A stretch of 64,000 nt of DNA. It comes from Actinomycetota bacterium (GTDB lineage: Bacteria; Actinomycetota; Acidimicrobiia; Acidimicrobiales; Ilumatobacteraceae). Shown here one piece after another: positions 1 through 64,000 of this stretch. The notes under the pieces were generated by a model. It was given only the letters and a program-made list of their open reading frames with translations. It was not told the origin of the DNA and did no database searches. Location: NCBI GenBank assembly GCA_016870865.1, contig VGAC01000001.1, positions 1 to 64,000 on the forward strand, given 5' to 3'. How positions within the stretch are numbered: position 1 is the first letter of the stretch; each line of letters starts with the position of its first letter. The position numbers were made by a program, and so were the translations under genes.

Positions 1-172
1 TGACCGTGTTCTCGTAGCCCAAGACCCCCGCGAACAATGGTTCACCGGCGCGGATCTTTGCGATCGCATTGCGACGCATCTCGTCTTTCACCGGCACCGA
101 CTGCCAACCCGACGCGCGTAGTGCACCAAGGGTCGAGGCAAGGGACGAAGGGGCGGACGGCACGTTGGACAT
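1..172 (-). CDS. Chelatase-type AAA ATPase, N-terminal fragment
   Basis: This is the first 57 codons of a leftward gene that runs off the left edge. The ATG is at 172-170. After a Ser/Ala-rich leader the protein reads LGALRASGWQSVPVKDEM and then AGEPLFAGVLGYENTV. This resembles the N-terminus of actinobacterial magnesium-chelatase-like or MoxR-type ATPases, which precedes the Walker A loop (not in the window). Such ATPases often act with von Willebrand A domain partners as metal-insertion or remodelling machines. The neighbouring vWA protein at 902-3079 fits that pairing, but the two genes are divergent. The family call rests on a short stretch only. Confidence 0.6.
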   Translation of the reverse strand, partial: MSNVPSAPSSLASTLGALRASGWQSVPVKDEMRRNAIAKIRAGEPLFAGVLGYENTV

Positions 173-265
173 GGGGGCGAGAGTACCCCCTCGGGCTTGC
201 TGTGGTCCCAGGGATCGGGCCCGCTGGGACCCCGCCGCTATTGGGTTTCAGAGGTTTTTGGGAAA

Positions 266-309
266 AATTACTGTCTTGAGGTTGACAGTAACAGTAATTA
301 GTGTAAGAT
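266..309 (+). promoter_or_regulatory. MerR-type promoter with overlapping inverted repeats
   Basis: A TTGACA -35 box (282-287) and a TAAGAT -10 box (304-309) are separated by 16 bases. Transcription would start about 7 bases downstream, almost at the ATG at 319, so the message is probably leaderless. Two perfect inverted repeats share a left arm. TTACTGTC (268-275) pairs with GACAGTAA (284-291), and AATTACTGT (266-274) pairs with ACAGTAATT (291-299). The element ACAGTAA also occurs as a tandem direct repeat (285-291 and 291-297). Overlap of the repeats with the -35 box and spacer suggests control by the MerR-like protein encoded just downstream. Confidence 0.6.
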
Positions 310-318
310 ACTCTCGCC

Positions 319-843
319 ATGGAACTTTCATCTCCACCCATCGCCTCGGGCGACTTGCTCGCAATGGACGACCTGATCGCGGCTGCCAACGAGGCCGTTG
401 CCGACCTGCCCGTCGAGGATGGGCGCATCGCATCTGCTCTCACGCAGCGCAACGTTCGCTATTACGTCACGCTCGGTCTCGTGCGTCCCGCGGTTCGCGT
501 CGGTGGACGCAGTCTCTGGACGCGCGACCACGTCAACGACCTCATCCGCATCCGTCGCGCTCAGGCAACTGGTCAATCGCTCAAGTTGATTCCCCGGTTC
601 CGCGAGTCGCGCGGCGCCGACGCATGGCGGCTTGCGAATGTAGCTCTCGAGTCCCGTCACCTGGTCAGTGCGGCACTGCGTTCGTCGCACGCACTCACCG
701 AGCCCACCGTTCTTTCCGATGCAAGTGGGTGGTCGGTGCGCATCAGTGACTCGATCACGCTGTCGGGCTTCACCACACGACAGCCCACCGCCAAGGAACT
801 GCGCGCTGTCCGCGCGGCACTCGCCCAACTCGACGACAACTGA
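319..843 (+). CDS. MerR-like transcriptional regulator
   Basis: The product is 174 residues. A MerR-like winged helix-turn-helix lies at about residues 42-90: NVRYYVTLGLVRPAVR is the typical recognition and wing start, followed by a SLWTRDHVNDLIRIRRAQ helix. The C-terminal 80 residues are not a recognisable effector domain. The ATG at 319 fits the promoter, whose transcript would begin about 3 bases before it; a second ATG at 364 is possible. The gene lies 58 bases upstream of the VIT/vWA gene in the same direction, so the pair is probably one operon, and the repeats over its promoter suggest autoregulation. Effector and target range are unknown. Confidence 0.7.
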   Translation: MELSSPPIASGDLLAMDDLIAAANEAVADLPVEDGRIASALTQRNVRYYVTLGLVRPAVRVGGRSLWTRDHVNDLIRIRRAQATGQSLKLIPRFRESRGADAWRLANVALESRHLVSAALRSSHALTEPTVLSDASGWSVRISDSITLSGFTTRQPTAKELRAVRAALAQLDDN

Positions 844-901
844 TCACAAAACAAACAACCCATCAACCAACAAACAACAAAGAAAGAGGCAAACACCACA
901 G

Positions 902-3079
902 ATGATGACCACACTCTCCGCTCCCCTGCCCACCACCGGCACAAGTCTTCGTGCAGGTGACACCGAACTTCCTCTCGAGTCAGTTCGCATCGATGCCGTC
1001 GTCGACGGTGTCGGTGTCGTGTGGACCGTCGTCCAGACTTTCGTCAACACGCTCGAGGAGGCAATGGAAGCCGTCTACACGTTCCCGCTGCCGAATTCCG
1101 GCGCGGTGAACCGTGCGACGATGCACATCGGCGGAAGGGCGATCGAGGCGGAGATCAAAGAGCGCGAGGCCGCACAAGCCGAATACGAAGAGGCGCTGGC
1201 CAAGGGCCACACCGCAATGCTGCTCGAACAGCACGCCGGAGAAATCTTCGAAACGGCGGTCGGCAACATCCATCCGGGCGAGGCCATCAGCATCGAGATC
1301 GTCGTTCATGCGACCGTTGTCCGCGACGGCAACGAAGTCACGGTGCGCTTCCCCACCCTCGTGAAAGAGCGCTACGTCCCCGAAGGCACGCCGAACGCAG
1401 AGGCGCTCACTCCACCTCGACATGCGGGCGACGTCCACGTCAACTCCACGGTCAGCATCACCTTCACCGAGGCGGTCGACGAGCTTGTCTGCACAACCGT
1501 CGAAGGTGCATCGGTGACCCCGTCGCAGGTCACCATTGGCGACTTCTCCCTCGACCGCGACATCGTGTTGAAGTGGAATGCCGCCAATGAGGTGATGGAC
1601 GCCAAGTGGACGGCCGACTCTGACAACCCCACACTCGGCACGCTCGAAGTCGTCGTTCGGACCGTGGCGATACCGACCACCAAGACCAAGACTCGTCGCG
1701 CTGTCTCCGTTCTCGTCGACCGCTCGGGAAGCATGGACGGCTGGAACATGGATGCTGCGATTCGCATCGCGAACGACGTCATCGGCACACTGACGCGCGA
1801 TGACCTCGTGCATGTTCTCACCTTCGACTCCGACACCGAGGTTCTCGACGCAACGGCTCACGGCTTCGTTCCGGCAACCGCAGAATGTCGCAACCACCTG
1901 CGTCGTGAGATCGCGTCGATCTACGCGCGTGGCGGAACCGAACTCGACGGCGCGATCGAGGTCGCCGGAGCCGCCCTCGCCCAACTCGATGACGGTGAAG
2001 ATGCGCACGAATTCGAGCGGGTCGTGCTGCTCATCACCGACGGCGCATACGGTGACGAGGCCACAGCGGCCCGTCAACGCGACGTGCAACTGCGCAACGC
2101 GCGCGTCATCGTCGTCGGCATCGGCCAGGAACTCAACGGCTACCTCGAGACCCTTGCCGCGAACGGGTGGTTCGTCGGAGTCGAGGCCGCCCATGTCGTC
2201 GGGGACGTCGCGAAGAAGGTCTGCGAGCGCATCGCCCAGCCCGCTTACCGCAATGCACGCATTGACATGCCGGGCTTGACCGATCAGGCCCCTCACCTCA
2301 CACCCGACATCTACGCGAACGCCACCGTCACGCTGTGGGCACGCGCGCCGCGACCGGCGTCCGGTGCCGTCGTACATATCGAGACCGATGCGGGCACTCT
2401 TGCAGTCGTCGTGGTTCGCGCCTGCGAAGACGCCTCTGCGACCACACGTTGGGCCAAGGCGCGCATCAACGCCCTCGACTACGACGTGATGACCGACCGC
2501 ATCGACGAATCAGCGGGTCGTACGGCAATCATCGAACTGTCCGTTCGTCACCGTGTTCTGTCGAAGTACACCGCTTGGTTGGCAGTCGATCGCTCCCGCT
2601 CGACCGACACGATCATTCCGACCCGTGTCGTTCAACCAGTCGCCACCGATGCGCATCGCTTCGCGCCGTCCCCCTTGCGGTCGGTGGCATTCCTCTGCCT
2701 TGATTCGAGTACGCCACGCATGAGTGAAGATGATCGGGTTCTCGCGCAGCGCACGTTGGCGAGGTTGAGGTCGCCGTCACGCCCACGGGTTGTCTCTGCG
2801 CCGCCCATCACAAACCCGATCGACGACCTTGTCGCACTACTCACGACATTGAAGGGACTGCTCGAAGTCCCGGAACTCGACATTGACGCAGTGGCCGAGG
2901 CGGTCGTTGCGGTCGCCGAGTGGCTCATCGACAACGAGCCGCAGGACATCGGACGCCGCTTACACCGCAAGTTGCTCACGCGTGCCAAGAAACTGAGGGC
3001 AAATCCGTTCCCGCAGCGCCATGTCGCTCGGCGAATCGTGGACGAGTTGATCGCTGCGGCAGACAACTCGGTGCACTGA
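902..3079 (+). CDS. VIT and von Willebrand A domain protein
   Basis: The 725-residue protein has an N-terminal VIT (vault/inter-alpha-trypsin) domain at about residues 1-140, including PLPNSGAVNRATMHIGGR and the conserved EYEEALAKGHTAMLLEQ helix. A vWA domain follows at about 265-450, with a complete metal-ion-dependent adhesion site DRSGSM near residue 272. The C-terminal 250 residues are an uncharacterised helical region. No signal peptide or membrane segment is seen, so it is probably cytoplasmic. ATG 902 was chosen because AAAGAGG-like purines lie about 12 bases upstream and the VIT domain starts at once; a longer open frame upstream lies over the regulator gene. Bacterial VIT-vWA proteins have no agreed function. 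Confidence 0.85.
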   Translation: MMTTLSAPLPTTGTSLRAGDTELPLESVRIDAVVDGVGVVWTVVQTFVNTLEEAMEAVYTFPLPNSGAVNRATMHIGGRAIEAEIKEREAAQAEYEEALAKGHTAMLLEQHAGEIFETAVGNIHPGEAISIEIVVHATVVRDGNEVTVRFPTLVKERYVPEGTPNAEALTPPRHAGDVHVNSTVSITFTEAVDELVCTTVEGASVTPSQVTIGDFSLDRDIVLKWNAANEVMDAKWTADSDNPTLGTLEVVVRTVAIPTTKTKTRRAVSVLVDRSGSMDGWNMDAAIRIANDVIGTLTRDDLVHVLTFDSDTEVLDATAHGFVPATAECRNHLRREIASIYARGGTELDGAIEVAGAALAQLDDGEDAHEFERVVLLITDGAYGDEATAARQRDVQLRNARVIVVGIGQELNGYLETLAANGWFVGVEAAHVVGDVAKKVCERIAQPAYRNARIDMPGLTDQAPHLTPDIYANATVTLWARAPRPASGAVVHIETDAGTLAVVVVRACEDASATTRWAKARINALDYDVMTDRIDESAGRTAIIELSVRHRVLSKYTAWLAVDRSRSTDTIIPTRVVQPVATDAHRFAPSPLRSVAFLCLDSSTPRMSEDDRVLAQRTLARLRSPSRPRVVSAPPITNPIDDLVALLTTLKGLLEVPELDIDAVAEAVVAVAEWLIDNEPQDIGRRLHRKLLTRAKKLRANPFPQRHVARRIVDELIAAADNSVH

Positions 3080-3130
3080 GGGCACCCCCGGACGAGAGAC
3101 TCCCCTTAGTCCTGCCCTCGGGCACATTGA

Positions 3131-3907
3131 TCAGGCGCGGGCGAGTTGCTTGCGGTTCTTGCTCTTTGCCTTGCGGTAGTCGGCGTTGGCGAGGGCGATC
3201 ACGTCGATCGAGATCTCCTTCGGGCACGCCGCTTCGCATTCGCCGTGGTTGGTGCACGAACCGAAGTATTCGTCCATCGTCTCGACCATCGCCTCGACGC
3301 GCTTGAAACGCTCGGCCTGGCCCTGCGGAAGCAGGTTCAGGTGGGCGATCTTGGCCGAGGTGAAGAGATTGGCCGCCCCGTTCGGGCAGGCCGCAACGCA
3401 GGCACCACAACCAATGCACTGTGCGGCATCCATGGCGGCGTCGGAGACGGGCTTGGGGATGGGGATGAGGTTCGCGTCGGGCGCACCCCCGGTTGGCGAG
3501 GTGATGAAACCACCCGACTCAACGATGCGGTCGAACGCAGAACGGTCGACCATCAGGTCCTTGACGATCGGGAACGCCCGCGCACGCCACGGTTCGATGG
3601 TGATGCTGTCACCGCTCTTGAACTTGCGCATGTGCAACTGGCAGGTGGTCGTTGCACGCTCGGGACCGTGGGCCTGGCCATTGATCATGAGCGAACAGGT
3701 GCCACAGATGCCCTCGCGACAGTCGTGGTCGAACACGACGGCTTCGTTGCCCTCGTTGATGAGGCGCTCGTTGAGGTAGTCGAGCATCTCAAGGAACGAG
3801 GCCTCGTCGCTGATCTCGTCGACCTTGTAGGTCTCGAAGTGTCCTGCGTCGTCGGGACCCGACTGACGCCAGATCTTGAGGGTGATGTCCTTGAGATGGT
3901 TGCTCAC
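3131..3907 (-). CDS. sdhB: Succinate dehydrogenase iron-sulfur subunit
   Basis: The 258-residue subunit passes electrons from the flavoprotein to the membrane anchor. Cysteines 63, 68, 71 and 89 (CREGICGTC plus C89) bind the [2Fe-2S] cluster. C164, C167, C170 and C174 ([12 protein letters not shown]), with the [12 protein letters not shown] group (C218, C224, C228), bind the [4Fe-4S] and [3Fe-4S] clusters. The GTG start at 3907 overlaps the sdhA stop by four bases (GTGA), which implies translational coupling; upstream in-frame codons lie inside sdhA and are not part of the protein. It ends the sdhC-sdhA-sdhB operon, facing the vWA gene tail to tail. Confidence 0.96.
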
Positions 3908-5826
3908 TTGTAGCTCCGTGTCGCGAGGTGGACGGTCTCGTAGTTCAACTCTTCGATGTTGCACTTGGCCGACATCGGGTCGCCGGTCCACTCCCAGGCG
4001 AATACATTGCAGAATCTGTCGTCGTCACGCAACGCCTCGCCATCTTCGGTCTGGTATTCGGCGCGGAAGTGGCCGCCGCAACTTTCTTCGCGGTCGAGGG
4101 CGTCTCGGCACATCAGTATGCCGAGCTGGAAGAAGTCGTCGACACGACCGGCCTTCTCGAGGGTTTGGTTGAGGCTCTCGCCACCACCCGTGACGCGCAG
4201 GTCCTTTTTGAATTCGTCGTACAGCGCGGGCAGTTCCGACAACGCCTTTTCGAGGCCCTGCTGTGTGCGCTCCATGCCGCAGTAGTCCCAGATGATCTTG
4301 CCGACTTCACGGTGGAACCAATCGGGTGAACGTGTGCCCTTCACGTTGAGATAACCGTTGAAGCGCTCACGTGCCGCGGACTCGGCGGCCTTGAACTCAG
4401 GATGGTCGACACCGGGTATCGGCTTGTTCAACATCGGGGCGAGGTAGTTGCCGATCGTGTACGGCAGGACGAAGTAGCCGTCGGCGAGACCCTGCATCAG
4501 GGCCGACGCACCGAGGCGATTGGCGCCGTGGTCCGAGAAGTTCGCCTCACCCGCGGCGTAGAGACCGGGGATCGTGGTCATCAGTTCGTAGTCGACCCAG
4601 AGCCCACCCATCGTGTAGTGCGAAGCCGGGTAGATGCGCATCGGCACGTCGTACGGGTTCTCGCCCGCGATGCGCTCGTACATCTCGAAGAGGTTGCCGT
4701 AGCGCTCCTCGACGACGCTCTTTCCGAGACGGTTGATCGCATCGGAGAAATCGAGATACACGCCGTTCTTCAGCGGGCCGACACCCTGGCCGCGGTCGAT
4801 GGCGCGCTTGGCCGCACGCGACGAGATGTCACGTGGCGCGAGGTTGCCGTACGACGGGTAGAGACGCTCGAGGTAATAGTCGCGGTCCTCCTCGGGGATC
4901 TGGACGACGGGACGGGTTTCGTCGGCGCTCTTGGGCACCCACACACGTCCGTCGTTGCGCAGTGACTCGGACATGAGCGTCAACTTCGATTGGAACTCGT
5001 CACTCTGGGGGATACAGGTTGGGTGAATCTGCGTGTAACAGGGGTTCGCGAAGTATGCACCCCTGCGGTGCGCGCGCCATGCAGCAGTGACGTTGCTGGC
5101 CATTGCATTGGTCGACAGGAAGAACACGTTGCCGTAGCCGCCCGTTGCGAGCACGACCGCATGGGCCGAGTGCGACGCGATCTCGCCGGTCATGAGGTCG
5201 CGCACGACGATGCCCGCTGCGCGGCCCTCGATGGTTACGACGTCGACGAGTTCGGTGCGGTTGAAGAGACGCACGCCGCCGAGGCCGATCTGGCGGGCCA
5301 ACTGCTGGTAGGCGCCGAGCAACAACTGCTGGCCCGTTTGGCCCCGTGCGTAGAACGTACGACTGACCTGGGCGCCACCGAACGAACGGTTCTCGAGCAG
5401 ACCGCCGTACTCACGGGCAAAGGGAACGCCCTGGGCGACCATCTGGTCGATGATGTCCACGGACACCTCGGCGAGGCGGTGCACGTTCGACTCACGGGCG
5501 CGGAAGTCACCGCCTTTGATGGTGTCGTAGAAGAGACGATGAATGCTGTCGCCATCACCTTGGTAGTTCTTCGCCGCGTTGATTCCGCCCTGCGCGGCAA
5601 TCGAGTGCGCGCGACGCGGCGAGTCATGGAACGTGAACGCATCTACCTGGTAGCCAAGTTCAGCCAAGGTTGCGGCAGCCGACGCGCCGGCAAGGCCGGT
5701 ACCGACCACGATCACCTTGAACTTGCGCTTGTTGTTCGGGTTCACCAACTTCACGTCGGCTTTGTAGTTCTCCCACTTGTCCGACAGTGGACCACCGGGA
5801 GCCTTTGAGTTGAGTTCGACGCTCAT
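3904..5826 (-). CDS. sdhA: Succinate dehydrogenase flavoprotein subunit
   Basis: The 640-residue protein oxidises succinate to fumarate and belongs to both the TCA cycle and the respiratory chain. The FAD-binding motif [14 protein letters not shown] is at about residues 38-51. H74 in [15 protein letters not shown] is the expected site of covalent FAD attachment. The substrate region [12 protein letters not shown] and the second FAD motif [14 protein letters not shown] are intact. Its length and sequence style match the non-classical SdhA/FrdA of actinobacteria, Bacillus and epsilonproteobacteria, which work with a single cytochrome b anchor and usually menaquinone. It lies 15 bases after sdhC. 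Confidence 0.97.
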
Positions 5827-5841
5827 GATTGTCCTTCTTCC

Positions 5842-6606
5842 TCAGCCACCGACCACGCCGGCGAGAACTGCGATCGGGAATGAAACGTTGCCGACGACCA
5901 CCACGGTTGCGAATCCCGTCGCAAATGCCTGGCGCCACTTGTTGAAACGGGGATTGTTCCAACCCATCGACTGGAAGAGGCTCCACGCACCGTGGAAGAG
6001 GTGGATACCCAGTGAAATGTTGGCGAGGATGTAGAACGCGGCGACCGGCCAGCGGTCGAGGCTGCGCACCACGTTGTCGTACACGTTTGCGCGAATGAAC
6101 TCGCCGTCTGCACCGATCGTGTTGGTCACGCCGAAGGTGAGATCGAGCAGGTGCCAGCCGAGAAAGAGGAAAACGGTGACGCCGGTCCAGCGCATTGAGC
6201 GGCTGGCGAAGTTGGCGACCTGGTAATCACGCTCACTCTGGTAGCGAACGGGTCGGGCGGTGCGGTTGAGCCGAGTCAGCGAGACCGCTGCATGGATGTG
6301 GATGGCCGCCATCACGATCAGGCCGCCGCGCAGCAGCCACAGAACCGCGCCCTTGGGGGCGAGCGGGTAGAGCAACTTCTTGAGGAACTCGGCGTAGCTG
6401 TCGAGGTCGGCGGCACCGAAATACATCTTCAGGTTGCCGATCATGTGGAACAGGACGAACCCCATCAGGGCGATGCCCGTGATCGCCATCGCGTACTTCT
6501 TGCCGACCGCGGTCGAATACAGGTCGAGGAGGAACGGTCGCCGCTTGCGCGGGGTTTTCGCGGCCGTGCCGGTCACCGGGCCGCGACCGTGGAGAACCTG
6601 TGCCAT
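5842..6606 (-). CDS. sdhC: Succinate dehydrogenase cytochrome b anchor
   Basis: The 254-residue single-subunit anchor (b558 type) has five membrane helices at about residues 37-56, 88-107, 139-158, 187-207 and 229-251. Histidines H54, H103 or H105, H152 and H202 lie within helices and are candidates for ligating two haems, as in di-haem type B enzymes that reduce menaquinone. The ATG at 6606 was chosen because AGAAAGG lies about 8 bases upstream; an in-frame TTG at 6630 would add eight lysine-rich residues and has no better ribosome site. It is the first gene of sdhCAB and shares a 250-base divergent control region with hppA. Confidence 0.94.
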   Translation of the reverse strand: MAQVLHGRGPVTGTAAKTPRKRRPFLLDLYSTAVGKKYAMAITGIALMGFVLFHMIGNLKMYFGAADLDSYAEFLKKLLYPLAPKGAVLWLLRGGLIVMAAIHIHAAVSLTRLNRTARPVRYQSERDYQVANFASRSMRWTGVTVFLFLGWHLLDLTFGVTNTIGADGEFIRANVYDNVVRSLDRWPVAAFYILANISLGIHLFHGAWSLFQSMGWNNPRFNKWRQAFATGFATVVVVGNVSFPIAVLAGVVGG

Positions 6607-6768
6607 CTGCTTGCCTTTCTTGGCGCTCAACGCCCCGAGGGGCGCAGAAAACGGTACCCCCGCACCCCCCGACGGGCGAACTTTTCCCGAGCCGAATCGG
6701 GGGGTGTGACCAAATTCGGTGGTTTCGCTCCGCTTCGTCTCGGTTCCCTACACTCGAGGTCGCCCTGA

Positions 6769-6794
6769 GCACTTGGCCCGCGTGACCCAAGTGC
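6769..6794 (+). promoter_or_regulatory. 8-bp inverted repeat in the hppA leader
   Basis: GCACTTGG (6769-6776) and CCAAGTGC (6787-6794) form a perfect inverted repeat with a 10-base spacer, about 63-88 bases upstream of the hppA start. It could be an operator or a leader hairpin. A possible -10 hexamer TACACT lies at 6749-6754, which would put the repeat inside the transcribed leader, but no convincing -35 box accompanies it. The rest of 6607-6856 is GC-rich and shows no clear sdhC promoter. Confidence 0.35.
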
Positions 6795-6856
6795 GCCGGG
6801 TTGGCTGGTTGGCGACCCGCCGAAGCACCAAACGAAAAACAAGGACGATCCACCCA

Positions 6857-8950
6857 ATGAGTTCAATCCCCTACCTTGCCGCGCTTTCCGCAATCGCGGC
6901 GCTGGCTTTGGCTGCCTTCTACTTCAAGTTGGTGGGCGCCGCCCCTCCCGGGGACGAACGGATGGTCTTTTTGATGACCGAGATCCAAAAGGGGGCAAAA
7001 GCCTTCTTGAAGCGGGAATACTCGTGGCTCTCGGTGTTCGTGGCCATTCTCGCGATTGTGCTCGCAATCGTCGTCGCGCCGCTTGCCGGCCTCACCTACG
7101 TGTTTGGTGCGTTGCTGTCCGGCCTCGCCGGCTACATCGGTATGACCGTTGCCACTATGGCCAACGCCCGCACCACCCAGGCCGCGAAGTCAGGCCCCGC
7201 CAAGGCACTGGGCGTCGCGTTCCGCGGCGGTGCGGTGATGGGTTTCACGGTGGCGGGTCTCGCCCTTCTCGGCCTGACCGTCACGTACATCGTCTTTGTG
7301 ACTTGGCTGGAGGTCGACGACGCGTTCGAGATCGTGACGGCCTTCGGTCTGGGTGCCTCGTCGATCGCTCTGTTTTCGCGCGTCGGCGGTGGTATCTACA
7401 CCAAGGCAGCCGATGTCGGCGCCGACCTCGTCGGCAAGGTCGAAGCCGGTATTCCCGAAGACGACCCGCGCAACCCGGCAACGATCGCCGACAACGTGGG
7501 CGACAACGTGGGCGACGTCGCGGGCATGGGTGCCGACCTCTTCGAGTCGTACGCGGGGGCGATCATCGCCCCGATTTCTCTGATCGCCTTCGCAGCCGGT
7601 GGTGTCGGTACCGGTCTCACCGCCGCCGAAGCGGGCCTCGCGGCAAACATCGGATTCCTCGTGTACCCGATGGCCATCGCCTTCATCGGCATGGTCGCCT
7701 CGATTCTGGGTTCGTTCTTCGTGCGTGGTGGCGAGTCGACCGAGGCGCACTCGCTCAGCACGGCTCTCCATCGCGGGACGAACGTTGCGATGGGTCTCAC
7801 CGTCATCGGCACGATCGCCACTTCCTACTGGGTGTTCGACGGCCCGAACCAGAAGCCGTGGGGTATCTCGGTTGCGGTGATCGGCGGACTCGTTGTTGGA
7901 TGGGCTCTCGGCAAGGCCGCCGAGTTCTACACGTCGGAACAGTTCAATTCGGTCAAGCGAATTGCCAAGCAATCAGAGACCGGGCCCGCAACGACCGTTC
8001 TCAGCGGTATCTCGGTCGGCATGTTGTCCGTCGCAACTTCCGTCATCCTCATTCTCATCGGCGTCGGCCTTGCCTATTGGGGCGGCGACCAGGCCTTTGG
8101 CGAGACGAGCGTGCCGGGTGGCATCTATGGCATTGCACTAGCGGCAATCGGCATGCTCGCAACGACCGGTGTCGTCGTGTCGGTCGATGCCTACGGCCCG
8201 ATTTCCGACAACGCGGGCGGTATCGCGGAAATGGCGCACCTCGACCCCGAGGTTCGCAGGGTCACCGACGCCCTCGATTCATTGGGCAACACCACGGCCG
8301 CAATCGCAAAGGGTTTCGCGGTCGGATCCGCCGCGCTCACAGCACTCGCGCTGTTCAAGAGTTTCCAGTACGCCATCGAAAAGGCGGGAAGCACTCTCAG
8401 CCTCGACGTCGGTGAGGTCGAGGTTTTCATCGGTCTGTTTGTCGGGGCGGGGTTGCCGTTCCTCTTCGCCGCACTCACGATCGACGCCGTCGGCCGTGCG
8501 GCATCGAAGATGATCGAGGAAGTTCGTCGGCAGTTCCGCGAAATTCCGGGTCTCCGCGAGGGCAGGGAGGGTGTCATCCCCGACTCTGCGCGATGCGTCG
8601 CGATCTCAGCCGAGGCCTCGCTGCGGGAGATGATCCTGCCCGGTGCACTCGCAGTCCTCGTGCCGCTCGTGACGGGCTTCGTCAGCGTCGATGCACTCGG
8701 CGGTTTGCTCGCCGGCGCACTCGTGACCGGCTTCGCGCTGGCCATCTTCATGGCCAACTCGGGTGGCGCCTGGGACAACGCGAAAAAGTACATCGAGGCG
8801 ACGGGCGGCAAAGGCAGTGACCAGCACAAGGCTGCCGTCGTTGGAGACACCGTTGGCGACCCCTTCAAGGACACCTCGGGTCCCGCAATGAACATTCTCA
8901 TCAAAGTCATGACGATCGTGGCCTTGGTGTTTGCCAGTGCATTCGTCTGA
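6857..8950 (+). CDS. hppA: Membrane-bound ion-pumping pyrophosphatase
   Basis: The 697-residue polytopic protein hydrolyses pyrophosphate and pumps ions across the cell membrane. The active-site block is complete at about residues 176-231: GGGIYTKAADVGADLVGK, then IPEDDPRNPATIADNVGDN and VGDVAGMGADLFESY. The C-terminal motif GDTVGDPFKDTSGPAMN is also present. The sequence GNTTAAIAKG near residue 477 has Ala where potassium-independent enzymes carry Lys (GNTTKA), which is the signature of potassium-dependent enzymes; the pumped ion (H+ or Na+) cannot be read from this. ATG 6857 precedes the first hydrophobic helix and follows an AAGGA site. A longer upstream open frame is not coding. Confidence 0.96.
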   Translation: MSSIPYLAALSAIAALALAAFYFKLVGAAPPGDERMVFLMTEIQKGAKAFLKREYSWLSVFVAILAIVLAIVVAPLAGLTYVFGALLSGLAGYIGMTVATMANARTTQAAKSGPAKALGVAFRGGAVMGFTVAGLALLGLTVTYIVFVTWLEVDDAFEIVTAFGLGASSIALFSRVGGGIYTKAADVGADLVGKVEAGIPEDDPRNPATIADNVGDNVGDVAGMGADLFESYAGAIIAPISLIAFAAGGVGTGLTAAEAGLAANIGFLVYPMAIAFIGMVASILGSFFVRGGESTEAHSLSTALHRGTNVAMGLTVIGTIATSYWVFDGPNQKPWGISVAVIGGLVVGWALGKAAEFYTSEQFNSVKRIAKQSETGPATTVLSGISVGMLSVATSVILILIGVGLAYWGGDQAFGETSVPGGIYGIALAAIGMLATTGVVVSVDAYGPISDNAGGIAEMAHLDPEVRRVTDALDSLGNTTAAIAKGFAVGSAALTALALFKSFQYAIEKAGSTLSLDVGEVEVFIGLFVGAGLPFLFAALTIDAVGRAASKMIEEVRRQFREIPGLREGREGVIPDSARCVAISAEASLREMILPGALAVLVPLVTGFVSVDALGGLLAGALVTGFALAIFMANSGGAWDNAKKYIEATGGKGSDQHKAAVVGDTVGDPFKDTSGPAMNILIKVMTIVALVFASAFV

Positions 8951-9342
8951 TGCGATACCTGAGCCCCGACTGGATCGAAGAGGTCGGTCGCCTCGTGTCG
9001 GCCGATCTTGATCTACAGGCGCTCGGGGCACTGCACAGGATCGGCATCACCCAGGTCATCACCGAGTCACCCGACGGCACGGTGACCTATCACCTGCAAT
9101 CCGGCAACGGCCGCGTTGCATTCGGACCCGGACCCGCCGGACCCGAGGACGTTCGTCTCGAGCAGGAATGGTTCAGTGCCGTCGATGTTGCAACGGGAGA
9201 AATCACGGCGGAAGACGCCTTCATCACCGGCTGCATCAGGCTCTCGGGCAATGCTCCCCTGCTCCTCGAATGCCAGGCAGTCTTGGCCGCCCTCGACCCG
9301 ATCTTCACCGCCGTCGCGGACCGCACCGACTACCGGAAATGA
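8950..9342 (+). CDS. SCP2-like sterol-carrier fold protein
   Basis: The protein is a 130-residue soluble product with no signal peptide or membrane segment. The pattern VTYHLQSGNGRVAFGPGP, then ITAEDAFITGCIRLSGN and ALDPIFTAVAD resembles the SCP2 fold, where a five-stranded sheet is followed by a small lipid-binding helix region. No catalytic residues are expected. Its ATG shares one base with the hppA stop (TGATG), so the two are translationally coupled. A strong hairpin follows its stop codon by one base. The SCP2 assignment is moderate and the ligand is unknown. Confidence 0.6.
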   Translation: MRYLSPDWIEEVGRLVSADLDLQALGALHRIGITQVITESPDGTVTYHLQSGNGRVAFGPGPAGPEDVRLEQEWFSAVDVATGEITAEDAFITGCIRLSGNAPLLLECQAVLAALDPIFTAVADRTDYRK

Positions 9343-9343
9343 A

Positions 9344-9369
9344 AAGGCCCCGGTTCATCCCGGGGCCTT
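9344..9369. terminator. Bidirectional hairpin between hppA unit and mdh
   Basis: AAGGCCCCGG (9344-9353) pairs perfectly with CCGGGGCCTT (9360-9369) around a six-base loop. It lies between two convergent genes, with A-rich flank on the left and TT on the right, so it can end transcription from both sides. The T-tracts are short, so it is not a textbook intrinsic terminator. Confidence 0.75.
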
Positions 9370-9391
9370 GTGATTCGATCGGGTGGGCCGA

Positions 9392-10378
9392 TCAGATCAG
9401 ACCGAGTTGACGCACCGCGTCACGCTCCTCGGCGAGCTCGGCCACCGAGGCGTCGATCTTGCCGCGGCTGTAGGCATCGATGTCGAGGCCCTGGACGATG
9501 TCGTACCTGCCGTTCTTGCACACGCAGGGAAACGAGGAGATGAGGCCTTCGGGAACGCCGTACGAACCATCCGACACGACCGCCATCGACACCCAGTCTC
9601 CCTCGGGCGTACCTTTCACCCACGAGTGGATGTGGTCGATCGCTGCGTTGGCAGCCGACGCAGCCGAGGAGAGACCGCGTGCCTTGATGATGGCGGCACC
9701 GCGCTTGGCGACGGTCGGGATGTAGACCTCGTTTAGCCACGCCTGGTCGTTGACCAGCGCGGCTGCGTTCTTGCCGTCCACTTCACAGTGGAAAAGGTCG
9801 GGGTACTGCGTGGTGGAGTGGTTGCCCCAGATCGTCATTTTCTTCACCGATGTCACGGGACGGCCCAACTTCTGGGCAATCTGCGTCACGGCGCGGTTGT
9901 GGTCGAGGCGGGTCATGGCGGTGAACTGGCCGGGGTCGATGCCCCTGGCGTTGTTCATGGCGATGAGTGCGTTGGTATTGGCCGGGTTGCCGACGACGAG
10001 AACCTTGACGTCCTTCTTGGCATTCGCACCGATCGCCTGGCCCTGGGGCCGAAAGATGCCACCGTTCGCACTGAGCAGGCCGGAGCGCTCCATGCCGTCC
10101 TTGCGCGGCATCGCGCCGACGAGAAGCGCGATGTCGGCGTCACCGAAGGCAAGGTCGGCATTGTCGGTGGAGATCACATCGACAAGCGGGCTGAACGCGC
10201 AGTCGTCGAGTTCCATCTTCACACCCTCGAGCGCGCCGAGAGCCGGCGTGATTTCGAGAAGCTGGAGGATGACGGGGGTCCCGGGCCCGAGCATTGCGCC
10301 TGAGGCGATACGGAAAAGGAGGCTGTAGCCGATTTGACCTGCTGCGCCTGTGATGGCGACTCGTACGGGGGTTGTCAT
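9392..10378 (-). CDS. mdh: Malate dehydrogenase (NAD type)
   Basis: The 328-residue enzyme oxidises malate to oxaloacetate. The N-terminal Rossmann loop is [17 protein letters not shown]. The substrate-binding arginines are in [12 protein letters not shown] and TRLDHNRA, and the catalytic histidine is in [13 protein letters not shown]. Length and motifs fit the cytoplasmic, actinobacterial-type MDH (about 327-330 residues). ATG 10378 begins [14 protein letters not shown]. There is no clear ribosome site upstream, but TACGCT lies about 8 bases before the ATG and could be the -10 box of a leaderless transcript. It is the last gene of a leftward group beginning with the B12-binding gene, and sdhCAB is its functional neighbour. 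Confidence 0.95.
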
Positions 10379-10400
10379 GGGGGGAGAGCGTAGGTCGGGC

Positions 10401-12422
10401 CTAGTCCAGCGCCCCAATCGATGTCGTGGTCGTAGTGGAAACGGGCACGAGGGGTCGGTCGAGGGCAGCCATGATCGCCTCGGTGTAGGCGACCTGACCC
10501 GTGGGGCGCAGGTGGGTTCCGTCGTCGTAGACCCAGTCCGGGTTGGGGTCGACAAGCAGTTTCCAGTCGACGACGGTGACGTTCGGGAACCTGTCGGGAA
10601 GGGCGCGGATGAGAGTGTTGTTGGCCTCTTCCCAGTCACGGTTGGGCACGGCGTTGGTGAGAACCACGACACGGTCGACATCGCTGAGCACGGAGAAGAT
10701 CGCATCCATCGTGTCCGCCGCCGTGCCGCTGTTCGTGCCGAGGTGAATGACCACGTTGTCGCCGAGTGCACCGGTTGACTTCACGTAGTTGACGATTTCG
10801 AGTGCGGCCTTGAATGACCGGCTCTTCTTGGCATCGACGGTGAAGCCGTATTTCGACATCTCGCGTGCCGCACCCAACATCACCGAGTCGCCGATCGCCA
10901 ACACGTCGATGCGAGCGGCGGGCAAAGTTGTCGGGGTGGCCACCACGGATGTCGACGACCGCGGTTCGGACGTCGCGGGTCGGGTCGTGGCGGTGGGCTG
11001 GGCCAGAACGTCGGTCGTCGCGTCCTGTGCGTCGACGAGGCTCTGGCTGATCGCGTCGAGTTGCAGTTTTGCGGTCGACAGATTGACGATGCCGAAGATT
11101 GGAAAAGCGGCAACAGCAACGCCGGCTGCGACCATGCGGGTGCGATGACGACGACGCTCGGATGTTTCTGCCCCGCGCCATGAACGCAGCCAAAGAGAGA
11201 AGTTGCCCTTGCGGACCGGCGTTTCGATGAGTCGGTAGGACAACTCAGTGACGACCAGGGTGATCGCCATCAAAGCGACGAACTGCGGCATCGTCAATTC
11301 CCCGCCGGCGATCTTGCGCGAAAACTGGAAGATCGCCCAGTGGTAGAGGTACATCCCGTAGGAACGCCGACCGATCCACACCAAGACCCGGTTCCCCAGC
11401 ACGACACGGCCGAGCACCGCGGTCGGGTGCGTGACTGCCGCGATCACGGCAACGGATGCAAGGCCGACGAGAAAGAAACCGCCGCGGTACAGCAGGTCGT
11501 AGCCGCGTGTGCCTTCCTGGCCTCCGGCGACGACGTTCTCGAAGCGCCACATCATTGCGCCCAAACCGATGAGACCGATCAGTCCGATGATGTCGAGTGC
11601 TGCACCACGGCTGGCGATGCGCGCACGCGCCACCGACCACGGTCGCCACCAGATCGCAAGTGCGGCACCGATGAACAAGCCACCCATACGGGTGATCGTC
11701 GAGAGGTATGCAAAGTCGATCCGCGACACGTTGCGGCCGAGGAACGAGAAGTACTGGTTGGGTGTCTGGGTGATGTCGTCGACGGGGCCGGTGCGGTAGA
11801 GCCAGCCGCACGCTACGGCGATTGCAATCGATGCGAGGAGGAACAGAAAACCGACCATAGGCAGTCGACGACGAGCGATTTTCGTGGTGACGAGCATGAG
11901 AAGCGGCCAGAGCAGGTAGAACTGCTCTTCCACCGCCAACGACCACAGATGCCGTAACGGCACGTAGCCGAAATCGCTGAAGTACGAACTGCCGGTGTGG
12001 ATCTGGAACCAGTTGGTGACATAGGTGAAACCTGCGATGACGTCACCTCGCAGATTGCCGAGCTCACTGCGTCGGAAAACGGCGACATACGAGGTGACAC
12101 CCACGAGCAGCGTCCACAGCGCGGGCAACAGACGTCGTGCGCGCCGCATCCAGAAGTCGCGCAGGCTTATGCGCCCGTTGCGTGTCGACTCGGCGAGCAA
12201 GAGCAACGTGATGAGGTATCCGCTGATGACGAAGAACACTTCGACACCCAGAAACCCACCGCGCAACCAGGAATGATTCGCGTGGTAGAAGATGACGGCC
12301 ACCACGGCGACGGCGCGTAGTCCGTCGAGGCCGGGCAGATAGGACACCACCGCGCGAGCGCGAATTTCAGCGGTGGAATCCTGTGCGGGGGACACGGACT
12401 GCGGGGATGCAGCGTCCGACAT
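10401..12422 (-). CDS. OafA-type acyltransferase with SGNH domain
   Basis: The 673-residue membrane protein probably transfers acetyl or another acyl group to a cell-surface glycan. Residues about 30-400 form an acyltransferase-3 domain of roughly ten helices. It starts with [20 protein letters not shown], carries [17 protein letters not shown] and [11 protein letters not shown], and includes the [19 protein letters not shown] motif. After a Thr/Ser/Pro-rich linker, an extracytoplasmic SGNH hydrolase-like domain follows (GDS in [12 protein letters not shown], a Gly-Thr-Asn in [10 protein letters not shown], and [11 protein letters not shown] with the Asp-His pair). ATG 12422 is used because the upstream frame lies over metF. 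The acceptor sugar is unknown. Its place among central-metabolism genes looks incidental. Confidence 0.9.
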
Positions 12423-12433
12423 CGAACCGGACC

Positions 12434-13294
12434 CTACGAGACCGGCAGACCCAGGTTGGCGTAGATCTCGCGGGTCGCGGTGGATCGGTTGAGCGTGTAG
12501 AAGTGCAGGCCCGGGGCTCCGGCTGCAAGTAGATCGGCACACAGTGTGGTGGCGACTTCGACGCCGATGCGACGAACCTCGTCGGCGTCCTCGACACCGT
12601 CGAGACGCCTCGCCAGCCACGCGGGGAACACCGCACCCGACAGCTCGGCCATGCGTTGTACCTGGCCGCCGTTGGTGACGGGCATGATGCCGGGGATGAT
12701 CGGCTTGGTCACGCCGAGTGCGGCGAGTTCGTCGATCATGCGCAAGTAGTGCTCGGCCTCGAAAAAGAACTGCGTGATGGCGAAGTCGGCGCGACGCAAC
12801 TTCTCTGCGAGAAAGCGACGGTCCTGTGCGCGCGAGGTGCTGCGTGGGTGGCCTTCGGGGTGGGCGGCGACGCCGATGCTGAAGCCCTCGTCTTGGCAGA
12901 GGTGCTCGACCAGGTCGAGTGCGTATGCATAGTCACTGGGCCCCACGTCGGCGGGATCGGAGGGCGGGTCGCCACCAAGGGCGAGAATGTTCTCGATCCC
13001 GGCCGACCGATAGGTCCCGAGGATCGTGTTGATGTCGGCGCGGGTGTGTCCCACGCACGTCAGGTGCGCCATCGGTGAGATGGTCGTTTCTTTTCGCATC
13101 CACACGAGGAGATCTCGCGTGCGCTCGCGGGTGCTGCCACCCGCGCCGTAGGTGACCGAAACGAATGCCGGGTTCAAACCCTCTAGCTCGGCAATGGTGC
13201 GACCGAGTGAGAGTTGGGCCGCGTCGTTCTTCGGGGGGAAAAACTCGAAGGAGAAGGTGCGCCCCACAGCAAGAAGGTCGGAGATGCGGGCCAT
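12434..13294 (-). CDS. metF: 5,10-methylenetetrahydrofolate reductase
   Basis: The 286-residue FAD enzyme makes 5-methyl-THF for methionine synthesis. The N-terminal strand SFEFFPPKNDAA carries the catalytic glutamate. SVTYGAGGSTRERT, AHLTCVGHTR, ENILALGGDPP and ITQFFFEAEHYLRMID are the folate and FAD-binding motifs of the TIM barrel. The length is normal for bacterial MetF without a regulatory domain. ATG 13294 is the natural start, with 11 bases to the purH stop. Next to purH (a formyl-THF user) and the B12 protein it forms a one-carbon group; no riboswitch is visible because the gene lies inside the operon. Confidence 0.95.
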   Translation of the reverse strand: MARISDLLAVGRTFSFEFFPPKNDAAQLSLGRTIAELEGLNPAFVSVTYGAGGSTRERTRDLLVWMRKETTISPMAHLTCVGHTRADINTILGTYRSAGIENILALGGDPPSDPADVGPSDYAYALDLVEHLCQDEGFSIGVAAHPEGHPRSTSRAQDRRFLAEKLRRADFAITQFFFEAEHYLRMIDELAALGVTKPIIPGIMPVTNGGQVQRMAELSGAVFPAWLARRLDGVEDADEVRRIGVEVATTLCADLLAAGAPGLHFYTLNRSTATREIYANLGLPVS

Positions 13295-13305
13295 GTGGTT
13301 CGAGT

Positions 13306-14784
13306 TTAGTGACGAAAGTGGCGCGTACCCGTGAAGATGAGCACGATTCCGTGTTCATTTGCCGCGGCAATCACCTCGTCGTCACGCACGCTGCCACCGG
13401 GTTCGACGACGACGGTCACGCCCGCGGAGGCGAGCATGTCGAGGCCATCACGGAACGGGAAGAACGCATCACTGGCGGCCACCCCACCTACCGCCCGACC
13501 GCCCGCTCGCTCGCAGGCAAGACGCGCCGCATCGAGACGGTTCTGCTGACCTCCACCGATGCCGACCGCGCAAAAATCTCTGGTGATGGTGATCGCATTG
13601 GAACTCACCGCCGCACACACCGACCATGCAAACGATGCCTCGTTGATTTGCTCGGGGGTGGCCTGACGTTGAGAGGTGACTCGCCACGTCGCGGGGTCGT
13701 CGTTCACCGGGTCGATGTCCTGGACCAACACTCCCCCGCTGACGCTGCGCACTTCGGTTCCGGTCCTCAGCGGTCGGGTCGCTGCGACGATGCGCAGATT
13801 CTTCTTTGACCGCAGCACCGCCAGCGCATCGGCCGCATACGACGGGGCGACGACAACCTCGGTGAAGACCTCGTTGATCGATGCCGCCGTGACCGCGTCA
13901 ACCTCGCGATTCAGCGCGATGATGCCGCCGAATGCACTGACCGGGTCGCATGCATGCGCGCGCACGTAGGCGTCGCCGATGGTCGCCCCCGTGGCCACGC
14001 CGCACGGGTTGGAGTGTTTGACCACGACGGCCGCGGGCCCCGTGAGGCGGTTGACGAGGTGCCACGCCGCGTCGGCGTCGAACACGTTCAGGTACGACAT
14101 TTCCTTGCCGCCGAGTTGCCGGGCGGAGCGCCACCAACCGGGCGACCCCGCAACGTCCCACAGAGTGCCCGTTTGATGGGGGTTCTCTCCGTAGCGCAGG
14201 GTTTCGACGCGCTCAAGGTGGACCGAACGTGATGCACCGTCGGTGATCCACTCGACGATGGCCGAGTCGTAGTCGCGCGTGGTGGTGAATGCGCGGGCCG
14301 CCAGGGCACGACGTGTCGCATCGCAGAGCGAGCCGTCCCTACGGATCTCTTCGAGCACCGGTGCGTACTGCGACCTCTCGACGACGACGCCGACTCGGGC
14401 GAAGCTCTTCGCAGCCGCCCGGATCATCGCGGGTCCGCCAATATCGATGAGTTCGATACCCGGCTGCGACGAAAAGGGATACAGGCCGACAACGACGAGG
14501 TCGAACGCCTCGATTCCGTACTTCACCATGTCGGCCAGATGTTCGGGTTTCGTCGTGTCGGCGAGGATTCCCCCGTGCACCGCCGGATGCAACGTCACCA
14601 CGCGATGGTCGAGGATCGCGGGCACACCCGTCACCTCGGCAACGTCGGTGACGGCAAGGCCCGCAGCGGCGAGCGTCGCAGCCGTGCCACCCGAGGAGAC
14701 GATTCCCCAACCGGACGCGACGAGACCCCGCGCGAATTCTTCGATCCCCGTTTTGTCGTGGACGCTGAGGAGGGCGCGGGGCAC
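13306..14784 (-). CDS. purH: Bifunctional AICAR transformylase/IMP cyclohydrolase
   Basis: The 492-residue protein carries out the last two steps of IMP synthesis. The IMP cyclohydrolase domain covers about residues 1-130 (ALLSVHDKTGIEEFARGL, then SSGGTAATL and VVTLHPAVHGGIL). The AICAR transformylase domain fills the rest, with the catalytic Lys-His pair in VVKHSNPCGVA. The GTG at 14784 gives VPRALLSVHDKTG, which matches the family start; the longer open frame upstream overlaps sucD. It lies 17 bases after sucD. In many actinobacteria purN sits directly before purH, but here it does not. Confidence 0.95.
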   Translation of the reverse strand: MPRALLSVHDKTGIEEFARGLVASGWGIVSSGGTAATLAAAGLAVTDVAEVTGVPAILDHRVVTLHPAVHGGILADTTKPEHLADMVKYGIEAFDLVVVGLYPFSSQPGIELIDIGGPAMIRAAAKSFARVGVVVERSQYAPVLEEIRRDGSLCDATRRALAARAFTTTRDYDSAIVEWITDGASRSVHLERVETLRYGENPHQTGTLWDVAGSPGWWRSARQLGGKEMSYLNVFDADAAWHLVNRLTGPAAVVVKHSNPCGVATGATIGDAYVRAHACDPVSAFGGIIALNREVDAVTAASINEVFTEVVVAPSYAADALAVLRSKKNLRIVAATRPLRTGTEVRSVSGGVLVQDIDPVNDDPATWRVTSQRQATPEQINEASFAWSVCAAVSSNAITITRDFCAVGIGGGQQNRLDAARLACERAGGRAVGGVAASDAFFPFRDGLDMLASAGVTVVVEPGGSVRDDEVIAAANEHGIVLIFTGTRHFRH

Positions 14785-14801
14785 TGTCGAACCTCGGTCC
14801 G

Positions 14802-15701
14802 TTACTTCAGGCCCTTGACGATTTCGGCCATCAACGAGCCGGCCTCGGTGGGGTTGAGACCGACCCGTACACCGGCGGCGCGCAGGGCATCCATCTTCCC
14901 CTGCGCGGTTCCCTTGCCGCCCGAAACGATGGCGCCCGCATGGCCCATCTTCTTGCCGGCCGGCGCGGTGACGCCCGCGATGTAGGCGCTCATCGGCTTG
15001 GTGACGTTCGCTTTGATGAAGTCGGCGGCTTCTTCCTCGGCAGAACCACCGATTTCGCCGATCATGATGATCGCGTGGGTCTCGGGATCCTCTTGGAACT
15101 CGGCAAGGCAGTCGACGAATGACGTACCCGGAACCGGGTCGCCGCCGATACCAACGCATGTGCTCACGCCAATGCCCTGCTGCTTGAGTTCGTAGAGCGC
15201 CTGGTAGGTGAGCGTTCCAGAACGCGACACGATGCCGACGTTGGGTCCCTTGGCCGACGGCAACTCGGCGATTTCACCTGCCGTGATACCGATGTTGCAC
15301 TTGCCGGGGCTGATGATGCCCGGGCAGTTCGGGCCGAGCAGACGCACACCCGGGTAGTCGCGCACCAGCGTGTTGAACGTCTTTGCCTCGTCCTGGGCTG
15401 GGATGCCCTCGGTGATGCACACGATGAAGCCCACACCGGCTGCGGCGGCCTCGAGGATGGCCACCGACGCCGCCTTGGGTGGAACCGCAATGAACGACGC
15501 ATCGGCACCCGTTGCCGACACGGCCGCGGCGACCGAGTCGAACACGGGGACGCCCTCGACATCCTGGCCACCCTTGCCCGGCGTGACACCGCCGACGACT
15601 TTGGTGCCGTACGCGCGGTTGCGCAGACCGTGGAATTTGCCCTGGCCGCCGGTGAGGCCCTGAACGATGACCTTCGTGTTTTCGTCGACGAAAATCGCCA
15701 T
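14802..15701 (-). CDS. sucD: Succinyl-CoA synthetase alpha subunit
   Basis: The 299-residue alpha subunit binds CoA and carries the phosphohistidine intermediate. The CoA-binding Rossmann region includes TKVIVQGLTGGQGKFH and GVTPGKGGQ. GPNCPGIISPGKCNIGI and SRSGTLTYQALYEL are family motifs, and the phosphorylated histidine is in KKMGHAGAIVSGGKG near residue 249. It lies 9 bases after sucC, so the two chains are made together. The enzyme interconverts succinyl-CoA and succinate with ATP or GTP formation. Confidence 0.97.
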   Translation of the reverse strand: MAIFVDENTKVIVQGLTGGQGKFHGLRNRAYGTKVVGGVTPGKGGQDVEGVPVFDSVAAAVSATGADASFIAVPPKAASVAILEAAAAGVGFIVCITEGIPAQDEAKTFNTLVRDYPGVRLLGPNCPGIISPGKCNIGITAGEIAELPSAKGPNVGIVSRSGTLTYQALYELKQQGIGVSTCVGIGGDPVPGTSFVDCLAEFQEDPETHAIIMIGEIGGSAEEEAADFIKANVTKPMSAYIAGVTAPAGKKMGHAGAIVSGGKGTAQGKMDALRAAGVRVGLNPTEAGSLMAEIVKGLK

Positions 15702-15710
15702 GGCCCTCTC

Positions 15711-16862
15711 CTACTTTCCGTTCGCGATCGCAACGGCGGCGCGTGCCGCCTCCAGCATCGTGGGTCTGCTCTCGAGCTTCGATGTGGGGATGCCGGCCTT
15801 GGCGAGAATCTCGCGGCCTTCAACGGCGTTCGTGCCGTCGAGGCGGATCACGATCGGCGCGCGCAGATCGACGCGTGACAGTGCCTCGACGATGCCCTTG
15901 GCCACTTCCTCACCACGGGTGATGCCACCGAAGATGTTGATGAAAATACTCTTCACGTTCTTGTCGAAGTTTATGACACCGAGTGCAGCAGCCATCTGGT
16001 CGGCGTTTGCACCACCACCGATGTCGAGGAAGTTCGCCGCCGAGCCGCCAACCTGGTTGACCACGTCGAGTGTGCTCATGGCCAGGCCTGCGCCGTTGGC
16101 GATGATGCCAACCGTGCCCGACAAACCGATGTACTGGAGGTCCGATTCACGGGCCAACTGTTCGCGCTCGTCAAGCTCCTCCGTGGCGCGGTACTCGTCC
16201 CATTCGGGGTGACGGTACGCGGCGTTGTCGTCGAGCGAGACCTTCGCGTCGAGCGCATGGACCTCGCCGGTCGGCTTGAGGATCAACGGGTTGATTTCCG
16301 CAAGATCGCAGTCGCCCTTGGTGAAGCACTCGTACAGCGAAACGAGAATTTTCGCGACGCCATCCACTGCCTTGGACGGAATCTTCGCATCTGCGGCGGC
16401 CTTTTTTGCCGTTGCCTCGCTGAGTCCCTCGACGGGGTTGACATGCAACTTGACGATCGCACCCGGGTCTCGCTCGGCGACCTCTTCGATGTCGACACCG
16501 CCCTGTGCCGACAGCATGAGCAGGTGCTTCTTTGCGGCACGGTCGAGGGTGAATGAGGCGTAGTACTCCTCGTCGATGTCGGAGGCGTGCTCGACCCACA
16601 GGCACTTCACGACGTGGCCCTTGATGTCCATTCCGAGGATGTTCCCCGCATGCAGACGCACCTCGTCGGCGTTGTTCGCCAACTTGATACCGCCGGCCTT
16701 GCCACGTCCACCAACCTGCACCTGTGCCTTGACCACGACCGGGTACTGCGATGCGTCTGCGACCTTCACCGCTTCGTCGACCGTACGGGCGGCCCCGCCG
16801 GCCGACACCGGGATCCCGAATCTCGCAAAGTACTGCTTGCCTTGGTATTCGAAGAGGTCCAC
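15711..16862 (-). CDS. sucC: Succinyl-CoA synthetase beta subunit
   Basis: The 383-residue ATP-grasp subunit binds the nucleotide. VDLFEYQGKQYFARFGIPV opens the domain; VVKAQVQVGGRGKAGGIKLA is the ATP-grasp loop, and GLAMSTLDVVNQVGG and IFGGITRGEEVAKGI lie in the C-terminal CoA-ligase fold. The GTG at 16862 was selected because a perfect AAGGAG (16868-16873) lies 5 bases upstream; the open frame continues into non-coding sequence. The gene is 46 bases downstream of the B12-binding protein gene, which fits methylmalonyl-CoA feeding into succinyl-CoA. Confidence 0.97.
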   Translation of the reverse strand: MDLFEYQGKQYFARFGIPVSAGGAARTVDEAVKVADASQYPVVVKAQVQVGGRGKAGGIKLANNADEVRLHAGNILGMDIKGHVVKCLWVEHASDIDEEYYASFTLDRAAKKHLLMLSAQGGVDIEEVAERDPGAIVKLHVNPVEGLSEATAKKAAADAKIPSKAVDGVAKILVSLYECFTKGDCDLAEINPLILKPTGEVHALDAKVSLDDNAAYRHPEWDEYRATEELDEREQLARESDLQYIGLSGTVGIIANGAGLAMSTLDVVNQVGGSAANFLDIGGGANADQMAAALGVINFDKNVKSIFINIFGGITRGEEVAKGIVEALSRVDLRAPIVIRLDGTNAVEGREILAKAGIPTSKLESRPTMLEAARAAVAIANGK

Positions 16863-16908
16863 TCTGGCTCCTTGCTGACTACGGACGAGACTCGATTGTG
16901 GATTGCGA

Positions 16909-17316
16909 TCAGACGGCGACGTTCTTGTCGAGTTCGTCTTCCAGCCATTCACAGATCGCCTTGAGCGACGAACCGGGACCGAACACCGCACCAACGCCCT
17001 GCTCTTTTAGCGCACGGGCATCGGCTTCGGGAATGACGCCGCCGCCGAACACCAACACGTCACCCAGGTCACGGCCACGGAGTTCTTCCATGACGCGTGG
17101 GAACAGCGTGAGATGTGCACCCGACAAGAGCGACAGGCCCACCGCATCGACGTCTTCTTGCAATGCCGTCTCGGCAATCTGCTCGGGCGTCTGGTGGAGC
17201 CCGGTGTAGATGACCTCGAAGCCATGGTCCCGCAGGGCACGCGTGATGGTCTTGGCACCGCGGTCGTGGCCGTCGAGACCGGGCTTGGCGACAACTACTC
17301 GGTAGGGGCGTTTCAC
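16909..17316 (-). CDS. Methylmalonyl-CoA mutase B12-binding subunit
   Basis: The 135-residue stand-alone cobalamin-binding domain has the base-off/His-on signature LDGHDRGA (Asp-x-His-x-x-Gly), followed by SLLSGAH and VFGGGVIPEADA. The length fits separate small subunits or C-terminal domains of methylmalonyl-CoA or related acyl-CoA mutases (the McmA2 type). The catalytic substrate-binding chain is not in this window, so the exact mutase is not settled. The start is a GTG at 17316. It heads a leftward unit with sucC and sucD, and the genomic logic (methylmalonyl-CoA to succinyl-CoA to succinate) supports the methylmalonyl-CoA call. Confidence 0.9.
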   Translation of the reverse strand: MKRPYRVVVAKPGLDGHDRGAKTITRALRDHGFEVIYTGLHQTPEQIAETALQEDVDAVGLSLLSGAHLTLFPRVMEELRGRDLGDVLVFGGGVIPEADARALKEQGVGAVFGPGSSLKAICEWLEDELDKNVAV

Positions 17317-17373
17317 AAGAACAAAACCCTACGCCGTTGTGCGTAAAAGTCCCCAACCCGCCACACTGGGGGT

Positions 17374-17874
17374 GTGGCAACCCCTCGGCCCCGCACTCAA
17401 TTGCGCAGTCCCCTCGCGCGCGCCGTGGTTCCCGTCGTGGCGGGTCTCGGCTTTTTCGCCCTTGTCTTCCTGGCCCTGTGGGGTGCGGCCTCGCTCATCT
17501 CCCGCAACCCCGAGCGCATCACCAACCTCGGCGACAAGATCTTCGAGGTCGGCGCGGTCCAACGGGTCGCTGCCTCCGTGGAGGCCAATGGCCCCATCCT
17601 CTACCCCGACCTGCGTGACCCCGATGGAACCCGCAGCATCGTTCTCGACCACGAAGGCAACCAACCCGCCGTCGGCTGGCGTGTGTTCTACGCCTGGCCC
17701 GCCGACCGCGATTCTGTCTGCATCGCCAAGCAGGTCGAAGGAACCAGGGCCTTCACCGATTGCGAGGGTCGCACCATTGACATCGAAGACCTCGCCCGAC
17801 CCACCGATGTGCGGCCCCTCGTCGAGAACAAAAAGACGCTCTACATCGACCTGCGCGTCAACGACGACAAATAA
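17374..17874 (+). CDS. Membrane-anchored protein of unknown function
   Basis: The 166-residue protein has a basic N-terminus, one membrane helix at about residues 17-42 (VVPVVAGLGFFALVFLALWG), and an extracytoplasmic domain of about 120 residues. Two cysteines (in DSVCIAKQ and FTDCEGRT, 13 residues apart) could form a disulfide. I recognise no family. The start is a GTG at 17374 after a G-rich stretch. It is divergent from the B12-subunit gene with only 57 bases between their starts, so the two promoters must be tightly packed. Confidence 0.75.
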   Translation: MATPRPRTQLRSPLARAVVPVVAGLGFFALVFLALWGAASLISRNPERITNLGDKIFEVGAVQRVAASVEANGPILYPDLRDPDGTRSIVLDHEGNQPAVGWRVFYAWPADRDSVCIAKQVEGTRAFTDCEGRTIDIEDLARPTDVRPLVENKKTLYIDLRVNDDK

Positions 17875-18066
17875 ACCTCACGCACCGACAGCCGCCAGGA
17901 GTCGGTCTGCGAAAGTTTTGCTGTGCTCGTCGAGCGTGGCGCGATGTAGTCCGAGACCAGCCACGACTCCGGCACCGCGACTTTGCAGAGTGCGAGACGC
18001 CGTGTCGAGTGAATGTGGCCCCCCTCATGACCCAGAATCCCGACAGATCGCCGTGTTCGAGACGGC

Positions 18067-20268
18067 TCAGGGGCGTTGGAGAGGAGCCCAGGCGAGGTCG
18101 AGGGTCTTGGTGCCCTTGTCGCGGAAGCGGATGGTGGCCTCGGTGCGACCGCGGCCGATGTTGAGCTCGATGATGACACCCTCGCCGAAGGTGGGGTGCA
18201 AGACATCTTCGCCGACACGGAAGTCGGTGATGGTGCCCTGGGGCTTGGGCTCATTGCGCTTGCCGGCGGCAAGGGCAGCATCAACCTGACGGTTGGTGAA
18301 GTCATCGGAGAACGAGCGGCTCGCGGAGCGTGATCCGCGTTCTTCGCGGCGCCCGCCACCGAAGGCCTTGACGCGACCCTCTTTCCTGAAAAGCTCGTCT
18401 GGAACCTCGTCGAGGAAACGTGAGGGCGGGTTGTACTGGGTGTTGCCGTATAGGTTGCGGCTCTCGGCGTGCGACACGTGGAGTACCTCGCGGGCACGGG
18501 TGATCCCGACATAGGCGAGACGACGTTCCTCTTCCATCTCCTCGGGGTTGGCAAGGCTGCGACTGTGCGGGAACACGCCCTCTTCGCAGCCGGCGAGAAA
18601 GACGAGCGGAAACTCGAGGCCCTTTGCAGCGTGGAGTGTCATCAACATGACACGACTGTCGTTGTCGATCTCGTCGGTGTCGGCCACGAGCGCGACCTGT
18701 TCGAGGAACTCGTCGACGGTGTCGAATTCCTCTGCAAAGCCGATGAGCTCGGCGAGGTTCTCCAGACGGCCATCGGCTTCAACCGTGCCCTCTGCCTCGA
18801 GCTCGGCCATGTAGCGCGACTTCTCCAGCACCATGCGCAACACTTCGGCCGGACCCTGGCTTTGGTGGTTGCCGGCTTCGTAGATTGTCTCGAGGAATTC
18901 TGCGAGGCCCTTCGCCGCGGCACCCGACACGCCTGCGTCTGCGGCGCGGTGCATTGCCGCTGCAAAGCCGATGCGGTTGGCGAGGGCGAACGCATCGATC
19001 TTGTCGATGCTGCCGTCGCCGATACCACGCTTGGGCACATTGATGACACGCTTGACACTGACTTCGTCGTTCTCGTTCACTGAAGCACGCAGGTATGCCA
19101 GGGCATCCTTGACTTCCCTGCGCTCGTAGAAGCGTGTGCCACCGATGATTTTGTAGGGCACGCCGTAGCGCATGAGCGCTTCTTCGAGAATGCGGCTCTG
19201 CGCGTTGGCGCGGTAGAAGACGGCCATTTCGTTCCAGCGCCTGCCGTCGGCTTCATGTGCGTTCTGCAACTGCTGGGCAATCCATCCGGCTTCGTCGTGT
19301 TCGTCATCGGCGTAGTAGCGAACGATGGGATCCCCCCCGCCCGCACTGGTCCAGAGATTCTTCGGTCGGCGCTCGATGTTGTGGGCAATGACGGCGTTCG
19401 CAGCCGAGAGAATGTTCTGCGTGCTGCGGTAGTTCTGCGCGAGGACGACGGTTGTGACATCGGGGAAGGACTCTTCGAACTGCAGGATGTTGCGGAAGTC
19501 GGCACCGCGGAAGCGGTACACCGACTGGTCGGTGTCACCGACAACGCAGACGTTGCGGGACTTGGTGCCGAGCATGAGGACAATCTCGTTCTGGGCAAGG
19601 TTCGTATCCTGGTATTCGTCGATGAGAATGTGCAAGAAGCGTTCCTGGTACATCTCGAGTACGTCACGGTTGTCGCGGAACAACTGCACTGTCCGCAGCA
19701 AGAGATCGTCGAAGTCCATGGCGCCCGCGCGTTCCAGACGCACCTGGTATTCGGCGTAGATATCGGCGTTGCGCGAATCGAGCAGCCCGGCCGCGACGTC
19801 TTTCGCCTTCCCGGGGCTGATGAGTTCGTTCTTCCAGAGACTGATACGCGCCTGCACACCACGCGCCGGGAATCGCTTCACGTCGAGGCCGAAGTCACGC
19901 ACGACGTAGCCGACGAGACGCTGAGAGTCGGCCTGGTCGTAGATCGAGAACGACCTCGGGAAGTCGAGTCGTGCGGCATTCTCACGCAGAATGCGCACGC
20001 ATGCCGAGTGAAACGTACCCACCCACATTTTGTTCGCGACCGGGCCGACGAGTGCGGCGACACGCTCACGCATTTCGCCGGCGGCCTTGTTCGTGAACGT
20101 GATGGCGAGGATGCGCATCGGGTGCACGCCCTGGTCGATGAGCCAGGCAATTCGTTGGGTGAGCACCCGAGTTTTTCCGGACCCCGCACCGGCGACCACC
20201 AACAACGGACCGCCCGGATGGACGACCGCATCGTATTGATCAGGATTGAGGGAGTCGAGGTCGATCAC
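18067..20268 (-). CDS. pcrA: UvrD/PcrA superfamily 1 DNA helicase
   Basis: The 733-residue 3'-5' ATP-dependent helicase acts in DNA repair and replication restart. All superfamily 1A motifs are readable: NPDQYDAVVHPGGPLLVVAG with Walker A AGAGSGKT, AITFTNKAAGEM (Ia), LIDEYQDTN (II), VGDTDQSVYRFRGAD (III), LAQNYRSTQ (IV), LMTLHAAKGLEFPLVFLAG (V), and EERRLAYVGITRAR (VI). The C-terminal region TITDFRVGEDVLHPTFGEG matches the PcrA/UvrD1 tail that contacts RNA polymerase. The GTG at 20268 gives VIDLDSLNPDQ; there is no obvious ribosome site. The gene follows the P450 gene by 47 bases on the same strand. Confidence 0.95.
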   Translation of the reverse strand: MIDLDSLNPDQYDAVVHPGGPLLVVAGAGSGKTRVLTQRIAWLIDQGVHPMRILAITFTNKAAGEMRERVAALVGPVANKMWVGTFHSACVRILRENAARLDFPRSFSIYDQADSQRLVGYVVRDFGLDVKRFPARGVQARISLWKNELISPGKAKDVAAGLLDSRNADIYAEYQVRLERAGAMDFDDLLLRTVQLFRDNRDVLEMYQERFLHILIDEYQDTNLAQNEIVLMLGTKSRNVCVVGDTDQSVYRFRGADFRNILQFEESFPDVTTVVLAQNYRSTQNILSAANAVIAHNIERRPKNLWTSAGGGDPIVRYYADDEHDEAGWIAQQLQNAHEADGRRWNEMAVFYRANAQSRILEEALMRYGVPYKIIGGTRFYERREVKDALAYLRASVNENDEVSVKRVINVPKRGIGDGSIDKIDAFALANRIGFAAAMHRAADAGVSGAAAKGLAEFLETIYEAGNHQSQGPAEVLRMVLEKSRYMAELEAEGTVEADGRLENLAELIGFAEEFDTVDEFLEQVALVADTDEIDNDSRVMLMTLHAAKGLEFPLVFLAGCEEGVFPHSRSLANPEEMEEERRLAYVGITRAREVLHVSHAESRNLYGNTQYNPPSRFLDEVPDELFRKEGRVKAFGGGRREERGSRSASRSFSDDFTNRQVDAALAAGKRNEPKPQGTITDFRVGEDVLHPTFGEGVIIELNIGRGRTEATIRFRDKGTKTLDLAWAPLQRP

Positions 20269-20315
20269 TAACCGTTGTTTGTAGCAGGTGGATGGTCGTC
20301 TACGACGGGAAAGGT

Positions 20316-21557
20316 TCAGTTGGCGCGGCCGATGATACGAACGGGCAGTTCGCGCGGTCCTCGAATTTGGCCGACACTCCACTTCACGACCTCGTCGGGC
20401 GCGAGCTCGAAGTCGGGATACGCGGCGAGAAACTCCTCGACCGCAATGCGCAGTTCGAGGCGCGCGAGGTTGGAACCCAGACAACGGTGGATTCCGAGGC
20501 CGAAGGCCGCGTGACGGTTCAACTCGCGGTCGAGGATCACCTTGTCGGCGTCGTCCCACTCTTGGGGGTCGCGGTTGGCTGCCGGGAACGGAAGAAGAAC
20601 CCAGTCGTTTTCCTTCATTTCGACGCCGTGGAAGTTGTAGTCCTCTTTTACGACGCGGGCCATGGTGACCGGTGCGTAGGCGCGGAGGAATTCCTCGATG
20701 GCCATCGGCATGAGCGCCGGATTGTCGACGAGGCGACGACGGTCGACCGGATTGGTCGCGAGGTGCCAGAGGCTGGAACCGATCGCGCTCCAGGTGGTGT
20801 CGATGCCCGCGATGAGCAGGAGGATGATTGTTCCACCGACGTGCTCTGGCGACAGCGGACTGTCGAAGATCGTCGCATTGAGCAGGAAGCTCGTGAGATC
20901 CTCGCGCGGGTTGTCGATATGGTCCTGCACCTGCCTGCTGATGTAGGCATCGAGTTCCTGGAACGCCAAGATACGCGAACCCGGTTCGAGATTGATGGCC
21001 TCGAGGACGTTGTGCACGAAGCCACGGAACAGTTCACCGTCCTCGGGCGGAAAACCGAGCATGCGTGCAATCACATTGACGGGGATGTTCTGTGCGTACT
21101 GCACGGCGGCATCGACTACTTCGAGTGACCCCATATTCGCGATGAGGTCGCGGCAGAGACGACGCACTTCGGGTTCCCACTCGTTGATGACGGACGGCGC
21201 AAAAGCAGGCAGAAGAATTTTGCGTGCGTGCTGGTGGAACGGTGGATCGGATGTGATGGGCGGCGCTCCGCCGATGGGTGCGGGCGGTGCATCGGGGTTG
21301 TCGCTCGGCTTCACCGTCGCAACGACGACACTGCGACTAGAGAAGTGATCGGTGTCATAGGCAATTTCGTGCACAAACTCGTGTGTGGTGGGAAGCCAAG
21401 TTCCGCCGTAACGCTGCGTGTGGGCGACCGGACAGGTTCCACGCAACTGATCCCAGATCGCGTGTGCGCGCAGGTTGTATTCAGGATCCGCGTGATCGAA
21501 GTCGCCCGCCCAGTCGCTGACGGGCCCGTAGATGGAGTTGTGCTCGAGATATGTCAT
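20316..21557 (-). CDS. Cytochrome P450
   Basis: The 413-residue soluble bacterial P450 has the haem-ligand loop FGLGIHRCLGSNLARLEL (Cys near residue 358). The I-helix oxygen-activation motif is AGIDTTWSAIG near residue 250, and an EEFLRAY ExxR-type motif is present. It will need a ferredoxin and a reductase that are not in this window. The substrate is unknown; neighbours for acyl-CoA activation (22408-24033) and other lipid-type enzymes make a fatty or steroid-like substrate plausible. ATG 21557 lies 3 bases after a TGGACAGAT element that recurs on the other side of the divergent promoter region. Confidence 0.93.
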   Translation of the reverse strand: MTYLEHNSIYGPVSDWAGDFDHADPEYNLRAHAIWDQLRGTCPVAHTQRYGGTWLPTTHEFVHEIAYDTDHFSSRSVVVATVKPSDNPDAPPAPIGGAPPITSDPPFHQHARKILLPAFAPSVINEWEPEVRRLCRDLIANMGSLEVVDAAVQYAQNIPVNVIARMLGFPPEDGELFRGFVHNVLEAINLEPGSRILAFQELDAYISRQVQDHIDNPREDLTSFLLNATIFDSPLSPEHVGGTIILLLIAGIDTTWSAIGSSLWHLATNPVDRRRLVDNPALMPMAIEEFLRAYAPVTMARVVKEDYNFHGVEMKENDWVLLPFPAANRDPQEWDDADKVILDRELNRHAAFGLGIHRCLGSNLARLELRIAVEEFLAAYPDFELAPDEVVKWSVGQIRGPRELPVRIIGRAN

Positions 21558-21559
21558 CG

Positions 21560-21619
21560 CATCTGTCCAAATTTTTCGACCCGCGGACCGCGCCAGCGGT
21601 CACGTCGGCTGGACAGATG
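21560..21619. promoter_or_regulatory. Operator-like repeats between P450 and yaaA
   Basis: CATCTGTCCA (21560-21569) and TGGACAGATG (21610-21619) are a perfect 10-bp inverted repeat spaced by 40 bases. Read with each gene, TGGACAGATG therefore precedes both the P450 start and the yaaA start in the same orientation. Inside lies a second inverted repeat, GACCGC-GCCA-GCGGTC (21586-21601). The whole divergent region is only 89 bases, so these elements must overlap both promoters. The regulator is not identifiable here. Confidence 0.45.
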
Positions 21620-21646
21620 GTACCCACCGTGAGACAAACTCGCCAG

Positions 21647-22396
21647 ATGCGTCTCAACTTTGTGCTCCTTCTCCCGCCCTCTGAGGGCAAAGCCGAGGGG
21701 GGACGGCCCGGTACGAAGTGGAGGCCAAAAAGCGGAACCTTCGGGCTCAAGCTCGGTGCGCGGCGTGGCGAGGTGGCCGCCGCACTTGCCGCCGAGGGTG
21801 GCGGAAACGCCGCGCTTTTGGGAGTGGGCGGCAGACACCTGAAGCGGGCGCAGGCGGCGAACCGGGGCGTTGTTGGCGCGCTGACCCTTCCCGCGGCCGA
21901 GCGTTACACAGGTGTGGTCTGGGAGCACCTCGACCTGGCGGGGATGACCGCCGCGCAACGCGAGCGGGCCCTGGCGCGGATCATCGTGCTGAGCGGCCTG
22001 ACGGGGGCGAGCCTGGCCAGCGATCCCGTCCCCGACTACAGGTTGAAAATGGGGGTGCGGCCTCCCGGGTTCTCGGGCACATTGGCGAGGTGGTGGCGTG
22101 ACGCGGTGAGCGACGCCGTCAATGACTATGCGCGGGGGTGCATCGTGATCGATTTGTTGCCGACCGAACATCGCGCTGCTTACTCCCCCGACCCATTCCT
22201 CGACGTGGACCACGTCATCGTCGACTTGGTGACGTCGAACGGTAGGGCGGGAGGCCACGATGCCAAAGCGGCAAAAGGTCGCCTGGCGCGACATCTGTTG
22301 CTGACGACCCCGATGATTGCCTCGCGCAAGGGGCTCATGACGGCCATCGAAAAATTCTCGGACGGGGCCTTTCGGGTCGTGACAAAAGTCAACTAA
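21647..22396 (+). CDS. yaaA: YaaA/UPF0246 peroxide-stress protein
   Basis: The 249-residue protein starts MRLNFVLLLPPSEGKA, which is the family signature, and continues with KSGTFGLKLGARRG. LPAAERYTGVVWEHLD, VLSGLTGASLASDPVPDYRL and the C-terminal helices match the YaaA (DUF328) layout. In E. coli YaaA lowers intracellular iron and protects DNA during peroxide stress; the fold binds DNA. ATG 21647 has no clear ribosome site, while a GTG 18 bases upstream and an earlier ATG overlapping the P450 gene are less likely. It is followed after 11 bases by the acyl-CoA synthetase gene. Confidence 0.85.
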   Translation: MRLNFVLLLPPSEGKAEGGRPGTKWRPKSGTFGLKLGARRGEVAAALAAEGGGNAALLGVGGRHLKRAQAANRGVVGALTLPAAERYTGVVWEHLDLAGMTAAQRERALARIIVLSGLTGASLASDPVPDYRLKMGVRPPGFSGTLARWWRDAVSDAVNDYARGCIVIDLLPTEHRAAYSPDPFLDVDHVIVDLVTSNGRAGGHDAKAAKGRLARHLLLTTPMIASRKGLMTAIEKFSDGAFRVVTKVN

Positions 22397-22407
22397 CTTT
22401 GTTCCGC

Positions 22408-24033
22408 ATGGAACGTCAATTCGCGACCCTTTGGGAATCGATCGCCGATGTGATCGGTGATTCACCGGCGGCAACGCACGGTGACCTCACCCGCACGTGG
22501 ACGGAGTACGACGACCGTGCCTCGCGTCTCGCCCAGGCAATGGTCGATGTCGGCCTCGGTCCCGACAGCAAGGTTGGCCTCTACCTCTACAACAGCAACG
22601 AATACCTTGAGGCGCACTTCGCTGCGTTCAAGTTCCGCGGCGTGCCGGTGAACGTCAACTACCGATACCTCGACGAAGAACTGTGGTACCTACTCGACAA
22701 CTCCGACGCCGAGGCGCTCTTTTTCCACTCGTCGCTCGGTGACCGCGTGGCACGCGTTGTCGATCGCCTCCCGAAGCTGAAGTTCGTCGTGGAGGTGTCC
22801 GACTCGGCCGAGAGTCACGTGGCCAAGGCGGTGCCGTACGAATCCGTCGTCTCGGGGCACTCGCCGATGAAGCGCATCACGCGAAGCGAAGACGATACCT
22901 ACATGCTCTATACGGGTGGTACCACAGGCATGCCGAAAGGCGTGATGTACAAGATGGGCCCGATGGCGCAGGGCTTCATCACGGGTGGTTTGCCGCTCGT
23001 GGGTCTCGCTCCTCCGGCAACTGTCGATGAGTTGCCCGCCGCGGTGCGCGCGGGCATCGAAGCCGGAACCGGTGTTGTCTCGATGCCCGGCTGCCCGCTC
23101 ATGCACGGTACCGGCATGTGGATCGGCGCGATGATGCCCCACGTCGGCGGTGCGAACGTCATCACGATGAAGTCGCGTAGCTTCGACCCCGTTGAAATGC
23201 TCGAAACCGTCGAGGCGAAAAGAGCTTCGATGACAGTCGTCGTGGGCGACTCGTTCGTCAAGCCGATCATCCGCGCCATCGACGAAGCCGCCGCAAAGGG
23301 TCGCACCTACGACTTGTCGTCACTCAAGTTGATGCTGTCATCGGGTGTCATGTGGACCGCCGAAGTCAAGGAGCAACTTCTCGACCGCGTCGAGCATCTC
23401 GTGCTCGTCGATGCAATGGGTTCCACCGAGGGATCGATGGGAACGCAGATTTCGATGAAGGGTCTGCCGCCCCAGACCGCCAAGTTCTCGCAAATGCCGA
23501 CCACGAAGGTCTTCACCGACGACGACCGCGAGGTTGTCCCGGGGTCGGGTGAGGTCGGCAAGGTTGCCGCCGGGGGTAGCGTTCCCTTCGGCTATTTCAA
23601 GGATCCAGAGAAGTCGGCAAAGACGTTCCGCACGATCGATGGCGTTGCGTACTCCTTCCCCGGAGACCTCGCCATGGTTGCAGAGGATGGTTCGCTGATC
23701 CTTCTCGGCCGCGGCAGCCAGGTGATCAACTCCGGCGGCGAGAAGATCTTCCCCGAAGAGGTGGAGGAAGCAGTCAAGCGTGTGCCGGGTGTTCTCGACT
23801 GCCTCGTCGTGGGTATCGACGACGAGAAGTTTGGGCAGGCGGTGACGGCCGTTGCGTCTGTTGCGCCGGGCCAAAGTGTCGACGAAGCGACGATCATCGT
23901 GGGTGTGAAGAATCAACTCGCCGGCTACAAGGCGCCCAAGCGTGTCGTGTTCGTGTCGACGGTGCCACGTGCGCCGAACGGCAAGGCTGATTACAAGACC
24001 GCCAAGACCATGGCGGCCGACGCGCTCAGTTGA
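22408..24033 (+). CDS. Acyl-CoA synthetase (AMP-forming)
   Basis: The 541-residue ANL-superfamily adenylate-forming ligase activates a carboxylic acid with ATP and CoA. The P-loop-like motif is YMLYTGGTTGMPKGVMYK. The adenylate region carries DAMGSTEGSMG, the hinge region is GDLAMVAEDGSLILLGRG, with INSGGEKIFPEEVEEAV after it, and the C-terminal catalytic lysine is in PRAPNGKADYKTAK. The style resembles the FadD enzymes of actinobacterial fatty-acid and steroid side-chain catabolism. The ATG at 22408 (MERQFATLWE) is preferred over a TTG at 22399. Its last 8 bases overlap the end of the convergent hydrolase gene. Confidence 0.92.
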   Translation: MERQFATLWESIADVIGDSPAATHGDLTRTWTEYDDRASRLAQAMVDVGLGPDSKVGLYLYNSNEYLEAHFAAFKFRGVPVNVNYRYLDEELWYLLDNSDAEALFFHSSLGDRVARVVDRLPKLKFVVEVSDSAESHVAKAVPYESVVSGHSPMKRITRSEDDTYMLYTGGTTGMPKGVMYKMGPMAQGFITGGLPLVGLAPPATVDELPAAVRAGIEAGTGVVSMPGCPLMHGTGMWIGAMMPHVGGANVITMKSRSFDPVEMLETVEAKRASMTVVVGDSFVKPIIRAIDEAAAKGRTYDLSSLKLMLSSGVMWTAEVKEQLLDRVEHLVLVDAMGSTEGSMGTQISMKGLPPQTAKFSQMPTTKVFTDDDREVVPGSGEVGKVAAGGSVPFGYFKDPEKSAKTFRTIDGVAYSFPGDLAMVAEDGSLILLGRGSQVINSGGEKIFPEEVEEAVKRVPGVLDCLVVGIDDEKFGQAVTAVASVAPGQSVDEATIIVGVKNQLAGYKAPKRVVFVSTVPRAPNGKADYKTAKTMAADALS

Positions 24034-24781
24034 GCAATTTCTCGCGCAAGAAACCGAGGACGCGGGCGACGCCTTCCTCTCGGCGATGCTCGGTGAGCAC
24101 CGAGTGATCCGACTTCCGTGCGGAAGGAAACTCGACGGCCACGAACGCATCGCCGAGCAGTGTGCGCAACGACGCAAAACGGTCCCCCACAAGCTTGTCC
24201 TCGGTGAAGCGCAGGCCGAGAACCTGGCACCCTGCAGCCGCACGGTTTGCGACGACCACCGCATCGTCGGCGGACAGGTTCAGATCCGCGCCGCGCGCGC
24301 GGCCCACGACGAAGGGCAACGACGGCTGTGACAGAACCGGTGCGACCACGAAGTCGTCGAGCATCATGCCGAGTGCAAACCCGCCACTGAAGCACATGCC
24401 TATTGCGCCGACACCCCGACCACCGACGTCTTCATGCAACTGACGAGCGAGTGCGCGTAGGTAGGCGATTACGGGCGAGGTCTTCTTCATCGCCATCGTG
24501 GTGAACTCGCGCGAGACACAGATTTTCGACATCGAACTCGCGAGATAACCCCGCGAGACGTCGCGGCCCACCTCACCGACGAGCAAGGGCATCACGACCG
24601 TGAAACCCGCCGCCACGACCTCCTCGGCGAAACGCAGGACACTCGGGGTGATGCCGGGGATCTCGTGCACCACGACGACACCGGGTCCGGTGCCCTTGCG
24701 GTACGTGGAGTGGGTGAAGCCCGCCGCGCTGAACTCGCCGCGCTGCCACCCATCAAGTTCGGTCCCTGCGGTGGCGCCCAT
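24026..24781 (-). CDS. Dienelactone hydrolase family protein
   Basis: The 251-residue alpha/beta hydrolase has a cysteine nucleophile in AIGMCFSGGFAL (GxCxGG), the mark of the dienelactone hydrolase branch. The Asp and His of the triad are probably in RFTEDKLVGDRF and SARKSDHSVL. GPGVVVVHEIPGITPSVL forms the oxyanion-side strand. ATG 24781 is preferred because GGGGGGA lies a few bases upstream; a TTG at 24793 would add four residues. It runs tail to tail into the acyl-CoA synthetase with an 8-bp overlap, and follows the phosphotransferase-like gene by 12 bases. The substrate is not known. Confidence 0.88.
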   Translation of the reverse strand: MGATAGTELDGWQRGEFSAAGFTHSTYRKGTGPGVVVVHEIPGITPSVLRFAEEVVAAGFTVVMPLLVGEVGRDVSRGYLASSMSKICVSREFTTMAMKKTSPVIAYLRALARQLHEDVGGRGVGAIGMCFSGGFALGMMLDDFVVAPVLSQPSLPFVVGRARGADLNLSADDAVVVANRAAAGCQVLGLRFTEDKLVGDRFASLRTLLGDAFVAVEFPSARKSDHSVLTEHRREEGVARVLGFLREKLLN

Positions 24782-24793
24782 GTTTCCCCCCAA

Positions 24794-25807
24794 CTACACA
24801 CCAGATTTGAGTGCGGTGAGTGCCGCCTCCGCGAGCAGTTCTACACCACGACGCAGGGGCGTCGGGTCGAAGTCCTGTTTGCCCATCGCACCGTGCGCGT
24901 AACGCGCATACACGCCCTCGCTGATCACCGCGAGCCGCCACGACGAGAATGCCACGTAGTAGCCGATGTTCGAGCAGTCACGGCCCGACTTCGACGCATA
25001 CATGTCGACCATCTCGCGGTACGTCGGGAAACCTTCCAGGCCGGACGGGTCGTTCTCACGGCGCGCCGGCACACCCGGGTCGCTCCAGTAGACACCCAGA
25101 TAACCGATGTCGGCCATCGGGTCGCCCAGCGTGCACAGTTCCCAGTCGAGTACCGCGGCGATTCGCGCGTCTCTGAGGTCGGCCAGACAGTTGCCGAACC
25201 TGTAGTCGCCGTGGGTGATCACCGTGCCGCATTGTGGGGGCACACCCGCACGCAACAGGCCTTCCACTTCGTCGATCTCGGGTAGTTCGCGCTGCTTCGA
25301 GTTCGCCCACTGCGTACTCCATCGTTTGATTTGCCGCTCGACGTATGCGTCCCGTTTTGCGAGATCTCCCAAACCGACGGCGTCGATATCGACCGCATGC
25401 AGACGCACCATGACATCGATGAGATCCTCGGACAAAGCCCGTCGCGTCGCGGAAGCGAGCCCCATCGCCTTCGCCTGCCCGTCAAGCACGACCCCGTTGA
25501 CGAATCCCATCACGTAGAACGGTGCCCCGTTCACCGCCGTGTCGTTGCAGACCCCCAGCGTTCTCGGCACGGGCACGTCGGTGGTGCCAACGGCGGAAAT
25601 GATGCGGTGTTCACGCGCCATGTCGTGGGCGGTGGCGAGCACGTGACCGATCGGTGGCCGACGCAGGACGACGACGCGCCCGGTGGCATCGCCGACGCGA
25701 TAGGTGATGTTCGAGCGCCCACCCACGATCATGTCGAAGTGGAACGGACCAACGAGACCATCGACGTTGTCCTCGAGCCAACGCGACACTCGCTCTTCGT
25801 GAATCAC
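24794..25807 (-). CDS. APH/ACAD10-like phosphotransferase family protein
   Basis: The 337-residue protein has a kinase-like fold of the aminoglycoside phosphotransferase family. Readable parts are FDMIVGGRSNITYRV (nucleotide loop), the catalytic loop VITHGDYRFGNCL (His-x-Asp-5-Asn pattern) and the metal-binding AAVLDWELCTLGDPMADIG. Actinobacteria encode many such proteins next to acyl-CoA dehydrogenases and ligases; the mammalian relative is the N-terminal part of ACAD10/11, which phosphorylates 4-hydroxyacyl-CoAs. The start is a GTG at 25807. With the hydrolase, synthetase and P450 nearby, a role in unusual fatty-acid breakdown is likelier than drug resistance. Confidence 0.85.
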   Translation of the reverse strand: MIHEERVSRWLEDNVDGLVGPFHFDMIVGGRSNITYRVGDATGRVVVLRRPPIGHVLATAHDMAREHRIISAVGTTDVPVPRTLGVCNDTAVNGAPFYVMGFVNGVVLDGQAKAMGLASATRRALSEDLIDVMVRLHAVDIDAVGLGDLAKRDAYVERQIKRWSTQWANSKQRELPEIDEVEGLLRAGVPPQCGTVITHGDYRFGNCLADLRDARIAAVLDWELCTLGDPMADIGYLGVYWSDPGVPARRENDPSGLEGFPTYREMVDMYASKSGRDCSNIGYYVAFSSWRLAVISEGVYARYAHGAMGKQDFDPTPLRRGVELLAEAALTALKSGV

Positions 25808-25841
25808 GCGACGAGACTAGTTGTACGGCACCAACGGCGAA

Positions 25842-26912
25842 TCAGCCCGGCCGTGTGATGCCGACGACACGTTCCCACGGCACCGCACCAACCTTGACGA
25901 CGTCGCCACGACGCGGGGCGTGCACCATTTTGCCGCTGCCGATGTAGATGGAGACGTGCCCAATCGGCGTGCGGCTGAAGATGAGGTCACCGGGCTGGAC
26001 GGCCTGAATCGGAATGCGCGGGCCGAGCTGGTACTGCGCCTTCGAATAGTGCGGCAAAGACACACCGGCTTGCGCCCACGCAAACTTCGTGAGACCCGAG
26101 CAGTCGAAGGCGACGCCCGGTGAACTGCGAGCGAATTGGTACGGCACGCCCAACTGTCCGAGGGCTGCCTGCACCGCGACACCGGCCTTCGACGACGGTG
26201 CCTTCACCTTGTACTTTGCCGCCTCGGCCCTGTACTTGGCGGCCAGGGCAGCCGAGCGCTGCAACGCAAGTTCGTCACGCCGGGCACGCTCGGCGGCAAG
26301 CGCCTCGCCCAGGTCGGCCTGCGCCTTGCTCAGTCTGCGCTGGTACGCATTGGCCAGGTCCTCGGCAGAGTTGAATTGCGCGTTTGCCGCATCGGCAGCC
26401 CGCTCAGCGGCTTTTTGCTTTTTCTGCAGTGCCTTGCGTTCGAGTTCCAGGTCTTCGACCAGCGCGTCGACCTCGTCTGTCGAATTGGCACCGGAATTGA
26501 GGGCCACCGCGAGCAGGTGCTCCTTTTGTACCGTCGCGTTCAAGCCACCCGGATCGGTCAAGAGCGACGTCAGGCTGTTGCTTCGGCCACCGTTCATGAA
26601 CGCCTGCTGGGCCACCTTGACAAGATCGCGACGCATGGTCGACAACTCAGATTCTTTCTGGGCAACGCGAGCTTCGGAATCGATGATCTGCTGCTTCAGG
26701 TCGTCCTGCATCGCCACGGCCTCGGCGTAGCGCTCGGAGGCGACGTCCATCTGCGCTTCCAAACGATCCAGTTCGTCGAACAGGGCATTGACCTGGTTCT
26801 GGATGTTCGCCGAGGATGCGTTGGCCGGCCCCGACACTGGTAATACGACGCCCATCAACGACCCACACCCGAGGACGAGTGCGATCAGTCGGGCGCGGGG
26901 GCGTGCGAACAT
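25842..26912 (-). CDS. Secreted NlpC/P60 peptidoglycan endopeptidase
   Basis: The 356-residue protein has a signal peptide (residues 1 to about 32, ending NASSAN). Two long coiled-coil stretches follow at about 36-110 and 150-225, the second rich in Ala, Glu and Lys, and then a C-terminal NlpC/P60 domain from about 240. Catalytic Cys is in VAFDCSGLTKFAW (near 270), and histidines are in TPIGHVSIYIG (near 316) and KMVHAPRRGD (near 329). The layout matches RipA/RipC-type cell-division hydrolases of actinobacteria, where the coiled coil is inhibitory. Upstream, TAGAGT lies 10 bases before the ATG and may be the -10 box of a leaderless transcript. Confidence 0.92.
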   Translation of the reverse strand: MFARPRARLIALVLGCGSLMGVVLPVSGPANASSANIQNQVNALFDELDRLEAQMDVASERYAEAVAMQDDLKQQIIDSEARVAQKESELSTMRRDLVKVAQQAFMNGGRSNSLTSLLTDPGGLNATVQKEHLLAVALNSGANSTDEVDALVEDLELERKALQKKQKAAERAADAANAQFNSAEDLANAYQRRLSKAQADLGEALAAERARRDELALQRSAALAAKYRAEAAKYKVKAPSSKAGVAVQAALGQLGVPYQFARSSPGVAFDCSGLTKFAWAQAGVSLPHYSKAQYQLGPRIPIQAVQPGDLIFSRTPIGHVSIYIGSGKMVHAPRRGDVVKVGAVPWERVVGITRPG

Positions 26913-26939
26913 GACTTCACTGACTCTACCGAGATGAGA

Positions 26940-26967
26940 AAAGTGGGGGCCCGCAGACCCCCACTTT
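26940..26967 (-). terminator. Intrinsic terminator of the secreted-protein gene
   Basis: AAAGTGGGGG (26940-26949) pairs with CCCCCACTTT (26958-26967), giving a perfect 10-bp stem and an eight-base loop. Read on the minus strand, the stem is followed by TTTTCTC, a fair U-tract. It lies about 70 bases after the stop of the 27037-29406 gene; the bases between (26968-27036) are AT-richer and show no gene. Confidence 0.8.
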
Positions 26968-27036
26968 CGACGAATTCTTCAGTTATGCACAGCAGTTTTC
27001 CAGCGTTTTCGCGCAGAATGAGAGTAAAACACCCGT

Positions 27037-29406
27037 TCAACTCACCTTCACGCGAATCTTTTTCGTTCCTTGTCCACGCGGGATGCTGCAAAGGAGTCTG
27101 CGTGCATTGCCGTCAGCGGGGAGACATTGATTGCCGCCCGACGGGGAGAGCAGATCCGGTGCGGTGTGGCCGTCAACGAGCGAGATCACGCCCGAAGAGC
27201 CCTGTCCATCGAGAATGACCGTGTCTTTCGTCTGTTCACCCGAGCAGGAACCATTCGCAGCAAGACCCGACGACGGGACCGTTGCGCATGTTCCACCGAC
27301 GCCCGTGATACCCACAGCAGCGGTCGATGATGCGTCGACACTGATGTCAAGTGTCGTTGCCGACTTGCCTGAGTTATTGTTGCTCCCCGATGAGCCGCTG
27401 TTGCCTGAGTTATTGCCGCTCGAACTGTTGCCCGACGAGCTGTTGTTGGAACCACCAATCGTCCCGTTCCAAGTCGACGGGTAAATCCTGAACTGCAGAA
27501 CCGAACGGTTGTACCCGTTCGTTGAGGGCGAGCCAACCCCGGTCAACGTTGCTTCAATCCAGTTGTCACTATTCGACACGAAGTCGCTCCACTTCAGGTT
27601 CAGCACTTCGCCAACCGTCTTTCCTACAAGGTCGGGACGCTGCTGCTTGAAGTGCGCCGGCTTGTGATTCGTCAGACAATCCTTCAGATTGATTTCAAGG
27701 TCGAGAACGTTGTCCGCATCGCTGTCGGCAGTTTCGTCCTTCAACGCCCAGAAGTCGGAAGCCGGGTCTTCCGTCGGATCACCGTACGACTTGGTCGACG
27801 TCTTCAAAGTCGTGCTCTTGTAGTAACTGTCGACCTCGGCACCCGCGCACCCCACCTCGACGTTCGATTGAATTTGTTGGCCGTTGATACGTCCGCTTGT
27901 AACAACGATTCCGTAGTTCAGCCCGTGCTGTGACTTGAACGCCTCGAACCCGGCAGGTCCGGTCTCGCCCTCCAGCACCATGCGCTGTGGACGCCAGAAC
28001 TCGATTCCGAGCTTGCCGTCCGCACCAATCTTCATGTGACCATTTGCGAAGTTTGCATTGTCCTTGTCGACCTTGACGCCGTCAGCAGTTGCCGACTTTA
28101 GGTAGGGCGTCGTGACGAAGAAGGGACTGACGGTGACGGGAATTGCAACATCGTTGGTTCCCACGACTGAATGGAGGATCATGACGTCATTGGCGCGAAC
28201 AACCTGCGCGACGTCCTTTTCCCTGTAGTTCGGCGTCAAGAAAGCGGCCCAGCGCACTTGATTGTTCTGCGTGAACTTGTAGAGCCCATTCGTCTTGTAG
28301 GTCTCGCTTGCCTTGATCGCCGTTTTTGAGAACTCGGTGCTGGCAAAAGACTTCCAATCCTTCGGCGTTTGCCAGTAGGCCGATGCGCCCGAAATCTCGT
28401 TCATCTCGGAGTTGCCGTTGATCAAGGCAGTCCCTGTTCCCGAAGCGGCATCACACCACTTGATGCCCGGGCATTCCATGTAGACGGCATCGGGTGCGGC
28501 TCCGGCAGCGGCAATCAACGACCAGTCGCCGAGGAACACAGCGAGGTCGAAGGAACCTCCGCCTGCATCCTTCCCGCTGAGCAGACTTGCGATATTCGTC
28601 GTCAATTGGTCGATTGTTACGCCGGGCGCGTTGATGTTCAACTTCGAATCCATTGATGCACGCATGCCGCTGTACGTCGCGATGCTCGCCGTGAAGTTTG
28701 TCTTGTCGCTCCGGTTGTTCGTCGACTGGTCGAGAATGTCCAGCGAACCGTTGCCGTTGTCATCGACGTCGATGGCATTCGGCACGCTGTCGCAATCGAG
28801 GTCTTGGCCCCCGTCGGTTCCATTCAGGTCGACGTCCTTTGGACTGCCGTCGGGGCACGTCGTTGCGGCGAGTTTTCGCAGCGTCGACATCGTGGCGACT
28901 TTCGCGGTCACCAACTTCACGCGACCCGCGAGACCAGCACCCTTTGGCTTACCCGACTTGTCACGAGCACGCACACCGGCAGTGCCTGCCGCTGCCGGTT
29001 TGGCCGCCTTGTACCAGCCATCCATGTTTCGCAGTGCTCCGACGTTCAACGTGCCGCTCTTCACCGCTTTCAAACCGATGATCGATTTGTAAACGGGCTT
29101 GCCCTTCTCCACGCTCTTCACCACGCGATAGACGGCGGTGCCGAGGTACTTGCTCGTCGAGTTGGTGAATTGCAACGTTGCGTTCTTGATGACGGTGGCC
29201 GGCACCCCTGTGATCGCGAAGTTGCCCGACGCATCGACGTTCGCACGGTAGGCGCGACCCTTCTTCGTCATGAGGAATGCCTTGGCGGCTCCGGGCGCGG
29301 TGCCCTTCACGGTGATGCCTGCCTTCTTGGCCTCGACGATCGACGTCGGCACGGCGATACCGGCAACAGCGATCACTCCTGCGAGAGCGACGGAACGGAT
29401 CTTCAT
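27037..29406 (-). CDS. Large secreted protein, calcium-binding-like repeats
   Basis: The 789-residue protein is of unknown function. A signal peptide (about 1-26, ending SIVEA) leads into a beta-sandwich-like region (about 27-160) resembling carboxypeptidase-regulatory folds. An Asp/Asn-rich segment near 190-215 (DLNGTDGGQDLDCDS, DVDDNGNGSLDILD) and a shorter one near 560 (DSDADNVLDLEIN) look like thrombospondin-3 or EF-hand-like calcium sites. The central domain (about 215-640) matches nothing I know. A Ser/Asn/Gly linker (about 652-680) precedes a roughly 100-residue C-terminal domain with paired cysteines. There is no LPxTG motif or membrane anchor. ATG 29406 has GGGAGG upstream. The DNA looks less GC-rich than its neighbours. 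Confidence 0.85.
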   Translation of the reverse strand: MKIRSVALAGVIAVAGIAVPTSIVEAKKAGITVKGTAPGAAKAFLMTKKGRAYRANVDASGNFAITGVPATVIKNATLQFTNSTSKYLGTAVYRVVKSVEKGKPVYKSIIGLKAVKSGTLNVGALRNMDGWYKAAKPAAAGTAGVRARDKSGKPKGAGLAGRVKLVTAKVATMSTLRKLAATTCPDGSPKDVDLNGTDGGQDLDCDSVPNAIDVDDNGNGSLDILDQSTNNRSDKTNFTASIATYSGMRASMDSKLNINAPGVTIDQLTTNIASLLSGKDAGGGSFDLAVFLGDWSLIAAAGAAPDAVYMECPGIKWCDAASGTGTALINGNSEMNEISGASAYWQTPKDWKSFASTEFSKTAIKASETYKTNGLYKFTQNNQVRWAAFLTPNYREKDVAQVVRANDVMILHSVVGTNDVAIPVTVSPFFVTTPYLKSATADGVKVDKDNANFANGHMKIGADGKLGIEFWRPQRMVLEGETGPAGFEAFKSQHGLNYGIVVTSGRINGQQIQSNVEVGCAGAEVDSYYKSTTLKTSTKSYGDPTEDPASDFWALKDETADSDADNVLDLEINLKDCLTNHKPAHFKQQRPDLVGKTVGEVLNLKWSDFVSNSDNWIEATLTGVGSPSTNGYNRSVLQFRIYPSTWNGTIGGSNNSSSGNSSSGNNSGNSGSSGSNNNSGKSATTLDISVDASSTAAVGITGVGGTCATVPSSGLAANGSCSGEQTKDTVILDGQGSSGVISLVDGHTAPDLLSPSGGNQCLPADGNARRLLCSIPRGQGTKKIRVKVS

Positions 29407-29426
29407 TGGGCTTGCCTCCCTCATCC

Positions 29427-29490
29427 CGCCGCATCTTCGGCAGCTGCGGCGAACTACCGATACAGTAACCCGACTCCTATTCCCATTCAA
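29427..29490 (-). promoter_or_regulatory. Possible promoter and leader hairpin
   Basis: On the minus strand TTGAAT (29490-29485) and TACTGT (29467-29462) are 17 bases apart, a weak sigma-70-like promoter overlapping the end of guaA. The transcript would have a leader of about 50 bases containing a hairpin, CGCCGCA (29427-29433) with TGCGGCG (29445-29451). The hairpin could instead help end guaA transcription, though no U-tract follows. Confidence 0.3.
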
Positions 29491-31024
29491 TCGTGCCTGG
29501 GGGCTTGGAGGTGATGTCGTAAGCAATGCGGTTGACTCCGCGAACCTCGTTGACGATGCGGTTCGAGATCCGCTCGAGCAGGTCGTACGGCAACCGCGCC
29601 CAGTCAGCCGTCATCGCATCGTCACTGGTGACGGCCCGGATGATGATCGGGTGGCCGTAGGTGCGCTCGTCGCCCATCACCCCGACCGACCTGATGTCGG
29701 CCAGAACGGCGAAGGCCTGCCAGATCTCGCGCTCCAGACCCGCGGCACGGATTTCTTCACGCACGATGGCATCGGCTTCCTGCAGAGTGGCAACCCGCTC
29801 GGGGGTCACCTCGCCGATGATCCGCACCCCAAGACCCGGCCCCGGGAAGGGTTGGCGCCACACCATTTCGTCGGGCAGGCCGAGTTCGGTGCCGAGGCGA
29901 CGCACCTCGTCCTTGAAGAGCGACCGCAGTGGTTCGACGAGCCCGAGGGTCATGTCCTCGGGCAATCCCCCGACGTTGTGGTGGCTTTTGATGACGGCGG
30001 CCGTGCCGTCGCTGCCACCGCTTTCGATGACGTCGGGATACAGAGTGCCCTGCACCAGGAACTCGGCGTCGGTGACACCGCCGGTGTTCTCCTCGAAGAT
30101 CCGCACGAACAGTTCGCCGATCGCCTTGCGCTTCGCTTCGGGTTCGCTGACGCCCCGCAGCTTCTCGAAGAACCGTGCACCCGCGTCGACATGAATCAGC
30201 TCGATACCCATGTTGCGACGGAACATCTCGACGACCTGGTCGCTCTCACCTTTGCGCATGAGACCGGTGTCGACGTACACACACGTGAGCTGCGATGGGA
30301 TTGCGCGGTGCACCAGGGCGGCAGCAACAGACGAGTCGACGCCACCCGACAGACCACAGATTGCACGCTTGTTCCCCACTTGTGCGCGGATCGCCTGGAC
30401 CTGGGTGTCGATGATCGACTCCATCGTCCACGACGGCGAACAACCAGCCAGTTCGATGAGAAAACACCGGAGAATTTCCTGGCCGTTCTCGCTGTGCACG
30501 ACCTCGGGGTGAAACTGCACGGCCCACACTTTGCGCGCCGCGTTCTCCATGACGGCAATGGGCGCGTCGGGTGTTGATGCACACCCGGTGAATCCGTCGG
30601 GCATGCGCGAGACATGGTCGAAGTGGCTCATCCACACGGGAAACGTCGCCGCCATGCCGTCGAGCAACCGAGACGGTGAACTTCCGCGCGTGAGCGTTGC
30701 TCGTCCGTATTCACCACGGCCACCACGCGCGACCTCACCACCTAGCTGACGGGCAATCAATTGATGGCCGTAACAGATGCCGAGAATCGGGGTGCCAAGG
30801 TCGTAGATGGCAGGGTCGAGTGTCGGTGCGCCGTCGACGTTCACGCTCTTCGGGCCTCCCGAGAGGATGATCGCTCGCGGCGCCTTCGCGCTCACCTCGG
30901 CCGCGGTGATGCGATGCGGAACGATCTCCGAGTACACGTTTGCCTCGCGCACGCGGCGGGCAATCAACTGCGCGTACTGTGCGCCGAAGTCGACGACGAG
31001 AACCGTGTCCGACGAACGTGACAT
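29477..31024 (-). CDS. guaA: GMP synthase (glutamine-hydrolysing)
   Basis: The 515-residue enzyme converts XMP to GMP. The N-terminal class I glutamine amidotransferase has the nucleophile C84 in [16 protein letters not shown] and the His-Glu pair in [13 protein letters not shown]. The ATP-pyrophosphatase domain carries the P-loop [12 protein letters not shown] (near 224). The C-terminal dimerisation domain includes [12 protein letters not shown] and ends [12 protein letters not shown], which is the family C-terminus. ATG 31024 starts [17 protein letters not shown]. It is divergent from the small membrane-protein gene at 31082. Confidence 0.97.
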
Positions 31025-31081
31025 TTTTCCAACCCTAGTTGCCGCTTGCCAATCGACTGCGGGCCGTGTGACGATGTGTTG

Positions 31082-31390
31082 GTGACCACGCCGCAGAACT
31101 CCGACGTCCCGTCATCGACCCTCTACGGCTGGGACATCGAGCGCGACCCGTCGGAATGCATCGGGCTCCTGCAAAAGCCGGGCTGTGGCACCAAGCCCAC
31201 GGATGCGGGTGAGCGTGGGGGCTCGCTCCAACTGGCCACCTTCGCGGTGCTGATCATTGGCCTCGCGATCATCTTCTCGGTTGTTTTCCGCAACGTTCTG
31301 CGGGCCGACCGCCGCAAAGCGGCGGAAGTCACTGACCCTGCCTCACGCTGGTCGAAAACCGACACGGAAAACCGCGACACCACCCCGTAG
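31082..31390 (+). CDS. Small single-helix membrane protein, unknown function
   Basis: The 102-residue product (GTG at 31082) has a polar N-terminus with two cysteines ([15 protein letters not shown]), one membrane helix at about residues 48-70 ([19 protein letters not shown]), and a basic, polar C-terminal tail. I do not recognise a family. It lies 57 bases from the divergent guaA start and 21 bases before the FMN riboswitch stem. Its small size and modest coding evidence make the exact start uncertain. Confidence 0.6.
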
Positions 31391-31411
31391 TCTGTGGGGG
31401 ACAACTGAAAA

Positions 31412-31540
31412 CACCCCTTGCGGGGTTTGGGTGCAAGTCCCAACCGGCGGTGACAGTCCGCGAACCCTTCCGCTCACGCGGTTGGGCCGACCTGGTGAAA
31501 TCCCGGGACCGACGGTGAGAGTCCGGATGGGAGCAAGGTG
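31412..31540 (+). promoter_or_regulatory. FMN riboswitch (RFN element)
   Basis: The conserved RFN core is clear: GTGCAAGTCCCAACCGGCGG, then GTGACAGTCCGCGA, GGGCCGACCTGGTGAAATCC, GGGACCGACGG and AGAGTCCGGATGGGAG. The P1 stem pairs CACCCCTTGC (31412-31421) with GCAAGGTG (31533-31540). The ribD ribosome site GGAGG (31540-31544) starts at the foot of P1 and the ATG follows at 31546. FMN binding would therefore most likely block translation initiation directly. It controls the ribD-ribBA-ribH operon. Confidence 0.95.
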
Positions 31541-31545
31541 GAGGC

Positions 31546-32577
31546 ATGACCGTTTACTCGGGCACGTTTGACGTGCGCGACGAACAACTCATGCGCCGCG
31601 CCGTGAGCGCGGCGCTCCAGGCGCGTCTCGTGGCGCGCCCCAATCCCTGGGTGGGTGCGGTTGTCGTTGCTCTCGACGGTTCCACCTACGAAGGCTGCAC
31701 CGCGGCCCCGGGCGGACCGCACGCCGAGGTTTCCGCACTGCGCCGCGCCGGCGATGCTGCGCGCGGCGCGACTCTTTACACCACTCTCGAGCCGTGCTCG
31801 CACAGCGGGCGCACCGGCCCGTGCACGCAGGCGATCATCGACGCCGGTGTGGCCCGCGTGGTCGTGGGTGTCGTCGACCCCGACACGAAGGTCGCGGGGC
31901 GAGGCGTCGAACAGTTGCGCTCTGCCGGTATCACCGTGGACGTCGGGGCATGTGCCCCGTTGGTACGGTCGCAGCTTGCGGCGTATCTGCACCACCGCAC
32001 CACGGGCCGACCCTGGGTGGTGCTCAAAATGGCGAGCACGCTCGACGGTCGCACCGCCGCCACCGATGGTTCGAGTCGCTGGATCACGGGTGACGTTGCA
32101 CGTCAACGCGCCCACGAATTGCGCGCCGAAAGCGACGCGGTTCTCGTCGGTGCCCGAACCGTGCGGACCGACGACCCGGCGCTGACGGTGCGGAATGCCC
32201 AGGGACCCTCGCCCCGGCGCATCGTTCTTGGTTCGGCGCCAGCGGGCGCCAGGGTGCATCCCTGCACCGAATGGTCGGGTGAACTCGAAGCGTTGCTTGA
32301 TTCCCTCGGCGGGGAGAACGTGTTGCAGCTGTTGGTCGAAGGTGGTGCGCACGTTGCGGCTGACTTTCATCGGCGGGGCCTCGTCAACCGCTACGTAATC
32401 CACCTTGCACCTGCCATCGCAGGAGGCGACGACGCACCGGGGGTGTTCGGCGGTGCCGCAGCCGCGAACATCGCCGACATGTGGCGTGGACGTGTCGTTT
32501 CACTTCAACAACTCGGCGACGACGTCGAAGTCGTCGTCGAGCCCCTGACAATCGCAGCAGGACAGGACACCAAATGA
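31546..32577 (+). CDS. ribD: Riboflavin deaminase/reductase
   Basis: The 343-residue bifunctional enzyme carries out the second and third steps of riboflavin synthesis. The N-terminal deaminase has the zinc site HAEVSALRRAG and PCSHSGRTGPC. The C-terminal reductase includes GRPWVVLKMASTLDGRTA and LQLLVEGGAHVAADFHRRGL. The start lies two bases after the GGAGG ribosome site controlled by the FMN riboswitch. Its stop overlaps the ribBA start by three bases (ATGA), indicating coupling. Confidence 0.95.
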   Translation: MTVYSGTFDVRDEQLMRRAVSAALQARLVARPNPWVGAVVVALDGSTYEGCTAAPGGPHAEVSALRRAGDAARGATLYTTLEPCSHSGRTGPCTQAIIDAGVARVVVGVVDPDTKVAGRGVEQLRSAGITVDVGACAPLVRSQLAAYLHHRTTGRPWVVLKMASTLDGRTAATDGSSRWITGDVARQRAHELRAESDAVLVGARTVRTDDPALTVRNAQGPSPRRIVLGSAPAGARVHPCTEWSGELEALLDSLGGENVLQLLVEGGAHVAADFHRRGLVNRYVIHLAPAIAGGDDAPGVFGGAAAANIADMWRGRVVSLQQLGDDVEVVVEPLTIAAGQDTK

Positions 32578-33800
32578 GCCCGACCGACAATGGTTTTGCG
32601 CCGATACCCGACATTCTCGCCGCCGTTGCACGCGGCGAGATAGTGGTGTTGGTCGACGACGAAGACCGCGAGAACGAGGGCGATTTCATCATGGCCGCCC
32701 AGTTCGCCACCGCTGAGAAGCTCGCCTTCATCGTCCGCCACAGTTCGGGCGTCGTGTGTGCACCCCTGACCGGCGAACGATGCGACGACCTGCGCCTGCC
32801 CGCGATGGTCGACCAGAACACCGAAAGCCACCGCACCGCCTTCACCGTGTCGGTCGACCTGATCGCCGGCACGACAACGGGCATTTCGGCGGCCGACCGT
32901 GCCGCCACGATCGCGGCCCTCGCCGACCCGAACGTCGCCCACATCGCCTTTGCGCGCCCGGGTCACATCTTCCCTCTGCGGGCCCGCGAGGGTGGCGTGC
33001 TCAAGCGTGCCGGCCACACCGAGGCCGCCGTCGATCTTGCGCGGCTTGCCGGCTGCTCCCCCGCGGGTTTGATCTGCGAAATCCAGAATGACGACGGCAC
33101 GATGTCGCGTCTCGACGACCTGCGGAAATTCTGCGCCGAACACGGTCTCTTGCTGTCGTCGATCGCGATGCTGATCGAGTACCGCCGACGCAATGAGCGT
33201 CTCGTCGAGTACATCGGCGCCGCTCCGGTACCAACCGAGTGGGGCACGTTCACCTGCCACGCGTACCGCAGCACGATCGACGGCATCGAACACCTTGCCT
33301 TCACGCAGGGCGACATCGCCGCCGACGGTGCGGTGCTCACCCGGGTGCACAGCGAATGCCTGACCGGTGACGTGTTCGGCAGTCGACGCTGCGACTGCGG
33401 GCCGCAGCTCGCCGCGGCCATGGGACTCGTCGCCGCCGAGGGTCGCGGCGTCGTCGTGTACCTGCGCGGCCACGAGGGTCGTGGAATCGGGATCGGCCAC
33501 AAGATCCGCGCATACTCGTTGCAGGACGAAGGACTCGACACCATCGATGCCAATCTGCAACTGGGTCTCCCCGTCGACAGCCGAGAGTACGGAATCGGTG
33601 CACAAATCCTCGCCGATCTCGGAGCACAGGAACTACGCCTGATGACGAACAATCCGGCCAAGTACGGCGGCCTCGGTGGATACGGACTCTCTGTGGTCGA
33701 GCGCGTCGCGATCGAAATTCCACCGACGCCTGAAAACGAGAAGTACCTGCGCGCGAAAAAGGAACGCCTCGGTCACCTGATCGAGCTGGACGGGAAGTAG
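32574..33800 (+). CDS. ribBA: DHBP synthase/GTP cyclohydrolase II
   Basis: The 408-residue fusion protein supplies both precursors of riboflavin. The N-terminal 3,4-dihydroxy-2-butanone-4-phosphate synthase has the acidic metal loop DDEDRENEGDFIMAAQ and RAGHTEAAVDLARLAG. The C-terminal GTP cyclohydrolase II has the zinc cysteines in HSECLTGDVFGSRRCDCGPQ and the catalytic RGHEGRGIGIGHKIRAY. ATG 32574 overlaps the ribD stop. RibE, which in many actinobacteria lies between ribD and ribBA, is absent here. Confidence 0.96.
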   Translation: MSPTDNGFAPIPDILAAVARGEIVVLVDDEDRENEGDFIMAAQFATAEKLAFIVRHSSGVVCAPLTGERCDDLRLPAMVDQNTESHRTAFTVSVDLIAGTTTGISAADRAATIAALADPNVAHIAFARPGHIFPLRAREGGVLKRAGHTEAAVDLARLAGCSPAGLICEIQNDDGTMSRLDDLRKFCAEHGLLLSSIAMLIEYRRRNERLVEYIGAAPVPTEWGTFTCHAYRSTIDGIEHLAFTQGDIAADGAVLTRVHSECLTGDVFGSRRCDCGPQLAAAMGLVAAEGRGVVVYLRGHEGRGIGIGHKIRAYSLQDEGLDTIDANLQLGLPVDSREYGIGAQILADLGAQELRLMTNNPAKYGGLGGYGLSVVERVAIEIPPTPENEKYLRAKKERLGHLIELDGK

Positions 33801-33808
33801 GGGGCACC

Positions 33809-34291
33809 GTGGTCGGACCGAACGACGGATTGATCGACTCCAACATCGGCGGGGCTGGAATGCGCTTCGGGATCGTGTGCGCAACGTTCAACTTCGAAAT
33901 CGTCGATGCGTTGCGGAGCGGCGCGGTGCGCGGCCTCACGTCGCACGGCGTTCGGGACACCGATATAGAGACACATTGGGTGCCGGGCGCCTTCGAACTG
34001 CCCGTGGCCGCAAAAGCACTGGCCCAAACCGGACGCGTCGATGCGGTCATCGCACTTGGCGCGGTCATTCGTGGCGACACCCCCCATTTCGAGTACGTCT
34101 CGGGTGAGGCGGCATCGGGTCTCCAGCGGGCCGCGCTCGACACCGGGGTCCACGTCGCGTTCGGAGTTCTCACGGTGAACACGCTCGATCAGGCCCTCGA
34201 ACGCTGCGCTGACACCGACAACAAGGGCGAAGAGGCGGCAGTGGGAGCCATGATGACCGTCCAGGCTCTCCGTACGATCAGAGGGGGCTGA
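33809..34291 (+). CDS. ribH: 6,7-dimethyl-8-ribityllumazine synthase
   Basis: The 160-residue subunit normally assembles into an icosahedral or pentameric shell. Motifs are RFGIVCATFNFEIVDAL, HWVPGAFELPVAAKAL, the catalytic histidine in ALGAVIRGDTPHFEYVSGE, and GVLTVNTLDQALER. The GTG at 33809 follows a G-rich ribosome site 8 bases after ribBA. It makes the immediate substrate of riboflavin synthase, whose gene is not in this operon. The 33-base gap to the phospholipase gene contains a separate strong ribosome site. Confidence 0.95.
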   Translation: MVGPNDGLIDSNIGGAGMRFGIVCATFNFEIVDALRSGAVRGLTSHGVRDTDIETHWVPGAFELPVAAKALAQTGRVDAVIALGAVIRGDTPHFEYVSGEAASGLQRAALDTGVHVAFGVLTVNTLDQALERCADTDNKGEEAAVGAMMTVQALRTIRGG

Positions 34292-34323
34292 CGCACACAC
34301 TGCCCGCGAGGAAAGGAGAGTGA

Positions 34324-34755
34324 ATGGGACTCATCGGATCCCTCCTCTTCGTGGCGGCCTCGGTCGCTGCCCCTTCGCCGCATTCTGCGGCCACTCTTGT
34401 CACGGTCGTGGAGCGTGGCGTGTTCACCACCGAACTCACCAAGTTCCCGCGCTTCGTTCGCGAGAACCGACTCGTCTACCGCGAGCTCGACTGGTCGACC
34501 GACTACTGCAGCGCGCCCTTCGTCGGGAACGCCGGTCGGTCGTTCAACTTCCGACTTCCCTGCCAGCGTCACGATTTCGGCTACCGCAACCTGAAAATCA
34601 TCGGAGCATTCACCGAGGAGAACCGCAAGCGTGTCGACGACCGTTTCCTTGCCGACATGAGAACCACTTGTGCGCCCCGCGAGGTTACCCAGCGATACAA
34701 ATGTTATCTGTGGGCGGACACCTTCTATGTCGCGGTGCGCATCTTTGCCGACTGA
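34324..34755 (+). CDS. Secreted prokaryotic phospholipase A2
   Basis: The 143-residue protein has a signal peptide (about 1-23, ending PSPHSA) and the bacterial phospholipase A2 fold known from Streptomyces violaceoruber. The signature is DWSTDYCSAPFVGN, then FNFRLPCQRHDFGYRN. H83 and D84 form the catalytic dyad, D60 is a likely calcium ligand, and four cysteines (C62, C80, C116, C127) match two disulfides. It should hydrolyse the sn-2 ester of phospholipids outside the cell. ATG 34324 follows AAAGGAGAG by a few bases. It comes after ribH and faces the NUDIX gene tail to tail with one base between the stops. Confidence 0.9.
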   Translation: MGLIGSLLFVAASVAAPSPHSAATLVTVVERGVFTTELTKFPRFVRENRLVYRELDWSTDYCSAPFVGNAGRSFNFRLPCQRHDFGYRNLKIIGAFTEENRKRVDDRFLADMRTTCAPREVTQRYKCYLWADTFYVAVRIFAD

Positions 34756-34756
34756 C

Positions 34757-35416
34757 TCACACACCGACTGACAAACGAATGATCTGGGTGAGTACCCGTG
34801 CGGTTGCTCCCCAGATTGTTTCGTCGTCGAGGTGGTACAGGTACACGTTCATCTTTCCGTAGGGCGTCACCCAGTGTTCTTCACGGTACGTGTCGGCACG
34901 GGCGAGATCAGCGAGCGGCACGTGCAAAACGCGGTCCACTTCGCCCGCTGATGCGGTGAGTTGCGGGCGGTAGTCAAGGGTGCCAACGATGGGAATGATG
35001 TAGCTGGAGCTCACGACGGTGAGGATGTGGTCGAGTTCACCGACCAGTTCAACGTCGTGCGAGGGCATGGCCACCTCTTCGGCAGCTTCACGCAGCGCGG
35101 CTTCACGAATGCTCTCATCCGGTTCGACCCGACCACCGGGAAAGGAAATTTCTCCCCTGTGGTTCGTTAGGTGCGACGCGCGCTTGGTGAGCACCACCTC
35201 GGTGCCGTCACCACCGGGATGCAGGGTCACGAGAACTGCACTTGGCCTGGCCTGTTGTGCGGCCTCGGAGTGGATCGATCGTGCGTTGTGTGCCGACAAC
35301 CGTGAGACAACGTGGTCGAAGGAAAAAGCGGAAAGGTCGGCCTCGGCCCACGGTGCGGGACCCCCCGGTTTCCAATCGGTGGGCCGTGGAATGTGCTGGC
35401 TGCCCCCCGGTCGCAT
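34757..35416 (-). CDS. NUDIX hydrolase (CoA pyrophosphatase-like)
   Basis: The 219-residue protein has a NUDIX box at about residues 95-117 (GRVEPDESIREAALREAAEE); it fits the Gx5Ex7REUxEExGU pattern except that Ala replaces the last Gly. Upstream RPSAVLVTLHPGGDGTEVVLTKR and HRGEISFPGG resemble the CoA/NudL-type pyrophosphatases, which often have LLxxR and GEIxFPGG around the box. ATG 35416 is used; the frame extends upstream over the small gene at 35431-35598, which is itself coding. The exact nucleotide substrate is unproven. Confidence 0.85.
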   Translation of the reverse strand: MRPGGSQHIPRPTDWKPGGPAPWAEADLSAFSFDHVVSRLSAHNARSIHSEAAQQARPSAVLVTLHPGGDGTEVVLTKRASHLTNHRGEISFPGGRVEPDESIREAALREAAEEVAMPSHDVELVGELDHILTVVSSSYIIPIVGTLDYRPQLTASAGEVDRVLHVPLADLARADTYREEHWVTPYGKMNVYLYHLDDETIWGATARVLTQIIRLSVGV

Positions 35417-35430
35417 GGGCTTGGGGTCGA

Positions 35431-35598
35431 CTAGGCCGATGGCTTCCAGCCCGAGTCGCGCAACTCGCGCAGGATCTCGGCCAGGCCCGCGGTCTTCATG
35501 TTGGCAAGCACTTTGCCGGGCATTTCCTCGCCTTTTTCCCACTGCTCCCACGCGGTGAGCAGCTTCGTGAGATCGGGTGCGGGACGTTCGAAGGCCAT
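35431..35598 (-). CDS. 55-residue conserved-looking small protein
   Basis: The open frame begins MAFERPAPDLTKLLTAWEQW, contains EKGEEMPGKVLANMKTAG and ends LRELRDSGWKPSA. Composition and predicted helices are protein-like: one amphipathic helix (LTKLLTAWEQWEKG) and another (LAEILRELRDSG). No signal peptide, cysteines or charged tails are seen. It sits 14 bases upstream of the NUDIX start on the same strand, so the two genes are probably co-translated. I recognise no named family. The third-position GC preference of the frame supports a real gene. Confidence 0.65.
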   Translation of the reverse strand: MAFERPAPDLTKLLTAWEQWEKGEEMPGKVLANMKTAGLAEILRELRDSGWKPSA

Positions 35599-35620
35599 AC
35601 GCGCAAGGGTACCGAGGGCA

Positions 35621-35968
35621 TCATTCCTTCACACGATCGACCGCGCGGGAAAGCCACACGTTGGTGCCCTGCAGCAGCGCTGCGGACGCCAACACGAGCG
35701 CATCAGTCGTGTTGCCGCGCACCGCGACGGCCCCCACGACGCACGCAGCGATGAGTGCCGTATCGATCGCACCATGCACCGGCAGCGGTATGCGCTGGTA
35801 CGCAGCAAGTGGGCCGCGTGTCGCGGCGGCATTGACGAGTCCGAACGCACCGATCGCAAGCGGCCACACCCCGGCCTCGGCGCGCGAGAGCGACAGCAAC
35901 AGAAGCACGGCGACGATGTAGTCACCCGCTTGATGAAAAAGACCGAGACGTGCGGGCTTCACCGACAT
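35621..35968 (-). CDS. Small polytopic membrane protein, unknown function
   Basis: The 115-residue protein starts MSVKPARLGLFHQAGDYIVA and has about four hydrophobic segments (about residues 14-30, 33-50, 66-84 and 88-106) with short loops, several beginning after Arg or Lys. The family is not recognised. ATG 35968 was chosen since the longer frame continues over the groEL terminator. It lies 22 bases upstream of the 55-residue gene, so it may lead a short unit with the small protein and the NUDIX hydrolase. Confidence 0.65.
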   Translation of the reverse strand: MSVKPARLGLFHQAGDYIVAVLLLLSLSRAEAGVWPLAIGAFGLVNAAATRGPLAAYQRIPLPVHGAIDTALIAACVVGAVAVRGNTTDALVLASAALLQGTNVWLSRAVDRVKE

Positions 35969-35994
35969 ACGACGACAGTAGGTCCCGACAACCA

Positions 35995-36022
35995 CAGAGC
36001 CCGGGCTTTCGCCCGGGCTCTG
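35995..36022 (-). terminator. groEL terminator hairpin
   Basis: CAGAGCCCGGGC (35995-36006) and GCCCGGGCTCTG (36011-36022) form a perfect 12-bp stem with a four-base loop. It begins 27 bases after the groEL stop on the minus strand. The following bases (TGGTTGT) are only weakly U-rich, but the stem is very stable. Confidence 0.75.
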
Positions 36023-36048
36023 CGACCATTCGCGGGATGAACGGCTCC

Positions 36049-37704
<1,656 letters not shown>

Positions 37705-37998
37705 CTACTTCGTGACGATTGCGAGAACGTCACGGCTGGAGAGGATCAGGAGGTCGTCGCCCCCGTGGTTCACTTCGGTACCGCCGTACTTGCTGTACAG
37801 GACGGTGTCGCCGACCTTCACGTCGAGCGGGAAGTGCTGGCCTTCGTCGTCGCTCCAACGCCCGGGGCCAACGGCGAGGACGGTTCCCTGTTGGGGCTTC
37901 TCCTTGGCGGTGTCGGGGATCACGAGACCAGATGCCGTGGTCTGCTCGGCCTCGTTGGGCTTTACGACAATCCGGTCATCCAACGGCTTCAGGTTCAT
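37705..37998 (-). CDS. groES: Co-chaperonin GroES
   Basis: The 97-residue protein forms the heptameric lid of the GroEL chamber. [20 protein letters not shown] opens the beta-barrel, the mobile loop is [18 protein letters not shown], and the roof loop includes [17 protein letters not shown] 37998 follows GGAGG by 7 bases. The leader (about 70 bases) carries the CIRCE operator, so heat-shock repression by HrcA is expected. Confidence 0.97.
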
Positions 37999-38066
37999 TT
38001 CGCAGCCTCCATTTGGCTTGGGTTGATGGCGATAAACATCGGGAATTGGTAGCCCCCCGGGGGCGG

Positions 38067-38093
38067 TTAGCACTCGATGGGAGCGAGTGCGAA
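38067..38093 (-). promoter_or_regulatory. CIRCE operator (HrcA site)
   Basis: TTAGCACTC (38067-38075), a nine-base spacer and GAGTGCGAA (38085-38093) match the CIRCE consensus TTAGCACTC-N9-GAGTGCTAA with a single mismatch (G for T near the end). It overlaps the predicted transcription start of groES. HrcA is the known CIRCE repressor; its gene is not in this window. Confidence 0.93.
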
Positions 38094-38122
38094 GGCTACG
38101 GGCGGTCGGCAGTGGTTGGCAA
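38093..38122 (-). promoter_or_regulatory. groESL promoter
   Basis: On the minus strand TTGCCA (38122-38117) and TAGCCT (38098-38093) are 18 bases apart, a plausible housekeeping-sigma promoter. Transcription would start within the CIRCE element, the usual arrangement for HrcA repression. Confidence 0.55.
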
Positions 38123-38142
38123 CCGCGCAGGGCGAGTGCTAG
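38116..38142 (-). promoter_or_regulatory. Degenerate second CIRCE-like element
   Basis: TTGGCAACC (38116-38124), nine bases, and GAGTGCTAG (38134-38142) match CIRCE in spacing; one arm agrees at 8 of 9 positions and the other at 6 of 9. It covers the -35 box of the groES promoter and the stop codon of maf. The strong half-site and exact N9 spacing suggest it is not chance, but it could be a weak or decayed site. Confidence 0.4.
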
Positions 38143-38717
38143 ACGCCGAATTCGTCGAGGAGGGCCGCGACGGGCCCGAGCGGCAGGCCCACGACCCCCG
38201 ACATGAGCCCCCGAACCCCCGTCACGAGGACGGATCCATGACCCTGAACGGCATATGCCCCGGCCTTGCCGAAGGGTTCGCCGGTGTCGAGATACCACTC
38301 GACCAGCGCCTCGCCGAGGGGCTGGAGGGTGACCCGCGCGGACTCGAGGATGGTCCGCGACCGGGCCCCGCTGGCGACCGTGACGGCGGTGTGCACGTTG
38401 TGGGTACGCCCCGACAGCGTGCGTAGCGTGCGTCGTGCCTCCTCGCGGTCGACCGGCTGGCCGTGCACCACACCATCGAGCTCGACACACGTGTCGGCAC
38501 CCAGCACGACCGCACCGGGGTGGCGCGCGAGAACGGCCTGTGCCTTTTCCGCACTCAGGCGTTGCACGTAGTCGATGGCCGATTCACCCCGACGCATCGA
38601 CTCGTCGATGTCGGCGGGGTCGATCGCTGGATTGCGTCCGATGCGTTGCAACAGTTCGATGCGACGCGGCGACCGCGATGCAAGAACGAACGACTGCCGC
38701 TGTGCCGGTGGTGCCAT
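38139..38717 (-). CDS. maf: Maf-family nucleoside triphosphate pyrophosphatase
   Basis: The 192-residue enzyme hydrolyses non-canonical or specific NTPs. Motifs are [18 protein letters not shown] (start), [20 protein letters not shown] and [19 protein letters not shown]. The region [17 protein letters not shown] and [13 protein letters not shown] close the fold. The conserved Tyr-Ser before VVGLPL is replaced by Leu-Met-Ser, a small deviation. It is 8 bases downstream of dus, in the cell-wall and tRNA-modification block, and its stop lies in the groES control region. Confidence 0.92.
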
Positions 38718-38725
38718 CGTTTGCC

Positions 38726-39853
38726 TCAGCCGCCGCTCAACGCGGCGACCTCGTCGTCGTCGGGTGGCGTGAGATCCTCGAGCGCATCGAGGTACCCCTC
38801 GGGCAATACGACACGGATCGGACCGTTCGTGTGACCTCGTTTTGCCCGCTCACCGTCGGGCACCACGGTCATGTCGGGATCGAGACCGGCGAACAGTTCC
38901 TGCAGTTGTTCGATGGTGTCGGCCTGCGCGGCGCGGCGTCTCACCTCCCCACCGACGGGGTATCCCGTGAGATACCAACCCGTGTGCTTGCGGAATTCGC
39001 GAATGCCCTTGCCGGGAAACGAAAAGTCGACCAGCGAACGTGCATGGCGGAGCATGATGTCGAGAACGAAGCCGAGTGGTGGTGGGTCGGCAAGTGCGCG
39101 GCCGTTGAAGGCATCGACGAGATCACGGAACAACCAGGGTCTGCCGAGACAACCGCGGCCCACGATGACACCGTCGCATCCGGTGTGTTCGATCATGCGC
39201 AGAGCGTCGCGCGCATCCCAGATGTCACCGTTTCCGAGCACCTGCATACCGGGGACACTTCGCTTGAGCTCCGCGATCGCATCCCAGCGTGCAAGACCCG
39301 CGTAGTGCTGTTCCGCGGTTCGCGCGTGCAGTGCGACCCACGCGACGCCTTCCTCGGCCGCGATGGTTCCCGTGTCGAGGTACGTCATCAGGTCGTCAGT
39401 GACACCCATACGGAACTTGCAGGTGACGGGGATTCCCTTTGCGTTGTGCACAGTCTCACGGAGAATGGCGCGCAACAAGTTGCGCTTGAGTGGCACGGCT
39501 GCACCACCACCGCGGCGTGTCACCTTTGCCGCCGGGCATCCGAAGTTGATGTCGATGTGGTCGACGATGTCATTGTCGGCGAGTCGTGCCGCGGCTTCAC
39601 CCATCATCACCGGGTCGGAGCCGTACAACTGCAGGCTGCGCGGCGACTCGTCGGCACCGAAGGTGACCATACGCTGCGTTCGTGTGTTGCCGCGCACGAG
39701 TGCCGTCGCCATCACCATTTCATTGACGTAGACCAAACCCGGGCCGAACTCGCGACACAGCGCACGGAACGGTGCATTGGTGACGCCGGCCATCGGGGCA
39801 AGCACGACGGGTGGCGAAACCGTGTGGCGGCCGAGTCGCAATGCCGCGGTCAT
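38726..39853 (-). CDS. dus: tRNA-dihydrouridine synthase
   Basis: The 375-residue FMN enzyme reduces uridines in tRNA. The FMN-binding start is PVVLAPMAGVTNAPFRALCR. The catalytic cysteine is in DINFGCPAAKVTRRGGGAA, and KFRMGV, ALHARTAEQHY, VLGNGDIWDARDAL and GVIVGRGCLGRPWLF complete the barrel. The C-terminal helical tRNA-binding part is present. ATG 39853 overlaps the tsaD stop (ATGA). The DusB type is likely, but subtype and target position are not certain. Confidence 0.94.
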   Translation of the reverse strand: MTAALRLGRHTVSPPVVLAPMAGVTNAPFRALCREFGPGLVYVNEMVMATALVRGNTRTQRMVTFGADESPRSLQLYGSDPVMMGEAAARLADNDIVDHIDINFGCPAAKVTRRGGGAAVPLKRNLLRAILRETVHNAKGIPVTCKFRMGVTDDLMTYLDTGTIAAEEGVAWVALHARTAEQHYAGLARWDAIAELKRSVPGMQVLGNGDIWDARDALRMIEHTGCDGVIVGRGCLGRPWLFRDLVDAFNGRALADPPPLGFVLDIMLRHARSLVDFSFPGKGIREFRKHTGWYLTGYPVGGEVRRRAAQADTIEQLQELFAGLDPDMTVVPDGERAKRGHTNGPIRVVLPEGYLDALEDLTPPDDDEVAALSGG

Positions 39854-40917
39854 CGGCGGTCGCGCAACGCGGCGGATCGGTTCGTACGCACGGTGTCGGC
39901 AACGAGGGCGAGGTTCGGTACGGCACCAATGTCGAGACGCGACGGCCCATGATCGCGCAGGCGGTACCAACCCGCGGCGGCGATCATGGCGGCGTTGTCG
40001 GTACACATCGCACGGCTCGGCAAGGCGACACGAAAACCATCGACCACAGCCAGCCGTTCGACCTCACTGCGCAGCAAGGTATTCGCAGCAACACCACCAC
40101 CCAGGACGACGCTGCGTGCCCCGGTGTCGCGCGCGGCTCGCATCAGTTTGGCGGCCAACACGTCGACGACAGCGGCCTGGAAGCTTGCGGCGACGTCGTT
40201 GGAGGCGACGTCGGGGTGTTGGCGGACATGGTTCATCACCGCGGTCTTCAAACCGCTGAAGGAGAAGTCGTAACCGTCGTGCAGCATCGCACGGGGGAAA
40301 TCAACGGCCCGCGGATTGCCCTGCTGCGCGGCGCGGTCGATTGCCGGCCCACCCGGGTATCCGATGTCGAGGAAGCGGGCGACCTTGTCGAAGGCTTCAC
40401 CGGCTGCATCGTCGATCGTGGCACCGAGCAAGCGGTAACTGCCCGGCGCATCCATCGACAGCAACAGCGTGTTGCCGCCCGACACGAGCAGCACAACGGC
40501 GGGAAATTCCAGGTTGGGGTCCTCTATAAGCGCCGCATAGAGGTGGGCCTCGAGATGGTTCACCCCGACGAACGGACGGTCGAGTGCGAATGCCGTGGCC
40601 TTGGCCGCCGCGACCCCGACGAGGAGCGCCCCGATCAGGCCGGGTCCGATGGTGACCGCAACAGCGTCGATGCGTTCGGGATGCACACCGGCCGTGTCGA
40701 GTGCCTCGTTGATGACGGGTCGAATGAGTTCAAGATGTGCACGACCGGCAATTTCGGGAACCACACCACCGAACCTGGCATGCACGTCGATCTGGCTGGA
40801 GACGACCGACGACAACACGTCGGTGCCGCCCATCACGACGGCGGCGGCCGTCTCGTCACAGCTGGTCTCGATACCGAGCACCACCGTCGATTCATCGACA
40901 TGATCGGCTGCACTCAT
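39850..40917 (-). CDS. tsaD: tRNA t6A synthesis protein TsaD
   Basis: The 355-residue ASKHA-fold enzyme transfers threonylcarbamoyl to A37 of ANN-decoding tRNAs. VLGIETSCDETAAAVV is the first phosphate-binding motif. The metal-binding histidines are in GVNHLEAHLYAAL (His-x3-His), and VLLVSGGNTLLL and SVVLGGGVAANTLLR are intact. Start and stop overlap rimI and dus by four bases each. It acts with TsaB and TsaE, encoded just upstream, and TsaC, which is not in this window. Confidence 0.96.
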   Translation of the reverse strand: MSAADHVDESTVVLGIETSCDETAAAVVMGGTDVLSSVVSSQIDVHARFGGVVPEIAGRAHLELIRPVINEALDTAGVHPERIDAVAVTIGPGLIGALLVGVAAAKATAFALDRPFVGVNHLEAHLYAALIEDPNLEFPAVVLLVSGGNTLLLSMDAPGSYRLLGATIDDAAGEAFDKVARFLDIGYPGGPAIDRAAQQGNPRAVDFPRAMLHDGYDFSFSGLKTAVMNHVRQHPDVASNDVAASFQAAVVDVLAAKLMRAARDTGARSVVLGGGVAANTLLRSEVERLAVVDGFRVALPSRAMCTDNAAMIAAAGWYRLRDHGPSRLDIGAVPNLALVADTVRTNRSAALRDRR

Positions 40918-41444
40918 TGTGCGGTTCCCTTGACGGCAAGGCGACGCTCGTCTTCGATGGCGCGCAGGCGATGCACATGGTCGGGTGACCCGAGGTCGTG
41001 ACACCACATGATGATCGCATCCTCGACGCCCTCGTAATATTTGCGCCGCACACCCGCGGGTGCGAATCCGAATCGCGCATAGAGCGCCCGGGCGGCGGTG
41101 TTGCTGGCGCGGACCTCCAGCGACATTCCTTGGCAACTGCGTTCGCGGGCCTTCCAGCACAGTTCGAGCAACAGTTCCGTGGCGATTCCCCGCCTCTGCC
41201 AATCCGGGTCGACTGCGATGTTGGTGACGTGGGCGTCGTCGGGGGTGAAGAGAATACCCGCGTAGCCAACGAGGCAGTCGTCGATGGTGCCGACGATGTA
41301 ATAGCGCTCGCCGTACTTCACAAGGTCGAGCTCGGCGGTGAATACTCCGATGCTCCACGGGCGGGGGTAGACGACCTCTTCGATCGGCATGACACGGCGC
41401 AGATGCCGTTTGCGCATGATCTCGATGTCGAGAACGGGGTTCAT
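40914..41444 (-). CDS. rimI: Ribosomal-protein-alanine acetyltransferase
   Basis: The 176-residue GNAT acetyltransferase has the acetyl-CoA pyrophosphate loop in NIAVDPDWQRRGIATELL and the C-terminal SLEVRASNTAARALYARFGF typical of RimI. It probably acetylates the N-terminus of ribosomal protein S18. Four-base overlaps couple it to tsaB upstream and tsaD downstream. A 25-residue C-terminal extension after MWCHDLG is longer than in E. coli RimI. Confidence 0.93.
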   Translation of the reverse strand: MNPVLDIEIMRKRHLRRVMPIEEVVYPRPWSIGVFTAELDLVKYGERYYIVGTIDDCLVGYAGILFTPDDAHVTNIAVDPDWQRRGIATELLLELCWKARERSCQGMSLEVRASNTAARALYARFGFAPAGVRRKYYEGVEDAIIMWCHDLGSPDHVHRLRAIEDERRLAVKGTAQ

Positions 41445-42181
41445 CGCCTCACCCAGTTGATTTCCGCATCGGGCGGCCGCAGGTACATGGGTTGCGCACC
41501 GTCTCCGACCGCACCCGACTCGACCCGCGCCGCAGCGAGCCGCAACAGGGTCGTGGCCTGAGGGACGTTCGGGTCGAAGGGGAACACCGCGAGGCCTGAC
41601 CGCATCCCCATGCGCGTGGTCCCGGCACAGGTGGCGAGTTCCTCGGCGTAGCGCGACGCCCCCGTGCCCACGACAAGGGCGCGTTGGCCGCGGTCCAAGA
41701 TTTCCTCGAGGAGTTCGGCCACGTCGCCGACGCGCGGCTGGCGCACCTCGTCGAGTGGTTCAGTGGCGGAGAAGTTGTTGCGGAACATCGACCAGTACAC
41801 CTGGCTTCGGCGCGCATCGAGCACGGGCAGAACGATGTCCGCGTCGTCGACGTCGAGCGGCGATGCGGCAAGTGCACCGTGGGCAACGATGCTGAGGCTG
41901 TCGAGTCCCACGACGGGGATCTCGGCAAGGTCGGCGAGTATCCCCGCAGTGGCCAGACCCACCCTCATGCCGGTGAAGAGACCCGGACCGACGTCGACCG
42001 CGATCGCACTGAGGTCGTGGACCGTCATTCCCAGATTGCCGAGGAGTACGGATACCGCGGGAATGAGCGCCTCGACGTGGCGCCGGTCGCTCGCCACACA
42101 GAACGCTGCATCGATGCGTGTCGCATCGCCGACTGCAACACTCACCTGCTCGGTTGCGGTGTCGATTGCAAGAATGTTCAC
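41441..42181 (-). CDS. tsaB: tRNA t6A synthesis protein TsaB
   Basis: The 246-residue inactive-kinase-fold partner of TsaD starts VNILAIDTATEQVSVAVG. The dimer-interface region DLSAIAVDVGPGLFTGMRVG and GLDSLSIVAHGA match TsaB. The GTG start at 42181 overlaps the tsaE stop (GTGA). A second section with DARRSQVYWSMFR completes the domain. The protein scaffolds TsaD and TsaE and does not itself bind the threonylcarbamoyl intermediate. Confidence 0.93.
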   Translation of the reverse strand: MNILAIDTATEQVSVAVGDATRIDAAFCVASDRRHVEALIPAVSVLLGNLGMTVHDLSAIAVDVGPGLFTGMRVGLATAGILADLAEIPVVGLDSLSIVAHGALAASPLDVDDADIVLPVLDARRSQVYWSMFRNNFSATEPLDEVRQPRVGDVAELLEEILDRGQRALVVGTGASRYAEELATCAGTTRMGMRSGLAVFPFDPNVPQATTLLRLAAARVESGAVGDGAQPMYLRPPDAEINWVRR

Positions 42182-42669
42182 AACCCACTCCAGTCGTCGA
42201 CCAGGTGACTGGCGAGGGCGTGACGCATTTTCTCCCAACGTGCATCCCACCGACGCCCCACGGGCCGTAATGAGAAGTCGCGTTCGTCTTCGCCGTCCCC
42301 GACGGCAATACGTATCTCGAGCTGATCACCGACGACCTCGTCGCCGACATCACCCCATTCCACGAGTACGACACCGCTGCGTGCCAACTCGTCAATGGCG
42401 AGATCCTCGATCTCATCAGTGCGTGTCAGACGAAAGAAATCGACATGGTGCACCCTCATCGCCTCGCCCGCGTAGGTGTGCACGAGATTGAAGGTCGGCG
42501 AGGTGACGGGTTCGGTGACACCGAGGGCCGATGCCGCCAACTTCGTGAACGCGGTCTTTCCCGAACCCATGTCCCCCGCGAGAACCACGACGTCACCTGT
42601 ACGCAGGAAGCCTGCGACCACCCGAGCAATGGCCCCGGTGTCGTCAAGGTTGTCGGCATGCAGGTACAT
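42178..42669 (-). CDS. tsaE: tRNA t6A synthesis ATPase TsaE
   Basis: The 163-residue P-loop ATPase has Walker A VLAGDMGSGKTAFTKLAA, the TSPTFNLVHTYAG switch and VVLVEWGDVGDE, all typical of TsaE. It drives turnover of the TsaBD complex. The C-terminal 30 residues (after DFSLRPVGRRW) are longer than in E. coli. It lies 15 bases after alr and overlaps the tsaB start by four bases. Confidence 0.94.
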   Translation of the reverse strand: MYLHADNLDDTGAIARVVAGFLRTGDVVVLAGDMGSGKTAFTKLAASALGVTEPVTSPTFNLVHTYAGEAMRVHHVDFFRLTRTDEIEDLAIDELARSGVVLVEWGDVGDEVVGDQLEIRIAVGDGEDERDFSLRPVGRRWDARWEKMRHALASHLVDDWSGL

Positions 42670-42684
42670 CGTGGATCGCTCGCG

Positions 42685-43821
42685 CTACACGCTAGGGCTG
42701 TAGAGCCTCGGCACGCGTCGACCGATTCCACAGGTGATTTCGTAGCCGATCGTGTCGAGGGCCCGCGCCCAGTCCTCGGACCTGATGCGCTCGCTGCCCT
42801 GCGTTCCAAAGAGCACGGCTTCATCACCCACTTCGACTTCGTCGTCACCGCAGTCGACCATCAGCTGGTCCATCGTCACCACCCCGATGATCGGCCGCCG
42901 CTTTCCCCCGACGAGTACCTCGCCGCCCTGCGACCAGAGCCGTCGTGGCACGCCATCGGCGTACCCAATCGGAAGCGTTGCGACAGTGGTGGGTGCAGAC
43001 GTGACGAATCGGTGACCGTACGAGACGCCTTCACCGGCGGCGAGACGTTGGATACGTGACACGCGTGCGTGCAACGACATCACCTGCCGTAGGTCGCCAC
43101 AGTGGTCGATGACGCCTTCCCCCGGGACGACGCCGTACGTTGCGATGCCGACGCGGACCAGATCGCGTCGCTCGGTCGGTATCGACATCGCACCGGCCGA
43201 ATTGACGGCGTGTATCGCAACCGATGCGTCGACCGGACCGAGCGCGTCGAGCACGGCCGCAAAACGCTGCGATTGGACCGCATTGGCGGGATGCCCGGGG
43301 GTGTCGGCGGCCGCGAAGTGGGTGTAGATGCCCGCAAGTCGCAGCGCATCGGCGTTGGCACCGATCGTTGCAACGAGTGCGGGGACATCGGCGGGATCGG
43401 CCCCGACGCGGTGCATGCCGGTATCGACCTTGACGTGGACGTCGACACGCACGCCACCCCTGCGACGTGCGGCCGAAGCCAGAGCCTCGACGTATTGCTT
43501 TCGGTAGACGGTCGCGGTCAGGCGATGATGCACGATGTCGTCGACTTCGCCGATGGGCTGTTCGGAGAAGATGAGGATCGGTGCGTCGATTCCCGCGTCG
43601 CGCAGTTCGACTCCCTCGGCGGTGATCGCGACGCACAAACCGCCGACACCCGCCGACACCGCCGCCCGCGACACGGGAACCGCGCCGTGCCCGTATGCGT
43701 CGGCCTTGACCACCACCCACACTCCCGACGGGGCGACCATGCGCTTGAGCACAGTGATGTTGTGTACATATGCATCAAGGTCGACCCTCGCCCAGGCCCA
43801 CCGCGTCGTGTTGTCAGCCAT
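42685..43821 (-). CDS. alr: Alanine racemase
   Basis: The 378-residue PLP enzyme makes D-alanine for peptidoglycan. The PLP lysine lies in WVVVKADAYGHGAVPV, the catalytic tyrosine is in VSYGHRF (about residue 268), and the PLP phosphate region is RVGIATYGVVPG with TMDQLMVDCGDDE after it. It starts inside the end of nnr (8-base overlap), so the two are coupled. The order nnr-alr-tsaE is shared with mycobacteria. Confidence 0.95.
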   Translation of the reverse strand: MADNTTRWAWARVDLDAYVHNITVLKRMVAPSGVWVVVKADAYGHGAVPVSRAAVSAGVGGLCVAITAEGVELRDAGIDAPILIFSEQPIGEVDDIVHHRLTATVYRKQYVEALASAARRRGGVRVDVHVKVDTGMHRVGADPADVPALVATIGANADALRLAGIYTHFAAADTPGHPANAVQSQRFAAVLDALGPVDASVAIHAVNSAGAMSIPTERRDLVRVGIATYGVVPGEGVIDHCGDLRQVMSLHARVSRIQRLAAGEGVSYGHRFVTSAPTTVATLPIGYADGVPRRLWSQGGEVLVGGKRRPIIGVVTMDQLMVDCGDDEVEVGDEAVLFGTQGSERIRSEDWARALDTIGYEITCGIGRRVPRLYSPSV

Positions 43822-45190
43822 GCTGATTCAACCCCGCAATGAGATCGCTGGCGACCACTCCGTCTTGGGGCAGGTCGCGCAACGTCGATGCGTGCACGAA
43901 TGCTCCTGCTGCAGCCGCGTGCAACGGCGTTGCTCCGCGCGCCAGATGCGCTGCGACGATACCCGTGAGCACGTCACCCGACCCGGCGGTGGCGAGGCGT
44001 TCGTCTCCCGATTCGACGAGCAGTGCGTCACCCGACGGATCGGCGATGACCGTCGTCGGACCCTTCAACAGCACGACCGCACCGATCTCTGCGGCCGCCG
44101 CGCGGGTGGCCGCAATGCGGTCAGCACCGGGAGGACCACCGACGAGGGAACTGAACTCCCCCTCATGTGGCGTGAGAATCGTTGCGGCGCATCGCCGGGC
44201 GATGACTTGGGCGGCGAGGCCATGTCGGCCGTCACGTGAAGCACCGAGAAGTTGCAGGCCGTCACCATCGATGACGAGCGGACACGGACAGCCCACCACG
44301 AAGTCGATGAAGTCATCGACGAGTTCGTCGCCACGACCGATCCCGGGCCCGATGAAAGCCGCGGCGAATCGGTCGATGTCGCCGAGTGCGGCGCGTAGCC
44401 CTCCCTCACCGTGCAGCGGACGATGAACGACCTCGGTCGGTGCGTCGATGTCGCCCGCGATACCGACACACGACAAATGTACGATCCCGGCTCCGGCGCG
44501 GTAGGCCGCCGCACACGCGAGCCGTGCAGCGCCCAGCATGCCGCGGCTTCCCGCGATGGCGCGCACACCCATGTTCCATTTGTGAGCCGATGGCGCGCGG
44601 CGTGGAACCCATGCGGCAACGTCGTTGGAGTCGACAACTGCAAGCAGGCGAGAATCAATGTCAGCCGCGTGGTGCGTGGCGAGACCGATGTCGACGACCG
44701 ACACCTCCCCGGCGATGCTGCGACCCGGCTCGAGAACGAGGCCGGGCTTGAGTGCACCGAATGTGATGGTCGCCGTGGCCCGCGGGGGCGAACCGTGCGC
44801 GACGCCTGTGAGTGCGTCGACCCCGCTCGGGATGTCGACGGCGAGTATCGGCGCGCGTGTCGTTGGTGCGAAGTATTCACCCCGGAAGCCAGTGCCGTAG
44901 GCGGCGTCGATGACAAGGTCGCACTCGGAGAGCAACATCGGGGCCCGCTCGGCATCAAAGACGACGGCGCGCGCACCGCGTTCCTCGAGGTGTCGGGCGG
45001 CAATGCGACCGTCGGCACCGTTGTTGCCTTTGCCGGCCACGACGACGACACGGCGACCATAGGTTCCACCCATCAATAGCCGCGCGGCATGGGCGACGGC
45101 GTGACCCGCCCGCTCGACGAGCACGTCGAACGACGCGCCGCTGTTCTTGTCGACATGGCGCATCTGCTCGGGCGTGAGTACCGACTGCAC
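43814..45190 (-). CDS. nnr: NAD(P)H-hydrate epimerase/dehydratase
   Basis: The 458-residue bifunctional repair enzyme has an N-terminal YjeF epimerase domain (about 1-200: VLVERAGHAVAHAA, VVVVAGKGNNGADGRIAARHL, AVDIPSGVDALTG). The C-terminal ADP-dependent dehydratase domain has AHKWNMGVRAIAGSRGMLGA, TILTPHEGEFSSLVG and ERLATAGSGDVLTGIVAAHL. The GTG at 45190 (VQSVLTPEQMRH) matches the family start; the frame extends into acpS. It repairs hydrated NADH/NADPH. Confidence 0.93.
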   Translation of the reverse strand: MQSVLTPEQMRHVDKNSGASFDVLVERAGHAVAHAARLLMGGTYGRRVVVVAGKGNNGADGRIAARHLEERGARAVVFDAERAPMLLSECDLVIDAAYGTGFRGEYFAPTTRAPILAVDIPSGVDALTGVAHGSPPRATATITFGALKPGLVLEPGRSIAGEVSVVDIGLATHHAADIDSRLLAVVDSNDVAAWVPRRAPSAHKWNMGVRAIAGSRGMLGAARLACAAAYRAGAGIVHLSCVGIAGDIDAPTEVVHRPLHGEGGLRAALGDIDRFAAAFIGPGIGRGDELVDDFIDFVVGCPCPLVIDGDGLQLLGASRDGRHGLAAQVIARRCAATILTPHEGEFSSLVGGPPGADRIAATRAAAAEIGAVVLLKGPTTVIADPSGDALLVESGDERLATAGSGDVLTGIVAAHLARGATPLHAAAAGAFVHASTLRDLPQDGVVASDLIAGLNQHG

Positions 45191-45206
45191 GCAGACAGCG
45201 TACGGG

Positions 45207-45572
45207 TCAGAGTGCCGCGACGACCGCGATCGCAACCAATTCGGTGTGACTCAGCGACAGATACCAACCGTTCACACCACGGTCGGTGGCGAGTGCGGCC
45301 GCGCGGCCCGCAACGACGAGCTCGGGGGCCCCCGACCGCGCCTTGTGGACCCACACGTCGTGGAAGTCGAAGGCGCCGAGACCCACGCCGAGCGCCTTCA
45401 TCGCCGCTTCGCGCACGGCAAAGCGTGCGGCAAGGGTCGCGACATCGTTGCCCCGTTCCAGGGCAAGTGAGATCTCTTCGTCAGTGAACAACCGCTGTCT
45501 CATCGATGGCGTTCGCTGTAGAGCCGAACGGAATCGCACGACATCGACTATGTCGACACCGATTCCCTTCAT
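45207..45572 (-). CDS. acpS: Holo-[acyl-carrier-protein] synthase
   Basis: The 121-residue phosphopantetheinyl transferase has the magnesium site GVDIVDVVRFRSAL (Asp in DIVD) and RFAVREAAMKALG (Glu). WYLSLSHTELVAIAVV ends the domain. It transfers 4'-phosphopantetheine from CoA to acyl carrier protein. ATG 45572 overlaps the glmS stop (ATGA). It lies 16 bases before the nnr start. Confidence 0.94.
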   Translation of the reverse strand: MKGIGVDIVDVVRFRSALQRTPSMRQRLFTDEEISLALERGNDVATLAARFAVREAAMKALGVGLGAFDFHDVWVHKARSGAPELVVAGRAAALATDRGVNGWYLSLSHTELVAIAVVAAL

Positions 45573-48500
45573 CGCGTGCGCCAGCGCTCGGCCGCCTCGG
45601 AGATCGGTGCGATGAGCGCCTCGGCGACGCCGATCTGTGCCAGCAGGTCGTCGCGAAACTCGTTCTCGGTTTCCTTGACCCAGTCGACTAGTCGGTTGTA
45701 GCGATCGTCATAACCCTTGAGGACGCCCTTCATGCTCGTCGCGTCAAGCGTCGGATGGAAAGTGACGTGCAACAGTGTGATGCCCGTCGTTTCACCCGAC
45801 TTCACTTCGGGCACGAGGATGACGGTGCGACCGTCGAAACGGCCGCGCGTGACCAGCACTTCTTGGTCACGAGCAACTCGGTGTTTCGTTCCGACGAGCG
45901 TCGCAGTTCCGTCGACACGCGACTTCAAGTCTTTCGACAGACCGCCCCGCTCGATGATCGTGATCGTCGCGTCCTGCGATGACCCACCGTCGACCCGGTA
46001 GCGGGTGAATCCGTTGACTGCGGCAACCGCCGCATCGAGGTCGGCGAGAGTCCTGAGTGTTCGGTACGTGAGCCGGTCGCGCGAGGTACCCGACGACACC
46101 ACGGCCTGCACGAGTGCACGGTCCATCAGTCCCTCATCGCTGCGGGAAATACCGACCGTGACCGTCTTGGCTTGGTGACGGATCGCGTCGATGGGGCGTG
46201 TGAGTTCATCGATGGCACGGGTCAGGGCTTCGGTGAGGTCGCCGAGGAACACCGCGGGAGTGACGACTTTGCCCGTTTGGCGCTGGTACGAATCAAGCGG
46301 ATCACGCGAGGAGAGATCGGCGAGCACCGAACTGAGACGCACGGCAGTCGACGCCTCGAGTGTTCCGTCGTATCGACCCGTCAGGAGTGCGTCACGGAAC
46401 CGCGCCGTGGCGGGTGCGACCGCGTGGCTGACGGTCGACACCAACGTCGCCGCCTCGGCGTGCCTTGCCACGACGTCGCGAATCGTTTCTCGTGCCTCTC
46501 GCAGGGGTCGCGCCGTTGCGTCGATGGCAAGGGCAGCCTCGTACCCAAAGAGATGGCCGACCATCGCCGAGAGAACGAAGGCGACCGACTCGTCGACCTC
46601 GGGGACGGTGAGCACCGCACTGGCGGCATCGAAGCGCTGCTCGCCCTCGGTGGCAACGACGATGGGGGTCGCCTTGTGTGCGCGGTAGATGGCAATTTCC
46701 TTGGCGACGTCGGATGCGGTACCGCCCTCGAGGCCCGCGGCACAGACGAGAATCAGCGGCTCACACGACAGATCGATGTGCTTCTTGTCCTCGGTGATGT
46801 CGCAGGAGATCGACTTGTAGCACAGTTCCGACAACTTGATGCGAACTTCATGGGCGGCGACCGCGTTGCCTCCGTTGCCGACGACGGCCCAGTAGCGCTT
46901 GGCCGGAGCGTGGCGACGCGCGGCGTCGGCGATGGCTCCACGCTGGCCGATGACGGCCCTCATCGCATCGGGAACACGGCGCAGCGAGCCGAGCACCCTG
47001 CTGCGTAGTTGTGCGGAACCAAGGTTGGCCACTTCGCTGATCGCACACGACAGCAAGGCACCGGCCGCTACCTGCGCGTAGAACGCCTTCGTGCTCGCAA
47101 CGCTCATCTCGACGTCGCGACCGTCGGATGTGTAGAGAACGCCGTCGGAGCGCAGAACCAAATCACTGTTGCGACGATTGACGATTGCAATCACCCGCGC
47201 ACCACGACCACGCGCGAGATCGACCGTACGGTTCGTATCGGTGGTGGTTCCACTCTGACTGACGGCAATCACGAGCGTGTCGCTCATCTCGGGGCTGAGG
47301 CCGAATCCCGACAACTCGGTCGCCGTCTGCGCATCGACGTCGATGGCGTCGCCGGTGAGCGCGACGAGCAACGACACCATGCTGCTGCCGGCAACGGCGG
47401 CGGTGCCCTGGCCGATGATGCGAATACGCCTGATCCTGCCTTGGGCGAGTTCACGGCGCAGGAAGTCGGGAAGGACCTCCTCGTCGAGCTCGGCTACGAC
47501 GAGACCGTCGCGGTCGTGGATGCGACCACGGATGGTCTTGCGAAAACTTTCGGGTGCCTCGAGGATTTCCTTCAACAGGTAGTGCGGTGCATCGCCACGG
47601 TCGATGTCGCGCGTCGTGACACCCGCCGACGTGATGTCGGTATCACTCACGGGTGCGGCGGTACCGTCGTAGAGGAAACGCTTGATCCCGGCGAGTTGGC
47701 CTGCCGCAGACGAGCGGAGTTCGACGATCTCACCGCGTTCGCCGTCCATGCGCACGATTGCACCCGTCTCCTCGGCGGTTCCGTAGGGCTCGCTCGCCAC
47801 GATGAAGGAGTCCTCGGCAAGGCCGATGCACATGCCCTGACCACTACCCCGCAGGGCGAGCATCACTCGGTCGGGTTCGGCCACGGATACGGTCGCAATC
47901 GCAACCGATCCCTCGAACTGGGTGACGGTCGATACGAACGCATCTTTCAGGTCGACGCCGTCACCCAACCGGCGTGCGACGAGGCTGGGAATAACCTTTG
48001 CGTCGGTGGTGATCGGCTCGGCGACGCTGAGGCCATGTTCAACCTTCAGGTCGGCGTAGTTGTCGACATCACCGTTGAGGACTGCCAGGACGAGGGGCGA
48101 CGGACGATCCACCTCTTCACCCGTGACGGGGTGGGCGTTGGGTTCGGAGATGATGCCGACGCTCGCCCATCTGGTGTGGCCTATCAAGGTGACACGCGCG
48201 CCCGGTTGTGCGAGAACGTGGCGCAACACGTCGTCGTCGAGAACCTGTTTGCGAATCGCACGGGTGTTGTCACCGAGCTCGCCGATTTCGGCGGCTGCCT
48301 TGTAGACGAAAGTCCACACGTCGTCGGTGACCCGCAGCGAGCGGGAAACAAACAGCGGATCCTGGCAACGCTCGGCCCACGTGACACCGACGGGCAGGCG
48401 ATCCGTGGTCAACCCGTGTCCCCACACCACCACACCAATACCGGCCGAGTCGCGGCCGCGCACTTCCATGCGGTCGATTGCCGACAACGCCTGTTGAATC

Positions 48501-48940
48501 GCAAGGTAGCCGTCGAGTGCACCGGGAGTCGCGTGCAGTCCGGCCAGAGCTTCGATCTCGCGCGCCGTGCGCAGACGGTCGTTGCGCAGCGACCACAGGA
48601 CGTCCTTTGCTGCCGCGATGGATTCGGCCGAGGCCTCGATGGCATGCACATCGTCGGCTGCTTCGAGGTCGGACTCGATTGCAGCGAGAACCGGCAAGAT
48701 TGCCGCAACCGCTGTGTTGATGCCCGCAACAAGTTCACGGTTGCCGACGAGTGCCCGCACACCGGGCTCACCTTTCAGCAGGGTGTCGGCCGCAGCAAGA
48801 GCACGTGTGGCTTCGGCCACGCGCGATGCGTCACGTAGTTCGAGGAGACGACGACCGGTGTCGAGCGCGTCGAGTACCTCGTCTCGATCCGGTGCGGGGC
48901 GGTCGGCCTTGCGGCTGAGCACGCAGATGATGCCGCACAT
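45569..48940 (-). CDS. glmS: Giant GlmS-type transaminase (1123 residues)
   Basis: This homologue of glutamine-fructose-6-phosphate transaminase is almost twice the usual 610 residues. C2 is the amidotransferase nucleophile (MCGIICVLS). R257 (HTRWAS), an Asn-Gly (VLNGDVDN) and TTDAKVI lie in the glutaminase domain. AVSQSGTTTDTN (SQSG 561-564) and SVASTKAF mark SIS-1. K702, E705 and H721 in SIS-2 keep the spacing of E. coli K485, E488 and H504. HQAKTVTVG (K925) matches the C-tail with the Schiff-base lysine K603. Extra blocks lie at about 10-160, 170-245, between SIS-2 and the C-tail, and after 930. GlmM upstream supports an amino-sugar role. Two other frames are open in this GC-rich gene; this one holds the motifs. 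Confidence 0.85.
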   Translation of the reverse strand: MCGIICVLSRKADRPAPDRDEVLDALDTGRRLLELRDASRVAEATRALAAADTLLKGEPGVRALVGNRELVAGINTAVAAILPVLAAIESDLEAADDVHAIEASAESIAAAKDVLWSLRNDRLRTAREIEALAGLHATPGALDGYLAIQQALSAIDRMEVRGRDSAGIGVVVWGHGLTTDRLPVGVTWAERCQDPLFVSRSLRVTDDVWTFVYKAAAEIGELGDNTRAIRKQVLDDDVLRHVLAQPGARVTLIGHTRWASVGIISEPNAHPVTGEEVDRPSPLVLAVLNGDVDNYADLKVEHGLSVAEPITTDAKVIPSLVARRLGDGVDLKDAFVSTVTQFEGSVAIATVSVAEPDRVMLALRGSGQGMCIGLAEDSFIVASEPYGTAEETGAIVRMDGERGEIVELRSSAAGQLAGIKRFLYDGTAAPVSDTDITSAGVTTRDIDRGDAPHYLLKEILEAPESFRKTIRGRIHDRDGLVVAELDEEVLPDFLRRELAQGRIRRIRIIGQGTAAVAGSSMVSLLVALTGDAIDVDAQTATELSGFGLSPEMSDTLVIAVSQSGTTTDTNRTVDLARGRGARVIAIVNRRNSDLVLRSDGVLYTSDGRDVEMSVASTKAFYAQVAAGALLSCAISEVANLGSAQLRSRVLGSLRRVPDAMRAVIGQRGAIADAARRHAPAKRYWAVVGNGGNAVAAHEVRIKLSELCYKSISCDITEDKKHIDLSCEPLILVCAAGLEGGTASDVAKEIAIYRAHKATPIVVATEGEQRFDAASAVLTVPEVDESVAFVLSAMVGHLFGYEAALAIDATARPLREARETIRDVVARHAEAATLVSTVSHAVAPATARFRDALLTGRYDGTLEASTAVRLSSVLADLSSRDPLDSYQRQTGKVVTPAVFLGDLTEALTRAIDELTRPIDAIRHQAKTVTVGISRSDEGLMDRALVQAVVSSGTSRDRLTYRTLRTLADLDAAVAAVNGFTRYRVDGGSSQDATITIIERGGLSKDLKSRVDGTATLVGTKHRVARDQEVLVTRGRFDGRTVILVPEVKSGETTGITLLHVTFHPTLDATSMKGVLKGYDDRYNRLVDWVKETENEFRDDLLAQIGVAEALIAPISEAAERWRTR

Positions 48941-48949
48941 GGGGCGAGT

Positions 48950-50263
48950 TTACCCTTGTGCCGTGCGGGCCGCGTCGGCAATGCGCTCCGCGTGGCGCCG
49001 AGCAGTCGCCACGTCGTGTGCTTCGACCATCACGCGCACGAGAGGCTCGGTGCCGCTTGGACGCACGAGGACGCGACCCTCGTCACCAAGTTCTGCTTCC
49101 ACCTCACGCACCACGTCCCTGCAGGCCTCCACCACCGACGCGGCATCTCCGTTCACCTTCACGTTGACCAATACCTGCGGATAGGACGTCATCGCCGCTG
49201 CGGCCAGCTTTGCAAACGGCTCACCGCGCCGGCCGAGCATGTCGATGAGTTCGATTGCCGCAAGCAGACCATCACCCGTCGTTGCGCGTGAGCGGTGAAT
49301 GATGTGCCCGCTTTGTTCGCCACCGAGCACCGCACCGGTGCGGTCGAGCTCGACGAGAACCGACCTGTCACCTACCGCCGTGGTGTGCACGGTGACGCCT
49401 GCCGCCTCCATGGCCCTGTGAAAACCAATGTTGCTCATCACCGTCACGACCACGGCACCATTCGCCAGAAGACCACGCGACTTCAAGTCGAGGGCAGCCA
49501 GCGCGAGCAGGTGGTCACCGTCGACAACGCTGCCCTCGTTCGTTGCGGCGATCACTCGGTCGCCGTCGCCGTCGAATGCAATCGCAAGGTCGCATACGTG
49601 TCCACGTGCGACCGCTGCCAAATTCCCGGGGTGGGCGGCACCGCATGCCACGTTGATGTTGGTTCCGTCGGGTGACGCATTCACCACGTGTGCTTCGATA
49701 CCGAGCCTTGCAAAGACCTGTTGGCAAACGAAGCTCATCGCGCCGTTCGCACAATCAACGACGACGCGTGTGCCCGCGCGTACGGAGGTTCCTGCTGCAC
49801 AGACATGGTCCACATACGCGTCGAGGCCCGTTGAGCCGTCGGGCAGGGACGGCTCGACGTATCCCTCGTTCGTCTTGACGAGCCGTTCGTAAATCACCTG
49901 AATCGCTCTTTCTTCGTCGTCGCTGAGCTTCGATCCGCCGTCACGGAAGAACTTGAGTCCGTTGTCGGTGTACGAGTTGTGCGATGCCGTGACGACTGCG
50001 GCAGTGCACCCGTGGTGCTGGGCGAGAAAGGCAACGGCGGGAGTCGGTGCCATGCCGACGAAGTCGACGGCGACCCCCTCCGCACGGAAACCTTCGGCGA
50101 CGGCGTGTGCCAGTGCGGGGCTCGATTCACGCGGGTCGTGGCCGACGACGACCCGCGAGCAGCGCAACACCCGGGCGGCTGCGCGGGCATAGAACTGGAC
50201 GGCAGTTGGGGTGATCTCGCGGTGCGCAACACCACGAACACCGTCGGTGCCGAACTTCAACAA
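48950..50263 (-). CDS. glmM: Phosphoglucosamine mutase
   Basis: The 437-residue mutase converts glucosamine-6-phosphate to the 1-phosphate. The phosphoserine loop reads VTASHNSYTDNGLKFF, with Ser in place of the usual Pro after SHN. The metal loop is AFDGDGDRVIAA, the sugar loop is GEQSGHII, and the phosphate-binding RPSGTEPLVRVMVE completes the four domains. It starts at TTG (50263, or the next codon TTG at 50260), because LKFGTDGVRG matches the family start; no ATG or GTG fits. It follows rpsI and precedes glmS by 9 bases, giving the UDP-GlcNAc precursor path. Confidence 0.93.
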   Translation of the reverse strand: MLKFGTDGVRGVAHREITPTAVQFYARAAARVLRCSRVVVGHDPRESSPALAHAVAEGFRAEGVAVDFVGMAPTPAVAFLAQHHGCTAAVVTASHNSYTDNGLKFFRDGGSKLSDDEERAIQVIYERLVKTNEGYVEPSLPDGSTGLDAYVDHVCAAGTSVRAGTRVVVDCANGAMSFVCQQVFARLGIEAHVVNASPDGTNINVACGAAHPGNLAAVARGHVCDLAIAFDGDGDRVIAATNEGSVVDGDHLLALAALDLKSRGLLANGAVVVTVMSNIGFHRAMEAAGVTVHTTAVGDRSVLVELDRTGAVLGGEQSGHIIHRSRATTGDGLLAAIELIDMLGRRGEPFAKLAAAAMTSYPQVLVNVKVNGDAASVVEACRDVVREVEAELGDEGRVLVRPSGTEPLVRVMVEAHDVATARRHAERIADAARTAQG

Positions 50264-50282
50264 GTTGACTCGGCGCTTCGAC

Positions 50283-50678
50283 TCAACGCTTGGTGAACTG
50301 AGGTGCCTTGCGGGCCTTTTTCAGGCCGTACTTCTTGCTCTCCTTGCGACGCGAATCGCGGGTCAGCAGACCGGCCTTCTTCAACACGGGCCGCAGTTCA
50401 CCGTCGAGTTCCACGAGCGAGCGCGCAATCGCCATGCGCAGGGCACCGGCCTGGCCGTTCACTCCGCCACCATGGATCGACGCGTCGACGTCGTAGACGG
50501 TTTCGGTGCTGGTGACACGCAGAGCCTCGGCAACCACCATGCGCTGGGTCGCCATCGGAAAGTAGTCGTCGAAGGTGCGGCCGTTGACGGTGACGACACC
50601 GGTTCCCGAGCGCAATCGCGCACGCGCGACCGATTCCTTGCGGCGTCCGGTGGTTTGGGTGAGCGGCTGGCTTGCCAC
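50283..50678 (-). CDS. rpsI: 30S ribosomal protein S9
   Basis: The 131-residue protein begins at GTG 50678, with AAGGAG five bases upstream. GRRKESVARARLRSGTGVVT is the S9 core motif, and the basic C-terminus RKAPQFTKR ends in the Lys-Arg tail that reaches the P-site tRNA. The rplM-rpsI pair is standard. It is followed by glmM, as in mycobacteria. Confidence 0.97.
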   Translation of the reverse strand: MASQPLTQTTGRRKESVARARLRSGTGVVTVNGRTFDDYFPMATQRMVVAEALRVTSTETVYDVDASIHGGGVNGQAGALRMAIARSLVELDGELRPVLKKAGLLTRDSRRKESKKYGLKKARKAPQFTKR

Positions 50679-50724
50679 GGTGTCTCCTTGGTGGTTCCTG
50701 TGTCGGTCTTCGTGTTTCGGTAGC

Positions 50725-51171
50725 TCAGCGAGCAGTGGCGCTCTTGAGAGCGACGGGAGTCGGCTGCTGTGCGGCGTGCGGATGCTCGGGGCCGGCGTAA
50801 ACCTTCAACTTGGTGATCATCTGTCGACCGAGTGGTCCCTTCGGCAACATGCCCGCGACCGACATACGCAGAGCCTCGGCAGGCTTGCGGTCCAGCAACT
50901 GCTGGTACGACTCGCTTTTCATGCCACCCGGGTAGCCCGAGTAGCGGTACACCATCTCGCGGTTGGCTTTGTCGGAGGTGAGGATCACCTTGTCAGCGTT
51001 GACGATGACAACGTGGTCACCCGTGTCCATGTGCGGGGCAAAGATCGGCTTGTGCTTGCCGCGCAGCAAACGGGCGGCCTCGGTGCACAGACGACCCAGC
51101 ACCATGCCATCGGCGTCGATGACGTGCCATGCACGCGTGATTTCGGAAGCTTTCGGAGAATAGGTACCCAT
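50725..51171 (-). CDS. rplM: 50S ribosomal protein L13
   Basis: The 148-residue protein includes [40 protein letters not shown] and the [13 protein letters not shown] motif. The start [17 protein letters not shown] is preceded by GAAAGAGAT. A longer upstream frame is not coding. It is separated from the glycosyltransferase gene by 57 bases that hold a hairpin (51208-51229). Confidence 0.97.
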
Positions 51172-51207
51172 GTGATCTCTTTCGGTCGTGCGCCGACTGC
51201 GACGACG

Positions 51208-51229
51208 GACCCCGTAAGGATAAGGGGTC
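51208..51229 (-). promoter_or_regulatory. Hairpin in the rplM leader
   Basis: GACCCC (51208-51213) pairs with GGGGTC (51224-51229) around a ten-base AT-rich loop. It overlaps the stop of the glycosyltransferase gene and sits about 37 bases before the rplM start. It could be a weak terminator or a leader structure for L13 regulation; there is no U-tract. Confidence 0.3.
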
Positions 51230-52328
51230 AGGCGGGGAAATCGGTACCCACGGCACCCACCAAAACCCCGGCCAACCACGCCTCGACCCGCTGGGCAAAG
51301 GCGCCGTGGGAATGCCGCTCGACGGCCCGTTCGTGGCAGGCCCGGCGGGACAGCGTGCCGACCCGCGCAATCGCCTCGGCCAGTCCGGCCACATCGTCGG
51401 GTGTGACGAGAAAACCCGTCTCGCCGTCATCGACGACCTCGGTCGGACCGCCGCGCCGGTACGACACGACGGGCAGGCCGCAGGCCATCGCCTCGACTGC
51501 AACGTTGCCGAACGCCTCGACCCACTTCGAGGCCATCACGATCGCAGCACACTCGCCGATCTGCGAACGCATGACGTCCGGTGCGACAAAACCACGGTGT
51601 ATCAGAGCGCCTTCGGGCATCGAGCCGAGTGCCCTCGCCCATTCGTCGGGATCCTGCAGCAGGCCCCACACGTGCAAGGGCCTTCCCGCGATCGCGCACG
51701 CGCGTGCCGCATCGACAAGCCCCTTTTCGGGCGACACACGTCCGACGAATGCCATGCGACCGTCGGCTTGGGGTGATGCGGCGAACCTGCACGTGTCGAA
51801 GTCGATTCCACCGCCGACGATCGTTGCAGCCGCGCCACGTGCATACGTCTCGGCCTGTGCACGGGTGTGCATCGCAACGGACGCCGGCGAACACCGCAGG
51901 GTCGTGTCGATGGCGGCATCCATCGCATCGGTGAGTGAACCCATGGAGACGAGATGTGCGACGGGGCGCCCGACGTCGACAGCACGGACGAAGGGCAGTT
52001 CGTCGTAGGAAAGGTTGAGCACCACATCGAAACCTTCGGCGAGCAGGCTGATCTCGGTCCACATGTTCGTGAGCACCGAACCGTCGTCGGTGGTAGAGAC
52101 CGTCGACCGTTCAAGCAACTGCATCGACGCCTGCGGGGTTCCATTGACGCAGTGCATCGGCACACCCACGGACTGTGACCCCGCCGGTGCGACCACTTCG
52201 ACCCGGTGGCCGCGAGCGGTGAGACCACGCACCAGCGCACGCAGCGTGGTCTCGACTCCCCCACCCAGACCCGAACCGATGGGCCCGACGGGGGTGGACA
52301 TGACGAGCACCGAGAACGGTGCGATCAC
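51228..52328 (-). CDS. Family 4-type glycosyltransferase
   Basis: The 366-residue GT-B enzyme has the N-terminal acceptor loop [20 protein letters not shown]. The C-terminal donor domain contains [16 protein letters not shown] and the E-x7-E-like motif in [20 protein letters not shown], followed by [16 protein letters not shown], all typical of GT4. There is no signal peptide or membrane helix. GTG 52328 overlaps the truA stop (GTGA), so it is translated with the ribosomal-operon genes. The sugar donor and acceptor are unknown. Confidence 0.88.
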
Positions 52329-53119
52329 GCGGGGTAACCGACTTCCATGAGACACAGACCGTGTGGGGGTGCGACGTGACCCGCCATCACACGACTGGAC
52401 GCACGCAGGATGCCCGTCATCTCACCGGCGCGACGCCGGTGCATGCCCACCTCGACCAGCGTGCCGACGATCGAACGCACCATTTGTTGACAAAATGCAT
52501 TGGCACGAATTTCGAAGTGCAGCATGCCATCGCCGACATCGCTCCACCGTGCGCTGATGACCCGCCGCACCATCGACGGCCCGGGTGCATCCTTGCTGGG
52601 TCCCGACTGCTTGGGTCGACGGCAGAAGGCAGAAAAGTCGTGCTCACCGACGAAGGCATCGGAGGCAAGCTGCATCGCACGTAGATCAAGCGGTGTCTCC
52701 ACGTGCCACGATGTCGCCGATTCGAACGGATTGCCCGTTGGCGTGTTCAGGACTCGGTATCTGTAGTGACGCCACAGCGCGGAGAAACGCGCGTCAAAGT
52801 CATCGGCCACCCACCGCGAGTCTCGCACGACGATGTGCGGCTCGAGCATCGAGTTCAGACTCTTTACGATCTTGTCGAGGTCATGTTCGTCGGGAAGGGT
52901 GAAACTAACCACCTGGCCCCATCCGTGCACTCCAGCGTCGGTGCGCCCGGCACCGCTGAGCACCACGTCGTACCCGGTGATGCGACGCAGAGCGTCGCTC
53001 AACGTGCCCGCGACGGTCGGAACACCGGTGCTTGGCGCAAACCCGTGGTAGGCCTCACCGTGGTAGGCGAGAACGAAACGAACCCGCCTCAGGGCGGGCC
53101 CCGGCGATCCTGAGTCCAT
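52325..53119 (-). CDS. truA: tRNA pseudouridine(38-40) synthase
   Basis: The 264-residue enzyme modifies the anticodon stem-loop of tRNA. The catalytic aspartate is in LSGAGRTDAGVHGWGQVV. FVLAYHGEAYHGF opens the fold, and RFSALWRHYRYRVLN and FCQQMVRSIVGTLVEVG are conserved. ATG 53119 starts MDSGSPGPALRRVRFVLAYHG. It lies 28 bases after rplQ, as in many actinobacteria. Confidence 0.95.
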   Translation of the reverse strand: MDSGSPGPALRRVRFVLAYHGEAYHGFAPSTGVPTVAGTLSDALRRITGYDVVLSGAGRTDAGVHGWGQVVSFTLPDEHDLDKIVKSLNSMLEPHIVVRDSRWVADDFDARFSALWRHYRYRVLNTPTGNPFESATSWHVETPLDLRAMQLASDAFVGEHDFSAFCRRPKQSGPSKDAPGPSMVRRVISARWSDVGDGMLHFEIRANAFCQQMVRSIVGTLVEVGMHRRRAGEMTGILRASSRVMAGHVAPPHGLCLMEVGYPA

Positions 53120-53147
53120 ATCGACGAGGCGCGTCGCGCCGCGGACT

Positions 53148-53519
53148 CTAGACCAACTCGATACGCGCCATCGGCGCGTTGTCACCGTGACGCTCACCCA
53201 GTTTGAGGACACGCGTGTAGCCCCCGTTGCGGGTGGCGTAACGCGGGGCAACTTCGTTCACCAGCTTGTTCGTCATTTCCTTGTCACCGAGGTAACCCTC
53301 GATCTGACGTATGCGGTGAATCCGCAGCGGGGAATCTCCGCCGGCCTTCTTCGCCTTGGTGATGAGTTTTTCGGCGATCGGGCGCAGTGCCTTGGCCTTG
53401 GCCTCGGTCGTGACGATTCCTTCGGCCGCGAACAGTGATGCGGCGAGGTTCGCCATCAGCAAACGCTGGTGGGCGGCGCTGCCACCGAATCGCTTCGACT
53501 TCTTGGGTGTTGCGGGCAT
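53148..53519 (-). CDS. rplQ: 50S ribosomal protein L17
   Basis: The 123-residue protein starts [20 protein letters not shown], then [10 protein letters not shown]-like helix sequence ([20 protein letters not shown]) and [30 protein letters not shown] is the L17 C-terminus. It ends the classical alpha operon after rpoA by 33 bases. The length is normal for the short actinobacterial form without a long tail. Confidence 0.97.
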
Positions 53520-53552
53520 GACGAGTCCTTGTCTACGTCTGGGGAATTTGTC

Positions 53553-54485
53553 CTACGGGCGCAGCGAAAGACCGCGCTCGTCGAGCTTGGCGATCACCTC
53601 GTCGAGGCTCTTCTGACCGAAGTTGGTGATGTTGAGCAGGTCCTCGTAGCTCTTCATCAACAACTCACCGATCGTGTTGACCTGCGCACGCTTGAGGCAG
53701 TTGCGCGGACGCTCGGAGAGATCAAGATCTTCGATCGGCAGATCGAGGTCGGGGGACCCGATGTTCGCGCCAATGACCTCGCCCAACTCCAGGCCCTGCG
53801 GCTCGTCGGAGAGGCTGGCCACGAGGTCGACGAGTGCGCGCAACGTCGCGCCGGCCGAGGACAGCGCCTCGCGCGGTCCGATGCTCCCGTCGGTCTCGAT
53901 GTCGAGAACGAGACGCTCGTAGTTCGTGGACTGCTCGACGCGTGTGGGCTCGATGTCGAACATGACGCGACGCACGGGCGAGAAAATGGCGTCGATCGGA
54001 ATGACACCGATGACACGGCTCTCGGACTCGCGATCGCTCGACATGTAACCGCGACCGCGCTCGACGGTGAGGTCTATGGCAAGGTGGCCCTTGGCATTCA
54101 GCGAGGCGATTTTGACGAGCGGGTTGAGGATCTCGACACCGGCTGGAAGCGCTATGTCGCCTGCCGTGATGTCGATAGGGCCCTTCTTGTCGAGACGCAA
54201 CACGACCGGCTCGTCACTTTCTGACACGATGACGATGTCCTTCAAATTCAGGATGATCTCGGTGACGTCCTCGGCGATGCCTTCGATCGTGTCGAACTCG
54301 TGGAGTGCCGCATCGAAGCGCACCGTCGTGATGGCCGATCCGGGGATCGACGACAGAAGTGTGCGGCGCAACGAGTTGCCGATCGTGTGGCCGAAGCCGG
54401 GCTCGAGGGGTCCGACCGCGAAACGCTGACGATTGTTCTCGGGATCGCCGATGGCTTCGACCGTGGGGCGCTGGATGACGAGCAT
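53553..54485 (-). CDS. rpoA: RNA polymerase alpha subunit
   Basis: The 310-residue subunit has an N-terminal domain for assembly (FAVGPLEPGFGHTIGNSLRR, ITTVRFDAALHEFDTIEGI). The C-terminal DNA- and activator-binding domain (about 235-305) includes DLDLSERPRNCLKRAQVNTI and LNITNFGQKSLDEVIAKL. ATG 54485 gives MLVIQRPTVEAIGD; the longer upstream frame overlaps the intergenic stretch before rpsD. It lies 25 bases after rpsD. Confidence 0.97.
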   Translation of the reverse strand: MLVIQRPTVEAIGDPENNRQRFAVGPLEPGFGHTIGNSLRRTLLSSIPGSAITTVRFDAALHEFDTIEGIAEDVTEIILNLKDIVIVSESDEPVVLRLDKKGPIDITAGDIALPAGVEILNPLVKIASLNAKGHLAIDLTVERGRGYMSSDRESESRVIGVIPIDAIFSPVRRVMFDIEPTRVEQSTNYERLVLDIETDGSIGPREALSSAGATLRALVDLVASLSDEPQGLELGEVIGANIGSPDLDLPIEDLDLSERPRNCLKRAQVNTIGELLMKSYEDLLNITNFGQKSLDEVIAKLDERGLSLRP

Positions 54486-54510
54486 TGTGCTCTCCTTCGG
54501 ATTCGGGGGA

Positions 54511-55128
54511 TTACTTCGAGTACAACTCGACGATGAGTTGTTCGCGGACGGGGACGTCGATGTGTTCGCGCTGGGGCAGGTCACGCACGACGACTTCCTT
54601 GCCGCCGTCGCCGGTCTCGAGCCAACCCACCACGGACCGATCGAGCACGTCGATGTTGTGCTGGATGACGATCATGTTTCGCGCCTTCGGGCTGAGGCTG
54701 ATTTTCATCCCCTTCTTCGCGGTGAACGACGGTATGTTGACGCGCTTCCCGTTGACGAGAACGAGGCCGTGGCTCACGAACTGACGGGCCTGCGGACGGG
54801 TGCTGGCCCAACCCGCGCGGTACACGACGTTGTCGAGACGCTGTTCGAGGAGACGCAAGAGGTTCTCACCGGTTGGACCGGCGAGACGGTTGGCCTCGTC
54901 GTAGGTCTTGCGGAACTGACGCTCGAGGACGCCGTAGATGTACTTCGCCTTCTGCTTCTCCTGCAGCTGTGCGAGGTACTCACTGCCGGCGTTGCGACGG
55001 CGCGTACGGCCGTGGTGTCCCGGGGGAAACGGACGACGGTCGAGGGCCTTGGTACCCTTTTCGTTTTCGTAGATGTTGACATTCAGGCGGCGCGAGATGC
55101 GCACCTTGGGTCCGGTGTAGCGTGCCAC
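54511..55128 (-). CDS. rpsD: 30S ribosomal protein S4
   Basis: The 205-residue primary assembly protein starts at GTG 55128 (MARYTGPKVRISRRL). It is the form without the N-terminal zinc cysteines. FPPGHHGRTRRRNAGSEYL and the S4 domain VYRAGWASTRPQARQFVSHG are clear. It is 3 bases after rpsK. Confidence 0.97.
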   Translation of the reverse strand: MARYTGPKVRISRRLNVNIYENEKGTKALDRRPFPPGHHGRTRRRNAGSEYLAQLQEKQKAKYIYGVLERQFRKTYDEANRLAGPTGENLLRLLEQRLDNVVYRAGWASTRPQARQFVSHGLVLVNGKRVNIPSFTAKKGMKISLSPKARNMIVIQHNIDVLDRSVVGWLETGDGGKEVVVRDLPQREHIDVPVREQLIVELYSK

Positions 55129-55131
55129 GAC

Positions 55132-55530
55132 TCAGGCCCTCCGACGCTTGGGCTGACGGCAACCGTTGTGCGGAACCGGCGTGACGTCCTTGATACCCGA
55201 CACTTCGATCCCGGTGTTCTGAATCGATCGCAGGGCGGTGTCGCGACCCGAGCCCGGGCCCTTCACGTGCACCTCAGCGCGCCGCAGGCCGTGTTCCATC
55301 GCAGCACGGGCGGCCTTTTCGGCTGCGAGCTGCGCCGCGAACGGCGTCGACTTGCGTGAGCCCTTGAAGCCGACACCACCCGACGATGCCCACGAGATGA
55401 CATTGCCCTCCAGGTCGGTGATCGACACGATCGTGTTGTTGAACGAGCTCTTGATGTGCACGACTCCGACAGAGACGTGCTTGCGCTCGCGCTTTCGCGG
55501 ACGGCGCCCACCTGCTGCTGGCTTTGCCAT
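55132..55530 (-). CDS. rpsK: 30S ribosomal protein S11
   Basis: The 132-residue platform protein carries [40 protein letters not shown] and [20 protein letters not shown], then ends [21 protein letters not shown] 55530 overlaps the rpsM stop by one base (TAATG). No extension or loss is seen. Confidence 0.98.
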
Positions 55531-55910
55531 TACTTCCTCACTGCCTTCTTCTTGTTGGCGACGGTCTTCTTTGGTCCCTTGCGTGTACGGGCGTTCGTGT
55601 GCGTGCGCTGGCCACGAACGGGAAGGCCCTTGCGATGACGCACACCCTGGTACGAGCCGATCTCGATCTTGCGTTTGATGTCCTGTTGCACATCGCGGCG
55701 CAGGTCACCTTCGACGTTGAGTTTGGCATCGATGTACGCACGGAGACGGTTGGCCTCTTCCTCGGTGAGGTTGCGTACCCGCTGGTTGTGGTCGATGCCG
55801 AGTTCCCGGCACATCTTCAGCGCAGTGGAACGACCGATGCCATAGATGTAGGTGAGTGCGACCTCGAGACGCTTTTCGCGCGGAATGTCGACACCGGAAA
55901 TACGAGCCAT
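55530..55910 (-). CDS. rpsM: 30S ribosomal protein S13
   Basis: The 126-residue head protein begins [20 protein letters not shown] and contains [14 protein letters not shown] and [14 protein letters not shown]-like C-terminal basic sequence ([20 protein letters not shown]). The standard helix-two-turn-helix region is present. It follows rpmJ by 24 bases. Confidence 0.98.
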
Positions 55911-55934
55911 TGATGTTTCCTTTTCCTGACCCGG

Positions 55935-56048
55935 TCAGCCCTGACGCTGCTTGTGTCGGGGGTTCTCGCAGATGACCATGACGGTTCCGCGACGACGGAT
56001 GATCTTGCACTTCTCACAGAATTTCTTCACGCTGGGGCGCACCTTCAT
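55935..56048 (-). CDS. rpmJ: 50S ribosomal protein L36
   Basis: The 37-residue protein begins [20 protein letters not shown] and ends [12 protein letters not shown]11, C14, C27 and H32 form the zinc ribbon, so this is the zinc-binding (C+) form rather than the zinc-free paralogue made under zinc starvation. ATG 56048 is used. It lies between infA and rpsM, the usual position. Confidence 0.97.
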
Positions 56049-56066
56049 GGCCTTCTCACTTCTACT

Positions 56067-56291
56067 TCACTTGAATCGGTATGTGATACGACCGCGGGTG
56101 AGGTCGTAAGGGGTGAGTTCAACTTGGACCTTGTCGCCGGGGAGGATGCGTATGTAGTGCATGCGCATCTTGCCGCTGATGTGGGCGAGCACCTGATGGC
56201 CGTTCTCCAACTCGACGCGGAACATCGCGTTCGGGAGGGACTCGGTGATGGTGCCCTCGAGCACGATCGCATCTTCCTTTGGGTTGGCCAG
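56067..56291 (-). CDS. infA: Translation initiation factor IF-1
   Basis: The OB-fold factor is 74 residues if it starts at CTG 56291. The body [20 protein letters not shown], then [19 protein letters not shown] and [15 protein letters not shown] is a perfect IF-1. The family N-terminus (MAKKEDAIxLEGT) aligns with codons for [13 protein letters not shown], preceded by CTG. A strong AAGGAG lies six bases before the CTG. No ATG, GTG or TTG is in frame upstream nearby. The only standard start, GTG 56264, would remove nine residues of the first strand. CTG is therefore the best start, with GTG the alternative. Confidence 0.93.
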
Positions 56292-56453
56292 GAGGAACTC
56301 CTTCGACTTTCTGCTTTTCTGACTCGAACAATGTGCCGCCTGGAGGGAACGAACCGACGGTGGCAGCCCCCGGGAGGGCGTAGGGGATGCTATCGGTGGG
56401 TGGACCCAACGCCACAGGTCGACCGGGCTGCCCAGTCCTTCCCGGAACGGGCC

Positions 56454-57107
56454 CTAGCGGGAATCGATGACCGTGGTGAGCCTCTCGAAGACCTGATCGG
56501 GGCTGCCCACGCCGTCAACGGGGAACAACCGGTTGCTGGCCCCGTAATACTCGATGAGAGGTGCTGTCTGGCTCTCGTAGAGGTCGAGACGGCGATTGAT
56601 CGACTCGGGTGTGTCGTCTTCGCGTTGCACCACGTCACCTCCGCAGGTGTCGCAGGTCCAGGGTGAGGGCACGACCGGACCCGCGTGGTAGTTCGCACCA
56701 CAGTCACGGCAGACACGACGAGCCGACAGGCGCTCGAGCACGACCTCGCGGGGCACGACCAAGTCGATCACCGCATTCAACGGACTTCCATCGGCGATGT
56801 CATCGAGGGCCTCGGCCTGCGCCACCGTGCGTGGAAAGCCGTCCAGCAGGAATCCCCTGCGTCGTGCATCGGCCTTGCCGAGGCGTTCGCGAACCAGCAC
56901 GATGATGACCTCGTCACCGACGAGTCCACCCGAACCGAGGACATCGACGACGCTGCGTCCCAGCAGCGAGTTTTCGCGTACGGCTGCACGCAACATGTCG
57001 CCTGTCGAGATGTGCGGCACGACGTAGTGACGCGACAAGCGAACGCACTGCGTACCCTTGCCCGAGCCTTGCCGACCCAGCAAAACGATGCGCGCACCTT
57101 TCGACAT
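56454..57107 (-). CDS. adk: Adenylate kinase
   Basis: The 217-residue enzyme equilibrates AMP, ADP and ATP. Walker A is VLLGRQGSGKGTQCVRL, with STGDMLRAAV and FLLDGFPRTVAQAEAL following. The long LID holds a zinc-finger-like CRDCG-x15-CDTCGG set of four cysteines. It follows secY by 55 bases. The usual next gene, map, is missing; instead 162 bases (56292-56453) without a recognisable gene precede infA. Confidence 0.96.
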   Translation of the reverse strand: MSKGARIVLLGRQGSGKGTQCVRLSRHYVVPHISTGDMLRAAVRENSLLGRSVVDVLGSGGLVGDEVIIVLVRERLGKADARRRGFLLDGFPRTVAQAEALDDIADGSPLNAVIDLVVPREVVLERLSARRVCRDCGANYHAGPVVPSPWTCDTCGGDVVQREDDTPESINRRLDLYESQTAPLIEYYGASNRLFPVDGVGSPDQVFERLTTVIDSR

Positions 57108-57162
57108 CAGAGGCTCCTGAACACAGGGACGACCACCGCGACATGCGAAGCGCGGCGGGCCG

Positions 57163-58482
57163 CTACTTCAGGAATCCCTCGTAGTTGCGGAGCATCAACT
57201 GACTGTCGATCTGTCGCATCAGTTCGAGTGCGACACCGACCGCAATGAGCACCGTCGTTCCGGCGAACGGGAACGAATCGACGTCTCCAATCCAAAGGAT
57301 GATGTACGGCAGGATCGCGATGAACGCAACGAACATTGCGCCGGGGAGAGTGATTCGGTTCACAGTTTTGCCGAAGAACTTTTCTGTCTGCGTGCCGGGA
57401 CGGATACCCGGAATGAAGCCACCCTGCTTGCGCAACTGGTCGGCCTGGCGCACGGGGTCGAATGCGATCGAGTTGTAGAAGTACGCGAAGGCAACGATCA
57501 GGAGGAAAAACACCGAGATGTAGAGCACGTTCTGGCTGTTGATCAGGTAGTCGTTGACGAAGCCCGCGATCGATCCGCGCCAACCTTCGGCACTGCCCAG
57601 CATGTTCGAAGCGAGCACGGGAAGAAGCAGGATCGACGAGGCGAAGATGATCGGGACGATGCCCGCCTGATTCACCTTCAACGGGATGTAGGTGCTCTGG
57701 CCACCGTACATGCGGCGTCCGACCACGCGCTTGGCGAACTGCACGGGGATACGACGCTGGCCCAACTCAACGCGAACGACCGCGTAGAGAATGGCGATTG
57801 ACACCGCGACAAGAATGCCGAACACGACGAACTTCTTGCTCTGAAGGATCGAGTAGTAGCTGTACGGCAGGCCACTGACCACCGAGGCGAAGATCATCAT
57901 CGACATGCCGTTGCCGATGCCGCGCTGGCTGATGAGTTCACCCAGCCACATCAGGAACGCCGTGCCGGCCACGAGCGTCGGAATCACGAGCAAGGCGCGG
58001 GGCATGAACGGATCCAGCAACACCACGTCGGGGGCCTGTGCCGCTGCGCCGAAGAACGCCGAGCCACGACCCTGCCCGAAGATGAAGGTGAGACCCGCAC
58101 CCTGCAGAACCGCGATACCGATGGCCACGTAGCGGGTCCACTGTGTGATCTTGCGCTGACCAACGGCACCCTCTTGCTGCCACTCCTCCAGCTTCGGGAT
58201 GACGACCGTCAACACCTGCATGATGATGCTCGCCGTGATGTAGGGCATGATCCCGAGCGCGAAAATCGAGAACGACCCGAATGCACCGCCGGAGAAGAGG
58301 TTCAAGAAGCCGAGTGCACCCTGGGACTTGGCAGCCTCGTTCAACTGCCGAACCGCCGCGCCGTCGACGCCGGGCACGCGCAGTGCCACACCAAAGCGGT
58401 AGATGACGACCATCAGGATCGTGAAGAGGATCTTGTTGCGAAGGTCGGTGACCTTGAACAGGTTCTTCATGTTCGACAGCAC
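57163..58482 (-). CDS. secY: Preprotein translocase subunit SecY
   Basis: The 439-residue channel subunit has ten membrane helices. The GTG at 58482 has AAGGAG seven bases upstream, better than the ATG four codons later. Motifs include LRVPGVDGAAV, GGAFGSFSIFALGIMPYITA (plug and TM2), LISQRGIGNGMSMMIF, and the cytoplasmic loop VVGRRMYGGQSTYIPLKVNQ. It acts with SecE and SecG and is co-transcribed with ribosomal genes. Confidence 0.97.
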   Translation of the reverse strand: MLSNMKNLFKVTDLRNKILFTILMVVIYRFGVALRVPGVDGAAVRQLNEAAKSQGALGFLNLFSGGAFGSFSIFALGIMPYITASIIMQVLTVVIPKLEEWQQEGAVGQRKITQWTRYVAIGIAVLQGAGLTFIFGQGRGSAFFGAAAQAPDVVLLDPFMPRALLVIPTLVAGTAFLMWLGELISQRGIGNGMSMMIFASVVSGLPYSYYSILQSKKFVVFGILVAVSIAILYAVVRVELGQRRIPVQFAKRVVGRRMYGGQSTYIPLKVNQAGIVPIIFASSILLLPVLASNMLGSAEGWRGSIAGFVNDYLINSQNVLYISVFFLLIVAFAYFYNSIAFDPVRQADQLRKQGGFIPGIRPGTQTEKFFGKTVNRITLPGAMFVAFIAILPYIILWIGDVDSFPFAGTTVLIAVGVALELMRQIDSQLMLRNYEGFLK

Positions 58483-58521
58483 TGCAGTGCTCCTTTTCGT
58501 CGGCGCATGGCGCCGGCGCTT

Positions 58522-59010
58522 TTATCGGTTTGTGAACTGGTTGCCCTTGGCGGGCGGACGCACACCACGGAAGGTGGGCGGAAGAATGGTGACACTGCCG
58601 CCGGCCGCGGTGATGGCGGTTTCGGCCGATTTCGAGACCGCGTGTGCACTGACCTTCACCGCGCGGGTGATCCGGCCTCGTGCAAGCACTTTGATCGGCT
58701 TGCCTTTTCGGGCCACTCCACGCGAAACGAGAACCTCCGGGGTCACCTCGGTCTCGGACAGTTCGTTGATCGAGTCGAGGTTGACCGCGCAGTACTCGAC
58801 GCGGAACGGGTTGTTGAAACCCTTCAACTTCGGCACGCGCTGCTTGAGGGGCATCTGTCCGCCTTCAAAACCACGAGCGACGGTGTTGCGGGCGTACTGG
58901 CCCTTGGTGCCACGACCTGCGGTCTTGCCGCCCTTGCCGCCGATCCCACGACCGACGCGCTTGCGGCGCTTGCCTGAACCAGGTGCGGGTGCGAGTTCGT
59001 CGACGCGCAT
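58522..59010 (-). CDS. rplO: 50S ribosomal protein L15
   Basis: The 162-residue protein starts MRVDELAPAPGSGKRRKRVG, with the GRGIGGKGGKTAGRGTKGQ loop and QMPLKQRVPKLKGFNNPF after it. It is a little longer than E. coli L15 (144) owing to its C-terminal basic segment. It lies between rpmD (one base apart) and secY. Confidence 0.97.
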   Translation of the reverse strand: MRVDELAPAPGSGKRRKRVGRGIGGKGGKTAGRGTKGQYARNTVARGFEGGQMPLKQRVPKLKGFNNPFRVEYCAVNLDSINELSETEVTPEVLVSRGVARKGKPIKVLARGRITRAVKVSAHAVSKSAETAITAAGGSVTILPPTFRGVRPPAKGNQFTNR

Positions 59011-59011
59011 G

Positions 59012-59197
59012 TCAGCTCTCCTTCACTTCGATGAGATGTGGGACGCGCGCGATCATGCCCCGGATTTCTGGGCGATCGGGCAGCGTGTTGGTGTCGCCGA
59101 TCTTGTTGAGACCAAGCGCGCGTAGCGTGCCCCGCGATTTTGGCTTGTTGCCGATCTTCGAGCGCACGAGTGTGACGGTGATTGTTTTGTCGGCCAT
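59012..59197 (-). CDS. rpmD: 50S ribosomal protein L30
   Basis: The 61-residue protein has TITVTLVRSKIGNKPKSRGT and LRALGLNKIGDTNTLPDRPE, a typical bacterial L30. It lies two bases after rpsE and one base before rplO. Confidence 0.97.
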   Translation of the reverse strand: MADKTITVTLVRSKIGNKPKSRGTLRALGLNKIGDTNTLPDRPEIRGMIARVPHLIEVKES

Positions 59198-59199
59198 GT

Positions 59200-59772
59200 T
59201 CAGTGGGCTCCCCCGGACTTCTTGCGCTCGTTGTAGGCGCGGAGCATTCCTTTCGGAACGAATTCCTCGGCTGGCAGACCACGGCGCGCTGCAACCACGT
59301 CGGGGCGTTGCAACGACTGCAGGCCCTGGATGGTCGCACGTGCAACGTTGATCGCATTCGGGGAACCAAGTGACTTGGCAAGCACGTCGTGGATTCCCGC
59401 CTCTTCGAGGATGATTCTCGCGGCACCACCTGCGATGACGCCGGTACCCGGTGTTGCGGGCTTGAGAAGCACACGACCTGCACCGACTGCGCCGATGACC
59501 GGATGCGTGATGGTCGAGCCGGCGAGGGCCACTTCGAAGAGATTCTTCTTCGCCTCTTCGGTGCCTTTCTGTATGGCGAGCGGCACTTCTTTCGCCTTGC
59601 CGTAACCGAGGCCAACCTTGCCGTTGCCGTCACCGACGACGACGAGTGCCGTGAACGAGAAACGACGACCTCCCTTGACGACCTTGGCGACCCGGTTGAT
59701 GTTGATGACGCGCGACTCGCGCAGACCACCGGGTTCACCCGTGACGGGTGTGTTTGCTGTGACGTTGCTCAT
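59200..59772 (-). CDS. rpsE: 30S ribosomal protein S5
   Basis: The 190-residue protein has the double-stranded RNA-binding domain with [20 protein letters not shown] and [13 protein letters not shown], then the S5 C-terminal domain with [20 protein letters not shown]. Its ATG shares one base with the rplR stop. Confidence 0.97.
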
Positions 59773-60140
59773 CAGAACTCCAAACCTGCTTGCCGGGCGG
59801 CTTCGGCCACCGCGGCGACGCGACCATGGAAGAGGTATCCACCGCGGTCGTAGACGACTTTGCTGACGCCGGCGGCCTTGGCGCGCTGCGCCACCACTCG
59901 GCCGACCTCCGTCGCGGCGGCGACTGTCGAACCACTGCCCGACCCGCGCACGGCTGCCTCGGTCGTCGAAGCGGCCACAATGGTGTGACCCGCGTCGTCG
60001 TCGATGAGCTGAACGGTCGTGTGCTTGTTGCTGCGATGGACCGCGAGACGCGGACGCTCGGCAGTGCCGACGACCTTTTTGCGCACGCGGCGGTGACGCC
60101 GCAGGCGCGATTCCAGACGCTGTTGTGCGATTGATGCCAT
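59772..60140 (-). CDS. rplR: 50S ribosomal protein L18
   Basis: The 122-residue 5S rRNA-binding protein carries [35 protein letters not shown] and the C-terminal [20 protein letters not shown], standard for L18. It follows rplF by 12 bases. Confidence 0.97.
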
Positions 60141-60152
60141 GGGGCGCTCTCC

Positions 60153-60695
60153 TTACTTCTTTCCTGCTTTGCCGGCCTTGCGGATGATGCGCTCGTCGAG
60201 ATAGCGCACTCCCTTGCCCTTGTAGGGCTCGGGCTTGCGGATCGAACGGATGTTGGCGGCAACCTGCCCGACGACTTCCTTGTCGATGCCCTTGACGATG
60301 ATGCGGGTCGGCTGGGGAACTTCGAAGGTGATGCCCTCGGGTGCATCGATCATGACGGGGTGCGAAAAGCCGAGCGACAGGCGCAACTTGCCGGCGCCTT
60401 GCGCCTCGGCGCGGTAGCCGACGCCGACGACATCGAGCTCCTTGAGGAAGCCACCGGTGACGCCCTGCACCATGTTGGCGACGAGCGTGCGGGTCAGACC
60501 GTGCAACGAGCGGCTGTCGCGCTCGTCATTGGGCCGCTCGACCAGGAGAGTCGACGCGTCCTTGCGAATGCTGATCTCACCCGGGATCGAACGCGTCAAG
60601 GTGCCCTTCGGGCCCTTCACGGTGATGGCACCGTCAGCAATGGTGACGTCGACTCCCGACGGGAGTGTGATGGGGGATTTTCCGATGCGGGACAT
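60153..60695 (-). CDS. rplF: 50S ribosomal protein L6
   Basis: The 180-residue protein begins [20 protein letters not shown] and contains [36 protein letters not shown] and the C-terminal [23 protein letters not shown] 60695 has GGAGG about seven bases upstream. A longer upstream frame is not coding. Confidence 0.97.
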
Positions 60696-60711
60696 GTGTC
60701 GATTCCTCCGG

Positions 60712-61113
<402 letters not shown>

Positions 61114-61122
61114 GTCGCTACC

Positions 61123-61308
61123 TCACCAACTCGCCTTCGTCACGCCCGGGACCTCGCCCTGGTGCACCAGCTCGCGCAGGCACAAACGGCAGAGGCCGAA
61201 CTTCCGGTACACCGCGCGCGCACGGCCACAACGCTTGCATCGTGTGTACGCACGGACCTTGAACTTGGGCTTGGCGTTCGCCTTGTTGATTAAAGATTTC
61301 TTTGCCAT
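61123..61308 (-). CDS. rpsZ: 30S ribosomal protein S14 (zinc-binding form)
   Basis: The 61-residue short S14 has two CxxC pairs ([12 protein letters not shown] and [14 protein letters not shown]), which mark the zinc-binding type Z form. Many actinobacteria also carry a longer zinc-free S14 elsewhere. It lies in the spc operon between rplE and rpsH. Confidence 0.97.
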
Positions 61309-61323
61309 TTTTCCTGTGCCCTC

Positions 61324-61956
61324 TTACTTCTTGCCCTTGGAACCCGGAGCCCCGGGACCACGACGACGGACGATTCTCTTCGGCTTGGCACCTGCGTCCT
61401 TGCCGCGCTTGAACGGGAAACCGAACGCCTCCAGCAATGCCTTGCCGTCGTCGTCGGTGGTTGCAGTGGTGACGATGGTGATGTCCATACCCTGCGGTGA
61501 GTCGACCTTGTCGTACTCGATTTCGGGAAACATGGTCTGCTCAGCGAGGCCGAAGGTGTAGTTGCCGCGACCGTCCCACGACCACGCGGGTAGGCCGCGG
61601 AAGTCTCGAATACGCGGGATCGCAACCGACACGAGCCGGTCGAAGAACTCCCACATCCGGTCTCCTCGCAGCGTGACCTTGCATCCAATGGCCTGGTTCT
61701 CGCGCAACTTGAACGATGCGATCGAGGTCTTTGACTTCGTCACGATCGGCTTTTGGCCGGTGATCGCGGCGAGGTCGGCAACGGCGCTTTCCAACAGAGA
61801 CGGCTGCTGAGTCGCCTTGCCGACGCCCATGTTGACGACGATTTTCTCGATCTTGGGAATCTGCATCACGTTCTGCACGCCGAGCCGGGCACGCAACGCT
61901 TCGCGCACCTCGGTCTCGTACTTGGTTTTAAGACGTGGTGCCGTCGTGGTTGCCAT
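61324..61956 (-). CDS. rplE: 50S ribosomal protein L5
   Basis: The 210-residue 5S rRNA-binding protein has [40 protein letters not shown] and [20 protein letters not shown]. It is about 25-30 residues longer than E. coli L5, through an N-terminal start and a C-terminal basic tail ([17 protein letters not shown]). It overlaps the rplX stop by one base. Confidence 0.96.
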
Positions 61957-62258
61957 CAGATCTCCTCACCCGTGGACTTGGCGACGCGCACCTTGGTGCC
62001 ATCGGCCTTCACCTTGTAACCCACGCGCGTCGGCTTGCCCTTGTGCACGAGCATGACGTTCGATGCATCGACGGGAACCTCCTTGTCGATGATTCCACCC
62101 TGCTGGTTCGCCTGCCGCGGCTTGGTGTGGCGCTTGGCGATGTTGAGACCGCCCAGTAGCACCTTGTTTTCCCTCGGAAGCACGGCCTGGATTTCTCCCT
62201 GCTCACCCTTGTTCTTGCCTGCGATCACCACGACGGTGTCGCCTTTGCGCAACTTCAT
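61956..62258 (-). CDS. rplX: 50S ribosomal protein L24
   Basis: The 100-residue assembly-initiating protein has a KOW motif in [39 protein letters not shown] is the L24 loop. It directly follows rplN with no gap. Confidence 0.97.
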
Positions 62259-62627
62259 CTAGAGCACCTCCGGTGCGAGCGAAATGATTCGCATGAACTT
62301 CTTGTCACGCAGCTCGCGACCAACCGGTCCGAAGATGCGGGTGCCGCGCGGCGTGAGGTCTTCTTTGATGAGCACGGCGGCGTTCTCGTCGAAACGGATG
62401 TAGCTGCCGTCGGGACGACGTTTTTCCTTTTTGGTGCGGACGACGACACAACGCACGACCTCGCCCTTCTTCACGCCGGCACCGGGGATGGCGTCCTTCA
62501 CGGTGGCGATGAAGACGTCGCCGATCGAGGCATAACGACGGCGCGTGCCGCCGAGAACCTTGATGACGAGAACCTCGCGGGCACCGCTGTTGTCGGCGAC
62601 ACGGAGACGGGATTCCTGCTGGATCAT
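62259..62627 (-). CDS. rplN: 50S ribosomal protein L14
   Basis: The 122-residue protein begins [20 protein letters not shown] and contains [20 protein letters not shown], a textbook L14. It overlaps the rpsQ stop by four bases. Confidence 0.98.
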
Positions 62628-62896
62628 TTCGCACGCTCCACGACTTCGATGACGCGCCAGCGCTTGTTTTTCGACAACGGTCGGGTTTCCATGACGCGCA
62701 CACGATCCCCGATCTGAACGTCATTGGTTTCGTCGTGCGCGTAGAGCTTCTTCGTGCGGAGCACGGATTTTGCATACTTCGGATGGCGCACGCGCTCGAC
62801 GACGGCGATGACAGCGGTCTTGTCCATCTTGTTGGACACGACCACGCCCTCCCGTACCTTGCGGGCGTTGCGCTCTTGGGTGGTTTGTTCTGACAT
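62624..62896 (-). CDS. rpsQ: 30S ribosomal protein S17
   Basis: The 90-residue OB-fold protein carries [20 protein letters not shown] and [20 protein letters not shown]. The ATG at 62896 is used, with GGGGAG about 12 bases upstream. A GTG at 62905, immediately after the rpmC stop, would add three residues and is possible. Confidence 0.96.
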
Positions 62897-62905
62897 TGTG
62901 TTCAC

Positions 62906-63121
62906 TTACTCCCCTGCTCCGGCGGCAGCGATCTCGCGCTGGCGGATGAGCGTGTTGAGACGAGCGATGCGACGGCGTGCCTTGCGCAGTTCGCTCGTCT
63001 TGTCGAGTTGGCCCGTGGCGTGACGGAACCGGAGGTTGAGTGCCTCTTGCTTGGTCGCCCGTAGTTCAGCAACGAGGCCCGCGAGGTCGAGGTCACGCAG
63101 CTGGTCGGTGTTCTTCGCCAT
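62906..63121 (-). CDS. rpmC: 50S ribosomal protein L29
   Basis: The 71-residue two-helix protein begins MAKNTDQLRDLDLAGLVAEL and contains KQEALNLRFRHATGQLDKTS. It lies two bases after rplP, in the standard rplP-rpmC-rpsQ order. Confidence 0.97.
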   Translation of the reverse strand: MAKNTDQLRDLDLAGLVAELRATKQEALNLRFRHATGQLDKTSELRKARRRIARLNTLIRQREIAAAGAGE

Positions 63122-63123
63122 GG

Positions 63124-63540
63124 TCAGATCGTCTCCTCGCGGGTGATGATGCGGGCCTTGATGGGCAACTTCTGGACTGCGCGGGAGAGCGCTTCGCGCG
63201 CGGTCTGCTCACTGGGGTACGACAGTTCGAAGAGCACACGCCCGGGCTTGACGACGGCAACCCAGAACTCGGGGTTGCCCTTGCCCGAACCCATCCGGGT
63301 TTCGGCGGGCTTCTTCGTGACCGGCTTGTCGGGGAACACGTTGATCCATACCTTGCCGCCACGCTTGATGTGGCGGGTCATGGCGATACGCGCGGCCTCG
63401 ATCTGGCGGGCGGTGAGCCAGCCGGGCTCGAGAGCCTGGATTCCGTATTCGCCAAAAGCCAAGTCGGTTGCGCCCTTGGAGTTTCCTCCGGTGCGACCGC
63501 GATGGTGCTTGCGGTGTTTGGTCTTGCGGGGCATCAGCAT
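63124..63540 (-). CDS. rplP: 50S ribosomal protein L16
   Basis: The 138-residue protein starts [19 protein letters not shown] and includes [40 protein letters not shown]. The first ATG (63540) is preferred, with GAGGA ten bases upstream inside the end of rpsC; a second ATG is at 63534. Confidence 0.97.
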
Positions 63541-63546
63541 GATTGA

Positions 63547-64000
<454 letters not shown>

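Follow-up and report, generated by a model that had tools for sequence, protein, structure and literature searches.

Glucosamine-6-phosphate synthase (GlmS) is a channelling enzyme whose chain ends in a free tail, with which it closes the sugar site and makes the ammonia channel. Here we consider a reading frame from an Acidimicrobiia genome that encodes a GlmS-like protein of 1123 aa in which the segment matching this tail lies inside the chain; the window analysed was a stretch of 64,000 nucleotides. The question is whether such a giant can be a functional GlmS, and what its additional blocks might do. We estimate a probability of about 80% that it is the glucosamine-6-phosphate synthase of the organism, with an internal C-tail; this activity is inferred from the catalytic residues, the predicted GlmS fold, the presence of a single copy, the mutual exclusion with ordinary glmS and the shared operon slot.

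Gene organization

The features of the giant gene and its neighbours are listed in Table 1. A 609-aa frame on the plus strand (47009-48838) was read as the antisense shadow of the gene.

Table 1. Coordinates of the giant glmS-type gene, its parts and the adjacent genes in the window.
Feature	Position	Strand	Evidence or remarks
Giant glmS-type gene, 1123 aa	45569..48940	-	ATG start codon; sole glmS-like gene and sole SIS-domain protein in genome
N-terminal insert, residues 8-146 region (~134 extra aa)	48503..48919	-	Alignment and predicted model; predicted helical bundle right behind the Cys2 strand (helices 19-133, pLDDT mostly 90+)
Insert region preceding R257, residues 179-237 (~46 extra aa)	48230..48406	-	Alignment; contains invariant K214, E218, G220-N225
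Glutaminase (Ntn) domain core, residues 147-442	47615..48502	-	1xff_B Z 29.2, alignment, conservation; carries R257, W258, N289, G290, D313 (C2 separate at 48935-48937)
Two SIS domains (isomerase), residues 443-805	46526..47614	-	Z 36-38 to isomerase domains; carry SQSG 561-564, K702, E705, H721
Linker insert, SIS-2 to tail, residues 806-916	46193..46525	-	Alignment and model; predicted helical
Internal C-tail, residues 917-930	46151..46192	-	Superposition, alignment, conservation; HQAKTVTVG with K925
C-terminal extension, residues 931-1123	45572..46150	-	PAS-like with flanking helices; folded separately in prediction
glmM	48950..50263	-	Next pathway enzyme, 9 bp upstream of giant glmS
rpsI (ribosomal protein S9)	50283..50678	-	Conserved upstream neighbour
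acpS	45207..45572	-	Conserved downstream neighbour, overlapping giant glmS stop codon
nnr (NAD(P)H-hydrate epimerase/dehydratase)	43814..45235	-	Conserved neighbour
alr (alanine racemase)	42685..43821	-	Conserved neighbour

The catalytic residues named in the initial annotation (C2, R257, SQSG 561-564, K702, E705, H721 and K925) are all present in the reading frame. In the alignment with E. coli GlmS (mature numbering), C1 corresponds to C2, R73 to R257, W74 to W258 and S347 to S561, and likewise K485 to K702, E488 to E705, H504 to H721 and K603 to K925. The extra residues amount to 125+9 after residue 6, 33+13 before R257, 23+84 from SIS-2 to the tail and 193 past the tail, and the spacing from R257 to S561 is 30 aa longer than that from R73 to S347. 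These measurements match the earlier estimates of about 134 residues after the Cys2 strand and about 30 more between R257 and SIS-1; they likewise bear out those of about 50 before R257, about 108 between SIS-2 and the tail, and 198 after K925 (193 aa beyond residue 930).

Core fold and catalytic residues

TIGR01135 (GlmS) was the best family for the giant (236.5 bits, against 53.5 for the best non-GlmS model); the curated equivalog cut-off of 418.05 bits was not reached, the score of 236.5 (231.5 in the genome search) being about 180 short. The predicted model of the full chain (pLDDT 83.4) has the lowest confidence in the C-tail and the His721 loop. It comprises an Ntn glutaminase domain and, after it, two SIS domains in the GlmS fold, and the top 31 Foldseek matches were all GlmS or GFAT. 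Residues 2..930 superpose on chain 1..608 of E. coli GlmS (2j6h/1jxa; Z 37.5, 594-597 of 608 residues, rmsd 3.7 for 2j6h).

The equivalents of Cys1, R73, W74, the oxyanion residues N98/G99, D123, E488, H504 and K603, whose roles have been described (PMC9272926; PMC7000685), are kept in 118/118 giants, as are those of the phosphate-site residues S347, Q348, S349 and T352; the residues that contact glutamine and the phosphate of Fru6P are preserved. Model residue 930 lies on GlmS residue 608 and K925 therefore on K603, so that the tail lysine is not distant from its GlmS position in the model. The expectation that K702, E705, H721 and K925 converge in one pocket holds for the placement of K925; a single chain, however, cannot supply all four, because in GFAT-1 the active-site histidine (His577*) is donated by the neighbouring subunit (PMC7000685). 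The lysine is not at the end of the chain as in GlmS: 192-212 aa follow it in the 118 members. Superposition, alignment and conservation in 118/118 members support the original proposal, and the predicted model shows the giant as a glutamine/fructose-6-phosphate amidotransferase of the GlmS type, with folded modules added to its core and the C-tail lying within the chain.

Internal C-tail and ammonia gate

The tail motif HQAKTVTVG shares 5/9 identities with NLAKSVTVE. This likeness is weak by itself because an equally good 9-aa match arises in 353/2000 shuffles of the giant protein, and the motif was ruled out as stand-alone proof. The assignment is based on the superposition on at least nine GlmS/GFAT structures, on the position after SIS-2 and the linker, and on the conservation of A-K-T-x-T-V in 118/118 giants; in the monomer model, the segment has a low pLDDT.

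The R-loop and the C-loop touch each other in GFAT (PMC7000685; PMC7948480), and in the giants their gate residues are altered together (Y25V, Y28R, N600H, L601Q, C300Q). The changes around the ammonia gate are uniform (Tyr28 to Arg, Leu601 to Gln), and several GlmS-invariant residues are substituted, among them His97 and Tyr28 (H97L, Y28R). GFAT-1 is disturbed by tags at the N- or C-terminus (PMC7000685); GFAT-2 tolerates a C-terminal tag (PMC7948480).

Extra modules

Predicted alone, residues 931-1123 fold with a pLDDT of 92.3 into what appears to be an independent PAS-type domain, most similar to the PAS segment of the 180-kDa glutamate dehydrogenase L-GDH180 (7jsr; Foldseek E 1.7e-3; VIA Z 9.1 over 162/193 residues); the runner-up match had a Z of 7.2 over 80 residues. 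For common descent with L-GDH180, an hhalign comparison of the tails of 118 giants with the N-termini of 40 L-GDH proteins gave a best P of 0.12, with other windows of the same protein scoring nearly equally. Only a likeness of fold is claimed because this HMM-HMM comparison was not significant. In 29 members, neither the N-terminal nor the C-terminal block matched a convincing Pfam family, and searching PDB sequences with the N, C and linker blocks gave no significant match. As to whether the extra blocks form separate domains, the C-terminal block is predicted to fold alone; the family searches of the N- and C-blocks added no match.

The C-terminal extension is confined to the giant GlmS protein across ~540 genomes. 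Its mean majority frequency (0.67) is nearly equal to that of the core (0.69-0.75), the N-terminal insert being the least conserved block (0.48), and the invariant charged residues of the extension are R1008, K1019, D1036, R1038 and E1045. Purifying selection acts on every block of the gene (dN/dS at most 0.23).

Distribution, locus and phylogeny

Relatives of the giant are encoded in at least 547 genome stretches, and all 118 members retain the complete architecture (1114-1183 aa). Among the carriers is a cultured relative, Aquihabitans sp. G128 (NZ_CP077604.1). The occurrence of this architecture in hundreds of genomes, with every block under purifying selection, indicates that the giant is not a chance product or artefact. 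Among 247 Acidimicrobiia genomes, the giant tail was found in 95, canonical glmS in 139 and both in 0; outside this class, both versions occur together in one genome (G314; 5% contamination). A search of the genome of the giant for a normal-length glmS, as suggested by the initial annotation, revealed neither a further glmS nor another SIS protein; no GlmU scored above its cut-off in this genome (best 55.5 bits). A phage origin was rejected; among the places listed, the best match no more than 45% of the protein, with identities of 26-31%.

Giant and canonical genes occupy one operon slot, rpsI-glmM-[glmS]-acpS-nnr-alr, with glmM adjoining the giant gene in 88/102 loci tested and canonical glmS in 23/30; the giant gene takes the genomic role of sole glmS in the glmM operon. 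No glmS ribozyme or other Rfam element was found close to the gene, the window having an FMN riboswitch elsewhere only. An altered substrate, as initially suggested, is not supported because the substrate contacts are retained and the giant gene stands in for canonical glmS in the same slot. The low score to the glmS equivalog and the uniform substitutions by the sugar and channel (S303A, C300Q, H97L) might point to a GlmS relative that yields a different amino sugar or uses a different acceptor, glucosamine 6-phosphate coming from another source, but this is quite improbable given the invariance of S347, Q348, S349, T352, E488, H504 and K603, the occurrence of S303A also in 3/12 canonical relatives, the one-for-one replacement beside glmM and the lack of another SIS protein in the genome.

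In the GlmS tree, giants from several classes fall together in a single clade remote from canonical GlmS (about 7.9 substitutions per site), and the canonical GlmS of Acidimicrobiia cluster with E. coli GlmS. Both placements, and the whole architecture in every member, make it highly improbable that the long form developed on the spot, through recent insertions into the resident canonical glmS, although the identical operon slot would fit such growth. The rplM+rpsI+glmM tree requires at least 4 switches between giant and canonical labels. The giant appears to be an ancient, separate GlmS lineage that takes the place of ordinary GlmS at one and the same locus.

Proposed function

As glucosamine-6-phosphate synthase, the giant would hydrolyse glutamine at Cys2, and the ammonia would travel through an internal channel to the dimeric SIS site, where fructose 6-phosphate would be aminated and isomerised with E705, H721 of the partner subunit and K925. 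The C-tail, free-ended in ordinary GlmS, would be tethered on both sides, by the helical linker and by the PAS-like C-terminal domain; a further helical module would lie beside the Cys2 strand. The apparent PAS-type fold and the altered gate residues make regulatory, scaffold or feedback roles plausible. In the mechanism considered most likely, to which we give a nearly even chance, the extra modules govern how ordered or how open the tail and the ammonia gate are, as protein-level allosteric control or assembly. Somewhat more tentatively, the giants may represent a second ancient type of glucosamine-6-phosphate synthase, in which a PAS-type sensory domain behind the tail gates ammonia and which was repeatedly swapped with ordinary GlmS within a single essential operon.

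It is rather unlikely that the modules serve oligomer assembly or partner docking (e.g. with GlmM or cell-wall enzymes) without metabolite sensing. Of the three large inserts, two are predicted to be helical, and the low conservation of the N-terminal insert is common for spacer or packing modules; the apparent PAS-type fold and invariant charged residues of the C-terminal domain, however, better fit a binding or signalling pocket. The frequent adjacency of glmM, which might suggest docking, is no evidence of a special partner because canonical glmS is equally adjacent.

Comparison with known systems

No description of a giant GlmS form was found in the open-licence literature. L-GDH180 combines a PAS-type domain and flanking helices with an enzyme of nitrogen metabolism, as the giant appears to do, but its catalytic domain is unrelated, its PAS domain lies in an N-terminal segment with ACT-like domains (PMC8175468), and no significant sequence similarity was found. 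The eukaryotic GFAT-1 and GFAT-2 (6r4e and relatives) share the core fold and catalytic residues and have additions for regulation, namely a loop and UDP-GlcNAc inhibition (PMC7000685; PMC7948480). GFAT differs from the giant in its length of ~680 aa, its terminal C-loop, insertions that are short loops rather than folded modules, and the lack of a PAS-type domain.

Bacterial GlmS (E. coli, 2j6h/1jxa; TIGR01135) and the giant have in common the Ntn glutaminase and double SIS isomerase, the domain order, all catalytic residues, the tail lysine and the site beside glmM. The giant differs in being ~1.85 times longer, with an internal C-tail, helical inserts and a changed R-loop/C-loop gate, and in forming its own deep clade; it also scores under the curated glmS model, and carrier genomes therefore look devoid of glmS in annotation. 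A natural GlmS lineage with a tail that runs on covalently as a folded domain offers a direct way to test the gating model, and the two forms are a clean case of highly divergent, mutually exclusive isoforms exchanged in situ at an essential locus. Many Acidimicrobiia appear to make their first cell-wall amino sugar with a double-size version of GlmS.

The giant glmS-type gene starts 9 bp downstream of glmM and overlaps acpS by four bases; nnr and alr follow acpS, rpsI lies upstream, and the cluster is one of ordinary cell-wall and housekeeping genes (see the table of features). A Pfam scan of the protein matched only the first SIS domain. Two GlmS models led the NCBIfam scan by far (253.8 and 236.5 bits) but stayed well under their curated cut-offs of 381 and 418, so that anyone relying on these models would take the genome to be without glmS. 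The genome (96% complete) contains this single GlmS-like gene and no second SIS protein. No glmS ribozyme was found within the window, which is compatible with, but no proof of, protein-level control. GlmU, too, may have diverged in this clade: the best candidate scored 55.5 bits against a glmU cut-off of 366.85, with both GlmU halves matching within one frame.

Locations of the giant glmS-type gene and other features; positions refer to the window unless a genome is named
Feature	Position	Strand	Remarks
Giant glmS-type ORF	45569-48940	minus	1123 aa, ATG start
Frame opposite giant glmS	47009-48838	plus	609 aa; expected as G+C-rich shadow frame
FMN riboswitch	31412-31542	plus	95.4 bits; directly upstream of ribD-like gene and ribBA
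ribD-like gene	31546-32577		behind FMN riboswitch
ribBA	32481-33800		behind FMN riboswitch
Open frame	27037-29526	minus	829 aa; no Pfam match
VIT and von Willebrand A domain protein	668-3079	plus	803 aa
Best GlmU candidate (window's own genome)	G000:C5:65297-66229		467-aa frame
Split giant gene (G034, same order)	C1:1179749-1183184		two overlapping frames, 812 + 431 aa

Residues were compared among E. coli GlmS, 12 canonical GlmS of wider relationship and 118 giant homologues, using E. coli numbering. All 118 giants keep Cys1, Arg26, Gly27, Arg73, Trp74, His86, Asn98, Gly99, Asp123, Ser347, Gln348, Ser349, Thr352, Glu481, Lys485, Glu488, Lys503 and His504, and the tail residues Ala602, Lys603 and Thr606. 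These include the glutaminase nucleophile (Cys1) and the residues of the ketose-aldose step (Glu488, His504, Lys603; PMC9272926); glutamine hydrolysis by human GFAT-1 involves Cys2, Asn123, Gly124 and Thr679, and its sugar site receives a histidine from the other subunit (PMC7000685). Canonical-invariant columns were changed at Y28R, T76S, K487S, R539H, N600H and E608G (118 giants each), Y25V and L601Q (117 each) and H97L (115), and the adjoining changes C300Q and S303A occur in 118/118. The C-loop of GFAT-1 is held by R-loop tyrosines and an arginine and by a Q-loop tryptophan (PMC7000685); in GFAT-2 this tryptophan touches Tyr35, Arg33, Leu675 and Ala676 (PMC7948480), which we read as Y28, R26, L601 and A602 of E. 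coli GlmS. Y28 and L601 are among the changed positions; the alignment thus indicates a gate remodelled on its tail side as well as on that of the glutaminase loops, with the catalytic residues untouched.

Relative to E. coli GlmS, the giant protein has inserts of 125+9 aa after residue 6, 33+13 aa before Arg73 and 23+84 aa after residue 590, and extends 193 aa past the last residue. An AlphaFold2 model built from 29 relatives had a mean pLDDT of 83.4 and a pTM of 0.71; the segments with pLDDT <50 (161-163, R-loop; 218-221; 259-267, Q-loop; 612-615; 707-725, His721 loop; 916-936, tail) are mostly the mobile loops of the active site. The top 31 Foldseek rows were GlmS/GFAT, and structural alignment to 2j6h placed 597/608 residues (3.7 A, Z 37.5). 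Model residue 930 falls on GlmS residue 608 and therefore K925 on K603, which supports the equivalence of the two tail lysines proposed in the initial annotation. We put its probability at about 0.9, short of certainty, given the poor resolution of the tail and the fact that its nine letters alone could match by chance.

Residues 931-1123, predicted alone (pLDDT 92.3, pTM 0.89), appear to adopt a PAS-type fold in the model. One structural match stood out, that to the N-terminal PAS region of 7jsr, the Mycobacterium smegmatis 180-kDa glutamate dehydrogenase (Foldseek E 1.7e-3); it reached Z 9.1 over 162 residues, and the next best Z 7.2 over 80 residues. When profiles of 118 giant tails and 40 glutamate dehydrogenases were compared, no sequence match was significant; the likeness is thus one of fold only, and common descent is not claimed. 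Mean conservation was 0.67 for this domain, 0.69 for the glutaminase core and 0.48 for the N-terminal insert. In the genomes searched, the domain was confined to giant GlmS, with one copy per genome except for one fragment.

A match turned up in each of the 41 close genomes searched, full-length in most of the order (48-91% identity); four families of the order gave solely a GlmS-like match at ~27-33% identity, and the two such proteins that were read out had normal lengths of 609 and 621 aa. Scanning a single genome for every species yielded at least 547 coding stretches, and the 80 listed loci include Ilumatobacter, Aquihabitans, Candidatus Microthrix, IMCC26207 and many Acidimicrobiia bins; the few titled as other groups may be mislabelled bins. 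Among 247 Acidimicrobiia genomes, 95 had the giant tail, 139 a canonical glmS over the cut-off, none both, and 13 neither, some of these with fragments only. Three genomes with neither a tail match nor a canonical glmS over the cut-off (G182, G224, G253) belong to families that otherwise carry the giant gene, and probably reflect assembly gaps. Seven carriers were found outside the class, six without canonical glmS. The seventh (G314; contigs C155 and C313), the sole genome seen with both forms, has 5% contamination, so one may possibly be on a foreign contig. The frames of the G034 gene meet at residue 725, just past the His721 loop; the enzyme may be naturally split, or the break may stem from a frameshift or an error of assembly.

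The slot between glmM and acpS is held by giant or canonical genes alike in most loci examined. In a GlmS-core tree (quick method; the long branch leaves the exact placement unsure) the giants form one clade ~7.9 substitutions per site from canonical sequences, and canonical Acidimicrobiia sequences group with E. coli. The giant/canonical label was also mapped on a carefully built tree of the neighbours rplM, rpsI and glmM, rplM having been identified from its position instead of by a family scan. Five changes are needed, four forced by well-supported branches, and 0/200 bootstrap trees make either group a single block. The simplest reading is that the forms were swapped at this locus several times, which may have occurred via recombination in flanking genes or via differential loss, gains and losses being indistinguishable.

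All blocks of the giant protein are under selection. Together with the catalytic residues, predicted fold, sole copy, mutual exclusion and shared slot, this suggests that the enzyme produces glucosamine-6-phosphate as a dimer, the active site being completed by the partner's His721. More tentatively, the linker and PAS-type domain might shift or lock the tail, tethered as it is on both sides; this would provide allosteric control or an assembly function absent from other bacterial GlmS. The giant protein is homologous to GlmS (TIGR01135) and would work alike, but it scores below the equivalog cut-off and its tail is not terminal; we therefore set it apart as a giant GlmS-type lineage of its own, instead of counting it as an ordinary TIGR01135 protein.
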